NCBI GenBank assembly: GCA_021234155.1
Contig: JAJEKV010000096.1
Coordinates: forward strand, 2,791,678-2,855,677
Length of the DNA stretch: 64,000 nt
From: Isoetes taiwanensis
Taxonomy: Eukaryota > Streptophyta > Lycopodiopsida > Isoetales > Isoetaceae
Direction of reading: 5' to 3'
Shown here: positions 1 to 64,000 of the stretch, piece by piece
How positions within the stretch are numbered: the first letter of the stretch is position 1
Layout: each line of letters opens with the position of its first letter
The notes under the pieces: generated by a model
Told to the model about the DNA's origin: nothing
Seen by the model: only the letters and a program-made list of their open reading frames with translations
Database searches by the model: none
Position numbers and translations under genes: made by a program

Positions 1-1686
1 TGTATGGTGGAATGGGCTGTACGAGCACGAAAACAAGGTAGTCAATCTTGCTTACATTCCTAGGTTTCCGTTGTAGATTTAGCTTTAAGGATCATCAGAA
101 GTACAATATCATTCCCAAAACGCCACAGCGAACACTTTTGCCTTGTATTAAAATGCTGCGCATTAAAATCGTTCATAATTACATACACTTTGCCCCTTGC
201 TTTTACTTTGCCTTGCAGTTTCTTTAGATGCCTTCTCAACAAGCTGTATGTTTGATCGTTGCAGGCAATAGCACTACAAATCACAAATTAAACCTTCAAT
301 ATGTTACTTGTAGATTTAAGTAACAACAGAGTGAAGATACCAGGTTTCTCGTATTACTCTTCCACTTTCAGGCTTCTTGCAGAATGTTTGTTAACGATAT
401 ATTTGAAATCCCATGCATAAATTGCTTCAATGATCAATGTAATGTATATGTTCATCCAATTAAGTTCCAAACGTTTTGTGCCAATTGCCACTGTTCCCAT
501 CAAATAAAAAATCAGTTGCTTTCAGGTCTGTTGCAGAAAAAGTCAATACGGAACTGATCTCAAAATCTCAAAAGGATCATATTGGAAATCGGGTAATATG
601 TGTTCCATTTTTATTTATAGTCAGTACTTGCAAATTTTAGGTGCCCTTTCAGAAATGGCATGCTGATTGCTATCGTATCTATGTTGATCAATGTCCACAG
701 AAATGTCGTCTCAATTCTGAACTTCCAACTAACATTTGTCCTTGTAACTGAAAGTTTGAAGTGTTGAATATGCACAGCAAGAGCAAGAAAGGTCATACTG
801 ATGTTCAAGACACTGTTAGTAAAAATGCAGCATGAAAAGGACGAGAATGGTATGCTATGCTAACTTGAACTTGAGAAGCAAAAGTGACAGGCTTTACATC
901 AAAACATTCTATGGATTGAAAAGAGAGAAAGAGATACCAATCAGGAGAGCAATCCATAACAAGCAAAAAGCAGCACACCCAGAAAGCCAAGGTTGATCCA
1001 GCATAAGGGAAACCTAAAAAGCCATATAAAGGGAGGCAAAAGAAATATGCTTTAAGGAAGAAAATGACGTTTTGATAGCAGCAAGAAGATCAGAGGCATG
1101 AAGATGATACAGGAAAAATAAAGGCGGAAGGCACTTGAATAAGCACAAGCACAGATCCTGTTCTCTGTCATCAAGAAAAAAAGCAAGGAACATGATAATA
1201 TCTGCAAATGCCGGGCTTGACTTGGCATTTTGTGCTAAGACCTAACACATGTTTAAGAGGTGGTCAATGATGACGTGTCAAGGAACACATTGCTGACAGA
1301 CACAACCCATTATTACGTTGAATGAGAAGACAGTATCAAGGTTATAGGTTATACTTTTTGCTAAGTACCACACAATGATGTCTGGGCGTTTTCAAAAACA
1401 CATCATTGGAACGCATCCCTTTGTGAAATATCTTCTGTTGTATCTAGGAACTGATCATATAAACAAGTTGGGTAGCAAATACATTTTTCACTGTTTGTTT
1501 GCATCACAGGATAGCCGATATTGTGAGCCTCTATATGGAGCCCCTATCACTGGAGTACACACGGGTTTAAAAGATGTCCCATACTCTTCTGTAATAGTAC
1601 ACACATCCCATAAAGAACATACATCAAATATTTATAAAATCAGGTATAGTGTAGCCTGACTTTTAATACTGGTCCTAAAATGTAAA
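1..1686. other. No gene recognised
   Basis: AT-rich sequence with only short open frames on both strands. The longest, a 94-residue frame at 1375-1659 (+), has no family signature that I recognise. No RNA gene, LTR end or tandem array was seen. Confidence 0.5.
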
Positions 1687-3560
1687 ATGTTGAAAGGCCT
1701 TGCATTATCCCAGGATTTCAAAGGATTGACAATTCTGTGCGAACAAAGGAAGCTAAATGAGGCACTACAAATTATGGAAGAACAAGGTTTGTCTTTGTCA
1801 AGAAATAATGCATATTTACTTTTACAGGAGTGTATGCAAACAAAAGATATTGAATGCACAAGACGTTTGCAATACCTTATAATCTCTAGTGGTCTTGATT
1901 CAATCTCAGTTCTTAATTTAACCATCTCTATTCGTCTGTTTTGCTATGTTTGGAAAATTGGTTGAAACAAATCAAGCATTTGAAATGGTCTCAGAGCGAA
2001 TGTTTGTACGTGGAGCTCAATTATTTCTGCACATAACAACCTGGGTTTCCCTGGGATGGCCTTTGAAATGTATCAACAAATGCAATTATCAGGTCTCAAG
2101 AGCAACAAGTATATTTACCATGCTGTTTTGAAAGCATGCATGATGACTCTGTCATCCACAACAGTTAGTAACCCATAAACAGGTAACAGTCATCCGCGGA
2201 TTAAATCATCAAAAGTAGGCTCAGTCTGGCATTGTTTATCCTTAGCAGTCACGCTTGCTGATATTTATGCCAAATCTGGAAGATTAAGGGAGGCCCACAA
2301 AGTCTTTTGCTGATTTGGCAAGTCGAACTCATTTGCTTGGAACATAATGATTTCAGGGTATGCTCGTTATGGAGATATAAGGATGGCATTGGAGCTTCTT
2401 TGCCAGATGGAAGAATGGTGCTAAACCAGATATAATATCCTGGACTGCATTAATTGCAGGCTATATGCACACAATATGGGAAAGGTCATTTGCCTCTTGA
2501 TTGTTTGAGATGCAGTGCAAGAGGAATAAGGCCAAACAAGGTTTGCATTCTGACTGTTTTGAGAGCATGCAGCAGTGTATGTGCCATAGAACAAGGCAGG
2601 CTCATCCACAAACAAATAATAATGAATGGTCTCTGCTCTGGATCTTGTTTTAGGTACTTCCTTATTGATATGTATGCAAAATGCAAGTTGAATGAGGCTT
2701 CTGATGTATTTGATAGGTTACAAAACCGAGATATCGGTGTGTTGGAACACAAATGATTACAGGGCATGCTCAGCATGGTGATATAAAAGCTGGCTGTCCA
2801 GTGTTTTGAAGCATGGAACAGAGTGGCATCAAAATGAACATATTATCATGGACTTCCTGTAATTGCAGGATATGTGCAGCATGGAGAAGACTGCCTTGCT
2901 CTTGATTACTTTTGTGAAGATGCAACAACATGGGCTTGAACCAGACAAAGTCACTTATTTTTGGTCCTTATGAAGGTTTGTGGTAGCAGGTGCAATTGGA
3001 CATGCGAGGGCATTCATAACACATCCTAAAAACATGGCCTGTTTTCAGATCTAATTGTTGGAAATGCTCTCATTGATATATACCAATCTGGGAAGCTTAA
3101 GAGAGTGGCTTAAAGAAGTTTTGACAGACTACCAGCTTGGGATCTAGTTTCTTGGAACACTCTCATTTGCAGGGTATGCCAAACATGGGGATATTGGACT
3201 AGCCTTGCCATGCTTTGAGCACATGGAATTGAGTGGCATCAAACCAAATCAAAGCAACATTGAATGGTATTCTTACAGCATGCAGCCAGCATGGCTTAGT
3301 AAAAGAGGGGTGTTGGTATTTTAGATACATCCAAGAGATCCATGGTGTCATAGCTGATATTTCTGATTACAATTGTATAGCTGACATTCTAGGACGTGCA
3401 GGCTATTTTCAAGAAGCAAAGAGATGCTTGGAAGTCACTGTACAACCAAACATATCTGGATGGACTTCACTTTTACCGCCCTGTAAAATCTATGCGGTGA
3501 ATGGGAGTTAGGGGCACAATGTTTCAATAGGATTACTCCTTGTAGGTAACATTGGCCTTC
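1687..3560 (+). pseudogene. PPR protein pseudogene (PLS type)
   Basis: This is a decayed pentatricopeptide-repeat gene; intact PLS-type PPR proteins bind organellar RNA and act in editing or processing. Translating the three frames piecewise gives typical repeat signatures: LADIYAKSGRLREAHKVF near 2255-2310, AWNIMISGYARYGD near 2335-2375, SWTALIAGYMH near 2435, IDMYAKCKLNEASDVFDRL near 2665-2725, and ILTACSQHGLVKEGCWYF then DILGRAGYFQEAKRCLE near 3265-3435. The end, GEWELGAQCFNRI near 3495-3535, matches the usual PPR tail; no E+/DYW domain follows. The segments lie in different frames with many one- or two-base slips and stops, so it is not functional. The N-terminal LNEALQIMEEQGLSLS stretch (1765-1802) is the usual lead-in before the first repeat. 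There are no introns, as is usual for the family. Confidence 0.85.
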
Positions 3561-5744
3561 AGAATGCCAATGTTTCAGGTAGGAACGCGGTTATTCCTAT
3601 GATGCCACCGTAATGGCAGCCATTCCTATGACAGTGTATTGATTTTGTGGTGTCCCAATTCCAAATTAAGCTTCCTTTTCTATACACGATCCTGGATATC
3701 TGCTTTTTAGGTCAATAATGAGAAATTGTTGGTGTCAATATGGATTAGAGCACATAACTAGAACTAGAGAGAGATGTTCAACCCTGAAATGTGCAAGGTA
3801 GGTACCTCATGTCTTCAATTACTGCGTGGACAAGGCAGGTCTGTTATCACAAACACATATATTGCCCTGTCTTTCCTTACAAGTTTTTATTTTGATTTGA
3901 ATCCTTGCATGATGCCTTAAAAGCTTCAAAATGGGAACATGGAATTTATTGGGGGATGTCGGCTTCAAGATTTTTGAATTAGCACCAACTTGTGGGTTTT
4001 CCATTTAGAGGTGAAGACCTTATGCAGCACAAGTATGTATTCAGGTTGTCCACCAGTAAAGTAAATAGTCCCTCTTTTCCAAAAATATGCATGAGGAGGT
4101 ATCAATACTCTAGAACCTCCGAAGTTTGGGTCTTTTTTGCTTCTTGACTAGAATTTCTAAGTCTGTAATTATAGATTGGACCTATAAAAGATCTTGTTGC
4201 CAAAGGCATTGGCTAATCAGGATAGCCCTAAGGAGAGTGTTAGGCATGTCTGATGTAGAATGAGCTGAGCGGCAGAAGTATAACAACATGGCAATATAGC
4301 TATCACTTAAAGCCATACTGTGGTGAGTCCCTTAAGCAGTCATCATAAGCTGAGCCTTTTGTTTTGAACCTTTTTGTTTTCTATCCTTCTGAATAGCGAT
4401 GAGCAACGACTGCCTCTCATATTTCTTTTAACACGTGTTTCTAGAAACTTGTCTTTATATTTCAAGTATTATTTTGGTTCATGAGAAGCAAGAGCTGTGA
4501 ACCCTCATTTTGTTAGATTTGGAAGGATTTTTGACAAGCATGCAGATTGTTGTTGTCCAATGATTTCTCTGTTATTGGAAAGTGATCATGGCACACATGA
4601 ATGTATTCTAAAGGTGTGGGGGGTTGGAATGGTTATTCAAAGCATAAAATTTTCTCCACAAGATGGTTTGGGCAAAAAGCCAGGAAGATAAAACACCAAC
4701 ATGGGTATAAGGCAGGGTAGCACCATTACTGAAGCTACAATAGCAGGGGATTGAGAACGTTTTGCTAATATAGGGAAATAGCCAAATCATTCATTCAAAT
4801 GAAGCTGCAGAAGTTCAGGTCCAAGGCATTGACTAGGAACACTATTCGTTCGGCCTACAAGCTGTTCAATGGCTAATGCTAATACTAATATATAATACAA
4901 AAGCCTCTACCCTCTTGCTTATGGTGCATATTGCCCGAGTCTGAATTGGCAACTAAAAGCAAAATAGATAAAATGAATTTTCAATATAACTGATTGAGCC
5001 TTTGAGAAAAGAATAGCCTCCAACTTTCGGTGGTTGCAAACTATATTTTCAAAAGAATGAACATTATCTACTTTGGACCGACATTCATACAAAAAGGAAA
5101 TGCTACTATATTGATCTTGCATTATTGCACTGCTGCAGGCTAGTTTGCATTGTTTTTAGGGAAGATTAGTGAGGTATGGCAGCTGTGGATAATTTATTAT
5201 TGGCATCTACTTGTATTCCCATTCTCTCTGTTCTATCCTTCTATATCCCAATCATGTTTAGATAAACCCTCCACATAGTCTTGAATACAACATTGGGACT
5301 TCATATGCTAGATGAACGTAGCTTGCCCCTATAGTGTCTCAATTTACCAAAAGTGGATTTGCTACTTGGTTACTTGGTGGCATTTTTTACATCTTGAATT
5401 AAAATCTTCAAGATTTTTGGAGGGCGTTAAATGGGGCTTCAGGGGATTGACTCTATTGTCTAAAAAGCTTTATAACCCTTGCCCCCCCTGCTTTTTGATA
5501 CATTGGAATGCTAATTTGTGAAACAACATCTGGCAAAAAATTAAGATACTAAAGATAATAATGTCTTGAGGGATATAGGGATAATTATTAAGCAATTGCG
5601 AGGGCAAAACACCGGTGATTTTGAGCTTGGGAAGCATGTGATCCATCTTATTTTATCTTTTCATTGCATGGGAATATGCGATGCCGAGTGTATTGCTGCT
5701 TAGTCTGAGAGGTTAATCACACATTAGATCTTTTAGCAATACTT
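3561..5744. other. No gene recognised
   Basis: Degenerate sequence between the PPR relic and the first gypsy relic. Only short open frames with no recognisable motif. I see no repeat structure here. Confidence 0.4.
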
Positions 5745-8290
5745 TATCTTGACTTTGTATTGATTACAGGATGCTTATATAAAACGATTAAAAGCAAGAT
5801 ATGCATTGCCCCGGGTAGGCGAGTTGTTTTTTGATCAATTGGGTCCAAGCTAAGTATTTACTAAAGATGAATCTTGGGCGGATACCATCAGATAAGGGAT
5901 TAGAATCCGACATTTATAAGACCGACCTTAGGACCGCGTTCACGGCCATTATGAGTTTGTCGATGATGCCATTTTGGGTTAACCAATGCGTGGAATTACC
6001 TTTATGCGGTGATAAATGATGTTTTAGACCTTTCGCGGACAATTTCATATTAGTGTTCTTGATGATATTCTAGTTTATTCGAGAATCTTGCAAGAACATG
6101 TGGAGCATCAATGAGGCGGACCTTGAGTATTCGAGAGAGAAGTTGTATGGGAAGATGTCTAAATGCTCTTTTGCTTGGCCCGTAAATTAGTATATTTGGG
6201 CTATGTAATTTCTGAAGAGGGCGTTGTGCCGATCATAAGATAGAAGATGTGAAAGATTGGCTTGCCACCAATTGTGAGGAGGTAAGAGCTTTTTTGGGAC
6301 TTCTTTGGTTATTATAAGCAAATTTGTCCTTAGATTCTCCAAGATTGCTCCTCCATGTTTGTTGAAAAGGGATTAGTTTGGCTTGGAATGATAATTGTCA
6401 AAAAAAGTTTCAAAAATTGAAGGAGGTGTTGATTAGAACTCCTATTTTGAAGATATTTGATATAAAACAGCCCATTCATTTGGGTTACAGATGCCTGGGG
6501 AAGGGTATTGGTGGAGCTTTGATGCGAGAAATGGTAAGGTTTGTGCCTATACATCTCGAAAATTGTAAGCTTATGGGAGTGTAATTACCCAGTGCATGAT
6601 TTGGAGATGTTGGCAATTATACATGCCTTGCATGGAGGCACTACCTATTAGGTGAATTTTTTTGAAGAAAACCACACTTGAATAACGGGGCCTTGAGGAG
6701 ATGGATGCGATTGTGGGGAAGAATCGATTTTGAGATTGAGTATCAGTAGGGCAAGGAGAATGTGATAGCGCGGATGCTTTGTCTCATAGATCCTTTTGAC
6801 CTCTATTATTGTGCTCGGGTCAATGGGAATGCTCATCTCATGGATAAGGTTGCAAGAGACCCGTATTTTGGGCGGTGGTTGCCAGGTAATAAACAAGGGT
6901 CTATCGAGTTTTTTCACAATACTTCGTTAAGTATCCAATGGAGTCTTGTATTATAAAGATTAGAATGTGCATTAGGAATGATTTGGAGTTAAGGATGAGG
7001 CTTTTTATATGAAGTTTACGATAGTCCATTAGAGGACATCCTAGGGTGCACAAGACTCAAAGGAAGGTGGACACAATTTCTTTTGGCGGGTAAGAAAATG
7101 GTTAAGGAGTATGTGGCAAAATGTTTAGCATGCGGAAGGTCAAAGCTTGGCGATCAAAGTCGGGGGAGTTACAACCATTGAAAGTTCATCCCAATGGGAG
7201 TGCGGCATGGACTTTATTGTCGATCTACCGCAAGACTCCAGGGGCGGGATATAACGCCATTTATGTTGTGATAGGCAGGTTGACTAAGTAAGCACATTTA
7301 TGCGACAAAGGCGGCTACGCTGACTATGGATATCTCCAAGTTATTTGTTAAAGAAATTTTTTAGATTGCATGGTATCGCCGCGTACCATTATCATCTGGT
7401 CGAGACTCCAGGGTTTATGAGGCATTTAAAGGATTGTTGGGAATGTGGGGACTAAGCTGAATGCCCGACGCTGCATACCATCCCCAAGCGGATGGGCAAA
7501 ATGGAAGGAGTAAATGTCGAGGTTTTGGAAGATATGTTAGAATGTATGTGCCAAGCCGACCTTTAAGCGTGGGATTCTTATTTGCATTTGGCGAGAGTTT
7601 GTGTATAACAATCACGTACTAAGAATCTATCCGGGATGAGTCCCTTTGAGGCAATGTATGGCAAAAGTGCCGGATGTTAAGTTAAATTGGAGGGATTCTA
7701 CTTGCAATGTGGAGATGGCCAATGAGGTGGCTCAAGATTTAGTCGCGACGGTTCGAGAAGACCCTCGTCGTAATCTCATGATGCAGCTCGGATCAGGCGG
7801 GAGCGGTATGCAAGCGAAAAGCGTAAACCTTGGAATTCGCGAAGGTGTTAAGTATTCTTAAGGATTAATCCCAAGCAGAGCTCATTGGCATTTAAAAGTG
7901 CGGGGGAAAATGGGTTCCAAGATATCAAAGGACCTTTTAAAAAATTGGAACCATCGGTAAGGTAGCTTACGAGGTTGGAATTATCTTCGCATGTTAGGCA
8001 TAATGTGTTCCATGTGAGCAACGGAGGAAGCACGTCTTTGATCCGCCGCTATGCTTACCCTACGATGATTTGATAAGCGGTGAATGGATTTTATATCCCC
8101 GGCGGGCGTATCTTGCAAATAGAGACACGCGAAGCTTCAAGACGGACCATCACAATTATTGGTCCAATGGTCAGGTTGTCCAATTGAAGGCCAAGCGTGG
8201 GAGGATTCAAAGTGGATTCTTTCGCCAATTTTCTCGAGCTCGCCCCATGAGGACATGGAATGTAACCACGCCGGAGGGTTAGCGGACATT
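5745..8290 (+). mobile_element. Ty3/gypsy pol relic (RT-RNase H-integrase)
   Basis: A heavily decayed Ty3/gypsy polyprotein. RT signals start with LCIDYR near 5750, then ELFDQLG and KYFTKMNL at about 5815-5875, and the catalytic block VFLDDILVYSR near 6052-6085. LYGKMSKCSFA and LGYVISEEGV follow near 6145-6225. The RT-RNase H link WNDNCQKKFQKLKEVL is at 6380-6427, and the RNase H end FEIEYQ.GKENVIA near 6728-6770. Integrase follows: a zinc-finger remnant near 7090-7150 (YVAKCLACGRSK), core pieces MDFIVDLP (about 7206) and YHPQADGQN (about 7480), then SPFEAMYGK (about 7640). The pieces lie in all three + frames. Gag and protease are missing. Its 3' half forms the left arm of the inverted repeat at 7545-12825. 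Confidence 0.85.
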
Positions 8291-9905
8291 GATGGGCCAA
8301 ATTGATACAATTTTTATATGATTATGAGGCTTCATTAAACCGGATATTGGAGCTGGAGAAAATACGTTACATGGTATGTATATGATGTTTATACAAAAAT
8401 CTATAAATACTAAATTGTAGAGGAATTGGGATTTTTTTTTCCGAGGCAAACTTTCTCGAGGAGGAGCTTCTATTAAGGAGATTTGGAGTGTCGTGGCGGG
8501 ATAATTGCAAAGCTGACATAATTAGGCTGGTGGTTTATAGCTTACACGGGGGATGTTAAGGGATTAAGTAATTGAAGTTAAGAATTAGTTTATGAAGTTA
8601 ATAGGATGCAATTTATGGTAATATTTTAATGGGAAGAATTGGTATTGTAAATTATTGAAGTTGAAGGATATCGTGTTAAGAAAAAGGAAGGGATGGAAGA
8701 GCCATAGAGGCAAGATTGAGCGAGAGGATAAACAAGGGATGTTAAGGGTTAAAATTTCATTAAGGAAAAGAAGGCGAAGGAAGAAGAAGACCTGTAGTTT
8801 CTTGTAATTATGTGGTATGGAAGCCCGCATCTAATGACTGAGAACAAGGCTGAGGCAGGTCGGATTGGCCCGGAGAGGGCGAAAGTGGTATAGGAGGAGA
8901 TTAAATGCAAAGGCTCAAACAAACCCCTGGATTGCAGCGGGGATTGCCATATCCGGAGCAATGGTGCTCCGTGTAAAAAAAAAAAAAAAAACGACCTAAG
9001 AAGGTCTTAGCGGGAGCAGGAGGGTCGATTCTGGGCGATTAAGCCTCGGAAGGTTTTGATTCGGGGAAATCGAAGGCCCTAGAGCCTTAGTTTGATTTCT
9101 TTGGATCGCGACACGAGGGTCGAAGAAGAATCTGAAATAAGAAAACAAAGAACAATATAATAAGATTAATATAATAAGGTTAATATAATAAGGTTAGAAG
9201 TGAATAAACAATAAGGTTTAGAATAGGGGGTGATATAAAATAACAATGTTAAGCTCAAACAAGAGGTGCCATGGGGTTGCCATGGAACTTAGATCTTTCG
9301 GCTAGGTATTTGTAGGTCATTTAGTAAACACTAAGTTAACGTCCACACTTTAAAGTAAGTAACTTAATGTGAAGCCCATGGTCGTAGATCTTTTAAATTA
9401 TTATTAGCATGAAGCTTGGGAAAGAAAACGAAATATTAATAAAATGGAAGGAAATGTAGCTTATATTTAACTATTGAAGCCATGGTCGTCGTCTTTAAAT
9501 TATCATTAGCATGAAGCTTGGGAAAGAAGACGAAATATTAATAAAATGGAAGGGAAATGTAGCTTATATTTAACTATCTTAGTAATACAACGTAGAGTTA
9601 CGACCTTCTCTATGGGAGAAAGAGGTTGGAAAGCATAAATTTGCCAAGGTATGTATAGGGCTGGGAATGGGCAGGAACACTTTATAGTCATAAACTGGAT
9701 GTAAATCTAGGGAAATCCATGATCTCAGGTTTGTTAGTAATGGAACCAGGGTAAAATGGGAATGTTATATGGTCATGATTGTTCTACATATTTATATCAT
9801 TATACTCATATGAATGTATGTGATATGCTAATGTGGCATGGGTATGGTCTTTTGTGATGCATATGTAAAGATAATGCATAGGATTTGCATTTGGGGCCTA
9901 CTTAA
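8291..9905. other. Left-arm-only segment with 17-base A run
   Basis: This part of the left arm is absent from the right arm. It contains a run of 17 A at 8975-8991 and AT-rich short repeats (TAATATAATAAGGT units around 9155-9195). It may be an insertion in the left copy or a deletion from the right copy. No coding region was recognised. Confidence 0.45.
9371..9577. repeat. Tandem duplication, about 104 bp x 2
   Basis: Two adjacent near-identical copies, 9371-9475 and 9476-9577, each starting GAAGCC(C)ATGGTCGT and ending TAGCTTATATTTAACTAT. They differ by a few small indels. Confidence 0.9.
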
Positions 9906-11012
9906 GTTGGTATTACCATCATACATGACAATGCCTAGAATGTGGTTATGTTGACATCTAAAAGCATATATATGTGCATAAGTGCATAATCTCGGTAGGA
10001 GTCCATGTCTGATAAGCTTGGACTTTAGATGCGATATTTTGTCGCGTGACATCGAACATTATTATTATCTGGTGGATTCTTTTTGTCGCTACATGGCAAA
10101 AGTAGTCTTCCGATCTTTGAATCTGGCGTGGATAGGCGATAATACACATAGAAGCAAACCACGTAATGGTACCCGAGAACTGTTTAGGGTGGCATGTTTA
10201 AAACCGGGAGTAGGCAGTGTTAATGCGGATAGATTACTAATACATGGAACATGAGAGTTATTGTGATATATGTATGCATACTAATCACACGGTTGGTTGG
10301 ATCTGGCGTGTAAGCTTGCATAAAGCTATTTTATAAGTGTTATGAATGACTAGTTCTTAGAATGCTCCAAACCCCACTTAGTCTTTAGGACTAACGAGGT
10401 TGGTGTAGCGATATTATGGATGGATGGTGATAAGGCCAGGGCGAGGTTAGGAATTTGGAAATGGGATGAAATTTGGGAGGCCTGATTTCCCCGAGGAGTG
10501 GAGTTCCGTGAGGAGGTGCTCGATTTCCTTAGTGAGCTAGAGGATGAAGGCTAATTATCACGAGGCACGGTATGTCGAGCTCGAGGAAGACCATCTTCAG
10601 GGTAGAGACTAGTGTGGGATCACGGCTTTGTAGAACCTTCTCTAGGGGCAATAAGGTCCACCTATGCGGATGAAGGGGGTGACCTTCCATTGGATTCGAG
10701 AAGGCTGACCATAGATGCTTTAATGAGTGAACCTTACGATGATAAAGCTCTTGTATTAAAGACTTTTTCTCATAATTAAAGTTACATTGATTTATGGAAT
10801 TGACATTGTTAAGGATTTTGGATGTATATACATATACACTATGATTTGTCTTCGACACTTGTTGGTTCTTTAATGTGAATATAAAAGATTGGATTCTTTT
10901 ACCTTGTCATATAGATACAAGTTGCATAAGATATTTAGTGCTTAATCTCCCTGGTCAAGTCTTGGTAGTAATGCGATAGAACAGCGGGGATCCCAGGCGG
11001 GCTTGGCGGCCT

Positions 11013-12825
11013 CTGCGGCGGCTTGGGATCTGTTGGTTCCATTATATTACTACGGCGGCGGAAGACGAACTAATCCATATCTTATGCATCTGCTCTTCCC
11101 ATATGTTAAGGTAAAATCAATCTTATTCACATTAAATATCAACAAGTGTTGAACAAATCTTTATATGTATATACATCAAAACTTTAACAATGTCAAATCC
11201 CAATTAATGTAACTTTTAATTATGAGAAAAAGTCTTTAATACAAATACTTATCATCAGAAGGTTCACTCATTAAGGCATCTATAGCGCTGATCTCACGAA
11301 TCAATGGGGGGTCATCCTTCATACATATAGGTGGACTTCATTGCCTTCTAAAAGGTTCCACAAACCGAGGGGTAGAATCTACACTGGTCTCTACCCCGGA
11401 AGGATGGCCTTCTTAGAACTCTGGACAATCTGCGGCACACGGCGTATACTAGCCTCGTCCTCCAGCTCCGAAAGGCTCGAGCACCTCCTCATGTGAACTC
11501 GGCTCACGGGAATTTGGCCTCTAGCTCCTCGATCCTATGGGGCCTCTAACCCAGGAGTCTACGTGGCCCCTTCTTGCACTTCGACTCCATCATTCTTGCC
11601 CACACCAACACGGGGTTAGTCTTAAAGACTAAGTGGGGTTTGGAGCATTCTAGGACTATGCATTCTTAACACTTATAACATAGCTTATGCAAGCACCACT
11701 AATAGTCCCAGCGCATCCTAACCACCAGTTAGTATGCATACATATATCTTAATAACTCCTCATGTTCCATGCATTAGCAATCTCATCCGCTTTACAGTGC
11801 CCTATAATTTCTAACATGCCCACCGATGCATTCGGGCCACCGCAACCATTGCAGGCGGGGTTTTGCCTCATATTTTTGTCGATCCCACTTATTGCGTCCA
11901 AAGACGGAGGACCACTTTTGCCTTGTAGCGACACAAAGAATTCAGCCAGGATAACAATGCCCGATGTCACGCACAAACACGATCGCAAGTCAAACCATGG
12001 ACTCCGGCCACGGAGATTATGCACTTATGCAATATTTCCACATGCTTTAGATGCCATCATAACCACATTTCCTAGACATTATTATGTATGATGGTAATAC
12101 CAAGCCAAATAGTCTCGAGCTTTCGGACCAATTAAATAGTCCATGGTAAGAATCCACTTTGAATCCTCCCATGTTGCGTCTTCAATTGGACAGCGACCAT
12201 TGGACCAAAAATCTTGTGATGGTCCTTTTGAAGCTTAGGTGTCCGTTTGCAAAGATACGCCTCTGGCGAGGGATATAAAATTCATCGATACTTACCAAAT
12301 CATGTTCTACAAGCATATCGCGATGGATCAAAGACATACTTCCTCAAGTTGCTCACGTGGAACACATTATGCACCCTAACATGTCAAGGTAATTCCAACC
12401 TGTAAGCTACCTTACCCGATGCATTCCAATATCTTAAAAGGCCCACTGCATATCTTGGAGCCCACTTTCCCGCACTCTTAAATGCCAATGAGCTCGCGCG
12501 GGATTAATCCTTAAGAATACATCTTGGCCTGCGAATTCCAAAGGTTTATGCCTTTTGTTTTATATTGTTTGCCTATTACGAGCCACTACTTGAGACTCGA
12601 CGAAGTCTTCTCAACCTGTGCATCCAAATCACGGGCCACCTCATTGGCCATCTCCACATTGCAAGTAGAAATCTCAATTCAACGGACATCGGCACTCTTT
12701 TGCCATACATTGCCTCAAAGGGACTCATCGATAGATTCTTGGTACATATTGTTACTCGCAAACTCCGCCAAATGCAAATAAGAATCCACCCTTTTAGGCT
12801 GGCTTGGCACATACAAAGAGGGTCA
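11013..12825 (-). mobile_element. Ty3/gypsy 3' end relic (inverted second copy)
   Basis: On the - strand this holds the last part of a gypsy pol: LSMSPFEAMYGKRVP near 12695-12740 follows a broken integrase region. Downstream, about 12050-11030, comes the same non-coding 3' region as in the left arm. It breaks off at about 12825, so most of integrase and everything upstream is missing. It is clearly the same family as the + copy to its left. Confidence 0.75.
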
Positions 12826-15800
12826 ACTTCGGGATCTTGTCAAACTTGCAAAATGACTAGATCTAGGTTGGGATAAACTATACAAAAAAAAATAGTATTG
12901 GTGAAGCTGAATCTTCCTTTGCGGTTGAAATTGAACCATTCTTATCAATTCAATATAAATCTAAATTATAATATCCACAATACAAGTACAATATCAAACC
13001 TAGTAAATCCAAATAGAACTTCTAGCTCTAGATCTCAGCCACGATCCAGAGCTACATTGCTGCCATCAACTTGACCTTTGCCTTGCGGGAATTCTTTGCA
13101 CATGCACTCACAGGGTTAGTCCCCGTTGACTAATTGGGGATACACGTTTGCCTCGCATGTATGGAAATAACTCGAAATCTTGGATATAAAGACATAAGCA
13201 CAAAGCAAATAAAAGATTCTAGGTGAGTATAGTAATTAGACAATGACAACATAATCCAAGGAAATACTAAACATGAACATCGAAGCAAAGACACATGGTA
13301 AAAAATAACTAAACCATCATGTCACATAGCTTTCAGAGACAATGGGAAGCTTCAGCCGACCTACATGCCCCCGTTAGCGCAGAAATGCCTAGTCAGCCAC
13401 ATTAAATTCCCCGATCCCTTGGATTGGCTGGGAGTTGGTGGGGTGAACCTCGTTATCGCATACCCTTAGAGCCCGTCGCCCGGCATTGGAGGGACCTTAC
13501 CATGGAGTCCACGGAGGTGGCGTAGCATCCCCGCGGGGAGTGCCGGTGTCACATAGCACAAGAAGCATCACAGAGGAACCGGGGATGAACATGAGCATGG
13601 TGAGCAACTTAGGCCACCCAGAACTTAGAAGCCCGACCCGGGGGGTAACTTTTATTGACCTACCGGGTTTTTTGACCATCACAAAGCGTTATAAGCACCT
13701 TCACCAAATAATTTATGTCATCATCATTTGCATCACTAATACGCTCATTATATCCTTTATATAATAGAAAACACTCATGATTTTTGAAGGGCCAATGAAG
13801 GGCTATGGAAGGGCAATGAAGGGCAGTTTGAAGGGCAATGAAGGGCGGCCGGATGCGACACATGTCGCCCACATGCTTTTTTGAGTATGTGAATTAAAAA
13901 ATCACCCAGGTTCCAATAGACATAATCAAATACCAAGACAACAGTGAAACAATGCAACGACCATGACATGTGGTGTTCATTAGAATATTTGCTAAACATG
14001 TGCCTAAATCATACTATTGTCGATGTTGCCCATACAACTTACCCACGTTCAAGTAGCTTGATACAAACCAATCTCAGAGTAAATCTGAAGAATCTCGGGA
14101 TTACCCATTCGGGCCATGAATGTAACCTTGTAAATTATCTCCATTAGCCATTAACTTACCATATTTTCCTTCATGCAATTCTCTTGCCAAACTTACTCAT
14201 ACATCTATGCCATGTCAAGGTAGCAACTTCGGTGATGAAGACCTTGATAGCAATCCAACATGTCAATGTAGCATCCCGAACCACTATTATGGTGACGATA
14301 TAGGCTAACTCCATGATATTATTCAAATAAGATCATCTAGCTAAAATAAGATCACCCTAGCTAAGGTTTTATATTTTAATATCAAAAGCCACTTCCATAG
14401 CTCCCCAATCCTAAAGTTACAACACTTTACCAGGTCCATATACCACCTTAGTTACCCTTGATGGCGAGGAGACCCTCTAGGTGCAATATCTGTACAAAAG
14501 CTATTCCTTAGCATGGCTATCTCTTCATATTTATATAAATAATCATAAGCTATGGTTTTAATATCCCATATTAAACCCCCAAAATCCTTAGCTTTCAATT
14601 TAATAATGCATCCAATGCAAGTTCTCAAAATCACACACTTCTAGCTTGAAAAAGCACACTGTCTCATGACCGTAATCTTGATATAATATCCGGGCCTGAC
14701 CCTTAGACTGTGTCCCATCTCCAGGAACCAAGAAATACCAATTTTCAAGGGTTCTAGACTTTTTAATCTTGAATTACATCTTATTTCGTATTGTGCATTA
14801 TTTTTCATGAAAAACAAGTTCTTACATATCTTTACGCTTTATGCTTCACCAATTCTCTTGCTTCGCTTTTGGCTTTACAGCGTGGATAGTCATTACTTTC
14901 GAATCAGGGACTGAATGTTCCCTTATATCTTGGTATCCTCACTTTTAATATTAGTTAGCAATTATTAAGAAGCACAAAGAGAGCAACAAATCGACCAACA
15001 ATTATAACCAAAGACAATAACGTAGACCTAAAGCAAAACAATTTTAGACTCTCGACCTGTGCACAGGGCAAAATATCAACCCTTTCAGGGATCGATTTAC
15101 ATATCTGAGCACAGCATGCATCAGCTTAAGATCAATCGGCCCTATACCCAGCAAATCTGACCTATACTAGGTCAATTCAATGCACTTTTCAGAGTTCTAA
15201 TTCCGATCATAACAACTTCGATGCAGGCTCAAACATCTATCCCAGCCCTTATCCTCTCAAATCGGCCATTTTCTTGGCCAAATCGGCATCTTAGCATCCA
15301 ATTAAGCCTATTTGCACATGAATCCGAGCCCAGCATGATAGCTTCACAAATCTGCTGAATCTGGCTCTTTGCTGTAGAATGATCTCTTTTTTCTACCTGT
15401 CAATCTGTTGGAACGATTCTGGAACCGTCGAAGCTCGTTCTATCCCTTAGCATCCCATTCCAATCCAGAACTTCACTACAGTTTAACTCAAAATAACTGT
15501 GAACACTTGTTATCTCGCAAAGATACATAACTAATCAAGCTAATAAGTACACGGTAAATCCTTTACCAGAGCATGCATCTAATGATTCACAGCGGCTTAT
15601 CACTCACTTGAATTCTTGAAAACCCCACCTGAAAAAGAAGAACGAGTTGATGCCGCCTCTTCAAACTCTTGCCTCCACAGCTTGGATGCGATCCTCCTCC
15701 GGGTGCCTCCTCTGGCCTCCTCCTCAGCACCACAGAGCTCCTCAAACCCTCTCTTGCAATAAAAATCTGTTTTGTAAACCCTTGGTCAAGGAAGCAAACC

Positions 15801-16640
15801 CTTGCTTATGTGCATGTTGCATGCATGCCTCATGTACGTCTGCAACTCATGTACGTACCATGCACAATTACGTATAGTAAACCATAGGGGCCAGGATCGT
15901 TACAATCTCTTTATTTAGATATCATTAAAATTGCAAATTAAGATTTCAAAAAAAAAAGAATTTTTGTCCACTTTGGATTTTCTTTTTCTTTGATTGAAGG
16001 TCGTGTCCACTTTAGATTAACACTAACACAAGTGACATTGACATTTAACTCCTCTTCTTATATTGCATCTTGATCTATAACCTTTCTTTGAAATCTTGTT
16101 CTGAATAAAAGGACAATGGTTTAAGTATTGCTAAAAGATTGAATGTTTAATCAACTTCTGCACTAAGTAGAGCAATGCATTAAGTAGCGCAACACACTAT
16201 TCCATGCAACGAAATTTGATTATATACCAAGATTAATCTCAGAGGTTGTGCAACTGAACTAGCTAGGGATGTATAAAGGTTCTCGTATATGTTGACGGCG
16301 GCATATTCATTTCAGCGCATTCTGGCTACAACTTTGATTTACATTGTTTTCCTGGCATATTCACACGGGGAGCGACTACGGGCATCGAGAGGTCACATGG
16401 GCATATTTACTCAACATTCCTTGATTTAGACCGTAGATAACGATCCTCATTTGTGGGGTATTCTTGTACAAATTTTCATATACTGTATAATGAGATTTGT
16501 GAAATACTATAAGGTTTGAGGCAATGTACTAAATGGTATTGATTTTATACATATTATATGATTTTAGGGGCTCTCGCTGCCTTACGTCACCCCATGTAAA
16601 TATGCACCCAAATCAAAGGGGGTTTCAGGGGGAATTTAAT
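12826..16640. other. No gene recognised; short GAAGGGC repeats
   Basis: No convincing coding region. Around 13785-13850 there is a run of imperfect GAAGGGCAATGAAGGGC units. The stretch ends near 15,902 with a sequence whose - strand reads TGTAACGATCCTGGCC, which looks like an LTR start, but I found no matching end. Confidence 0.4.
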
Positions 16641-16691
16641 TTTACAAGAAATTTATCGCGGCGGCTAAGGCCGTTGCGAACATTTCTCTTT
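16641..16691. repeat. Dispersed GC-hairpin repeat, copy 1
   Basis: The core AAGAAATTTATCGCGGCGGC, followed by (C/T)AAGGCCG and then CGAA(C/T)ATTTCT, also occurs at 30,935-30,982. The GC-rich middle is a self-complementary hairpin in the second copy. The surrounding sequence differs, so this is a short dispersed repeat of unknown nature. Confidence 0.7.
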
Positions 16692-16879
16692 CCCGACCCC
16701 ATGTGTATAGAGGCGGGTGAGTATGATAAAGAATTCTTTTATAGAATTTGTTGTGGTTCATGTGGCAAAAAAGAATTATTTCAGATGTTTAAAATGCTTA
16801 GGTGAGTATTAAATTAAAGTATTAAAGAATCTGCATTTCGAGATGCTTATGTGAATGCTTAGGTGAGTACGAATCAATT

Positions 16880-19800
16880 CAAGGATTTCTATTCCAATCT
16901 ACATCGAGTTCAAGATTACAATTCCATGAAATACTTTTATTCCAGTATCAAAGCCTTAAAATCTTGGATTAAATCCTGGTCCTCTCAACTATACAAAGAT
17001 AAGTTACTTGAAAAAATACCTTACTCCAACAAATGAGAGACATCAGAATTGCTCTTCAAACTGATCCTTTGAACTCTACTCTTCATATTAAGGAGGAGGA
17101 CATGGAGAGAAAAATCAAGCCCATTGAGGAAATTGAGGCTAAGGGTGCAGCCATTAGATGCAAAATCAAGTATGCAAATGACATGGACTCAGGTTGTACT
17201 AAAGTTTTCTTCAGAGTTGCTAAATCCATGCAAACTAAGAACTCTATTACTGAGGTCGAGGATAATTCTGGAAATATCCTCAGGAACCCAGCTGACATCT
17301 CAACCTATTTTTCCTCAAGTTATTCCAAGCTTTTTGCTGATAACCGTATAAGGGATGCCACTGATATTTCAAAAGCCAATAATTTCCACAATCTTATTAA
17401 TAGTATCACTCCAAATATCTCTCCTGTAGTCGATAATAATATGATCAAAATCCCTTGTATTGATGAAGTATATTGTGTTCTCAAGAGCTTTAAGCATGGA
17501 AAGTCTCCAGGTCCAGATGGCTTTCCCCCTGAATTTTATTTGCATTTCTGGGATGTTATGAAGCATGATTTCATGGCTTTGATTAAAGATTTCTGGTCTT
17601 CTGGTCACCTCCACCCTTCAATTGCTAGTGGTTTTATTACGTTGATTCCTGAGATTGATAAGCCTACTAATATATCTGATTGGAGACCAATTTCTTTAAC
17701 AAATATTACCTATAAAATTTATGCCAAAATCATTGCTCTCAGAATTAAAGACTATCTGCAGAACTGCATTAGTTTGAATCAATCTGCCTTTCTCCCCAAT
17801 AGATTCATCTTGAAGAATTATATTGCTGCAATGGAGGGCCTACACTGGAATAAGCTTTCTAATCAAGATTGTATTCTTTTAAAGCTTGACTTCAAAAAGG
17901 CTTTTGATACCATCAGGTGGGATTTCATTGCTTTTGTTATGGAAAAGATTGGAATTCAGCCTTTTCTTATTAGGCTTATTCTGGGATTAAATCAAAGGGC
18001 CACCTTTGCTGTTCTTATCAATGGATCTCTTGGTCCTTTCTTTTCATTTGCTAAAGGTGTCAGACAAGGTTGCCCTCTTGCTCCCTATCTCTTCATTATG
18101 GTTACTGATTTGCTGACTAGAGCTATCTGGCATCATTAAGTTATTGGTAATATCATTGGTTTTAAAGTTCCTAATAGTTCAAGCTCTCTCAGCATTCCCC
18201 ACTATGCTGATGATACTTTCTCCTTCCTCAAGAATGATCCCAATAATATTTCAAGCTCTCTAAATGTTATTGGTGATTTCTCTGTGAATCTTGATAAGTG
18301 CACTATCATTGGAGATGTTCCTGATAATCAAATTGCTGGAATTAAGGTTGTCAACACTTGTCAAGCCTCTAAGCTTTTAGGATTGCCTTTGTCTCTGAAT
18401 GCCAATCTCTCGGGTCTCTGGGCTCCTATTGTTGAAAAGATTCATGCTAAACTTCATTCTTACAGGAATAGCCTCTCTTTAGCAGGCAGGATTGTTATTG
18501 CTAATACTGCTCTTGCTAGCTCTCATGTTTACATTTCCTATGCCTTGGTTGCCCCAGCTAAGGTTTATAAGCAAATTGAAAAAATCATCAGAAATTCTAT
18601 TTGGAATGGTAATCACATGGTGAACTGGTATACTATTGTGAGGAAAAAAGAAAGAAGGGGACCTCAATTGTAAGCACCTCCATAAACAAGCTCAAGCCCT
18701 TTCTGGTAAATTTATTTGGAAAGCTCTTACTGGATCATCAAGTGCTGCTTCTCTTTTTATTATTTATTAGAAAAATGCTAGCAAACCTTATGGCCATCCT
18801 TCTATATCTCACATGCTTCCAAATTCAGCCTTCTGTGAACTCAAACCTGATGCAAATATGTCTTCTTTGATGAGGAACTTTATTAGAGCTTGGAACAATA
18901 TTTATCCTGCTTTTTCTTATCCCAATGTGTCTGATATTCATTTAAACGTGCCAATCTTTTGGGCCCCTGCTTTTAAGGATGATCCTTAATGTGTGCTCGC
19001 CATTAAGCATCCTCAAATCTATAAAAGATGGAGATCTCATGCTCTGAATACCATTGGAGACCTTTGGAACATGGATAGATGGATTATCTGGTCTGCCCAA
19101 AAAAAGAGAATTAAAGGTTCTGGCTCTGACAAAAAGAATTTTTCTCATCTAAAGCAGGTGTTTGGCAATTCGAAGCCAACTCCCTCTACTGCCATTTAAA
19201 CAATAAACCTCTGTATAAGGTTAGTATCATTTATGATTTTCTTAATCATAAGATCAGTCCAGCCAAAGCCTCATCTAGTTGGAATCTTAGTTCAGATGCT
19301 TCAAAGTATGTGTGGAACTCTTATTGCTCCAAAAAGATCTCCTTCTTCACTTGGTTCGTAGCTAATAGAAGTGCCCCTTGTCTGCTTAATTATTCCAATA
19401 GAGATCATAATATCTCACCTCTCTGTCCTCTTCTTTGTAATGAGGTGGAGAGTATGGACCATATCTTTTTCTGCTCAAAGCTTATGCCTTTCTGAAGGTG
19501 GTTTGAGCACTATTTTGGCTCCAAAGATAGATCCATTATTATTAACTTCTTACAGACCAATAATATTTTTTCCAATATGATTGCCTTCCTTGCCTTATAG
19601 AATATTTGGAAATCAAGGAATAGATGCTTATATGGTCACAAGAGATTCTCTATTACATGGATTTAAATTCATTTCACATATGACTTTGAATTATCTGCTA
19701 CTGCCCGTAGAAATATTGCTGCTAACAATTATGACAGGTGTTGGGATCGATATGGATCATATGAAGGGTATTTTAATTTGTTCAGATTAAACTTGTCATT

Positions 19801-20734
19801 CACAAGATACTAAAATCTTCTTTTTTCTAGGATACATGGAACTATGTCGAGGCCATCAGGAGAGAAAGTTTGACAAGAACTCAAGTATACATGAAGTTAA
19901 GCTATATGGAGATATAAGGCCACATGAGCATCAGTTCAAATTTCCCCCTCATAATCAGTGGTCAGTCAGACAAATTATCAGAGATAATGATGTAAGGCAA
20001 GAGAAAGGATCTGAGTTGCAACTTTTACTAGGGAAGTCTTTCAGATGGCATATATGTAATGGTTTATTTACAAGCACCATCAGCAATTTACTGAAAGACA
20101 ATTTGCTAAGTACAGTCAGTTATACTACACACACAGGATGTTAGCTGGCGCCTATGGTACTCTATTGTTGCTCATGGTACAATAGGACTTCTACAGATTG
20201 ATAACAGATCACATATGGATGGCAGGTACTTATGTCAAGGGCACTGCAGACAGCTACACCATTAAATACAACCAGTTGTTCACTTCTACCATAAATACTG
20301 TTGACACCAAGATTCCTACCATTCCCTCAGCCCATATTGACAACATAGCCTCTTCCTAGATGCAATAAGATCTTTTGGTTTTGCAGGTTTATTAGCAGAT
20401 TCAATCTCTTTGAGGACAAGAAATGGACATGACTATCATACCACAATCAAGCCTCTGTCTCTGGATATTCCTGATTACTTTGTGTAGTCTAATGTCTCGG
20501 TTACTATCGAAATTACACTCTCAATTAGCTTCTAAAGACTTTATCTTGTAAGGTTGACGAGGTCAACTATATCTTCTTCTGTCTTTCCTCTGAACTTTCG
20601 CTACTATATTTTGGATACTATAAACCGAAATAGCTTTTGCTTTGATTTCCCATGCCTTCTTCTATTGGCTGCCAAAAGTTTTTGTACGTTTTTCCTTAAT
20701 TAATGAGAAAATCATCTCGTTCCTTAAAAAAAAA
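16880..20734 (+). mobile_element. 5'-truncated L1-type LINE relic
   Basis: A non-LTR retrotransposon with its 5' end, including the endonuclease, missing. The open frame at 17033-18139 covers the RT fingers and palm: KSPGPDGFPPEFY (about 17,500), LIPEIDKPTNISDWRPISL (about 17,640), LKLDFKKAFDTIRW (about 17,880) and KGVRQGCPLAPYLF (about 18,055). An in-frame TAA at 18137-18139 interrupts it just before the catalytic YADD box at about 18,203. The same frame then runs to 18,673 (LAGRIVIANTALAS). A frameshift follows, and a zf-RVT-like region appears near 19,310-19,490 (WNSYCSKKISFFTW, CPLLCNEVESMDHIFFC). A further tail runs to an A-rich end at 20,726-20,734. Stops and frameshifts make it inactive. 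The start is set by the first LINE-like coding (KALKSWIKSW), so it is approximate. Confidence 0.88.
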
Positions 20735-22880
20735 GAAGGGGGGAAACCTAATGCGGCTCGAAGCTTCTGCTTCAAGCCTGTTCACAGCAGACACAGGTGG
20801 CCTGGGTGATGCTGCCAAGTGCTATTAACAGGTCATACTTTGGCCTAAAAAGATAAAGTTGGCCAATTTGGCCATCTGGCTTGTGCCAGGCACTGCCAGA
20901 ATAGGGTTTGAGGCAATATAAGAGAATTTGATGGGGAGAGGCAAGGGCATGCTCTCTGGAGGAAAAGTTCTTTTGATTATGCTTGCTTTTGTTGCAACTC
21001 TATCACGATTTCCACTAGCTAGACCATCCTGCTTGAGCTCTTGTACTGCAACAGGATTCTACAAAGCATCCAGGAGAGCCAGGGGCTCTTGCACTAGTAG
21101 GGGAATTGAAAGCTCTGAGAGAGAGAGGTGGTTTAATGATGGATGCATGATTTGGCTGTGGTGAAACCCAAGTTTATAACACTCGATTTAGCTCTGAGGA
21201 GTTGTGTGGAAGAATGAAGATGATTCTGAACAATGATGATTGAGTTGCCGATCCACCTTAGTTGCATTTTCATCATATCTGGCTGGAGCTGAAGTTCAAG
21301 GCTTTCATTTCATGCATTTTTGTAAGTGATCCTTAATGGGTTAGGTAAGTAACTAATGCTGTGGAATTCTTACATTTCTTTTTATTTTTTAAATGCTCTG
21401 GAACTTCTAGCAGCTCTCTCTATGCTGCTGTAAATTTATCTTCACAAGGTTCCAGCTATCGACTTGCACAAAGAGGTAATGTGGAGCTCCCCCTTTCTGA
21501 TTCTACATTTAGATTTTATGCTCCTCTTGAAGCTTTATTTTTCTGTTTGATTCTCAACAGAATATGGGACCCAATTTATGTTTATTGTGCGGCTTTTACC
21601 TTTTGTAGGAGGGACACTTGGAATGCCATTGCAGGCTTGCTATAATCCCACAAGGACTTGAAAATGCAGAGATCAATCCCCAAGTATATACTGTCGAAGT
21701 TGATTTTTGAAGCAGTTTTATCTCTTGCTGGAGCTTGCGTGGATTTTGTTTTTGGAAATGGACTTCCAAGCATAGCTCTTGCCTTTGCTTTTTTTCATGC
21801 ATTATTTTGTTTCACAAGATTGGTCCATGCCTACTAGTTTTCTGATTTGGTAATGTTGAAGCACCTGGAGTCGGATTATTTAGAACTGTAATTTTTTTGC
21901 TTCTTTGAGTGTTGGCTCCATGGGGATGAGTAGAATTTATTCAAAATACTCCCTTTGTGTCCTCCTTTAGAGTCCCTTTGTTCTAGACATTATAAAAGAG
22001 GCATCGAAACAAGCATGCATAATAGGTAAGTTGCCATCTTTTAAATTAGAGCATGGAGATTGCATCACAAAGTTGCCATGTATTAAATCAGAGAATGTCG
22101 ACAAGAGATTTTAAACTAGCATCAAAAGAGGATGTTGCAGCTATGCATTGAAGTGTTTATATAAATGTTGCAGTTATGCATTTAATGCAGACTTGTCATT
22201 ATTTAGAAATATAAATTCACAAGAAGTAAAGGTGGTTGAAGGAGTTGTACTTTTGGATCGGAATACCGTTACTTTATAACTCATTCCTAGCACATCCACA
22301 TTCCATATGGCCTTTATTTTTAAGCCATAATTCTTGACGTTCTTAGGTTGATTCTCTTCAAAGCTTTTCTTGAATGCACATTATACTTTAATTAGCTCAT
22401 TGCATTTATTATATCTGCACATCATAAGCAGATTTATATGTGGTCGAATGTATGCTTTTGTGAATTGCCGTGAATAGCATAAACACCAGTTGTATAATCT
22501 CATGCATAAACAAATGCATTTTGTCTCACCACTTAATTTTCAATAAGATTCTGGACATAAAGTATGTCAAGCTTTGGTTTCTACATGAACATTGTATCCC
22601 AGACCTAGTTTTAAGGCTGGCCATGCTAAAAGTTTTGAGAAAACGCTTATAATGGAGAATAATATAGCATGATCTATTGCTTAAAACTAAAACGTCTACT
22701 GTATTTGCAATTATTTTATACTATATAATTGTTTTTAAAAATGGAATGAGGTATTTAACGCACTATACATAAAGTATATATTCTACGTATTTATAAGTAC
22801 CTAACAAATACAAAAAGCATATTTAAAGTACTTTTAATCTAGGAGGCATGCGACCCATATTAATATGTTATGTATTGTAC
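20735..22880. other. No confident gene; one small open frame
   Basis: A 77-codon frame at 20931-21164 (+) begins MGRGKGMLSGGKVLLIMLAF, with a hydrophobic stretch like a signal peptide and several cysteines later. It could be a small secreted peptide, but nothing else supports it. The rest is AT-rich and empty. Confidence 0.25.
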
Positions 22881-22891
22881 CGACATTATAC

Positions 22892-23265
22892 CTAATGTAC
22901 CTGACAATACTGTTCAGGTGTCTCTCGAGCCCATCTACATTTTAATGCCGTGCCGGAGGACATATCTGAGTGTGTATAGCCATGATCTCTTGAAGATATG
23001 GTCCTAGTAAGCCCACTTAACAGCACATGTCGCAGATGGGTAGGCGGGACTAAATCAAGATAGCATGCCCGGATATGATCGAATGCTGGACAATTCTGAA
23101 GGGCATGGCATTTATTCTCAATTGCATCTGTTGGCAATACTGACACAGCCTGCCCTCTCCCAAAGCCATCTGCATGTCAAAATATAGAGGCAGTGCACAC
23201 TTGTGCAAATGGAAGCTATCAATTTTCATAGTCAAATGTGTGCGCAGGTAGTGTATGGACCTCAT
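22892..23265 (-). pseudogene. Non-LTR element C-terminal zinc-region relic
   Basis: Two overlapping - frames give RTHLTMKIDSFHLHK, then GRLCQYCQQ, and after a frameshift ENKCHALQNCPAFDHIRACY. The order (R/H)LxxxxxxxxxxK, then RLCxYC, then (E)NxCHxLxxCPxFxxIRxxY is the usual C-terminal zinc-binding region of one class of non-LTR reverse transcriptases found in many non-seed plants and animals. No RT is visible upstream on this strand, so only the tail remains. Confidence 0.5.
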
Positions 23266-24254
23266 GTGAGCATGAGATTGATCTGTTGCTGATAGCGTGC
23301 CATTTTAACATGTTCCAGGGCACTTGCATTTCAAAGTTCGCTAAGGAAGCAAGCATCAAAGTACCGCCTCAAGTGATAGTGATCTTCTTCAGTTTACACC
23401 TGTATGCACCTATGCTTCTACACATTCCATCGGGAGAATCATTGAGCTAGTTTTTTTTTCTTTTAGCAGATTAAGGCACTGCGGACCCAATGCCATGGCA
23501 TAAGCAAGGTTGGGAAGACGAGCATCGCCCATGTCGACCACCTTCTGAAAGTAGATGATGTGGCGTTCCAGTGCGGCCCTTCAAAGGGGGCAAGAAACCC
23601 ATCTTTTGCAGCAGGATCTGATATGAAACTATGAACTTTACCCCAAGTGCTCTATATGCCATCTATGCAAATGGGCTATGTAGTATGAAAACCATTTATA
23701 TATGCAGCCTCAAATTTGTACACTTCACTATCAATTCAATTCAATTTAGCGATGCGGCGCTTTGAGAATTGTTTGAAGACAAAATAGGAGGAAATTTTTA
23801 CCTGAATTTTCCATATCACATGAATACTCTACAGAATCTGTTACAAGTAAAACAATATAGTGAGCACCTTTCTGGCCACTCTGCTAAATCTTAAAACACC
23901 AATTTGGTGCATCGATAGGGAGGGGGATAGAACCAAGTGACGAAATTATTTGATGATCTTGCTTCCATTTGACAAGACAACATCGACATTTATCTGCACT
24001 CTCGGGGGTTTGCCATACATTCTTGAAGTTCATGACCTATAAATGCAAATGTCAGAGTGGCGGTTATGAATTATAAGTCTGCATCACGAATTTTACCGCA
24101 GATAAGTCCCTCATAGAAAACTTTGACTCAATGGTTTTTTCTACATTTGGTACCAAGTTCCTTGTTCAACATAAAAGCTATGCATTTTCAATATAAAGAC
24201 CTATGCAATTAAATTGAAAAAAACCCACTTCCCATTTTTCAAATTTGCGGACTA

Positions 24255-24535
24255 AATTTAGCATTATTTGCTTTATAATTTATCTACCATTGGAGTTTCA
24301 CGGACTAAGTTTGATATTCTTTTGTTTAATAATTTATGCACCATTGGAGCAGGCATTATAAGTTTAGCATCATTTGCTTTATAATTTATCTACCATTGGA
24401 GTTTCACGGACTAAGTTTCATTGGCCAACAAACCTTTGCATTGTTCATAATGCCATATGAAAGAAAAGTGTAATAGTCAATTTAACAACTGAGATTGAGA
24501 AAAGTGTAATAGTCAATTTAACAACTGAGATTGAC
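24255..24535. repeat. Short direct repeats
   Basis: The segment TTTGCTTTATAATTTATCTACC with TTGGAGTTTCACGGACTAAG occurs near 24,268-24,310 and 24,376-24,418, with a weaker copy between. Immediately after, a unit of about 35 bp (GAAAAGTGTAATAGTCAATT and the following bases) is repeated in tandem at about 24,463-24,497 and 24,498-24,532. Confidence 0.7.
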
Positions 24536-25011
24536 TTGTCCATGGATAGACATATTGTTGAAATATGGGGTTCTTGGCATGCACCTTGCTGCAGCAGACC
24601 ATGGCTGCCGGATGCAACAAGGCTGCCACAAATGCTCAAGAATGACAAAACAAAGGGGGAGGAAACTCCAAGAACACAAACAGGGCACAAATGCCAAGAA
24701 ATGAACAAAGTGGATCATATTGCCAAAATGAGGCGCTCCAAAACGTGAGCTAAAACCTAAACAATGAGGGGAAATGCTCTCTCTATATAGTGAGCAAACC
24801 CTAACCCTATATGATGACAACATGTGGCCATGTGCCACTAACATCTATGATGACATGTGGCCTATGCCACTAACGTCTATGACTTAGCCCAAGGGGCTAA
24901 CACATATAAAAGTGAAATAATGAAATATAGAATTCCATGATATTATAGCACAATTATTACAACATAAATCCATGTCCATCATACACATAGAGATAGATTC
25001 TTGTATGAAAT

Positions 25012-28000
25012 CTAATGCTCATGTATATTGAATGACCTTCTATCCAAAATGTCTATCACATCATTATCATCAGGAGTTATCTTCTTCATTTCTGGAAAAG
25101 ATGCCAAAGCATTCACAAGAATTTCTGATGCACTTATAATCTGTAACTTTGGCAACAACTCCCCCATCAGATAATCATCTGTCATAGATACATATGGTTC
25201 TACAAACCAAGCATTATTCAAGTCGTAGTAGCACTTAAAAGCAAAGTTATCGACTATAAATGTATTTCCAGAGTTGTATTTATCAAAATACTTATCATAA
25301 ACCTTTTCCAAGGTCTTAATAAATAAAGTTGTCTTTCCATACTGACGAAGGGTAATAGAGGATCCAACACACTCCGTACGTGACCAAATAAAAGCAAAGG
25401 ATTTTATGACTGAGTCTGGAAGAAATATAGTTAGAGTTGATCTGATACTTTCCAAATCCTGATCTGACCAGATAGCCACATCAAAAATTTTTAAACACGT
25501 CTGAATGAAGTCAAGAACTCGAGGATGAAGAAATATGTGCCTGGTTTTTGTCTCGATCGGCGTCACAGAGTTGATAGGCAAGTTGATAGGCACACGTCCT
25601 TTCTGGCACGAATAGAGAAGAACTCCATTAAGGCTTAATATCAATAGCTTCTTATGAACACATGGGTTAGTAACAATACATTCTTCTCGTGTCTCTGAGT
25701 TGCTTCCATATGGCCTACCATATTCTTCTAAATTATTTGCATCATTTCTCTCCTCTATATCATTCCTGTCATCCCCATCATCCCCATCACTAGGATCTCC
25801 ATCATGACCATCACCATGATCTCCGTCACGATCTAACTCAACACGATCTAACTCAACCCGATACAAATCTTTCTCAGGATCGTCCAAATCCTCAATGGGA
25901 GTATCTTCTCTAGATTGATGAAGGCCATCCTCATTAGTTTCTGGCTCAAACCTAAGAAAGAGTACAACAATTTAAGAAAATAATTCATTAGTAAGAGTTC
26001 ACGGACTTGAGTCCGATCCATCAACAGCCCAAACTACCCAAACTAACAAAGAGCAACAATTTAAGAAAATAATTCATTAGTAAGAGTTCACGGACTTGAG
26101 TCCGACCCATCAACAGCCCAAATACCCAAACTACCAAGGAGTACAACAATTTAAGAAAATAATTCATTAGTAAGAGTTCACAGACTTGAGTCCGACCCAT
26201 CAACAGCCCAACTACCCAAACTACCAAGGACGTAAAAAAAGAGAGAAGGTAAACCTAAAGAGTAGGTACTTAATTCATTAATAAAAGTTCACGGACTTGA
26301 GTCCGACCCATCAACAGCCCAACTACCCAAACTACCAAGGACGTGAAAAAAGAGAGAAGGTAAACCTAAAGAGTAGGTACTTAATTCATTAATAAAAGTT
26401 CACGGACTCAAGTCCGACTCATCACATGAAAAAGCGGTTCCCTAAAAACAATTCATTAAAAGTTTAAAGACTTTGAGTTCACAGACTTAAGTCCGACCCA
26501 TCAAGATATATGAAAAAAAAGAAATAGAAGATATCTTACAGTATTTGTTGCCTAGCAAGTAAGAGTGCTGCTGCCTTTGCATTGCTATCAAGTGGCTTCG
26601 GTAAAATGACAACTTGATTAATATCACCAAATTGGATGGTATCTTCCATGGCTTGCCTTTCCATAAGATTTTTGTTATTGTTTAGATGATCTTCATCCAC
26701 TTCCGTATCGCTCCCATTCTTTACAAAATTTACAACATCATATAAAAACTTATCACAAAATATTTTCTCTGATAGCTTTATAACCGGAGCAAATAGCTGC
26801 TTGAGCTAGTGTGCCATGAAGATACCATTCACATACCATAGTTTGTTTCTCACAAAAAGAGTTTATAAAATATTTTGCCACTTGAGACCTCAACGGCACT
26901 ACATTCACCGGCCCTCCATTCATACCCACATCTGAATAAGAAGGGCTATCAGAAACATACTTTTTTGCTTCCCAATCAAGTTCGATTTTTTTGTCGATTG
27001 TAAAGCACACTTCCATAGCATCTTTTCCAAGATAACACTGTTTAGATTGCATTCCATATACTCCCGGTTTTGAAATCATAACTATAAGAAGGTAACAGAT
27101 ACCACTGGAAGCTATATCTGATTTAGATGTCACTGGATGCTCGTATACTGCATTCACAATTTGCTTATCACCTTCAATTGAATGAGCTGATGATATGGCA
27201 ACACAACATTGAGGACCCATTGGAGACAAGATGCATACAGTGTACATGTTTAACAATGTCATATCAGAACAACTTCTCCAAAATCGCTCAAAATCGTTAG
27301 CATCCCATATGTCCTTACTCTTACTGGAGTGCAAATCCAGAAAAAATAAACTTATTGGTGCTTTTGGAAGATCCTTACCACCTATGCCTTTGCAACCTAT
27401 AGGTAATTCAAAAAATTGTACATCTTCAGGATTGAACATTCTGGATTGCATTTCCAATTTTTTTCTGAGTGAATCCTTTATCAGTGTCGCAACTCGGTAG
27501 TCTTGGTATTCTTTCAAGAAAAATGTTTTAAGATACCATGATGACATTGAGATATATATCTTGAGATCCTCATCACTTATATTGTAAGACTTTGCATGCT
27601 CCTCATAATCACTATTCAAATCTTTTACTGTGTTTATATATTGGGCGATGCCTTCTTTCATTGCTCTTTTCCTCTTACAAGTAGTTGCCCAATCAGCCAC
27701 ATCAACTAGATCGTTTCTTTCCTTGGCTTTTTTAATAACACCTCACCACTTAATATTTTTTCTGTTAGTGGGAGCATGTCATCACCCAGACCCTGTGCTA
27801 GCCTCATGAAAGGAATGTTGAAGAATGTAAGACTTGGCTTTTCAGGAGGATTACCTGTCCAGTCATTTAAATCCTTATCCATCCACCTATCCCAAATTAA
27901 ATTCCAATTCCTCCATGCTTGATCAGAAAGAGTAATAAATTCATAGTGTTCACTCAGCCTTGGTTTGTTTGACTCATTCCTCTTTGCCGACTTATTTATA

Positions 28001-29539
28001 ATAGTATATTTGGCCAATTCTTCAAATTCCTATATTGCATCCAAATGAGATTTAACATAAATCTAACAACTTAAAGAGTTCAATTATAAAATATAAATTC
28101 CATACAAATAAATATAAGTACATACCTGCTAAGCAGTGCCTTTACCAGAATTCCCGGGTGTCCTTTCTGGACGTCCAAGAGCAATCCATTGATTTCTGGC
28201 ATGCTTCAATTGATCAACATACGGACTTCATTAAAGAAAGAAGTAAGTCGTTAGCAAATAATGAATAACAAGAAATAGCAAAACAAGAAATAGCACGATT
28301 ACCTTTCATAATGTGAAACAACATTGATGTTATTTTGAACATGGCTGAGCAAGGCTAAAGTGCTACTTTTAGTTTCCCGATAATACCGTGATTTCCTCAT
28401 CTCATAAAGTTTTTTCATATCATTGGAGATTATATCAGATGGTAGCTTGAGTAATACTTGGGCAGCCATTGCAGAATGTTGTCCTTCTATAACGTAGAAG
28501 AGAATATTCTGCTTATTCAAGTCCTCTTTAAATTTCCAAATTATTGGAAATCCTGTATTTTTATCATATGGAAGAACATCTGCAGGGGCAGGGTTTCGAT
28601 AAGGAAAATCCATCATAGAGTTCATAATCTCTTCCATATGATGCTTACTATATCCTCTGTGGTTGTACTTTGCAGCTTTGCCTTGACAAAGTCTTAATCT
28701 ATTGACATGGATATCTATAGTTCCATCCAATCCCAAAGGATACCATTTCTTATAGCTTTGAAGTACTTTATCGGCTTCTTGTACCTATTTTAATTGATCA
28801 TCCTCTGAAAATTTATATGCCGCTAAAGACATATCTATATTATCATTAATGCCCTGTGTTGCATCCACTGTTGCATCCACTATGACTAGTGCCTTTGCAC
28901 TGTCCCATTCTCCCTCCTCTTGTCCATTTGTCACATCCTCTAAGGACTTTGGAAGCTCCTGTAAAGAGTTTGGAGGCACTGAGTGCTTTATGGGATTACC
29001 TTTCATGATGTTTTTCTTCAATCTTGTAAAAAATGTAGAGGCAATGACGTCTTGATTGTACATATTTCTACGTACAATAGATATTCCCTCTGCAAGTGCT
29101 TGTGTATCTTTTAGTCCACTTTCTAATAAGCTCTTGTATGAATCTAATTTCCAGCCAAAGCTTTCACACGAAAGATCTAATCCATTTTGACTACTTTCCA
29201 TCAGTTGTGGTGCAAAGTGAACAAAATTTAAATCCCGAAAAATAACTAGTTTTTTCTTGGGATCCTCAACCAACAAATCTAAACTTGCATCTCCAATGGC
29301 ATGAATGCCCAAAACAATACCACCTCTTTGTGCTTTCTCCAATTGTGTTCCTTTATAAAGGAAGATAAGGTCATTCTTCTGCCCACACTTCTGCCCACAC
29401 TGTTGAACCTCCACAACCCAACATGGAAAAAGACCACCAATAGTTTTCTCTGTTGGCTCCATACCACCAATATCTACTTGAAACAATTTATCATCAATGA
29501 TGAAGGGTTCCACCTTTTCTCTTGAAGATTTATCCCCAC
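25012..29539 (-). pseudogene. DGQHR/ParB-like + FCP1-like multi-exon gene, disrupted
   Basis: Four exons on the - strand, with splice sites that keep the frame: 29539-28303 (acceptor ATATCAG, donor GTAATC), 28225-28126 (donor GTATGT), 28029-26540 (acceptor ATATAG, donor GTAAGA) and 25951-25012 (acceptor TTCTTAG). Total coding is about 3.77 kb; a further 5' exon probably lies beyond the repeats. Exon 1 holds IDIHVNRLRL and, at 28487-28473, EGQHS within FYVIEGQHSAMAAQVLL, resembling the DGQH core of DGQHR/ParB-like folds. Exon 3 ends with VCEWYLHGTLAQAA near 26,840, which may be a degenerate methyltransferase-like motif (uncertain). Exon 4 has an Asp-rich linker, then an FCP1/NLI-type HAD domain: LLILSLNGVLLYS where DLDGT(L) is expected (both catalytic Asp lost), HPRVLDFIQTC, VAIWSDQDLESI and NTFIVDNFAFKC. 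Damage: in-frame TAG near 28,784 and 28,130, and frameshifts near 27,720 and 26,770. Function unknown; it could belong to a large transposon. Confidence 0.6.
25965..26515. repeat. Intronic repeat array around a CACGGACTTGAGTCCG core
   Basis: Six units lie inside the last intron of the - strand gene. Cores start near 25,998, 26,087, 26,177, 26,287, 26,399 and 26,478, so spacing is 79-111 bp. Units share AATTCATTA(G/A)TAA(G/A)AGTTCA before the core and GACCCATCAACAGCCCAA after it. The core is a broken version of the perfect palindrome upstream of the same gene. Confidence 0.9.
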
Positions 29540-29734
29540 CTGATATATATTTGTACAATGGCCAATGTTAGAAAAAACATCCATAGGCAAAATGAAGCAA
29601 ATTGACCAAAAACCAAAATGACATTAAGAAGCATTGTCATTGATCCTATTGTCATTGATCCTATTAATAAATAGAGGAAGAACCTCCACACGCACATGCT
29701 ATTCAAAAAAGGAAGATTCAAAAAAGGAAGAACA

Positions 29735-30505
29735 GTCATCACGGACTTAAGTCCGTGAACCTATTCAAAAAAGAAAAAGAACCTCCATCACGGAGTGAAC
29801 CTATTAAAAAGGAAAAAGAACCTCCATCACGGACTTAAGTCCGTGAACCTATTCAAAGGAAAAAGAACCTCCGTTTCAAAGGAAAAAGAACCTCCGTCAC
29901 GGACTTAAGTCCGTGAACCTATTGAAAGAAGAAAAGAACCTAATTCACGGACTTAAGTCCGTGAACCTATTCAAAAAGGAAAAAGAACCTCCGTGGGAAA
30001 AAGAACCTCCGTCACGGACTTAAGTCCGTGAACCTATTGAAAGAAGAAAAAGAACCTAATTCACGTTCACCGACTTAAGTCCATGAACCTAATCAAAAAC
30101 AAAAAGAACCTCCATTCACGGACTTAAGTCCGTGAACCTATTCAAAAAGGAAAAAGAACCTCCATCACGGACTTAAGTCCGTGAACTTATTAAAAAAAGA
30201 AAAAGAACCTCCATTCACGTTCACGGCCGTGAACCTAATCAAAAAGAAAAAGAACCTCCATTCACGGACTTAAGTCCGTGAACCTATTCAAAAAAGAAAA
30301 AGAACCAAGAAAAAGAACCATCACGGATCCGTGAACCTATCTATTCATCACGGACTTATTTCCCATTAAGCCCGTGAATACATTCACATGTACATGGACT
30401 TAAAGTCAGTAATCATATCAAACACACATAAAAACAATATTACATGAAAGAAGAACAGTATTACATAAAGAAGAAAAGAATCACGGACTTAAGTCCGTGA
30501 TCTTA
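29735..30505. repeat. Minisatellite of a 20-bp perfect palindrome
   Basis: TCACGGACTTAAGTCCGTGA is a perfect palindrome present nine times, starting at 29739, 29827, 29897, 29945, 30012, 30116, 30165, 30262 and 30481. Copies are separated by A-rich spacers such as ACCTATTCAAAAAGGAAAAA and AGAACCTCC. Shorter copies keep the symmetry: TTCACGGCCGTGAA at 30220 and TCACGGATCCGTGA at 30321. Other copies are asymmetric (near 29787, 30067 and 30348). Spacing is irregular, about 48-105 bp. It lies just upstream of the first visible exon of the - strand gene. Confidence 0.95.
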
Positions 30506-30564
30506 TTCACTGACTTAAGAATATCCATGGAATATCCATGAACGTAAAAAGTGAAATAGTAATA

Positions 30565-30720
30565 TGGCAAGATTTAAACAAGATGCCAAGTTTATGGAAA
30601 ATATATAAATGACAAGATTTAAACAAGATGCCAAGATGCCAAGTTTATGGAAAATATATAAATGACAAGATTTAAACAAGATGCCAAGATGCCAAGTTTA
30701 TGGAAAATATATAGAAATAT
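30565..30720. repeat. Tandem repeat, about 55 bp
   Basis: Three to four units of GACAAGATTTAAACAAGATG, then CCAAG(ATGCCAAG)TTTATGG and AAAATATATAAAT. The units differ mainly by an extra ATGCCAAG. Confidence 0.85.
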
Positions 30721-30934
30721 TCTGTGAAAGAGTAAAGAGGAACGGGAGGAATACGGACACGAGTCCATGTAAACAAATTAAACTATAGAAAACTAATCAA
30801 ACTATAGGAAACTGTAAGATGATAGCCATTAAATATTTTTTCATGGCCACTGTATTGGTGCTTGGCCAAACAATTTGCACATCTTTTAGATTTTTTTGCA
30901 AGGCAAATTATAGACACCCATTTCTCACTTATTT

Positions 30935-30982
30935 ATACAAGAAATTTATCGCGGCGGCCAAGGCCGCCCCGAATATTTCTTT
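30935..30982. repeat. Dispersed GC-hairpin repeat, copy 2
   Basis: Second copy of the element at 16,641. Here the core is GGCGGCCAAGGCCGCC, a perfect 7-bp stem around AA, flanked by the same AAGAAATTTATC and CGAATATTTCT sequences. Confidence 0.75.
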
Positions 30983-31080
30983 GGTTCCAAACTTGTGAGG
31001 TTGGACCACTACTAACATCCAACCTGCTATACGCAAGGCCTATTTAGTAATAAACGGTACAAAACACACTTGGTGTTAAG

Positions 31081-31186
31081 GATTCTTTCATCTCTTCTGA
31101 AAGTGGACTATAGATGTTTAACTCATGATAAAGATTCCTTCATCTCTCTTGAAAATAGACTATAGATGTTTAACTCATAAATATTT
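31081..31186. repeat. Tandem duplication, about 52 bp x 2
   Basis: Two units starting GATTC(T/C)TTCATCTCT and ending AGATGTTTAACTCATRA, adjacent with small differences. Confidence 0.8.
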
Positions 31187-31558
31187 GTCTACATTTGTTC
31201 ATATTTCACGTTAATTTTGTAAAAGTAACATTATTATCATGAGAAGCACGAAAACAGAAGAAGATGCCCTCTAATAAACATGTGCTTGGTGATGTGTAGG
31301 AGTACGATATTTTTAGAGCCCTGGCATGTATACGTTTGATCCTATGTGTCACATAAGATGTTGGGGTCTGCAATATTGATTTAGCACGACATTTGGGGGG
31401 ATGAGCACCCTTGCATATGTTATGTTGCCATAAAATCTCATAAAATCTGTATGCAAAGTATGGTAAACAAAGCATTGACCTTTATGCAATGTATTGAACA
31501 TTGGCTTGCCATCCGTAGACTATATTGCAAAATAGGGAAAAGATGATGTGGGTTGGAA

Positions 31559-31795
31559 TCAAGTCAGCAAAATGTTCAGTCATTTTTGTAACCAAGCAAG
31601 CATTTCTGTAGCAGGTGGTTATCTTGCATTTGTTGCACTTCTGTCTAGTATTTGCAAACAGTCTCTTTTAAGTCAGCAAAATGTTCAGTCATTTTTGTAA
31701 CCAAGGAGGCATTTCTGTACCAGGTGGTTAAGTCAGCAAAATGTTCAGTCATTTTTGTAACCAAGGAGGCATTTCTGCAGCAGGTGGTTACCTTG
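31559..31795. repeat. Repeat of about 60 bp, three copies
   Basis: AAGTCAGCAAAATGTTCAGT, followed by CATTTTTGTAACCAAG and GGCATTTCTG...CAGGTGGTTA, occurs near 31,563, 31,670 and 31,730. The last two are strictly adjacent. The unit length keeps a + frame open across two copies, but the translation is unfamiliar. Confidence 0.85.
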
Positions 31796-33106
31796 CATTT
31801 GCAATGCTTGCACTACAACAGAGAAAGCCATCACCAAATGCTAAGAACCTGTTTATGTACATATCTTGCTCTGCTTTTGTGTGTGTTCTTCCGAAGCAAA
31901 AACTTGTTTGCAATCTTTTGTTAGGTGCATATCTTCTCCTCTAGACGTACTGGGTTTAATCTAATTTGAAACATCATTGGGAAATATATAAAACAAACAA
32001 TGTTCATTGGAGCACCCAAGCAAAGCACAAATTCTGATCCAAATAATATAACCAAACATGATAGATGTAAGCTTACGCTTTAATGCGCCATCACTTTCAG
32101 CTCCAATACATTATCTGGCAACTGTCCAATACATGCAGTATGAACAGAAATAACATGCGGGTTTTGGATCACATATAAGTAGAGCGTGCATTGTGACTAT
32201 TGTTGTGCAAAAAGAAGTGAATTTTAAATTTGATCTCAATACCTTATGGGGTGGGATGGCTTGTGGATTATTTGTCTTAAGCATACTTCAGAAGACAAAT
32301 TTTTATTTTTATGTTCCCTTTGTTCAAAGCCTCAAGTCAGATAATCAGGCCCAAATTCCTCTTCTTAGGTAGATTTTGGCTACTTTTAAGTTTTTAGTTC
32401 TTATTGCGAGTCACAATGATCGAGAGCGAGACATGGGTAACCCTAGCTTCTAGATTATCCTTGGATGAAGAGAAGAAATAGCATGGGCTATAGCCCAACT
32501 ATTTTTTAGGCTGCCTATAGTCGCATATAAAGGAGTAGATGTTGTTGTAGGGCATGTGCGATGGGGTGAGTGGCTCATAGTCATTCAAAGAGCTATAGCA
32601 TACATGTGAAACATTTGCATATGGCAGAACAGAAAGGATAAAAATGCAAGACTATAATATAACGGAGTTTTGCGCTATAGGTGCTTTCTAGCCATTTCAA
32701 AATGTACAATTTTCTTACGGATTCGTTGCCAGGACAAAACTGGGCATGCCTATAGTCTTCTTAATTCTCAGCTATCTGGGCTCCTGACTCGCCCATGTAA
32801 ACTTGCTTAAAGAAGTGAATATAGATTTTGAGAACTCTTTAGAAGGTGTATCTGCTAGAAATGCACGGGATTTTTTCTGATTGTCTGAGATTCAGATTAC
32901 AAATTATCCAGTCCCTGATTTAGACCAAAAACATTTTGACGAAAAACATTAAGAGAATAAATATGGCAACAGAAGGATTTGATGGGCATTTTGGATGCCC
33001 AGAACCACCATAACTAGTATGAAGTCAAACGGAGGCCATAACTTAAAATTTTAAATCTTTCTAAATTTTGCAACAGATAATTTTGATTCAATGTCCAGCA
33101 CCACCA
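31796..33106. other. No gene recognised
   Basis: AT-rich sequence up to the remnant of the receptor-like gene. No open frame longer than about 70 codons with a recognisable motif, and no repeat structure seen. Confidence 0.4.
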
Positions 33107-33155
33107 TTAAACCTTGTCACTTACTCTTGGACACTTACCTGGGGCATAATAATGA

Positions 33156-34727
33156 TGTGACGTCCCCTACTCGCATACGGTGCCCGCACCTTATACAAAC
33201 AGGAGTTCTTCCCCCATACCAGCTCCACACTGATACAGGGCCCTCCACATATCACTGCACCCGTAACGAGTCCCAGTGGGAAGAGTGAAGGTGTCATTCT
33301 ACCCTATCTTCCTCAGGGCCTACCTAGCTGCGGAAGCGTAAACATACATGTCAGTATACAACATAATCCTCCATCCACCCAGAAGGGTGGTGCATCAACA
33401 TCTGCACACACAATGATCAGGACATCACATAGGAAATCCTACCCAAGGCTCAGACTCAAGGGGATGACAGGACGGCTTGGGTCTCCAGAGTTCATTGCAG
33501 ACAGAATTCATGGCAATGGATTTGGCTGGCATAAGAACATGGCATAGGGTTGTCCACTCCATCCGCCCCTCCTGTGCACACTTTGCAGAGTAGGCTGAAA
33601 AGTGTTGGGACCTGACTGTAGCCCGCCGGATACATAGCCAAAAGGGCTATTCCTGGGTTTCATCTCCCCAGTTCCGATGGGGCAGGTAGGGATCACTCCC
33701 TCCAGAGATCTACATGCTGACCCAAGGTGACTAGAGGGCCACTGCCCGTATTCGACTTGAACTCAATGGAAGGTCATATCCACCACCTCACGAGTGTCAA
33801 GCCCACGCCTTGCCCACACGCAGTGGCAAGCCATTGGACCTAGTCACAATGATCCCCGGTAGCACTAACACACCATAGGGATGGTTCAAGAGTCGTAACA
33901 CGAACCTCCTTATAAGCGGTCGGCCCCTTCACCCACAACCGGTGTGGCTCTTGTGCACAGGCCGCATCTACGGTGTGTGCTAGAGAGGCTATTCTAGGAG
34001 CATCGACTACATGACTTCCGTGGCCTCTACCCCCTTCCCAATACAAGGAGTTCCACAGAGAAACATCGTCCATATACATCACCGGGGAAGAACTAAAGAA
34101 CTAGATCTAATCTATAGCATAGAGTTAGGTTCTTTAGTTAGTGTCTGGGATCTAGAGATCTAGATAGCTGCTATGGGCAATTTAATAGGCTAAACCCACC
34201 GATTCTATGACTAGAAGGCGGTTTAAGCTATTAAATTGACCAAATACCTGATCCTTGGGTGGCTCCTCCCCGACTGAGTTCAACCATTCCTTTGAGCTGA
34301 TCGAATTCAGAAACCGATGGTGCGATTCTCGGCCAGTGCGGTTCGAGGGCGGTTTTGGCTCTGGGGCAGCCAAAACGAGCTCTAAAACCCTATGGACGAA
34401 AACCAGCAAGTTAGGGTTTTCCTACCCTAAATAGACATGGGGTTTAGGGCTAGGGTTTCCAATTACCCATTTTAGCATGTGGGATAATTGGAAAGGCCCC
34501 ACTTGCCTTTAATGGCTAGGTGGCAAACTATGCCTACATGGAAAAGTGTGCCCACATTAATGTGCATATGTGCACATTAATAACATGTGAACATACCTAG
34601 CAAGTTGCCCTAGGGCTACTTACACGGCTACCCGGGCGCAGACACGTCGGGTCGGAGTGGCGGTAACGCTGCTGGCGTGGGCGCGATGCGATAATGCTCG
34701 GGACCGTTATCGTGGCCGAACGTCACA
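33156..34727 (-). repeat. 3' LTR of the 18.4-kb element
   Basis: This 1572-bp LTR is the counterpart of 50,055-51,586. The inner boundary is set by the PPT (34728 onward) and the outer one by TGTGACG on the + strand at 33156. It keeps a segment around 34,455-34,490 that is absent from the other LTR. Confidence 0.93.
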
Positions 34728-34741
34728 TTCTCCCACCTTGA
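34728..34741 (-). other. Polypurine tract
   Basis: The - strand reads AAGGTGGGAGAA immediately before the LTR start TGTGACG. It is the plus-strand priming site of the element. Confidence 0.85.
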
Positions 34742-35599
34742 AATGATGCTATCCGCAAAGATCGTGGGTCTCCCCACCTTGGGATCTTCCTAATCGCACT
34801 GCAAATCCAACGTGATGCATACAATATAATACTTATACATTTACTAAGATTACCCTAAGGTAATATTTTTAGAACATTATTACGTCATCATACTATGGAA
34901 TACTTATCAATACATAACATCATTAAACAAGTTATTCACTATCCTAGTTATTATGACATTAAGTTAGACAAAATTTCAACATTTCATATCTATAATTATT
35001 GTTCGAGAATTTTCTTGTTCCTTGCAACACATTCCAACAAAATTTGTGTTGCAAGTCTTCGTAGCTCGACCTTCTGCCCTCCCAGGGCGCTCTATTGGCT
35101 GCAGGTGATACCACGTTAGTACCATTTTAATTATTTAATAAATTTTGGTTATATGGTGACCTCCACCCCACCTATCTACATGGATGCATGGCTAATCTCC
35201 CGGCGTAGGAAGAGGGTGAATCTTCCATTATGGCGTGGAGACAGCCTATATGCCTATATGCCGCTCATGCCTACACCCTAGTTGCCCGGTGGAGGATAGG
35301 TCCTTCCCGTATATGGGCGTGAAGGGCACGATTCCTCCTATCAAAGCATATATGGGGCTAGAGGTGCTTTTCCTATCCCGTGCATTCTTTTAATGACCTC
35401 CTTTCTCGAGGTCGTCTACTTCCGTGGAAACGTAAGTAGACTTTCTAATCTACCTTCCACTTTCGTCCAAAGAAACGCGGTCATGCCTACATTGACATTA
35501 CACCACGCCCTAGAGATCACGTGGTGGTCCCATCATCGGTAACAACCTAGCATAGGCGTGACCATACCTAGCATAGGTGGCATCGTAGATTAATCTTAA

Positions 35600-35815
35600 C
35601 TACACAAGAATTAACCTACACAAATCGACATGCGAAGCGATTTCTTGGGAGATGACCTTGCCGCCCCATTGCTCCATAAACCGTGGGTACCGCTTTACTA
35701 AATCTTTCTTAAGTACCCATGTCGGCGTCTTCCTCCACGGCAAGTGTTTCCACTTGACCAAATACCGGAGGAATTCTGATCTCCGTTTTTTCTTGAAAGC
35801 TTTATCAAGAATCAA
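35600..35815 (-). pseudogene. Chromodomain at the end of the element's pol
   Basis: The frame reads ILDKAFKKKRRSEFLRYLVKWK with WV further on, the usual chromodomain pattern of chromovirus integrases (aromatic residues at Y, W and W). It is followed by a short tail (MEQWGGKVISQEI) and a stop. In characterised chromoviruses this domain reads histone methylation and steers integration into heterochromatin. It lies in a different frame from integrase, separated by a degenerate GPY/F region at about 36,000-36,100 (FKVGDGVWLK, LAPRWAGPF-like). Confidence 0.8.
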
Positions 35816-36269
35816 TTGGGACTATCTCCAACTCCCCTCCTCCATCATTTCCAACAACGTTGGAGTGTCCAAGACTTCGATGCGGATTTGGAGTATGCTT
35901 CTTCAACAAACTCACGTGGAAGACCTTTATGAATCTTTAGGTGTCGGCAAGTCTAGTTTGTAGGCTTGATTACCCTACTCTCGACTATTCTCAAAGGTCA
36001 AGCCCACCTTGGAGCAAGCTTCTTACAATTTCCGATCCTGAGCTTCGCCTGCTTCACTTTGATCTTGAGCCAAACACCGTCTCCAACTTTGAACTCTCGA
36101 TTTCGTTCGATGCTTTTCGGCGATGCTCTTTTGTCGATTTCTTTGCCGCTAGCGATACCCTCGAACCTCTTCCACAAGCTGCCGCGATATCGCCAACATC
36201 TCGGCCGCGAAACTTCCACTTTGACACGGGGGTTGTGCGGTGTGCGGAGTTAGGCACCGATAGCCGTAA

Positions 36270-37200
36270 TTAATCATAAACCACGACATTTGGGATGATT
36301 CCTCGCTTGGTGCTATTGTATGCAAACTCCACCAAGTGAATAAACTCTTCCCACATACCTTGCTTATTCCGCATATAGTTTCGTAGCATGTCTTCTAAAA
36401 TCCTATTGGTCCGCTTCCGTTTGGCCATCCGGATCGAGGATGATATGCCAGGGCTCATGGATAGCTTGGTCTGAATCGTCGAAAGAGGTCTTGCCAAAAT
36501 GCACTCATGAACTTGGGTCCCCGTAGGATATAATCTCCCTTGGCATACCATGAAGCTTCGAAGATCTCTTTTGGTGAAGAGCTTTCTTTGTATCCATAGT
36601 CAGATTCGTGGTCCCGCAAGGCACAAAATGTGCCATCTTCGACAACTTGTCGACCACTACCATCAAGGCATCCTTCCCTCTTACCGTTCTTGGGAGCCCT
36701 GTTATAAAATCCATGCTGATTACCTCCCACTTAGCATTTGGCACCGCTAATGGCTCTAATGCCCCCAGATTCGTCTGCTCTTGCCGTCTGGCTGGCATAG
36801 CTGACATTCCCCGATGTAGCGAAGCTACTTGCTTCTTCATTCCTGGCCAATAATAGCCTGTCGCGACTTTGAAATATGTTTTCATGAATCCCGCCCGGCT
36901 ATTGGGTCATAGAAGCGTGTCATGGAGGATCAATTTCTTACTCCCGATGATTCGGTGCACGCGACAACTTGTTCTTATGATATAACAGGTTGCTCTCCTT
37001 CTTATAATGCTTGAAGGCCTCCCGCTCTTTATCTGTTCTAGCCTCCCTAGAGAGGCTTGCCCATACCTCCCTGAAATCCACATCCGTTGGCAAGGTCTCT
37101 TGAATCTTTCTTACCAAAGTCCTGGAGAGCGTCGAAATTGCATTGCAATGCACTCTAGTTGTCGGGGGTGCCTTGAAAGTGCATCGCTACCACATTGAGT
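36270..37200 (-). pseudogene. Integrase region of the element
   Basis: The zinc-binding part (YYWPGMKKQVASLHRGMSAM, with Cys lost) is near 36,840-36,780. The core has VISMDFITGLPRT (first Asp) near 36,725-36,690 and KLSKMAHFVPC near 36,645-36,615. GQTE-like, RTNRILEDMLRNYM and WEEFIHLVEFAYN follow near 36,430-36,310, including the third acidic residue region. It is split over several frames. A block upstream (37,153-36,940) is the RNase H to integrase linker. Confidence 0.8.
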
Positions 37201-38300
37201 TTCCTACTTGTAGACTATCTCAAAGTCATATTCCTCGAGGAACTCCATCCACCTCCCTCAGTTGAGGTGGTTGGAATACATCTTTGGAGGCTCGATGGTG
37301 GGTATCAGTTTAGACTTCCTTCCCAAGAGATAGTGCCTCCATATTCTTAGCACACGACAACCCGCAAATAATTCTTGATCATGCGTTGGGTGGCCAGATC
37401 TCGGCGTCGTTCATCTTCACGAATCATCCTTACGCTCTTCTTGCATAAGCCTTTTGTAGCTATCTTACTCGCATCATTTGCTACAAGCTTATCTTTCTCG
37501 AGGTCGTGATCAAGGCAATTTGTCGTCGGGCTTCTTTCAACAATTCAAACCCCTTTTTGGGCTTTCTTGTGCCAATGCTCGCCCAATCTTTCACCTTCTA
37601 CGCCCATCGTCAGTGCGTTACTTGCGGGGCATTATCTTAGCAAAGTTCTTTATAGACTCCTATAGTACCACTACTGGCAGAAAGCTCGACCTCATGTACA
37701 TTCTTAGCCGACCCAGCGGAATTCTTGCTTCAATCTTGGCGGGATCCATTGAGATGCCTTCTCCCCGAGATCACATGACCAAGGTATTCCACCTTCTCCG
37801 CTATGGCGGAAGTGGCACTTCCGACAACTTGCATATAACTGGTGCCTCCTCAACTTCTCCAAAGACTCTTCTCAAGTGTTATAACGTGCTCTTCAAGGGA
37901 TCTGCTTATACACCAAAATGTCATCAAAGAAAAACAATCACAAAGGTGTCTAGGAACTCCTGAAGATATCGTTCATGAGCCTCTCATGAATGTCGCGGGG
38001 GCATTTGATAAGCCGAAAAGGCATTACCGCGGAATTCATAATGCCCATACCGCCACAAGACTCCGTTTATGGATATCTTCTTCCTTTATCCGGATCGATG
38101 ATAACCGACCTTAAGTCGATTTTGGAGAAGATCCTTGCTCCTTGTATTGATCCATCAAGTCATCGATCTTGGGGCGCATACTTGTTCTTAATGGTGTGCT
38201 TATTCAAACTGCCTATAGTCTATGCACATCCTTAAACTACCATCCTTCTTAACTTTAAGAGAATGGCGCTTCCAAATGGTGAGACACTAGGTCTAATGAA
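37200..38300 (-). pseudogene. Reverse transcriptase and RNase H region of the element
   Basis: Visible pieces in order on the - strand: CIDYR-like and LNKHTIKNKYA near 38,230-38,180, FSKIDLR-like near 38,120, NDIFR and FVIVF near 37,970-37,930, then DDILVY at about 37,925-37,908, the catalytic Asp pair. RNase H ends at FEIVYK near 37,220-37,200, followed by DALSRHP at about 37,190-37,165. Many one-base slips; not functional. Confidence 0.8.
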
Positions 38301-40400
38301 GCCTAGGGTCGAAGCAAAATACCTCGCCGCTTTAGTCGGATAACTCCTAAGTTGTCATTCTATATGGAGCTTTGCTTGTCGGCTTTGTTCCGGTTCGAGT
38401 GCTATCTGCACTCGACTCCCTGTAAGGAGGGAGGTGCTCGATCTCATCGTGAAAGAGATCGTGGAATTCGTGATCAAGCTAGCTATTTGCCTTGGCAACA
38501 ACTTCGAGCACCTTGTCTTCTTTACTTTCTTGGTCTTGGCTCTTCAATCTCAAGTTTGAAGATGTATGCCACTGCTCATTCTTGATGCACTTGAACAGCC
38601 CTTTAGAAGACATACTGCTGCATGATGGGAACAACTTCTTTACCGTGGATCTCAATGATCTTGTCGCCGGGCGTTGGGAAGGTCACCTTCTTTCTTTCAA
38701 TCAATAATGGCCCTCTTTGGTCCAAGGTAACTCCATACCTATGATCAAGTCGTATTTGCCAATGCCCATTACCTCCGGCCTTTATCGGATATTAATCCAT
38801 GGCAAGTCGATGTCGGTTGATTTCTTCTTAATTGCCGCATGCGCCTTCTTCGCTCCACTTGCTAAGACAACGGCCTTGGCTTTGACTTTAGTGGTTTCAA
38901 CTTCAACATTTGAACCATTAAGGGGATGCAAAGTTATGGCTACTTCCCGGTCTATCGGGACTATGAATGACTTAAGCTTTGGCCTTCCCCTCGGAAATTA
39001 CCTTATCTTTGGCTCTCTGCACTCTTATATCTATTGCGGAAAAGATATGACACTCACCACGAATGTATTCGCGGGCTTCCTCGCCCGTCGTCGTCCGAGG
39101 TGTCCCAATCTCCCAACTTACGCGAAAGGTTGCACTCATGGCGTATGGGCAGTTATTTGTCCCCTATGGCTTTGGAAGCACACAAACAAGCCTGCTTTTC
39201 CTATGCACTCCTGTCTCTTTTCCTTGGGCATGGCACGCGCAAAAGGACCGCCTTTGCTTTGGAGTAGTTTGACCCTTCCTGCTTGTCTTTGAAGGACACT
39301 GCTTCTTCTTCTCCTGCTGCTTCCCGATTACCACTATATGGGGCTCTAGCTGGTCACTTTGCATTTGTTCTCGGGCCCTAAAGCGCTTTCTTTGCCTTGC
39401 CTTTGTCACTGGTAATATTCTTTGCCTCGCCGCTATTACGGGGTCAGTTCTTACCAAGCTTATTGCCCTTGGACTAAAACCCGATCTTGTTCACAGGGTT
39501 TGTGCCCTTACAAACTCGCGGATCTCCTCATTCGGACCTTCAATGTGGCTTTCTCTTTGCGCCGCTTCTCACCCGCTTTGGCACGTACAACCTCGGCCTC
39601 ATGAATTCCTCACGTATATTTCTGGGTGACTTGTTGCCTTCTTTACCCAACTTTGTAAGCTATTTTGCATCATCTTTGGACTTGTGTTCCCCTTGGGCGT
39701 AGAGCAGAAGGCTTTAGCAAACTTTCTACGAACTTACAAGCATCCTGCTTAAGCCCATGTGCCTTTGCATAACCCTTCCACCAAATTAGATGCATCCTTT
39801 CCAGAGTTGGTACATTTGCCGCCTTTTTTGTCTTTATCCTTCATGCCATAAGCATTGCCGTACTCACTCATTTCGTCCAACCATGCCTCGCTTCTAATCG
39901 ACACGATTTCTCAGGAAGCTGTTCGATTCGGGCCTTCATACATTGCCCAATCACGGAAATCCTACAGCCTATACAGGTGGCGGAGGCTCACGGTGTCCCT
40001 TTGTCGTCATCTATGGCGTCCCTACGCCTTGCATCTGCGGGGTTTTTCTGCCTTGCATCTGTTGTTGGGATCTGGGCAGCTCTTCCTCTTCCCCGGTGGT
40101 CACGAGTCTACGAACTTGATCAGGGATTAGGCTTGGGGGACCTCCTTCTCTTCTTCTCTTCTTGTCTCTTCTGTTTCCGAGGCCGATGCTTGAGGCGGCG
40201 GCGTTACCCAGGCCCCGCTCCTACTAGCGGACGGCCAAGGCCTTTATCGTTCGGTCCGTCCTCATCGAGATATTTCCTCTTCTCGGGTGATGGCTCCAAA
40301 TTCCTCGAATAGGTTCCTTGCGGGTGGCACTGGGTGGACTCTGTTCTTCCATAAGTTCTCGTTGTCGTTCCCCGAGCTTAGGCCTCTAGGCTGCATACAC
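38301..40400 (-). pseudogene. Gag and protease region of the element
   Basis: Protease-like coding is supported by KYDLIIGMELPW near 38,765-38,715, resembling the IIGMPWL-type block after the flap. Upstream (40,400-39,000) are basic, lysine-rich pieces in several frames, consistent with gag and a nucleocapsid tail. A start codon lies near 40,385. I could not confirm a zinc knuckle. Heavily frameshifted. Confidence 0.5.
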
Positions 40401-40549
40401 AAGTAGTTCATGGCTATATGGTTAGTTTTACTTGTTCTCTTACATTATTTATGAGTTGGGGACACAAAATACATCAACAAAACATTTATAGTGCAAAAGA
40501 AATTATATTCATATTTTATAATATGCCAATACAAAATTAAAACTTAGGG

Positions 40550-42089
40550 ATCAAGGCGCTAATTATTCTTGATCGGCGGATAGGATGGATTATCCTCTAG
40601 GAACTTTTTCACTTGGGTCGTTCCCCCCGAATGACCCAAGTTCCTAAGGATGTTGGCTGAAGATCCATACGCAAAGCTCCCGCCAAGTCTTCCACTCTGC
40701 GGGTGGGAGGTATAAAGGCTGCGATCACACCGCCGATCTTCCTTGCTTTCAGAAGGTATGGGCGGTAAAACATCGAAAGTGCTACCGCTCTCTTTGCGAG
40801 GATGGTATACCTATTGTTGAGGGGCAACCGCCAGCGATGCCGGCCAAATCCACGATTGCGATTAGCATCGATACTCCTTCTTAAGCCTCAGGGGGTGAAT
40901 TTGCGGTGAATTACCGCTATTCTTCCATCCATGCAGCAGGGGAAGGTACCCATAACGACCTGGATTTGCGAGGTCCCCGGCCACTGCAGATCCAGCCTCA
41001 GGTGCGCTTTGCAAAGTCATCAACCTCCACCGTGGTGAGCTCCCTGTAGTCCCCCGATCGCTGTCGGAAGCCCCCCGAGGTCAATTAGCCTCTTCTCCGG
41101 GAGGTGCTGCCAAGAGCTTGCCGTCAGATGTTCGGGAGGTCACAGTGAGCGGATCCCCATCATTCTGTGGCGAACTCTTCCTCCGTCATTGGATTTTGTT
41201 CTCGGCCTTGTGCGCCTCCATAATCAGCCTCCTCGATTTGGCCAGAGGCTTGGATGCCGGAGGTGGACTCTCTTTTGTGTAAGTGTCGGCTTCCCTTACT
41301 TGGAGGGGAAGTCGGATGCTCCTCGGACGATGAAGTCATCCGGTCCGTTCTTGGGGTTAGTGCGGCAACTCTTGGTACGTACTCCCTTTCCCCGCTCTCC
41401 GGGGAGGTTTTGGATGTCGCCAGGCGAGAAACTCCTCGACTTGACAATAATGGGGGGCTAGGCTTGTAATGCCTAGCCCAAGGATGGCGCGACTCTAAGG
41501 ATTTTGCGGCTTCTCTCGAAGTCCCGCCACTCTTGTTACGCTTGTCGCCCTCTCTGGCGGGTCGAGCTCGGCGTAGTCTTCCCTCTTCCTCGATTTCTGT
41601 TCCTCCGAGTCCTCCTCTTCTTTTTCCTTCCCTGCTCATTTCATATTCGTAAGAGCCATTGCTCTCTTTGCTATGGCTAATGGGTCCCCGTCCATGGGGG
41701 GAATGGAGGTTTCCCCACGGTGTTCGTACGGTGGGTAGAAAGATTGCCAAGCGGTGTTAAAGAAATATTTGGTCCTATTGACGGTTAGGACCATTGGCTC
41801 AAGCGTCGTTAGCGCTTTGTTTGTCAGTACTTGGCAATGTTTGGAACATCGCCTAAAGGTCGCTTGCAGGGATTGCCTAGGAACAAAGTACCCACGCAAG
41901 GGGAAGCTGCACTAGTCTTTGGTTCTACCCTAGCTTGGAACTCGGACAAGACTCTCTACCGTAGCCGGGGTTGGCGTGCAAGGTTGCTTGGACATCTACC
42001 TCCTTAAGATATGGAAGATTTGGTCGATGTCGGCCTCTAAAGATGGCTATATTTGCACCATCCGGCAAGGAAAATCGAGAGGTTGCCAT
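40550..42089 (-). pseudogene. Unidentified ORF before gag
   Basis: The ATG at 42,089 is the first after the second hairpin module and opens with MATSRFSLPDGANIAIFRGR. Further on, in other frames, come a structured-looking block (about 41,880-41,700: RTKYFFNTAWQSFYPPY), then a long charged, Ser/Arg-rich stretch (41,650-41,160), then a block near 40,820-40,610 (RAVALSMFYRPYLLKARKIG). It ends near 40,550. It is separated from gag by about 150 bp. I do not recognise the family; it could be an extended gag N-terminus. Confidence 0.5.
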
Positions 42090-42389
42090 TGGTTAATTGC
42101 GGAAGAGGGTATCAACGTTTGCAAGAGCCTCGAGGGGAGTTGGGAAATCGGTTTGAGGCAGGAGCAGACTTGTAGGGTGCTATTTGAGGAATGAGGGACC
42201 TATTTATAAAAAGGGGAAACCCTAATTTTTTGGATGACTTGGAAAATTCGTGAGGTTGGGTGATCCTAGCCTATACTTGAGGTCAAAATGGGAATTTGAA
42301 GACTAGCTCGAAAGTGTTTGAACATGGTTGGATTACAAAAAGATGCTATACAACAGGTTGAAGATGGTTTGGACAAGTCCTGGTGAAGA

Positions 42390-42670
42390 AATGGTAGGAG
42401 GTCTCACGGCTCAGCCTCGCTCAAAAACTAAAAGTTTAGTTTCGACCCGGTAGCGGTGTGAGACATCAGTCCCATTTGGATCAAAACGTGTCCAATTTGG
42501 GTAAACTAAGGGTGTAAAGATGATGGGCTCATCAAATCAGATAGAATGGACCCCTTATTTGGTCAATTTGGAGCTGTTTTGGGCAAGTTTAACAAATCTC
42601 TCCACTTTACGCCTCGCTCAAAAACTAAAATTTAGTTTTGACTTGCGCCGGTATTTGTGACATCATCTTC
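42390..42670 (-). repeat. Hairpin pair 2, before the unidentified ORF
   Basis: Two imperfect stem-loops, about 42,394-42,468 and 42,600-42,662. Each contains TTTAGTTTTTGAGCGAGGC on the - strand, preceded by its partial complement (AAACTAAA) and flanked by GTCTCACA/TGTGAGAC-type ends. They are more decayed than the pair at 49.6-49.85 kb but have the same order and nearly the same spacing (about 206 versus 189 bp). Confidence 0.85.
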
Positions 42671-43959
42671 TTTCTGGCCTGCAAATGCCCTATTTTGCTG
42701 AAATAAAAAGCTAAAACTTACTAACTTGTCTTAATTAATCAAGTTCAGGCAATTAAAGTACACAAAATTGCTCTATATTACAAAATCTATTGTTTAAATT
42801 TGGGTTTTCCGACTATCCGAAAACTTTTTGGAATTTTTATTTAACTTGATTTCCTAAGGTTTCGAGCCTTTTGGCTGCCGGGAAAAAATTCCGATTTTCC
42901 AAAAATCGGACAAATTTCTTTGGCCATTCATTTGGGGTTTCAATTTTTCCCCTTTCTGGTTTCGCCTTCCAAATCCGGCATGCATATGCCATGCCACGAT
43001 GAACCGAAAATCATTGAAGGGATGATTTTGCCAAATAGCAAAGCCGTCTGCTTCTCCTTGCCGTTGCGACTGAATGCATAAGTGGGTTAGGCTGCAACTA
43101 TTCTAGCAAGAATCTGAAGGATATTAATTCATTGGTCCAACGATACGATTTCACGGATTGGATGCCCATACTTAGGTAATCTCTTATCTACTACAGACTT
43201 ACTCACCTGGCTTTAATGTTTATCATAATCATTATATGGCAGATTGCTAACCAGAATTTTGTATTTCCTTTAGCTATCTCTATTTTCTCTCTGTTTGCTA
43301 CTAGACCTTCGTCATTGACTGCATCATATTTATGGATGTCTTTTGCTCAGATTTAAGGATGGAAATATTCAATTGTGATTTGGCTTCTATTTCATCTGGA
43401 AAAAAAACCGATATCCAAAAATCAGTAAGATTTCTTTGCTTATGATTTCGATTTTCCCTTCCCAATCTTCTTTTGCATGCATATGCCATGATTGCTGTAT
43501 GATTTCGAGAACATTTCATGTGGATGCCCAGATTATTTTTGGAAAAATTCTGTGTGCTTACAGGTGGTTACGCCTTGCAAATAAGTTAGGGCTTATTTGA
43601 GCTTTCGTTTTCCTTAGTATTCTTGGTCATATTTCGTAGATGCAAAGGCTTGAAAGAACCAGGGGAGTACATAAACCTTTGTTTTATGCTATTAAGTTAC
43701 ATCTGTTTGATTGCGTGAGATATGATATTGGGATCCAATGTTGGTTTTAGTTCTTTTTCTTTCAATTATATAGTAGAAGGAGGAGACCACTCGATTTTTT
43801 CAATGCAAATAGTTTGAACTCCACATTTTTTCAATATCATATTTGTCTATTCTTATACAGCAGGTTCATTGATATCATAGCATATGGCAGTAGGAAGGTT
43901 TTATCAGATACATCATGGCCAAGGCCTTGAAACTTTAAGATAGATAGCTGATTTATGCT

Positions 43960-45470
43960 TCTCTTCTGCATGCAGAAACCACTATTCATTTCAAGGTCAC
44001 TTAACAACTGGCCACTGGAGTGCATCTAGAGCTGGAGTTTTTTACAATGGGAGAATATGTGGCAGCATAGAAGTATGCAACTTGCTAGATCATAGTCAGC
44101 AGCCTACAACTGCAGCAAGTATGTACGTTGAGTGTCTCATTGACAGACTTATGTGCTTCTTATAGAGATTTGTGTTAATGCTAGCATTGGCAAAATCAAA
44201 TGGTTAAGAAGTGCTTTTTTTAACTGGATAAACCACATGTAATACTTCAGTTAGGGTTTTGAAGGTCATAATTCGTTTGCCTGTTTGCCCTGATAGTTTT
44301 TTAACTGGATAGACCACATGTAATACTTAAGTTAGGGTTTTGAAGGTGATACTGCTCAGAGAAGTTTTTATCAAGGGTCTAACATAAAGTAACCATGCAT
44401 GGGTTAGCATATATCGTGGGAGTCAGTTTTGAATCAGTACCTAGCCACTGTCTGTGAGGTTTACTACAATTTTTATCAGGCAGTACCACCTCTGGGCCCT
44501 GGACTTCTCCATCTTATATTTCTGTCCCTACTAAATGCTGATGCTGGGTTGCCCAGTAAAGGTTCTCCAATACTATGCTTTAGATTGAAAATTTAATGGC
44601 AGATAACATATAGACATGCAGTCTACATCTTTTGACAAGCAAAGCTTCAGGCCCTTGGATCTAAAAGTAAGTACATTCTCTAGAGAAATATTCCAATTTA
44701 AATGAAATGTGGAGTGTTGTTTGTAATATGTCTAAAATTGACAGAGCCAGGATCCCCTTCTTAATAGTTTTATCCTCATTTAATGTTGATGCATGATCAC
44801 TCTTTCAAATGTGATTGCAGAGAAGAGCTGGGCGTCCAATCTATGACAGGTCAAGGTTCACCTTTAATGTGTAAGTATTGTTTTTTTTATGTATACAACT
44901 GAGCGAAATGATGTGGAACCAGCAGAGGATTGCCAGAACATTCAACTGAGGTAAAACAGGATCTTCATATTGCTACATGTAAATTAGTGTTGTTAGTATG
45001 TCTCTGGGCAATGCTTTCTGCTCCAACAAATATTCAATGCCATTTATGCTTTCGATGTACCATATGTGTTATTGCAATTACATTGTTAGTTTGGCAGCTG
45101 TTTATTTGCTTGGTAGGCATTTATATGTCAGTAGTATTTTGGAGCATAATTTCGCTCCAGAATTGTCAACTCAACTATTGGCTCTAACCACTTCTTCCTT
45201 TACCACTTCCTGCCATTCATCACAGAGGAAGTATGATTCTGGAGGCAGCAAGAGTTAGATGTTGAGAATGATGGCGAGTTTATGAGACCTTCTTTTGTAA
45301 ACTGGACCAAAGAACTGGCTAATACTATGTCTTTAATTGGCATTGTCAAGGGTGATGTAGAGAAGAAATCCACGAGCAATGGAAAGCCATATACCCGTTG
45401 CAGCTTATCCGTTTGGAAGACCTTTTACTGTCTATTTTTTTAGATCCAAATCTGGACAAAAAGTACAACG
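43960..45470 (+). pseudogene. Captured gene fragments, possibly OSB/SSB-like
   Basis: Exon-like pieces within the Helitron. One is around 43,965-44,120 (GHLTTGHWSASRAGVFYNG). A second is at 44,821-44,872, between a TGATTGCAG acceptor and a TGTAAGT donor (RRAGRPIYDRSRFTFNV). A third is at 45,250-45,410 (FVNWTKELANTMSLIGIVKG, then GKPYTRCSLSVW). The last resembles the OB-fold start of plant organellar single-stranded DNA-binding (OSB) proteins, where VANSVxLIG.V is followed by a strand ending in a similar pattern. This is a tentative call from pattern alone; a stop lies at the start of the third piece. Confidence 0.3.
44210..44350. repeat. Direct duplication of about 60 bp
   Basis: TTTTTTAACTGGATA(A/G)ACCA, then CATGTAATACTT(C/A)AGTTAGG and GTTTTGAAGGT, occurs at about 44,215-44,272 and 44,296-44,351, inside the Helitron. 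Confidence 0.85.
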
Positions 45471-46084
45471 AGGTAACTGATCTTCTCGCACGACATCTAA
45501 GGTCAGATGAATGCTACATCCTGAGCATGGCGAACATTATTTCTTTACAACTAATGCAATAAATGAAAGATCTTTCTGCTTTGCATAAAATAAAGATTTC
45601 CTGCAATGTACATGTTATGCAAAAAAGTTTATCAGGCTTTTCCTTTGAGCTACTATAAGATTCTTGAGAATTTGTTTGTTTTTGAGAAGGCCACATTATA
45701 TGATGATTTTGGCAATGATGTTTTCTTCTAGAGCTTGAATTGTTTGACACAGTTTAGGAATATGATGCAATTTTAGCTATGTTATCAGCTATGCATTTTG
45801 GCAGTTGGTAGCAATACATAAAGCATTAGTGACTTTAGAGATGGTGACCTTTAAACTTCTGAAAATTTGATCTGTAGCACAAGGGATATTCACATTATTT
45901 ATCCTCACACTATATTTGATGAAGGGACTAGAGAGTTGAGTGCTGGGACGCAAATTTGACAAACTGATTTGGCTAGATCCGAAAGAGGAAGTATTGTTTT
46001 ATTTATGATTTGCTTGGTAGGCATTCATATGTCAGTAGTATTTTGGAGCATAATTTCGCCCCAGAATTGGCTCTAACCATTGTC

Positions 46085-46365
46085 TTTGATAGCTGACAAT
46101 TGCTTCCTTACATTTGCAGATTTTCAAGGCTATGCATTAGTTTTGGCATGTGACCTGAGGCAGTGCCGTAAGGATTACACTTCTTTGGTCTCCTGTTGAG
46201 TGTCTAACCCACAGCCTCTTCAAGCCATAGAATTGCTTCCTTACATTTGCAGATTTTCAAGGCTATGCGTTAGTTTTGGCATGTGACCTGAGGCAGTGCC
46301 GTAAGGATTACACTTCTTTGGTCTCCTGCTCAGTGTCTAACCCACAGCCTCTTCAAGCCATTGTT
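46085..46365. repeat. Tandem duplication, about 127 bp x 2
   Basis: Two copies from TTGCTTCCTTACATTTGCAG to CACAGCCTCTTCAAGCCAT, at about 46,100-46,226 and 46,232-46,360, nearly identical. A separate segment (TTTGCTTGGTAGGCATT, then ATATGTCAGTAGTATTTTGG and onwards) is duplicated at 45,108 and 46,010. The Helitron interior has thus been rearranged repeatedly. Confidence 0.9.
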
Positions 46366-48123
46366 TCTTTGACATCATTGGCAGCCTAGATTCTCACACT
46401 TATGTGATTATTTCAACATAGAAATGGGTTCAAGATTTCTTAGGATACAATTATCTTGGATGATGAAAAAGTTTTCAATTTCAAGTAGATTCCGGGTACT
46501 TTAGCTGGGTTTAAAAAGTAGCCCTGGAAATGGAAGATATATAGTGTTAAAATTGATGTAATTGAAGTCTAGAATCTCAGATGAGTCATTCATGCGAAAG
46601 ATGCCCAGATAATCTTTTTTCCAAAGTGACAAGCACAAAGAAGATCTAGATGGTCATACGATCAGTAATTAATGTCTATTCTTGTGCGTCTTGAACTTTT
46701 TTCTCTGGCATATAACTTTTACCTTCAAGAAATGGACTGATTAACATCTTGACCCTCTGACATACTTTGGACTATTGACAACATGCAACTATTTTTCTGG
46801 TTGTATGTGGTTATTGGTGTTTATTTGGCATGATAGTTCCGCAGGGCCATGCAAAAAAGGTTCCCCTTTTAGTCTGAAAATAAGCGGAAAGCAGGCAATT
46901 GCTGGCTTATAGGCTCACAACTGTTTGTCTCTGAGATGTGGGGCACTACTCCGAAAATACAGCCAGCTCTTTATTCCAAATGAAATTTGACAAATCTTCA
47001 TATGTTTTACAAGCATGATGTTAAAAGACTTTCTATTCATTATTTGAGAACTTGAATTGGTCATGCAATTATTGGAAACACTTACTATTGCTTTTATATC
47101 AGAAAATCCTCTCTTCTGAAGATCATGTGCATCGTGTGCGCAGATTCTCGAAAGAGGAAGAAGATTTCTTCAGAATCTTCTAAGGAAAGAAAAAGATCTT
47201 TAGAATCTGCCTTTGTCTTTAATAATATTTAATCCATTCGCACGCTTCATTATTTAGAACCGGATCCATAAGCTCGAATATGATTTTTCCATATGCAAAC
47301 CCAAAATACGCAATACAAGCACTGGTAAAATTATAAGTTTATTTAATACTCAATAGTGCAATTGCCCACCTATAAAATTCAATTGGGTTATGTGGTCTCT
47401 CATAAAACGACAATGCAACTTAACCACCAAAATTTTTTTGGATAGTTGCGAAAACCAAATCTAAACAATAGATAACTAATCCAATCTACGATCCAATAAC
47501 TTTCCATACTATGAAAACTCTACACAAACAACATCAAGTACATCATCGTCGCCTTATGTTCAAACTTCAACTTCTAATTGAATTGTCAATGGCCCAAAAC
47601 TACTTGATTGACTATGCCATTCTTTATAATACACAAATTACTTATTATAAATCGACAACATCCTACACAATCTCATTTCCAAGGCATACAAATCAAATTT
47701 ATGTACTTATATCGAAACTATCGTGACCATATTATAAGCTTTTAATCATGTCATCACTTTTAATTTTCTTTAGTTAAATGGTGTAAATATGTTGCTAAAT
47801 TTAGGTAGTTCATTCATTTTAAGCAATCCTATCCTTTCTTTTCCTACTTAATTCTACTATAACAAGTTCATATCTCAGATGAGGTTTTATGTATAGAAAA
47901 GAAGTAGATCCTTGCGACATTCGAGATTGGAATTCCATCGACTGCCAAATCCTTGCATACCTATGTTGTTGTGGAGCTTAAAGTTTACAAATGCCAAATC
48001 ACTCATGACATCCTTATGGCACTATTTTAAAGCCTACTAATGCAAAACCATTCTACAATCCACATTTGCTAAAGCCCGGCAACGCCGGGCACCATGACTA
48101 GTTTCAATTAGTTATAAAAACTT

Positions 48124-49381
48124 CTAAGGGCGTTCTCCCTTTATGCGGCTCGCAAGACTCATGTCTTGTCGCATGAGGGTTACTCGCTTGGCGTGAACAG
48201 TGCAAGCTCGTTGAATCTTGAAGTGTTGCACTATTTTTGCTTCAGCCGCTTCTGCATTGCCCGGCCTCAAATTAGTGACCCCTAAAGTCAGATCAGTAGT
48301 CTGCATCACTTCTCGAACTAGCAGGAGCAAAGGGGCACGGGGAATTAGAAGAGCCGTAGATCATTTGGAAGTGCCTAATCTCCCTCCGGCTCTCCTCTCC
48401 ACCTCCTTCTGTCGATCTTTTTTCTTGGGTGGTGGCAGGAGCCTGGGCTTTGGTGGTGGCGGCTTCAAGGTTTCTTTGCCGTTGCTTTCGCCCTCCCTCG
48501 ATGACCCACGACCTGTTTTTCTTCATAGTACTTACTGTAGGCCTCCCACTTCTTCATATCGCCTCGTGTTCCCTCATCTTCCTTTAAGTATAGCTTTGAC
48601 CCGGTGCGTGACATAGGCTTCAGGCGGCGGTTGTGGCTGTTTCTTCTGTCCCAAGCGATTTACTCGGGGCTTACGCGCTTGATCTCTTGGGGCTGCTCAC
48701 TGGCGCCGGCTGCTTTCGGTACTACGCTTTCGTCGCTTAGGGGGGTTTGGAAGAGCTTCCGCTGCGGCGTTAGGGTTGAAGTCCCCGTCGGAAAGAGTCG
48801 TCGGAGGGGTTCGGAGGTTCGTCGGCTTGCCGCTCTTTGATGACGATTTTGGGGTTAGGCCTCTTCTTTGGTGGGACGTCCTTGACTTCCTTGGGCGATC
48901 CGCGAATTTGCCCCTTCGCCTTCTTCTTCTCCTCGGCGTATACATTCCCCTCTTCCCTCTTCCTCTTCTTACATTTCCCTCTTCTTCTCCGGCGTTCATA
49001 CTTCTTAATGAACCTCGCGAATCTGCTTCCCTCTTTGGTTCAAGTCTGCGCTTTGGTTTCGTCCCGGGATCTCGTGGCTGCATCAGAATGGTCTTCTGCT
49101 CTTTCCTGCTGCCTGATCTCCCGCTCTATTTCCTCGTATACCTCCCTTGTCTCCTCATCCATGGAGGTTGGTGATGTGGCCTCGTCCTGCTCCACCTGCT
49201 GATTGAAGACATCAATCAGATCGGATGTATCCTGCTCTTCTGAGATGTCTTCCTCGCTCGAAGGCGAACGTCCCCCTCTCGCGAGCCTCTCACGAAGCAT
49301 CTGCCGAATGACTTCAGTGTCAGTGGCGCTAGTGGTTTCGCCTGGGCGACGCTTCCTGGCGGTCTGTTTGGTTCGGGCCAT
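48124..49381 (-). pseudogene. Histone H3-like ORF of the LTR element
   Basis: ATG at 49,381 opens MARTKQTARKRRPGE: residues 1-10 equal initiator Met plus the first nine residues of canonical H3. An acidic Ser/Glu/Asp-rich region follows, then helix-like EVYEEIEREIRQQERAE and a TGA at 49,040. The same frame continues as a Lys/Arg-rich stretch (FARFIKKYERRRRRGK and onwards) to about 48,780. After a frameshift come Pro/Lys-rich pieces, a TGA at 48,697, then KKWEAYSKYYEEKQ near 48,560-48,520. The C-terminus is a histone fold: REIRHFQ (48385-48365), a one-base slip, then STALLIPRAP (from 48,360), LVREV, EAAEA, HAKRVTLM (48195-48172) and RIKGERP with TAG at 48,124. These follow H3 order and spacing through the alpha-N, alpha-1, alpha-2 and alpha-3 regions. 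EIRHFQ, LLIP and HAKRVTLM lean toward CENH3, while GERP leans toward canonical H3. Nominal length is about 419 codons against 136 for H3. It is the first ORF after the PBS leader. Known H3 packs nucleosomes; the role here is unknown. This copy cannot make the full protein. Confidence 0.85.
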
Positions 49382-49589
49382 GTTTTACGGATCGTCGATC
49401 GGATATAAGCGCCCAAAGATCGCCTAAGTGCGGGGGAGCGGATTTCTAGGGCTGGGACGTGGAAATGAGGGGGGTCTACATCTATTTATAGCTTTGGAAG
49501 TTTTAGGTCAAAAATTCAAGTTGCTCTATTTAACATGCTAAAGCACCTATTTAGTTAAAATTTACACTTATTTCAGACTTTTCCTATTT

Positions 49590-49855
49590 ATTGGTCTCAC
49601 AGCTTGCGCCTCGCTCAAAAACTAAAGTTTAGTTTTTAGACCAGGCGCGAGCTGTGAGATCTCATACATTTCTAGGTTGTTTAGGTAATTAAAACATGCT
49701 ATTCTAATTAATTCCTATTTTAGAACTAGCCTTACCTTATTACTTTTCCCAAATTCATCATGTTTTGGTGATCTTGGCTCGATGTCTCACAGCTTGCGCC
49801 TCGCTCAAAAACTAAATTTTAGTTCTTCGACCAGGCGCGAGCTGTGAGACCACCT
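49590..49855 (-). repeat. Hairpin pair 1, in the leader before the H3-like ORF
   Basis: Two strong stem-loops, about 49,594-49,661 and 49,783-49,851. On the - strand each runs TCTCACAGCTCGCGCCTGGT, then AACTAAA, a short turn, TTTAGTTTTTGAGCGAGGCG and CAAGCTGTGAGA, so arms of about 30 bases pair with few mismatches. They sit between the PBS and the H3-like start codon. The same pair arrangement occurs in the spacer before the next ORF. Confidence 0.92.
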
Positions 49856-50041
49856 CATTTGGAAAGTTTTTGGCTCATTCTTTTTAGTCTTGTTAAGTTC
49901 CAATTCACTTAATTGTTACTAGCTTAGCATAAACTACAAAAATGAGAAAAAATTTTCCCACTTTTCGAGGCTTGAGGATCCTATCAAGTTAGTACTACTG
50001 GGAGCATGGCTAGTGCTTTGCTCTTGGTCTCCAAGAACATT

Positions 50042-50053
50042 GCTCTGATACCA
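50042..50053 (-). other. Primer-binding site (initiator tRNA-Met)
   Basis: The - strand reads TGGTATCAGAGC one base after the 5' LTR end. It is the standard plant PBS complementary to the 3' end of initiator tRNA-Met. It fixes the element's orientation and the inner LTR boundary. Confidence 0.95.
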
Positions 50054-50054
50054 C

Positions 50055-51586
50055 TGTGACGTCCCCTACTCGCATACGGTGCCCGCACCGTATACAAACA
50101 GGAGTTCTTCCCCCATACCAGCTCCACACTGATACAGGGCCCTCCACATATCACTGCACCCGTAACGAGTCCCAGTGGGAAGAGTGAAGGTGTCATTCTA
50201 CCCTGTCTCCCTTAGGGCCTACCTAGCTGCGGAAGCGTAAACATACATGTCAGTATACAACATAATCCTCCATCCACCCAGAAGGGTGGTGCATCAACAT
50301 CTGCACACACAATGATCAGGACATCACATAGGAAATCCTACCCAAGGCTCAGACTCAAGGGGATGACTGACGGCTTGGGTCCGTGAGTTCATTGCGCATG
50401 TAATTCATGGCAATGGATTTTACGGGCATAAGAACATGGCATAGGGTTGTCCACTCCATCCGCCCCTCCTGCACACTTTGCGAGTAGGGTGAAAAGTGTT
50501 GGGACTGATCAGAGCCCGCCACGGATACATAGCCAAAAGGGCTATTCCTGGGTTTCATCTCCCCAGTTCCGATGGGGCAGGTAGGGATCACTCCCTCCAG
50601 AGATCTACATGCTGACCCAAGGTGACTAGAGGGTCACTGCCCGTATTCGACTTGAACTCAATGGAAGGTCATATCCACCACCTCACGAGTGTCGAGCCCA
50701 TGCCTTGCCCACACGCAGTGGCAAGCCATTGGACCTAGTCACAATGATCCCCGGTAGCACTAACACACCATAGGGATCGTTCAAGAGTCAGAACACGAAC
50801 CTCCTTATAAGCCAGTCTGGCCCCTTCACCCACAACCAGGTGTGGCTCTTGTGCACAGGCCGCATCTACAGTGTGCTAGAGAGGCTATTCTAGGAGCATC
50901 GACTACACAGCTTCAGGGCCTCTACCCCCCTTCCCAATACAAGGAGTTCACAGAGAAACATCGTCCATATACATCACAGAAGAACTAAAGAACTAGATCT
51001 AATCTATAGCATAGAGTTAGGTTCTTTAGTTAGTGTCTGGGATCTAGAGATCTAGATAGCTGCTATGGGCAATTTAATAGGCTAAACCTACTGATTCTAT
51101 GACTAGAAGACGGTTTAAGCTATTAAATTGACCAAATACCTGATCCTTGGGTGGCTCCTCCTGACCTGAGTTCAACCATTCCGCTGAGCTGATCGAATTC
51201 AGGAAACTGATGGTGCGATTCGCTTGGGCAGCGTCTGGGAGGCGGTTTTGGCTCCTGGGGCAGCCAAAACAGAGCTCTAAAACCCTATGGACAAAAACCA
51301 GCAAGTTAGGGTTTTCCTACCCTAAATAGACATGGGGTTTAGGGCTAATTGGAAAGGCCCCACTTGCCTTTAATGGCTAGGTGGCAAAATATGCCTACAT
51401 GGAAAAGTGTGCCCACATTAATGTGCATATGTGCACATTAATAACATGTGAACATACCTAGCAAGTTGCCCCTAGGGCTACTTACCTGGCTACCCGTCGG
51501 CGTACACGTCGGTCGGAGTGGCGTGTACACGTGACGAGGCAGTACAGTATACGTTCTGGGACCATATATTGTGCTGGAACGTCACA
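50055..51586 (-). repeat. 5' LTR of the 18.4-kb element
   Basis: This 1532-bp LTR starts (- strand) TGTGACGTTCCAGCACAATA at 51,586 and ends GACGTCACA at 50,055. Compared with the 3' LTR it has scattered substitutions and lacks a segment of about 40 bp near 51,345. Confidence 0.93.
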
Positions 51587-52250
51587 AATGCTGATCACTT
51601 GCACATTCTCCTTGGCACATCCCTTTGCTAGCAACCAGTTGATTCAGGTTACCTTCATAATTTACCCAGCACAGAATTTCAGTGTCTCGGTCTCGCCTCA
51701 TACCACAGGTATAAACATCTCCTGCAGCAATTTCTGAAAAAGGAACCCCTTTGGGGGCGTTGCATTGACCATATGTGTTATCACCCCAGCAGATCATCCA
51801 TGGTTATCATTCCGAAGGCGACATGTGCGATTATCTCCAGCTGCTGAGCTTGAATTAATGTAGTCGTTAGGAGCATCATATTGCCCATTGTCGTTGGTTC
51901 CCAGCACAAAGCTTTTCTTGTAATTAGCTCAATTCCACACACATGAAACGTGCCTGCAAATGTGGCAGAATCTGAGCATTTGGATCTGAGCTCCAGTTCT
52001 GTGAAACCCCTTTTCCCATGCCTTCCCCACAAAGACAGTTTATTATCCTGTATTCGCAAACCATAGGTGGTACCTGCAGTAACAACCTTCATAGTTACTC
52101 CTGAAGGGGGTGTGGATTGACCGTAGTAGTTATCACCCTAGCAATCTATTGTACCCAAACCATCATCTCTGACTGCACAAACATGCCACGCGCCAACGCT
52201 TAGACGAGAATACCTTGTGAGCTGATAAGATACTGAAACATTGAGGACTG

Positions 52251-53599
52251 CGGCATATTAACTAGGAGGAAATTAACGCAAATCAAAAACTAAAGTTCCA
52301 TGAATGTTCCTAAGTGATTTTCAAAGACATTTTTTTGATTCGTGTGAAAGAAAACCAGAATTTAACCATCATTAAGGCCAGCCTTGCTGCCAGCAGCCCA
52401 AAACATTGGCTTGAGTGCAGCATCTTTGCATTTAATTGGAATTTCAAGGGTTCTATTTAATCACTGTAATATTTTAGTCCAAATGAACCTGTGACAATTA
52501 AATCCATAGTTGTTCTTGTCGGATTTGCAATAGAGCAGCAGATATGGCTTCAACTTTGAATAAAATCCTGTGGTTTATTTTTGCTCTGATCCAACGAGCA
52601 AAAGATTCCACCGACCTTACCAAGCAGGTTCAAGAGAATAGAAACATATAAAAAGGGGAGTTATCATATACAGATGTTAATGTAGCATCCACGCGCAAAT
52701 CAAAGACCTAGAATTAGCATATTTTGGATTCTTCAGCAAAAACCTTGGCTCTCACTACAATCTGATGAAAATAACTCCAAGCAGACTAAGCTCTCGTAGT
52801 AGTAATCCTTCACGCGAAAAATGATTTCATATTGAATCCTTTAAATTCATATTATTTCATATTTACCCCTGGAAAGCTTCAAGGACACCTTGCTTGACCT
52901 TCACGAACCGAACAAAATACAACATGGAGCCCTAATTCCAGTCGCGTCGGCCTAGGTCAGGCAGTGGATCCGGCAAAGGGCAGGTTTCTAAGAGCACTGT
53001 CCACGTCGCCGACATTGTAAGAGCGCTGCTGCTACTCATGATTCTGCCATGATGCTGCTCACCATCCATGATGTAAGTCGCTCCTGTTCAATCAGCGGAG
53101 CGCTATTTCAATGGCCTTTCTTAAGTAGAACGGTATAAACATTCGGCTGGTGCCTGCAGCACTTAATCTCGGCTATGGGTTGGATTGCCACCTTCTCCTC
53201 CCTTTTATAGGAGGACACAGACCTCTCTAGATGATTCGAGAAGGCGCCAGATGTCCTCGTACCTTCCACACAGCGGTTTCTTCAAAATCTTCTAGTAGCT
53301 TCCATTAGAAGCACCATTGAAATATTTATATTTTAATGCTTAATTATAGAACATTCTAGAATCTATCTTATTATAATTATATGTTAGAGAAAGTGGTACG
53401 CTATGGAAGGCAACTAGAAATACCTATATCCACTATGGAAGGGCCTATATCCACTATGGAAGGGCAATTAGAACACCTATATCTAATTTTTCGTTAGACA
53501 AGAAGCAAGCTTTTAACTTTGATCTCATCCACTAATTAAAAGAAGAGATCACACAAAAGAAAAGGAGAAGATTATTCACAAAGGAGAAGATTACTCACG
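52251..53599. other. No gene recognised; short repeats near 53.4 kb
   Basis: No coding region was recognised. At 53,395-53,490 a unit CACTATGGAAGGGC(AATTAGAA)CACC/CCTATATC recurs about three times. The rest is unremarkable. Confidence 0.4.
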
Positions 53600-53842
53600 T
53601 TTTTGGCGCTTCTTTTGGGCGCTTGCGGATCCTTGGGCGCTTCCGGAGCCAGGTATCTCTATTGCTTTCTTCTTCTTGCTCTCCTTCAATTTGTCTGGCA
53701 TAGTCTTACGTGGACTTGCTACAATTTCTTCAAGGACAGATTCTTGATGCTCATCCATTGCTATAGCATCCAATGCAACATCCAATGTTGCATGTAAATG
53801 CTTTTCTCCCTGCGTCCTTTCTCCTCTTCTCCTCCGCGGATT
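53600..53842 (-). CDS. Isolated Lys-rich exon of unknown protein
   Basis: An open stretch on the - strand bounded by a possible acceptor (TGAATTAG, 53,843) and a good donor (AAAAAC|GTGAGT at 53,600/53,599). It reads an Arg/Glu-rich start, LDVALDAIAMDEHQE, SPRKTMPDKLKESKKKK and SAQKKRQKR, resembling a nuclear, disordered segment with basic clusters. It lies upstream of, and divergent to, the DUF7869 gene. No family recognised; it may be part of the same mobile unit or a stray exon. Confidence 0.35.
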
Positions 53843-54758
53843 CTAATTCAAAAGCCAATCCAAGAAAGCAATTCAAAAAAAGTAATTAAAGAAGCGGTGG
53901 TTTTCAATTAAGAAATAAACTAAATTTAGTAATTTTTTAAACTGCAATTTGTTAAGGAGTCTGTTGGGAAATATTATGGCATATGGCGTATGGACAGATG
54001 GATGGTATAGATGAATGGCATGTCTTGAATTCAAATTTTATGTTCGTTCTTGCATTGCATTTTGGCGTCTTGGCTTCTCTCTCTCTCTCTTGCTCATCTT
54101 GCAGCAACACAGCATTTCTTCTCTTGCAGAAGCATTTGGATGCCAGAGGTAAGTCGTTCTCTGTTATGTTATTTTCTTAAAGTTTTGTATGATCTGTATG
54201 CTTGCAAAGTCTTTCTTGAATCTGATGATCTGTTTGCTTGCAAACTCTTTCTTGGATCTGTATACTTCTTTCTTGGATTTGTATATTATGGATCATCCAA
54301 GTGCTCTGGAATACAGAATGCATCCAGAATGCATAGCCCAGAATGCCGGCCCTGGATTCTTCCTTTTCCTTCCGACTTACAGCTTTAAAAATCTGGTCGC
54401 TGCAGTAAATCGTAAACCAGTGACATAAAACTCAAACCTATTCTTCCTTTTACTCCATTTTCCAGGATTTGCCTCTGGATTCAACTAGCTTTTACTTGCA
54501 ATGTATGATTTTATGATTTCGGCGTCAAACGAGCTCGTGGTTTGTACCCCATATGCTTGCAATCAATCTGTTTCTACCTTGATGAAAAGGAAAGAGAAAA
54601 TTTAGACCGCTATAGCTGCTATAGTACATCTCTGTAATACATTTGGTGGGCATGCTATATTTGATGAAGCTGCATAAGCACGAAGTCATGCTTGGTTACA
54701 GGGAATTCGGCCAAGAGAATTCGGCCAAAATGAGCTTGTTGGTTTGAAATTTTTTCAG

Positions 54759-57700
54759 AAGGAAGGAGTTACCGGAGATACTACATGTGACAGGTGACAG
54801 TCTTGTTGATACAGAGCTTGATACAATTTGCTGGACAGAAGAAATATCTGCCTATTGCAAAATAATTTACACAAGAGAAACAAGAGAAGGCTTTTGCAAA
54901 TATCTGCTGAAGACGGCCGTGCATGGAAATGTGAATCTACCAAAGGAGACTCCTGATGCAAAAACAATAGGAGAGGCTGTAGGATCTTTTGTGGCATGGC
55001 CTTTAAAAGACATCAAGAAAATTGACGTGGTTAGTTCATATTCTCCCTTTATATAATTCAACTTTTCTTAAATGTCTTCTAATGATAATAAATTATGCCT
55101 TATGTAGGAACAAAATACCAACCCAAATACCAACCCAATGCCAAGTGTAGTCCTTGAAGAGGATACAGTTCAAGTTATTGAGGAGGATACGAATCTTTTT
55201 TCAAAAAGGACTGAGTGGAAAAACAAGAAGTTTAGATTAATCCATTCTTGTTCTGGAGAAACATTTGCAATTGCAATCATGTGTAATTGCGATCCTTTAG
55301 ATGCAGTCGAAGATTTGCCACTTGGAGATGACACTGTCGGGGTTGCTATTACTCAGCTATTACCTAATTACAACTCAATGAGGCAGAGCAATGTGAGCAA
55401 CAATTGTCGTGTATGCAAAGGCATGGTTGAGATTTCTACTTTGATGAGATGGCCAATAGAACATATTCTATATCTATATGGAAGTATATTGGTTAGGGCC
55501 AATGTAGATACTGAGCTTATAGAATATTCTTTCTCGATGTCTCCAGAGAACGTTCTTTTATATAAGAAAAGAGAGCTCACTTCTCAGTGAAGAAAGCAAT
55601 TAAATGAAAATTCAAGAGCAAAGATGAAGGAGAAATATCTAACCCAAAGAAAAAACTGAAAAAAAAACATTGTTCAAAGGAGATTGTTCAAGAAACAAGG
55701 GGAAGACCTTGTTATCCATCTTTGATGCACAGTTAAATTCTCCGTCGAAGAAATACAAATGATTGAAAAGAAGTTTTGGAGGCGGACTTCCAATGACAAA
55801 AAGAATATAATGTATTCCATGTTTGAATCTAGCATTAGAGATACAAATGCAGGTCACATGACATATTCATTAGAGAATAGATGGGTATCTGGAGAAGCAA
55901 ATGACATGCATGATTGGTTTTTCGAGGAGAGCACTTTTTATAGATACCATAATGAATACAGAGATGGTGCAAGAAAAACAATACATGAAAACACATGTAC
56001 CATCAAAACTAGAAGCAACACTATGGCAATTGAAGTGTTTGATAATTCTGTTAAATACATAGCTGAATCAACGCCACAGAAGACCAAATTAAATGAGTAT
56101 GGGAACAAAGAGGTGAAGCATGTCTTTCCACCTCAACACATTCCAAAGGAGTGCTTACAACAGGTCAATACTGTTCCAACACAATAGGTGTGCGAGCAAT
56201 CTCTCAGTCGGCTTTTAGCGAATCAACGGAATAAGCATTTCAGTGATGTGGTGGTGGCAAAGAATAATAGCTTTTCAAAGTGTAACACTTGCATACAATA
56301 GCGAGAGGCTTTGAGAAGTACAGTTGTACCTGAGCAAAGAAATGCTTTAAGAAATAAGATGCATCGACATCAGAATGAGCAAACATCCTGTAGGACAATC
56401 TATTATCAGTGGAGGGTATTTTCCTCAATGGAACCCGATAGATATTTATGCATCATACACGATAAAATGGATCAACACAAAACTTTTTTGCCTAGATTGC
56501 AGCCAATCCCTAAAAGTTGTGCTAATGCACAACAGTTGAAGATCTCACTAGCACGAATGTTGACTCATGGACATGGAATAGGAGTGTATGGTCATTTCTC
56601 ATTAGATCTATGGGAAGATGGACCGAATTTTCATGTTGGCTCTACATTCAAATGTCTCCGAAATTTAGAAAGAGGTGTTACAAATGAGCAAAGCAGTAGC
56701 AATGCTTTGTTTGGAGCTCTTCTAAATGATGAGGCACATGTTGCAACTAAACAGATGGAAAAGAATGCAAAGTTTTCTGGAAGGGAACCAATCACTTCGA
56801 CAACTATAGATAAGACATCTCACGGAGTAGTGGGGAGAAAGCTACCACAAGAATTGTGTCTACAACTTGATAATTGCTTTAGCCAGAATAAGAATAGATG
56901 GCTATTTCAAGCATGCTCATTCTTGACAGCGAAAAATGTGTTCGAGGTTGTGAAGGTTGGGTTTCTTATGGTTGGTCACACACATGATGATGTGGATGCC
57001 TTCTTTGGAGTGTTCTCCTCTTTGTTGCAACGAGAATCAATAACGACGTTGCCACAACTAATGGAGTTATTTGCACGTACAAAAAAACCATCACCTATAT
57101 CATTCTTAGTTGATGAAGTTCCAGATTGGAAATCCTTTGTAGAGCCATATATGCCAGAAGGAAACCTTGCTTTGACAGGCCATTCCAAACCCTTACAATT
57201 CAAATTCTGGGTTAAAGAAGGTGTTCCTATAATGCAATGTAAGATGCGTTCGACAGACCAAGATTGGATCCCTACCAATGGATATGAAATGTGGAGAAGA
57301 GATAAAGATGGTAAGGTAATGATTCCTGAAGGCGAGCCTTTGTCACTCCCACCGTTCAAGAACACCAAAGATCATGAAGCATTGATGAGAGGACTTAAAC
57401 AATTTATTAGCCATTGGCAAGACATTTTACAACAACCAATACTGAGTGTAGCAAAGAAAGATTCTTTACAGAAGGTGATTATATATTGGGAGAAAATGGG
57501 TGAGGCCTTGCAAAACATTGATGGAGGAGGACCCTTGAAAGATGGATTTCTTCCAATTTCTAGATGGGAGAAGAAATCCCTAGAACAAGTTGAGTTGAAT
57601 GTTGGTACCTCGCAAAAAAAGAGCTTGGCTAATTGGCATGTTGGTAGCAAGTCTAGCAGGCCCCAATGGCATGGCCCTCTTGGATTGGTCGATTCTGAGA

Positions 57701-58083
57701 GGATGTGAAAAAAGGGTATTTTGTTCTCATTAAACCCGACAATCTAGATGTATACCCAGTTTGGTTAGGTGAGGTTCGATGTGCACCTACCAAGGATGAT
57801 GATAAACCTGGACTAGAGAACTATTGGATTGAGTTCAATATTGGGCTCCAAAATGGAATATGAGGAAAAAGAAAAAGCCAAGCGAAAAGGAAGTTTATGA
57901 AAATTGTTGGGAAAAGATTTGGGTTTTGAATCCTTCGATCCTCCAAGAAAAAAAAAAAAAAGTAAGTTGTATTCTTTGGTCCTATGCACCACCAAGGGGA
58001 AAAGACATCATATCCATACGGGAACATAAGATTCCAAAAGTACATGCGAAGAAAGCAAAATATAACTTAAGTTTAGGATGATG
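54759..58083 (+). pseudogene. DUF7869-type gene, interrupted by in-frame stops
   Basis: Exon 54759-55029 (acceptor TTTTTCAG, donor GTTAGT) joins in phase to an exon from 55108 (acceptor TATGTAG). The first exon has TIGEAVGSFVAWPLKDIKK, a segment often seen in plant transposon-associated proteins. The main frame runs 55108-57708: HDWFFEESTFYRYHNEYRDG (about 55,910), a KCNTC zinc-like pair (about 56,280), YLCIIHDKMDQHKTFLPRL (about 56,445), LQLDNCFSQNKNRW (about 56,865) and VGFLMVGHTHDDVDAFFGVF (about 56,955). The LDN...QNKN and GHTHDDVD blocks are the hallmark of DUF7869, plausibly a transposase-like nuclease fold (inference). The tail (about 57,720-58,080) reads YFVLIKPDNLDVYPVWLGEV and, in another frame, CILWSYAPP, ending at a TGA. 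In-frame stops at about 55,588, 55,636, 55,716, 56,185, 56,299 and 57,706, plus a late frameshift, break it. The frame is otherwise preserved over 2.5 kb, so decay is recent. Confidence 0.75.
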
Positions 58084-58443
58084 TGACAATTTACTCAACA
58101 AGCCTATTACTTCTAAGGTTTTTCCCTCAAAGACCCTTTGGGGCGAGGGTTTTTTAATCCTGGATAGTAATAGGCTGGCTGTTTTTTGTTTGTTTAAGTT
58201 CCACAGACCGATTGGTCTTCGTGGATGATAAAGTTCAATTCAATTCAGTTCAATTTTTTTTTAAAGAGATGTACTATCTGTATCTAGTTATTGGTCATTT
58301 TTATTTTCCACAATGTACCCCCCCAAAGTTGCTTATTTATAAATAGACTTATGCATCTGTGTTTTGAATTTTGTACTTCATCTTTTTATGAATGGTCAAG
58401 TTAGTTCTGATGCTTAAGATATTTAACTCCTATTTAAATTGTA

Positions 58444-58471
58444 CTAGTTATGGTGCCCGGCGTTGCCGGGC
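58444..58471 (-). mobile_element. Second Helitron 3' end (body extends rightward)
   Basis: On the - strand: hairpin GCCCGGC AAC GCCGGGC (58471-58455), ACCATAA, then CTAG ending at 58,444, followed by T. Only one base of the last 28 differs from the end at 48,101. The body must lie at higher coordinates; its 5' end was not found inside the window. Confidence 0.75.
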
Positions 58472-58732
58472 CTAGTAACAATCTGAAAGGTGGTTGTTTA
58501 TTGCTAAATAAAGATTTGGAGCATGAAAATATGCATATGAGGATTGTAGAAGGAACAATGGAACACAAAATATGCATTCTCACCACATGTATTGCATCTA
58601 CAACAAATTGGCATTTCCACTGCAACTACTGGCATTGGAGGGCTTAGCAAGAATCTTCTAGCTGAGGATCTTTCATTTGGCCTAAGTTTAGAGTGGATAT
58701 TCCATTGAAAAGAAGCCATATATACATGACCA

Positions 58733-58835
58733 ATGTTTGCAATATTGAGAGGGAATCCGCTTCCTATGTTTTTTGAAGCATTAATGTTTGCAATATTGAG
58801 AGGGGAATGCGCTTCCCATGTTTTATGAAGCATTA
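58733..58835. repeat. Tandem duplication, about 51 bp x 2
   Basis: ATGTTTGCAATATTGAGAGG, then GAAT(C/G)CGCTTCC and ATGTTTT...GAAGCATTA, at 58,733-58,783 and 58,784-58,835. A diverged relative recurs near 60,250 and 60,360, within the same presumed Helitron body. Confidence 0.85.
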
Positions 58836-59569
58836 AAGAAACAACTGGATAGGTGTAATGTGATAATGCAACATACAATGTACTTCCAAAGGCGAAGTTT
58901 CAATAAGAATGCAATGCTCATTTAAATAACAATATAAAGTTGCACCATTATTAAAAGACATGTTTACTTTGGTCATACAAAACTACAGAAGAGTTTGGCG
59001 ATGATCTTTCAATGCTATGAATTGGATATGAAGACATGGATGTCGCATCTGTTTATCTGTTTATTGCAAAGTATGTTGAATTCAAAAACATCTTGTCTGG
59101 CAATGTTGTAACACATTGATAAATGTGGTGTAACCCAAACCCTTCAAATGCCAATGTGAAATGTTAAGTGTAGTTAACTTCCATGTTGATTGCAAGAATA
59201 TATGCAAGCAAAACATAACATTTGGCCTACGTTTAAAGGGGGTATTTCCTTGTGCACATTAGAAATATAAAAAAAGTGTCAATGGATTTATTGATAACAT
59301 TTGATGATCATGATGATACATTTTTGTTCTATGTTCTATATAACTTATCATGTTCAAAAGAGCCTATCTCATACAAAGCTGGCTATGTTGTTGCATTGGC
59401 ATCTTGACAAAGTTTGTTATAACATCATGCGATGATGATGCTATGCTAGTTATTTTGTGTGGGCGCCTCTTATTTTGTTACAATGGCATTTCTTGCAAAT
59501 GCATAAGCAGAATTTGTTTTCGATCATTAGTTCAAGGTTACGGTACTTCAAGGTCTCATTTCCATCAAC

Positions 59570-60095
59570 AGAAAGATTACTTCCATTAAAACGATGCTTA
59601 TCTCGCGTGCTATTGCGACCTTGTTGTCAGGATCAAATTGCAATGTCTGTTCATAGGCCTTCAATGCCTTTGCCCCTCTTTCTTTTTCTCATAAGCATTC
59701 CCTAAGTTATTCCAAGCTACTACATATCCCGGGGAGAGTTTCACTGACCTTTTTTTCATCTTGGACAATTGCTTGCTCAACATTTTACTACTAAAAAATG
59801 TAAATCCGAGGGCATTATAAACCCCGCCAATAAAACGGATGACATCGGCATTACTAACTAATGTTTTACGTGGATGTTTTTAAACATAGATACCAAACAC
59901 GCTTTTTACCTGAGCAAGATCTTGTTCGTCTCCTTCCCAATTTTTGATTGCATGATCCAAATATTTTGCAGCCAAAGTGTAAAGCTTTTTACACAACATA
60001 ACAGCGCCTAATTCAAAATATTCTACGTAAGATGCTTCACCGATTCGAGCTCGTTCTGCGGTTTGCCAAGTTTCAAATATTAGAATATTTGGCAA
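59570..60095 (-). pseudogene. Captured PYG7-like TPR gene fragment
   Basis: On the - strand: ARIGEASYVEYFELGAVML, KKLYTLAAKYLDHAIKNW and GDEQDLAQ (60,050-59,915). A stretch beginning GTAAAAAG behaves as a retained intron, and coding then resumes as VYNALGFTFFSSKML (about 59,825), LSPGYVVAWNNLGNAYEKKK (about 59,735) and, after a slip, LQFDPDNKVAIARE (about 59,625). These are TPR helices in the order and spacing of the plastid photosystem I assembly factor PYG7/Ycf37 family as I know it; this is recall, not a search. Kept intron and lost frame indicate a genomic-DNA capture. It lies 1.1 kb inside a Helitron end, which suggests Helitron transduplication. Confidence 0.6.
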
Positions 60096-63000
60096 GTCAT
60101 TGGTAATTTACAATAGCTTGAAAACACTCCACCAAATTCCATTCCACGTATCGGAAAGGACTTGACGAATGACAAAAAACCTCTAGCACAAATCAATGCC
60201 AGCAGAGCTCCTAAGTAAATCAATTGTGCACCATATCTATCAGATGAATGTTTGCAATAATTAAGAGGGACATGTGCTTTTTACATCTTGTGCATAAGCC
60301 ATACCAATGTGTTTCTTACATCTTGTGGCTAAGCCATACCATATCTGCAGGATCAATGTGCGGAACAATTAAGAGGGGTATGTGTTTTGTGAGGCACTAA
60401 AGAATCATAAGTCCGAGCACAAATCACTTACACCATCATTTCTCCCCTGTTGTAGACCTCCTAGTTTTCGATGCAAAGATTGGCAAAGCACAAAGATCTT
60501 AAAAGCGATGCCTAACACGGCCTTATGCACTACTTTGGAGCATATTGTTGCAAATGCCTGAGAATGATGCATACACCATGGGATTTGTGACGTTGACCAT
60601 GTGATTTGTGACGTTAAGAGCAATGAAGCAGTGAATATTAGTGAAGGCCCATCTCCCCTGCAGAGCTGCATGTAAGAAAATCCAAGTTATATGTAGCAGC
60701 ACCCATCGCTGCATGCTCTATGCCCTTATCTATACGAAACTGCAAGTCAAATCCCTAATAGCCACATCATAACATCTCTAAGCACTTAAGACTAAAACTA
60801 AAACAAACTTTGTTTCATATATCTTGCATACATGACTCAACCTTTGTAAACCATGCATGCATGTGCCAAGTAAGGAACCTATTTTAAGCTGAGCGTAACA
60901 CTGCAATGCACACTGGCCACACACCTCACACAACCTAAAACATGCACAGTTATAACTCAACACATGCACTATTCTATTTTAATCGAAATCTAACAATTAA
61001 CAACCCCTGTTCCCAAGCCAACAAATAGGATAAGGTCTGCCCGGCGACTTTTATCTGAGGCAAGCATTGAAATGTATAAGCAAAGGATTTAAGCAACCAT
61101 ATTATGGACAGAAGTAAATAGACAAAACCAACAGATGGTAAATAATTTTGCTATTGAACCATATCTTTCTGAGAAATAAGTAGCCTTTGACATAGGATGC
61201 AGTTGTGGCACACGGGCATAGGCTAGGACAATCAATTCACCTAAATAGAAGAACAGAAGGACATCTCTTCTAGTCATTGCTATATCTTTTATGAAAGCAT
61301 GAAAATTGTAAATATCTGTTATCAAGTAGCTAGCATATAACATCCTTGCTGCAATGAAAGTACACTTGGCAACAACTCAGTATATGGAATTTTTATTTAT
61401 CTACTCAATGAAAACCATGCGACTAAATTGAGTTAGCCAAATAAGAATCAATCTTGTTTTCTAGAAGGTCTTTAAACTTTAGATCTTTTACCTTTAGAAT
61501 CGTTCTTCAAAAGGCTATTCGGATATGGGATTGGATTGATCAAATAAAAGATGAAGCTTAACATGCATAAGGTAGAAAATTTACCTAGGAAAAGGGCTAT
61601 TCTTTGCGTCCTTTTTTCCCATATTTTCTCCATAGATCTCATTATCCGAGAAGGTGCTAGAGGAACACGGGAATTGGCTTGGAAACATAAAAATAGAGGT
61701 GTTACATTCTATAAAAAAGTTCATCAGAATGGACTTACTCGAGAGATGTCCTCGACCAAAATTTGTCCAAATTTGGGAGCTCCCCATGATGCCGGATTCC
61801 ACGTATCTACATCAACAAAAGGCCTTCAGGATATCAATCATAAGAAATACAATCAAATAACTAATCATCTAAGCTCTTACAAATATAGAAAGAGCTCCTT
61901 CAACCAGGATTACTGATTACGGGAAGATAGATGCCATGCATAACTTGCAGAACATGATTATCTTTATATCTCCCTAGCTGGATGAATAACCTAGCAAGAA
62001 AGACAAATGCCTCCTTCTGATAGTTCTCAGAAAGCGAGAGAAACCCTACGACCAAATCCATAATCTCAAGCCCTTAATGCAACACTGCTTGTTTTACCGT
62101 GAAAGCACCCAAACGCCGATCCCGAGGATTTTCGAAGATCCAATTCGAAAGAAGAAGATAAGCTAGCGGCTTTCCACAAAGATGCGCCATAACAGTCAGG
62201 CGAGCAAATGGGCAGGAAAAAATCTCAAAAAATACACACTGCGAGCATCATGTGCCGCAGATAAGCAAAGCGGCCATAGCTAGGATTGAATTAGAGGCAT
62301 GGAAGGCATGCATGGGTAGAGTAGAACGAGGTGAGAAGGGGCTCTGATAGTTTGGAGCAAGAATAGAAATGCCGGAGCAAGCCAGAACCTGGAAAACTTA
62401 GACCCACTGTAATCAAACTCTGCTTTGTGATGATGCATGCCGCCTCGACAGCTGCAGGAAGGGCCGCTAAACGCTCTGCATGGATAAACCAACGCCAAAA
62501 TCTAAAAATTTCGAAATCACAGGAGAAGCCATAAACGATTTTTAGGATACCCTTAAATTTTTTCAGGCAGCCAAAACCCTCCAAATCTTATGAAATCGAT
62601 TAAAAAAAAATTCCAAAAATGTTTTTTGCCATGCCGGAGAATTCCAAATTAACAAAGTAGATTGGCTAAGTTTTACACTTGCAAATTTCTGTCATATCTC
62701 TCAAATTAATTGCATAGAGCTTTATACTAATTTAAAGACAGTTGTGCGGCATTTAGAGTAAGGCAAAGGCATCTTCATCACTGCGGTCATCACCAATGTT
62801 GACATGAAGCAGGTTGGAGTTGCCAATCTTGTGATAAAAACTGGAATTATTGCAAGCCACTTTCACAACCGACACATTTTCAAATATCGTCAAATTTGAT
62901 GAAAAATACGTGTACCTAATGCAATGACAAGATAGTCTACATTTTGTTGGATGACACAGCTCTAAAACTCAGTATTTCTTGAGAACATCCTAGGCTTCTG

Positions 63001-63220
63001 CTGCAAGAACATGCAATTTCTACAAAAAAAGGAAAAGACAAAAGAAGAAAACGCATGCACGAATGATTGTTGTAACTTATATTCTTTACATGAGACCTAC
63101 GTTCATTTGTACACCTAGACCCGCTATTTCTTTTTTTTCAACTAATGAAAGGATGCAACAATGTAGTTGTAGTTGTCAGTACATGCCCATAGGAACATGT
63201 CCATCAACACGGTGCCATGA
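60096..63220. other. Presumed Helitron interior; no confident gene
   Basis: The - strand has weakly coding-like patches: 62,584-62,290 (Met start, Ser/Ala/Leu-rich, could be a transit-peptide region) and 61,343-61,089 (a hydrophobic stretch). They could be 5' exons and introns of the same captured TPR gene, but no motif proves it. Confidence 0.25.
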
Positions 63221-63357
63221 TGCCTTCGTAAGTATTGCTTCCGGAGCTCCAGAGCTAGGGAAGTTCAAAGATAAAAGGATCCGCCTCCATGATGCCTTTG
63301 TAAGTATTGCTTCTGGAGCTCCAAAGCTAGGGAAGTTCAAAGATAAAAGGATCCGCC
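63221..63357. repeat. Tandem duplication, about 70 bp x 2
   Basis: Two units starting GATGCCTT(C/T)GTAAGTATTG and ending GATAAAAGGATCCGCC, nearly identical. After them, near 63,920-63,995, a short ATGCAAGTAAA motif recurs four times at the window edge. Confidence 0.9.
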
Positions 63358-64000
63358 ATAGCCAAAGCCATAACCTCATCACTGTTGGGCAAATTTTCGA
63401 GTAGAGAAGGTTTGTTCCGGTTGAAATTAGGAATTTTTGATTGAGTTAGCACATCGCAAGAAAATTTCCAATAGATTTTTATGCATATTTATATAAGGAT
63501 AATACAAATTTCTGTTTGGGAAGAAAAAATATACGACTATTTGAGAAAACATTAGGAAATTTTTCGGCAGGGTTTAAAAAATTTGCCCAACACATTCAAG
63601 CCGCGCTAGTGCTAGCAGGATGTACACGTCGAAGTGATAGGCACTGTGCAAACCATGGTTCGAAAATAGGGGAGTTCCTCCCCTGAAAATCTGCACACTT
63701 TTATTAAATTCCAATCATCCAAAAAAAATTCCGTCAATTTTCCAACAAAAAAATAAAAAATTTCCGGCAAGAAAATGCACTAACATATATTTTTGTGGTT
63801 GTCTCAAATACCAAGCAACATTTTTACTGGTTCGACATATTGCTGTATATAGGAAAGCCTATAACGTGGAAACAAGGGACGTTCGATTCTTGAAGCAACG
63901 CAGCGGTAAAGATCAGCCAAGATGCAAGTAAACATGAGTAAAATGCAAGTAAATCAGCGGAATGTAGGGTAATCATGCCAGATTGCAAGTAAAACAGGGA

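What the first reader, a model, noticed from the sequence alone, without database searches (positions are those of the whole stretch)
48124..49381. LTR retrotransposon ORF with an H3 tail at one end and an H3 fold at the other
The first ORF after the PBS leader starts MARTKQTARK, identical to the H3 tail including the K4 and K9 positions. It ends with an H3-order histone fold (REIRHFQ, STALLIPRAP, LVREV, EAAEA, HAKRVTLM, RIKGERP). The ends are separated by about 300 residues of acidic then basic linker. Two independent H3 matches at opposite ends of one transcription unit are very unlikely by chance. I know of no described retroelement with such an ORF, but I cannot search. It would be a histone-mimic or captured-histone system in a transposon.
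Basis: partly seen in the sequence, partly recalled or inferred. Interest (0 to 1): 0.95.

Follow-up and report, generated by a model that had tools for sequence, protein, structure and literature searches.

The report
Plant retrotransposon encoding a histone H3
A jumping element in what looks like a quillwort genome carries its own stretched version of the DNA-packaging protein histone H3, with the signalling tail at one end and the packing fold at the other, and both ends show signs of having been preserved, which suggests the element uses a substitute histone to deal with its host's chromatin.

Summary
Confirmed and extended. The feature is on the minus strand (49381 to 48124), inside an 18.4-kb LTR retrotransposon (33156-51586): 92%-identical LTRs, PBS, target repeats alike in 4 of 5 bases, gag-pol remnants with chromodomain, and a nested Helitron-like insert. 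The window copy is frame-broken. Of 30 sibling loci read, 3 hold one uninterrupted 421-codon ORF that starts MARTKQTARK and ends in a gapless H3 fold (L016: Pfam Histone 3.4e-27; PDB H3 5e-27). Three complete copies of 13.0-13.3 kb have perfect 5-bp target duplications and the order LTR, ORF1 (H3), ORF2 (unknown), gag-pol, LTR. Both H3 ends are constrained: in the tail, diverged copies differ by 6-8 silent and no amino-acid changes; fold dN/dS is 0.01-0.09 and linker 0.12-0.32 in six pairs. The fold has H3 length, without the CENH3 loop insertion. Assembly size matches Isoetes taiwanensis. Database proteins with tail, long linker and fold occur elsewhere, including a 22-member Ceratopteris cluster; their genomic context was not seen. 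Nine literature searches found no retrotransposon-encoded histone; hAT transposons that captured H3 in fungi are the nearest precedent. The chromatin function is inferred, not shown.

The parts
33156..51586 (-). whole LTR retrotransposon copy (about 18.4 kb; about 13.1 kb without the nested insert)
   Evidence: direct-repeat LTRs 92% identical; flanking 5-mers AATGC/AATGA, 4 of 5 alike; collinear with the complete element at C1045 apart from the insert
50055..51586 (-). 5' LTR, termini TGTGACGT...ACGTCACA
33156..34727 (-). 3' LTR
50042..50053 (-). primer binding site TGGTATCAGAGC, one base behind the 5' LTR (complementarity to initiator tRNA-Met is recalled)
   Evidence: same 12-mer 698-705 nt upstream of the ORF1 start in L001, L004, L005, L008
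49594..49849 (.). two 66-nt repeats in the leader, each able to pair with itself or the other; related copies lie again before ORF2 in complete elements
48124..49381 (-). ORF1: stretched H3-like protein, frame-broken in this copy; uninterrupted 421 codons in L016, L033, L037
49352..49381 (-). H3 tail, M then A1 to K9 (MARTKQTARK)
48386..49351 (-). acidic then basic linker, about 320 residues in intact copies
48127..48385 (-). H3 histone fold (REIRHFQ 48365-48385; STALLIP...RIKGERP 48127-48360), directly followed by a stop
   Evidence: intact fold of L016
42786..48101 (+). nested Helitron-like insert, A|TC...hairpin...CTAG|T, between ORF1 and ORF2
   Evidence: alignment break, ends read; Helitron end rules recalled
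40580..42037 (-). ORF2 remnant; about 511 aa when open, no Pfam or PDB match worth naming
   Evidence: tblastn
38335..40421 (-). gag and protease remnant
   Evidence: tblastn; Pfam Retrotrans_gag and RVP_2 on the C1045 copy
35777..38306 (-). RT, RNase H, integrase remnant
   Evidence: tblastn; Integrase_H2C2 1.8e-4, below the curated cut-off, in the window piece; clear matches on the C1045 copy
35603..35821 (-). chromodomain at the integrase C-terminus
   Evidence: Pfam Chromo 3.3e-8

Best explanation
SHOWN: a Ty3/gypsy chromovirus lineage in this plant carries, as its first ORF between PBS and gag-pol, a 421-residue H3-like protein. Residues 1-10 are the H3 tail, the last 89 residues are a complete H3 fold of canonical length, and about 320 residues of low-complexity linker separate them. 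Both H3 ends are under stronger purifying selection than the linker in the copies compared, so the protein has worked for the element over many rounds. INFERRED: the fold pairs with host H4 and brings the protein onto chromatin or into the histone-chaperone route, while the long linker holds an exact H3K4/K9 tail out for host readers and writers. The likeliest result is a chromatin adaptor: the element tethers itself, or its integration complex, to a chosen chromatin state and disturbs H3K4/K9-based silencing there.
For: Intact single-frame copies: 3 of 30 loci. Gapless H3 fold of residues 48-135, E 5.4e-27 (L016), and Pfam Histone 3.4e-27 and 3.4e-28 (L016, L033). The tetramer-interface residues H113, D123, L126, R129, I130 and the DNA-contact residues R49, R52, R69, R72, R83, R116 are kept (L016; residue roles recalled). 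Selection: tail 0 nonsynonymous and 6 synonymous differences for L016/L037 and for L033/L037, and 8 of 10 codons differing silently between L037 and L004 (read); fold dN/dS 0.01-0.09 and linker 0.12-0.32 over the 6 pairs of the 4 open copies; 15 of 35 loci, pooled pN/pS 0.154, median dN/dS 0.088 over 89 of 105 pairs. Three complete elements have perfect 5-bp TSDs CTGTA, CTCTG, TTGTG, LTR identities 97.7, 96.9 and 94.2% and recognisable gag-pol (Pfam on C1045).
Against: No expression, protein, H4-binding or localisation data were available. The tail match stops at K9: S10 is R, T, A or Y, and K14/K18/K23/K27 are absent, so this is no complete H3 tail. K9 is not universal: of 35 MARTKQ starts listed, 24 read ARK, 5 ARV, 4 ARS (likely frame slips), 1 ARL and 1 AQK; 3 ARV starts belong to an unrelated family, but L005, L008 (ARV) and L007 (ARL) are relatives of this element. 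R63, K122 and R128 of H3 are changed. 27 of 30 sibling loci, the window's own included, are not one open frame with both ends (L017 is open but lacks the start codon). In the pair C922/C1045 the fold (dN/dS 0.12) is looser than RT (0.06).
Confidence: 0.6

Rival explanations
1. Soluble decoy: the protein is not built into chromatin; it floods the H3 tail readers and writers (or H3 chaperones) and so blunts H3K9-based silencing of the element.
For: The tail conservation covers exactly A1-K9; long low-complexity linker; an unrelated repeated gene family in the same genome also starts MARTKQTAR, with no Pfam histone match in the L006/L051 pieces scanned.
Against: A decoy needs no complete, conserved H3 fold with intact tetramer-interface residues.
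Confidence: 0.22
2. Packaging protein: ORF1 is a chromatin-like coat for the element's cDNA or RNA, an accessory to gag, as in viruses that carry histones.
For: Basic linker next to an H3 fold with several DNA-contact arginines kept; position directly before ORF2 and gag-pol.
Against: A normal gag with Ty3 capsid match is present; no other histone match in the C1045 pieces scanned; tail conservation is unexplained.
Confidence: 0.1
3. Passive capture: a host H3 copy hitch-hikes without a role.
For: H3 is known to be carried and multiplied by hAT elements in fungi, with the P. fijiensis copies all inactivated by RIP (PMC6710886).
Against: Low dN/dS at both ends, tail and fold still legible in subfamilies about 75% alike in LTR and leader DNA, one frame fused to a long linker.
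Confidence: 0.04
4. A captured CENH3 that targets centromeres.
For: EIRHFQ, LLIP and VTLMR-D resemble plant CENH3 (recalled motifs).
Against: No loop-1 insertion in intact copies; in an 84-row tree (few columns, many forks open) it does not group with the two CENH3 rows.
Confidence: 0.04

Closest known systems
Histone H3 captured by hAT DNA transposons in Dothideomycetes (Dhillon et al. 2019, PMC6710886; abstract and passages seen)
   Same: H3 coding sequence multiplied to hundreds of copies by a mobile element
   Different: DNA transposon, not LTR; in P. fijiensis mostly truncated and all copies but the original inactivated by RIP; no long linker described in the passages seen
Chromoviruses of plants (Neumann et al. 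2019, PMC6317226; Novikov et al. 2012, PMC3350952; passages seen)
   Same: LTRs, gag-PR-RT-RH-INT-chromodomain order; extra ORFs (eORFs) are known in many plant gypsy elements
   Different: No H3-like eORF in the passages seen; only 21.4% of eORFs there matched a CDD domain, and that table (a supplement) could not be read here
Orchid gypsy elements with an AlkB RNA demethylase ORF (Alvarado-Marchena et al. 2022, PMC9289625; abstract and passages seen)
   Same: host regulatory domain captured as an extra ORF
   Different: RNA demethylase, not a histone; their screen covered 121 angiosperm genomes, so no lycophytes
Histone-carrying viruses and viral H3-tail mimics such as influenza NS1 (recalled)
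   Same: selfish element with a histone or H3-tail-like protein
   Different: Here tail and fold sit at opposite ends of one retrotransposon protein
Stretched H3 proteins in databases, e.g. P0046 Ceratopteris richardii KP509_02G080900 (22 cluster members), P0021-type (382-453 aa), P0063-type (384-402 aa)
   Same: H3 tail, long linker, H3 fold: 27 of 80 fetched hits have tail and fold starts more than 80 residues apart
   Different: linkers look unlike; a few of the 27 (P0022, P0025, P0054) look like misread ordinary H3 genes; genomic context unknown, so not shown to be retrotransposon-borne; the folds do not form one clade

Membership tests
Ty3/gypsy chromovirus | two LTRs, PBS, 5-bp target duplication | tested here: met
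   the 3 copies (of 6 fetched at 20 kb) in which both LTRs were seen have perfect TSDs; window 4 of 5 bases
Ty3/gypsy chromovirus | gag, protease, RT, RNase H, then integrase | tested here: met
   Pfam on C1045 pieces; the rve core, cut by the piece end, stays below its cut-off
Ty3/gypsy chromovirus | chromodomain at integrase C-terminus | tested here: met
   Pfam Chromo 3.3e-8 in the window copy
Ty3/gypsy chromovirus | aromatic cage (type I) or its loss (type II) | tested here: inconclusive
   by eye against recalled HP1, first and last cage sites read L and L with W kept (C922 sequence), as in type II
Histone H3 | H3 histone fold, Pfam Histone above cut-off | tested here: met
   95.6 and 98.8 bits, cut-off 26.4 (L016, L033); 50 of 89 identical to recalled H3
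Histone H3 | N-terminal tail through K27 next to the fold (fold about 47 residues from the start) | tested here: not met
   only A1-K9 present; about 320 residues of linker
Histone H3 | assembles with H4 into nucleosomes | not testable with these tools
   -
CENH3 | loop-1 insertion | tested here: not met
   gapless to H3 48-135
CENH3 | groups with plant CENH3 | tested here: inconclusive
   not with P0035/P0042, but deep forks open
hAT-captured H3 | hAT transposase and TIRs | tested here: not met
   LTR element with RT and integrase instead

The most novel reading that the evidence does not exclude
Selfish elements in several eukaryote lineages have repeatedly built the same thing, an H3 surrogate with an exact H3K4/K9 tail on a long tether and an H4-pairing fold, so that the element places its own nucleosome subunit in host chromatin and controls the tail signal that the host uses to silence it.
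Probability: 0.3. Interest if true: 0.97.

Novelty: new variant of a known kind. Interest (0 to 1): 0.88.

Why it matters
H3K4 and H3K9 marks are central to how hosts keep retrotransposons silent (general knowledge). An element that encodes and preserves its own H3, with those two lysines, could be a direct counter-move, and gives a tractable protein for asking how transposons choose or evade chromatin. It may also bear on the type II chromodomains of plant chromoviruses, which lack the methyl-lysine cage and whose partner is unknown (PMC6317226, passages).

Tried and rejected
Considered and rejected: chance match; the two H3 ends belonging to different frames or elements (rejected by intact copies); a host gene that only happens to lie in a retroelement (rejected by complete LTR copies with TSDs); CENH3 capture. 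Led nowhere: protein search with the 113-aa window piece, 25 candidates and no hit; IMG/VR scans with P0021 and with L037 ORF1, no relatives; ORF2 and the second MARTKQTAR family have no Pfam or PDB match worth naming; structure prediction of the window's broken 78-aa piece gave three histone-like helices but only pLDDT 64.5, so no fold search was run. LTR mismatches looked clustered like long-read errors, which was not tested further. A genome-wide count of fold copies, and of ordinary H3 genes, did not complete because the genome search was busy, so copy number is only a lower bound and the host's own H3 and CENH3 were not seen.

Full report
WHAT WAS CLAIMED. An LTR retrotransposon ORF at 48124-49381 with an H3 tail at one end and an H3 fold at the other.

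THE OBSERVATION. Both ends are present, on the minus strand. Position 49381 begins MARTKQTARK; the last stretch, 48360-48127, reads STALLIPRAP...RIKGERP and is followed at once by a stop. That piece alone matches Pfam Histone at 1.7e-9 and PDB H3 at 7e-12. tblastn of a typed H3 against the window finds it at 8.7e-14, while the tail alone is not significant by E-value (1.6). In this copy the pieces lie in more than one frame with stops between.

THE ELEMENT. 33156-34662 and 50055-51523 are 92% identical direct repeats. Their ends (TGTGACGT...ACGTCACA), a PBS one base inside (50042-50053) and flanking 5-mers AATGC/AATGA (4 of 5 alike) make 33156-51586 one retrotransposon. On the minus strand it holds remnants of ORF2, gag-protease, RT-RNase H-integrase and a chromodomain. 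42786-48101 is extra relative to a complete sibling; it begins A|TC and ends in a hairpin plus CTAG|T, as Helitrons do (end rules recalled).

THE GENOME. The window is G000:C1107:2791678-2855677 of a 1,658,258,908-base assembly in 1110 contigs. The Isoetes taiwanensis paper gives 1658.30 Mb in 204 scaffolds plus 909 unplaced contigs, by Nanopore, Illumina and Bionano (PMC8566536, passages). The species is therefore an inference from size. LTR retrotransposons make up 15.72% of that assembly by the paper.

OTHER COPIES. The MARTKQTA codon pattern (alanine codon GCG only, so the window's own GCC start is not among them) hits 165 places, reversed control 0. Eight of these were fetched: L001, L004, L005, L007 and L008 align to this element, L002, L003 and L006 do not. 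The window's 436-bp fold stretch gave 1472 first-look candidates, of which the tool scored 40; all 40 matched, the window itself and 39 others at 82-89%. Thirty of these loci, the window's own (L009) included, were read (L009-L038). A MARTKQ start was found in 27 of 30, 22 of them with the full MARTKQTARK; an uninterrupted frame from tail to fold stop in 3 (L016, L033, L037; 421 codons each); L017 is open too but its first codon reads I. These 30 are the best matches to the window, not a random draw.

COMPLETE ELEMENTS. Six loci were fetched at 20 kb. In three of the six both LTRs were seen: C1045 (97.7% identical), C922 (96.9%) and C1039 (94.2%), about 13.0-13.3 kb each, with perfect target duplications CTGTA, CTCTG and TTGTG. 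Order: LTR, PBS, ORF1, ORF2 (about 511 aa), gag-pol, LTR. Pfam on the C1045 pieces: Retrotrans_gag 3.5e-18, Ty3_capsid 1.7e-16, RVP_2 1.2e-9, RVT_1 1.4e-41, RT_RNaseH_2 4.9e-30, Integrase_H2C2 3.5e-20, SH3_Tf2-1 1.9e-22; the rve core, cut by the end of the piece, reached only 3e-4. ORF1 itself is broken in C1045 and C922 and open in C1039, which is the L037 locus.

THE FOLD. L016's last 98 codons match Histone at 3.4e-27, L033's at 3.4e-28, and L016's match H3 residues 48-135 in the PDB without a gap (5.4e-27). 50 of 89 residues equal a recalled canonical H3; H113, D123, L126, R129, I130, R49, R52, R69, R72, R83, R116 are kept; R63, K64, K56, K79, S86, S87, K122 and R128 are changed, some conservatively. 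In an 84-row tree the four Isoetes folds form one clade (100/98), next to an ordinary-spaced odd H3 (P0002, 91/84) and apart from two CENH3 rows; the tool warns of few columns, and 32 of 75 inner branches are open.

SELECTION. Fold: of 35 loci given, 15 had a gapless, stop-free fold and were used; 19 were skipped for gaps, stops or short cover and 1 had no match. Pooled pN/pS is 0.154, median dN/dS 0.088 over 89 of 105 pairs (16 left out for saturated or very low dS), maximum 0.66. L016 against L037: 1 nonsynonymous, 24 synonymous. By region over the 6 pairs of the four open copies: fold 0.01-0.09, linker 0.12-0.32. Tail: 0 nonsynonymous and 6 synonymous in two pairs, 0 and 0 in one, and in the three pairs with L017 one nonsynonymous difference, its broken start codon. 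L037 and L004 differ at eight of the ten tail codons, all silently (read). For comparison between C922 and C1045: RT dN 0.020/dS 0.351, ORF2 0.030/0.334, gag-PR 0.041/0.373, ORF1 (from the first shared open part) 0.104/0.513, its fold 0.036/0.293. In that pair the fold is held about as tightly as gag-protease and ORF2 and less tightly than RT. Choosing open folds favours constrained copies somewhat.

DIVERGED SUBFAMILIES. L004, about 75% alike in LTR and leader DNA, still reads MARTKQTARK at the start and, in one other frame, a complete H3 fold ending IKGER. L001 (70%) keeps the tail and the first part of the fold, L008 the tail to R8 and a damaged fold. K9 is V in L005 and L008 and L in L007, so K9 is not universal among relatives. 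The PBS 12-mer lies 698-705 nt upstream of the start in L001, L004, L005 and L008, and was not found in L007.

OUTSIDE THIS GENOME. A search with the L037 ORF gave 72 hits among the 7978 candidates scored. Of all 80 proteins fetched (8), 27 have tail and fold starts more than 80 residues apart, 23 of these with the tail at residue 1; P0022, P0025 and P0054 look like misread ordinary H3. The set includes a Ceratopteris protein whose cluster holds 22 members (P0046), possible relatives P0016 and P0029 (tree support 97/34), eleven ENA proteins with a common middle part, and four of another kind (P0063, P0064, P0067, P0069). Whether they are retrotransposon genes is unknown.

MECHANISM. Shown: element, ORF, conservation of both ends. 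Inferred: H4 pairing from interface residues, tail reading from identity to A1-K9. Because the fold is conserved as well as the tail, a protein that both enters H3/H4 chromatin and presents the tail is likelier than a pure decoy. The chromodomain of these elements appears to lack two of three cage residues (by eye against recalled HP1; sequence), so direct binding of its own methylated tail is not favoured. Chromatin tethering with local interference with K4/K9 silencing is the reading I commit to, at 0.6.

LITERATURE. Nine searches bear on print, in an open-licence library only. Their listings showed no retrotransposon-encoded histone. Nearest: H3 captured by hAT in fungi (PMC6710886: abstract and passages), extra ORFs in plant LTR elements (PMC6317226: passages; its eORF tables were not readable here), AlkB in orchid gypsy (PMC9289625: abstract and passages), chromodomain types (PMC3350952: passages). 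PMC3538342 was seen in a search listing only.

VERDICT. Real, multi-copy and selected; a new variant of captured-gene retrotransposons with an unusually telling cargo. Function remains to be tested.

Noticed in passing
L002, L003, L006, L051 (C8, C20, C138): A second, unrelated repeated gene family in the same genome also starts MARTKQTAR (then VPG...), just behind an AG that looks like a splice acceptor, without PBS or match to this element; later parts hold IVNGNHTTTVA and ILDFFSGG stretches. No Pfam match worth naming. About 29 of the listed places share its exact start codons. Two unrelated families with an H3-tail start in one genome is striking.
   Followed up: partly
window 42786-48101: Helitron-like insert nested between ORF1 and ORF2, A|TC ... 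hairpin ... CTAG|T, with internal direct repeats.
   Followed up: partly
window 51587-52092 and the far side of 33155: The element seems to sit in a gene or pseudogene resembling RCC1-like/CR4 receptor repeats (CWGDNTYGQC; recalled resemblance, not searched); by eye the reading frame continues across the two flanks.
   Followed up: partly
window 55138-57708 (+): DUF7869 protein (1.5e-38), open for 465 codons from 56311; perhaps part of another mobile element.
   Followed up: no
window 5788-12815: Other gypsy RT/integrase remnants (tblastn 1.4e-16) and a 2.2-kb imperfect palindrome (9907-12103, 70%) plus inverted 79% repeats 7543-8221/12148-12815.
   Followed up: no
complete elements, e.g. C1045 1848-2105 and 3773-4041; window 49594-49849: Hairpin-bearing leader is repeated before ORF2 at about 71% identity, perhaps separate expression signals for ORF1 and ORF2.
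   Followed up: no
window LTRs 33156-34727 and 50055-51586: LTR differences are clustered in short patches, often near CAG/CTG; part of them may be long-read consensus errors rather than decay.
   Followed up: partly
P0046, P0016, P0029; P0021-type; P0063-type: Several sets of stretched H3 proteins with an exact MARTKQTARK start and the fold at or near the end, from a fern and unnamed environmental sources.
   Followed up: partly
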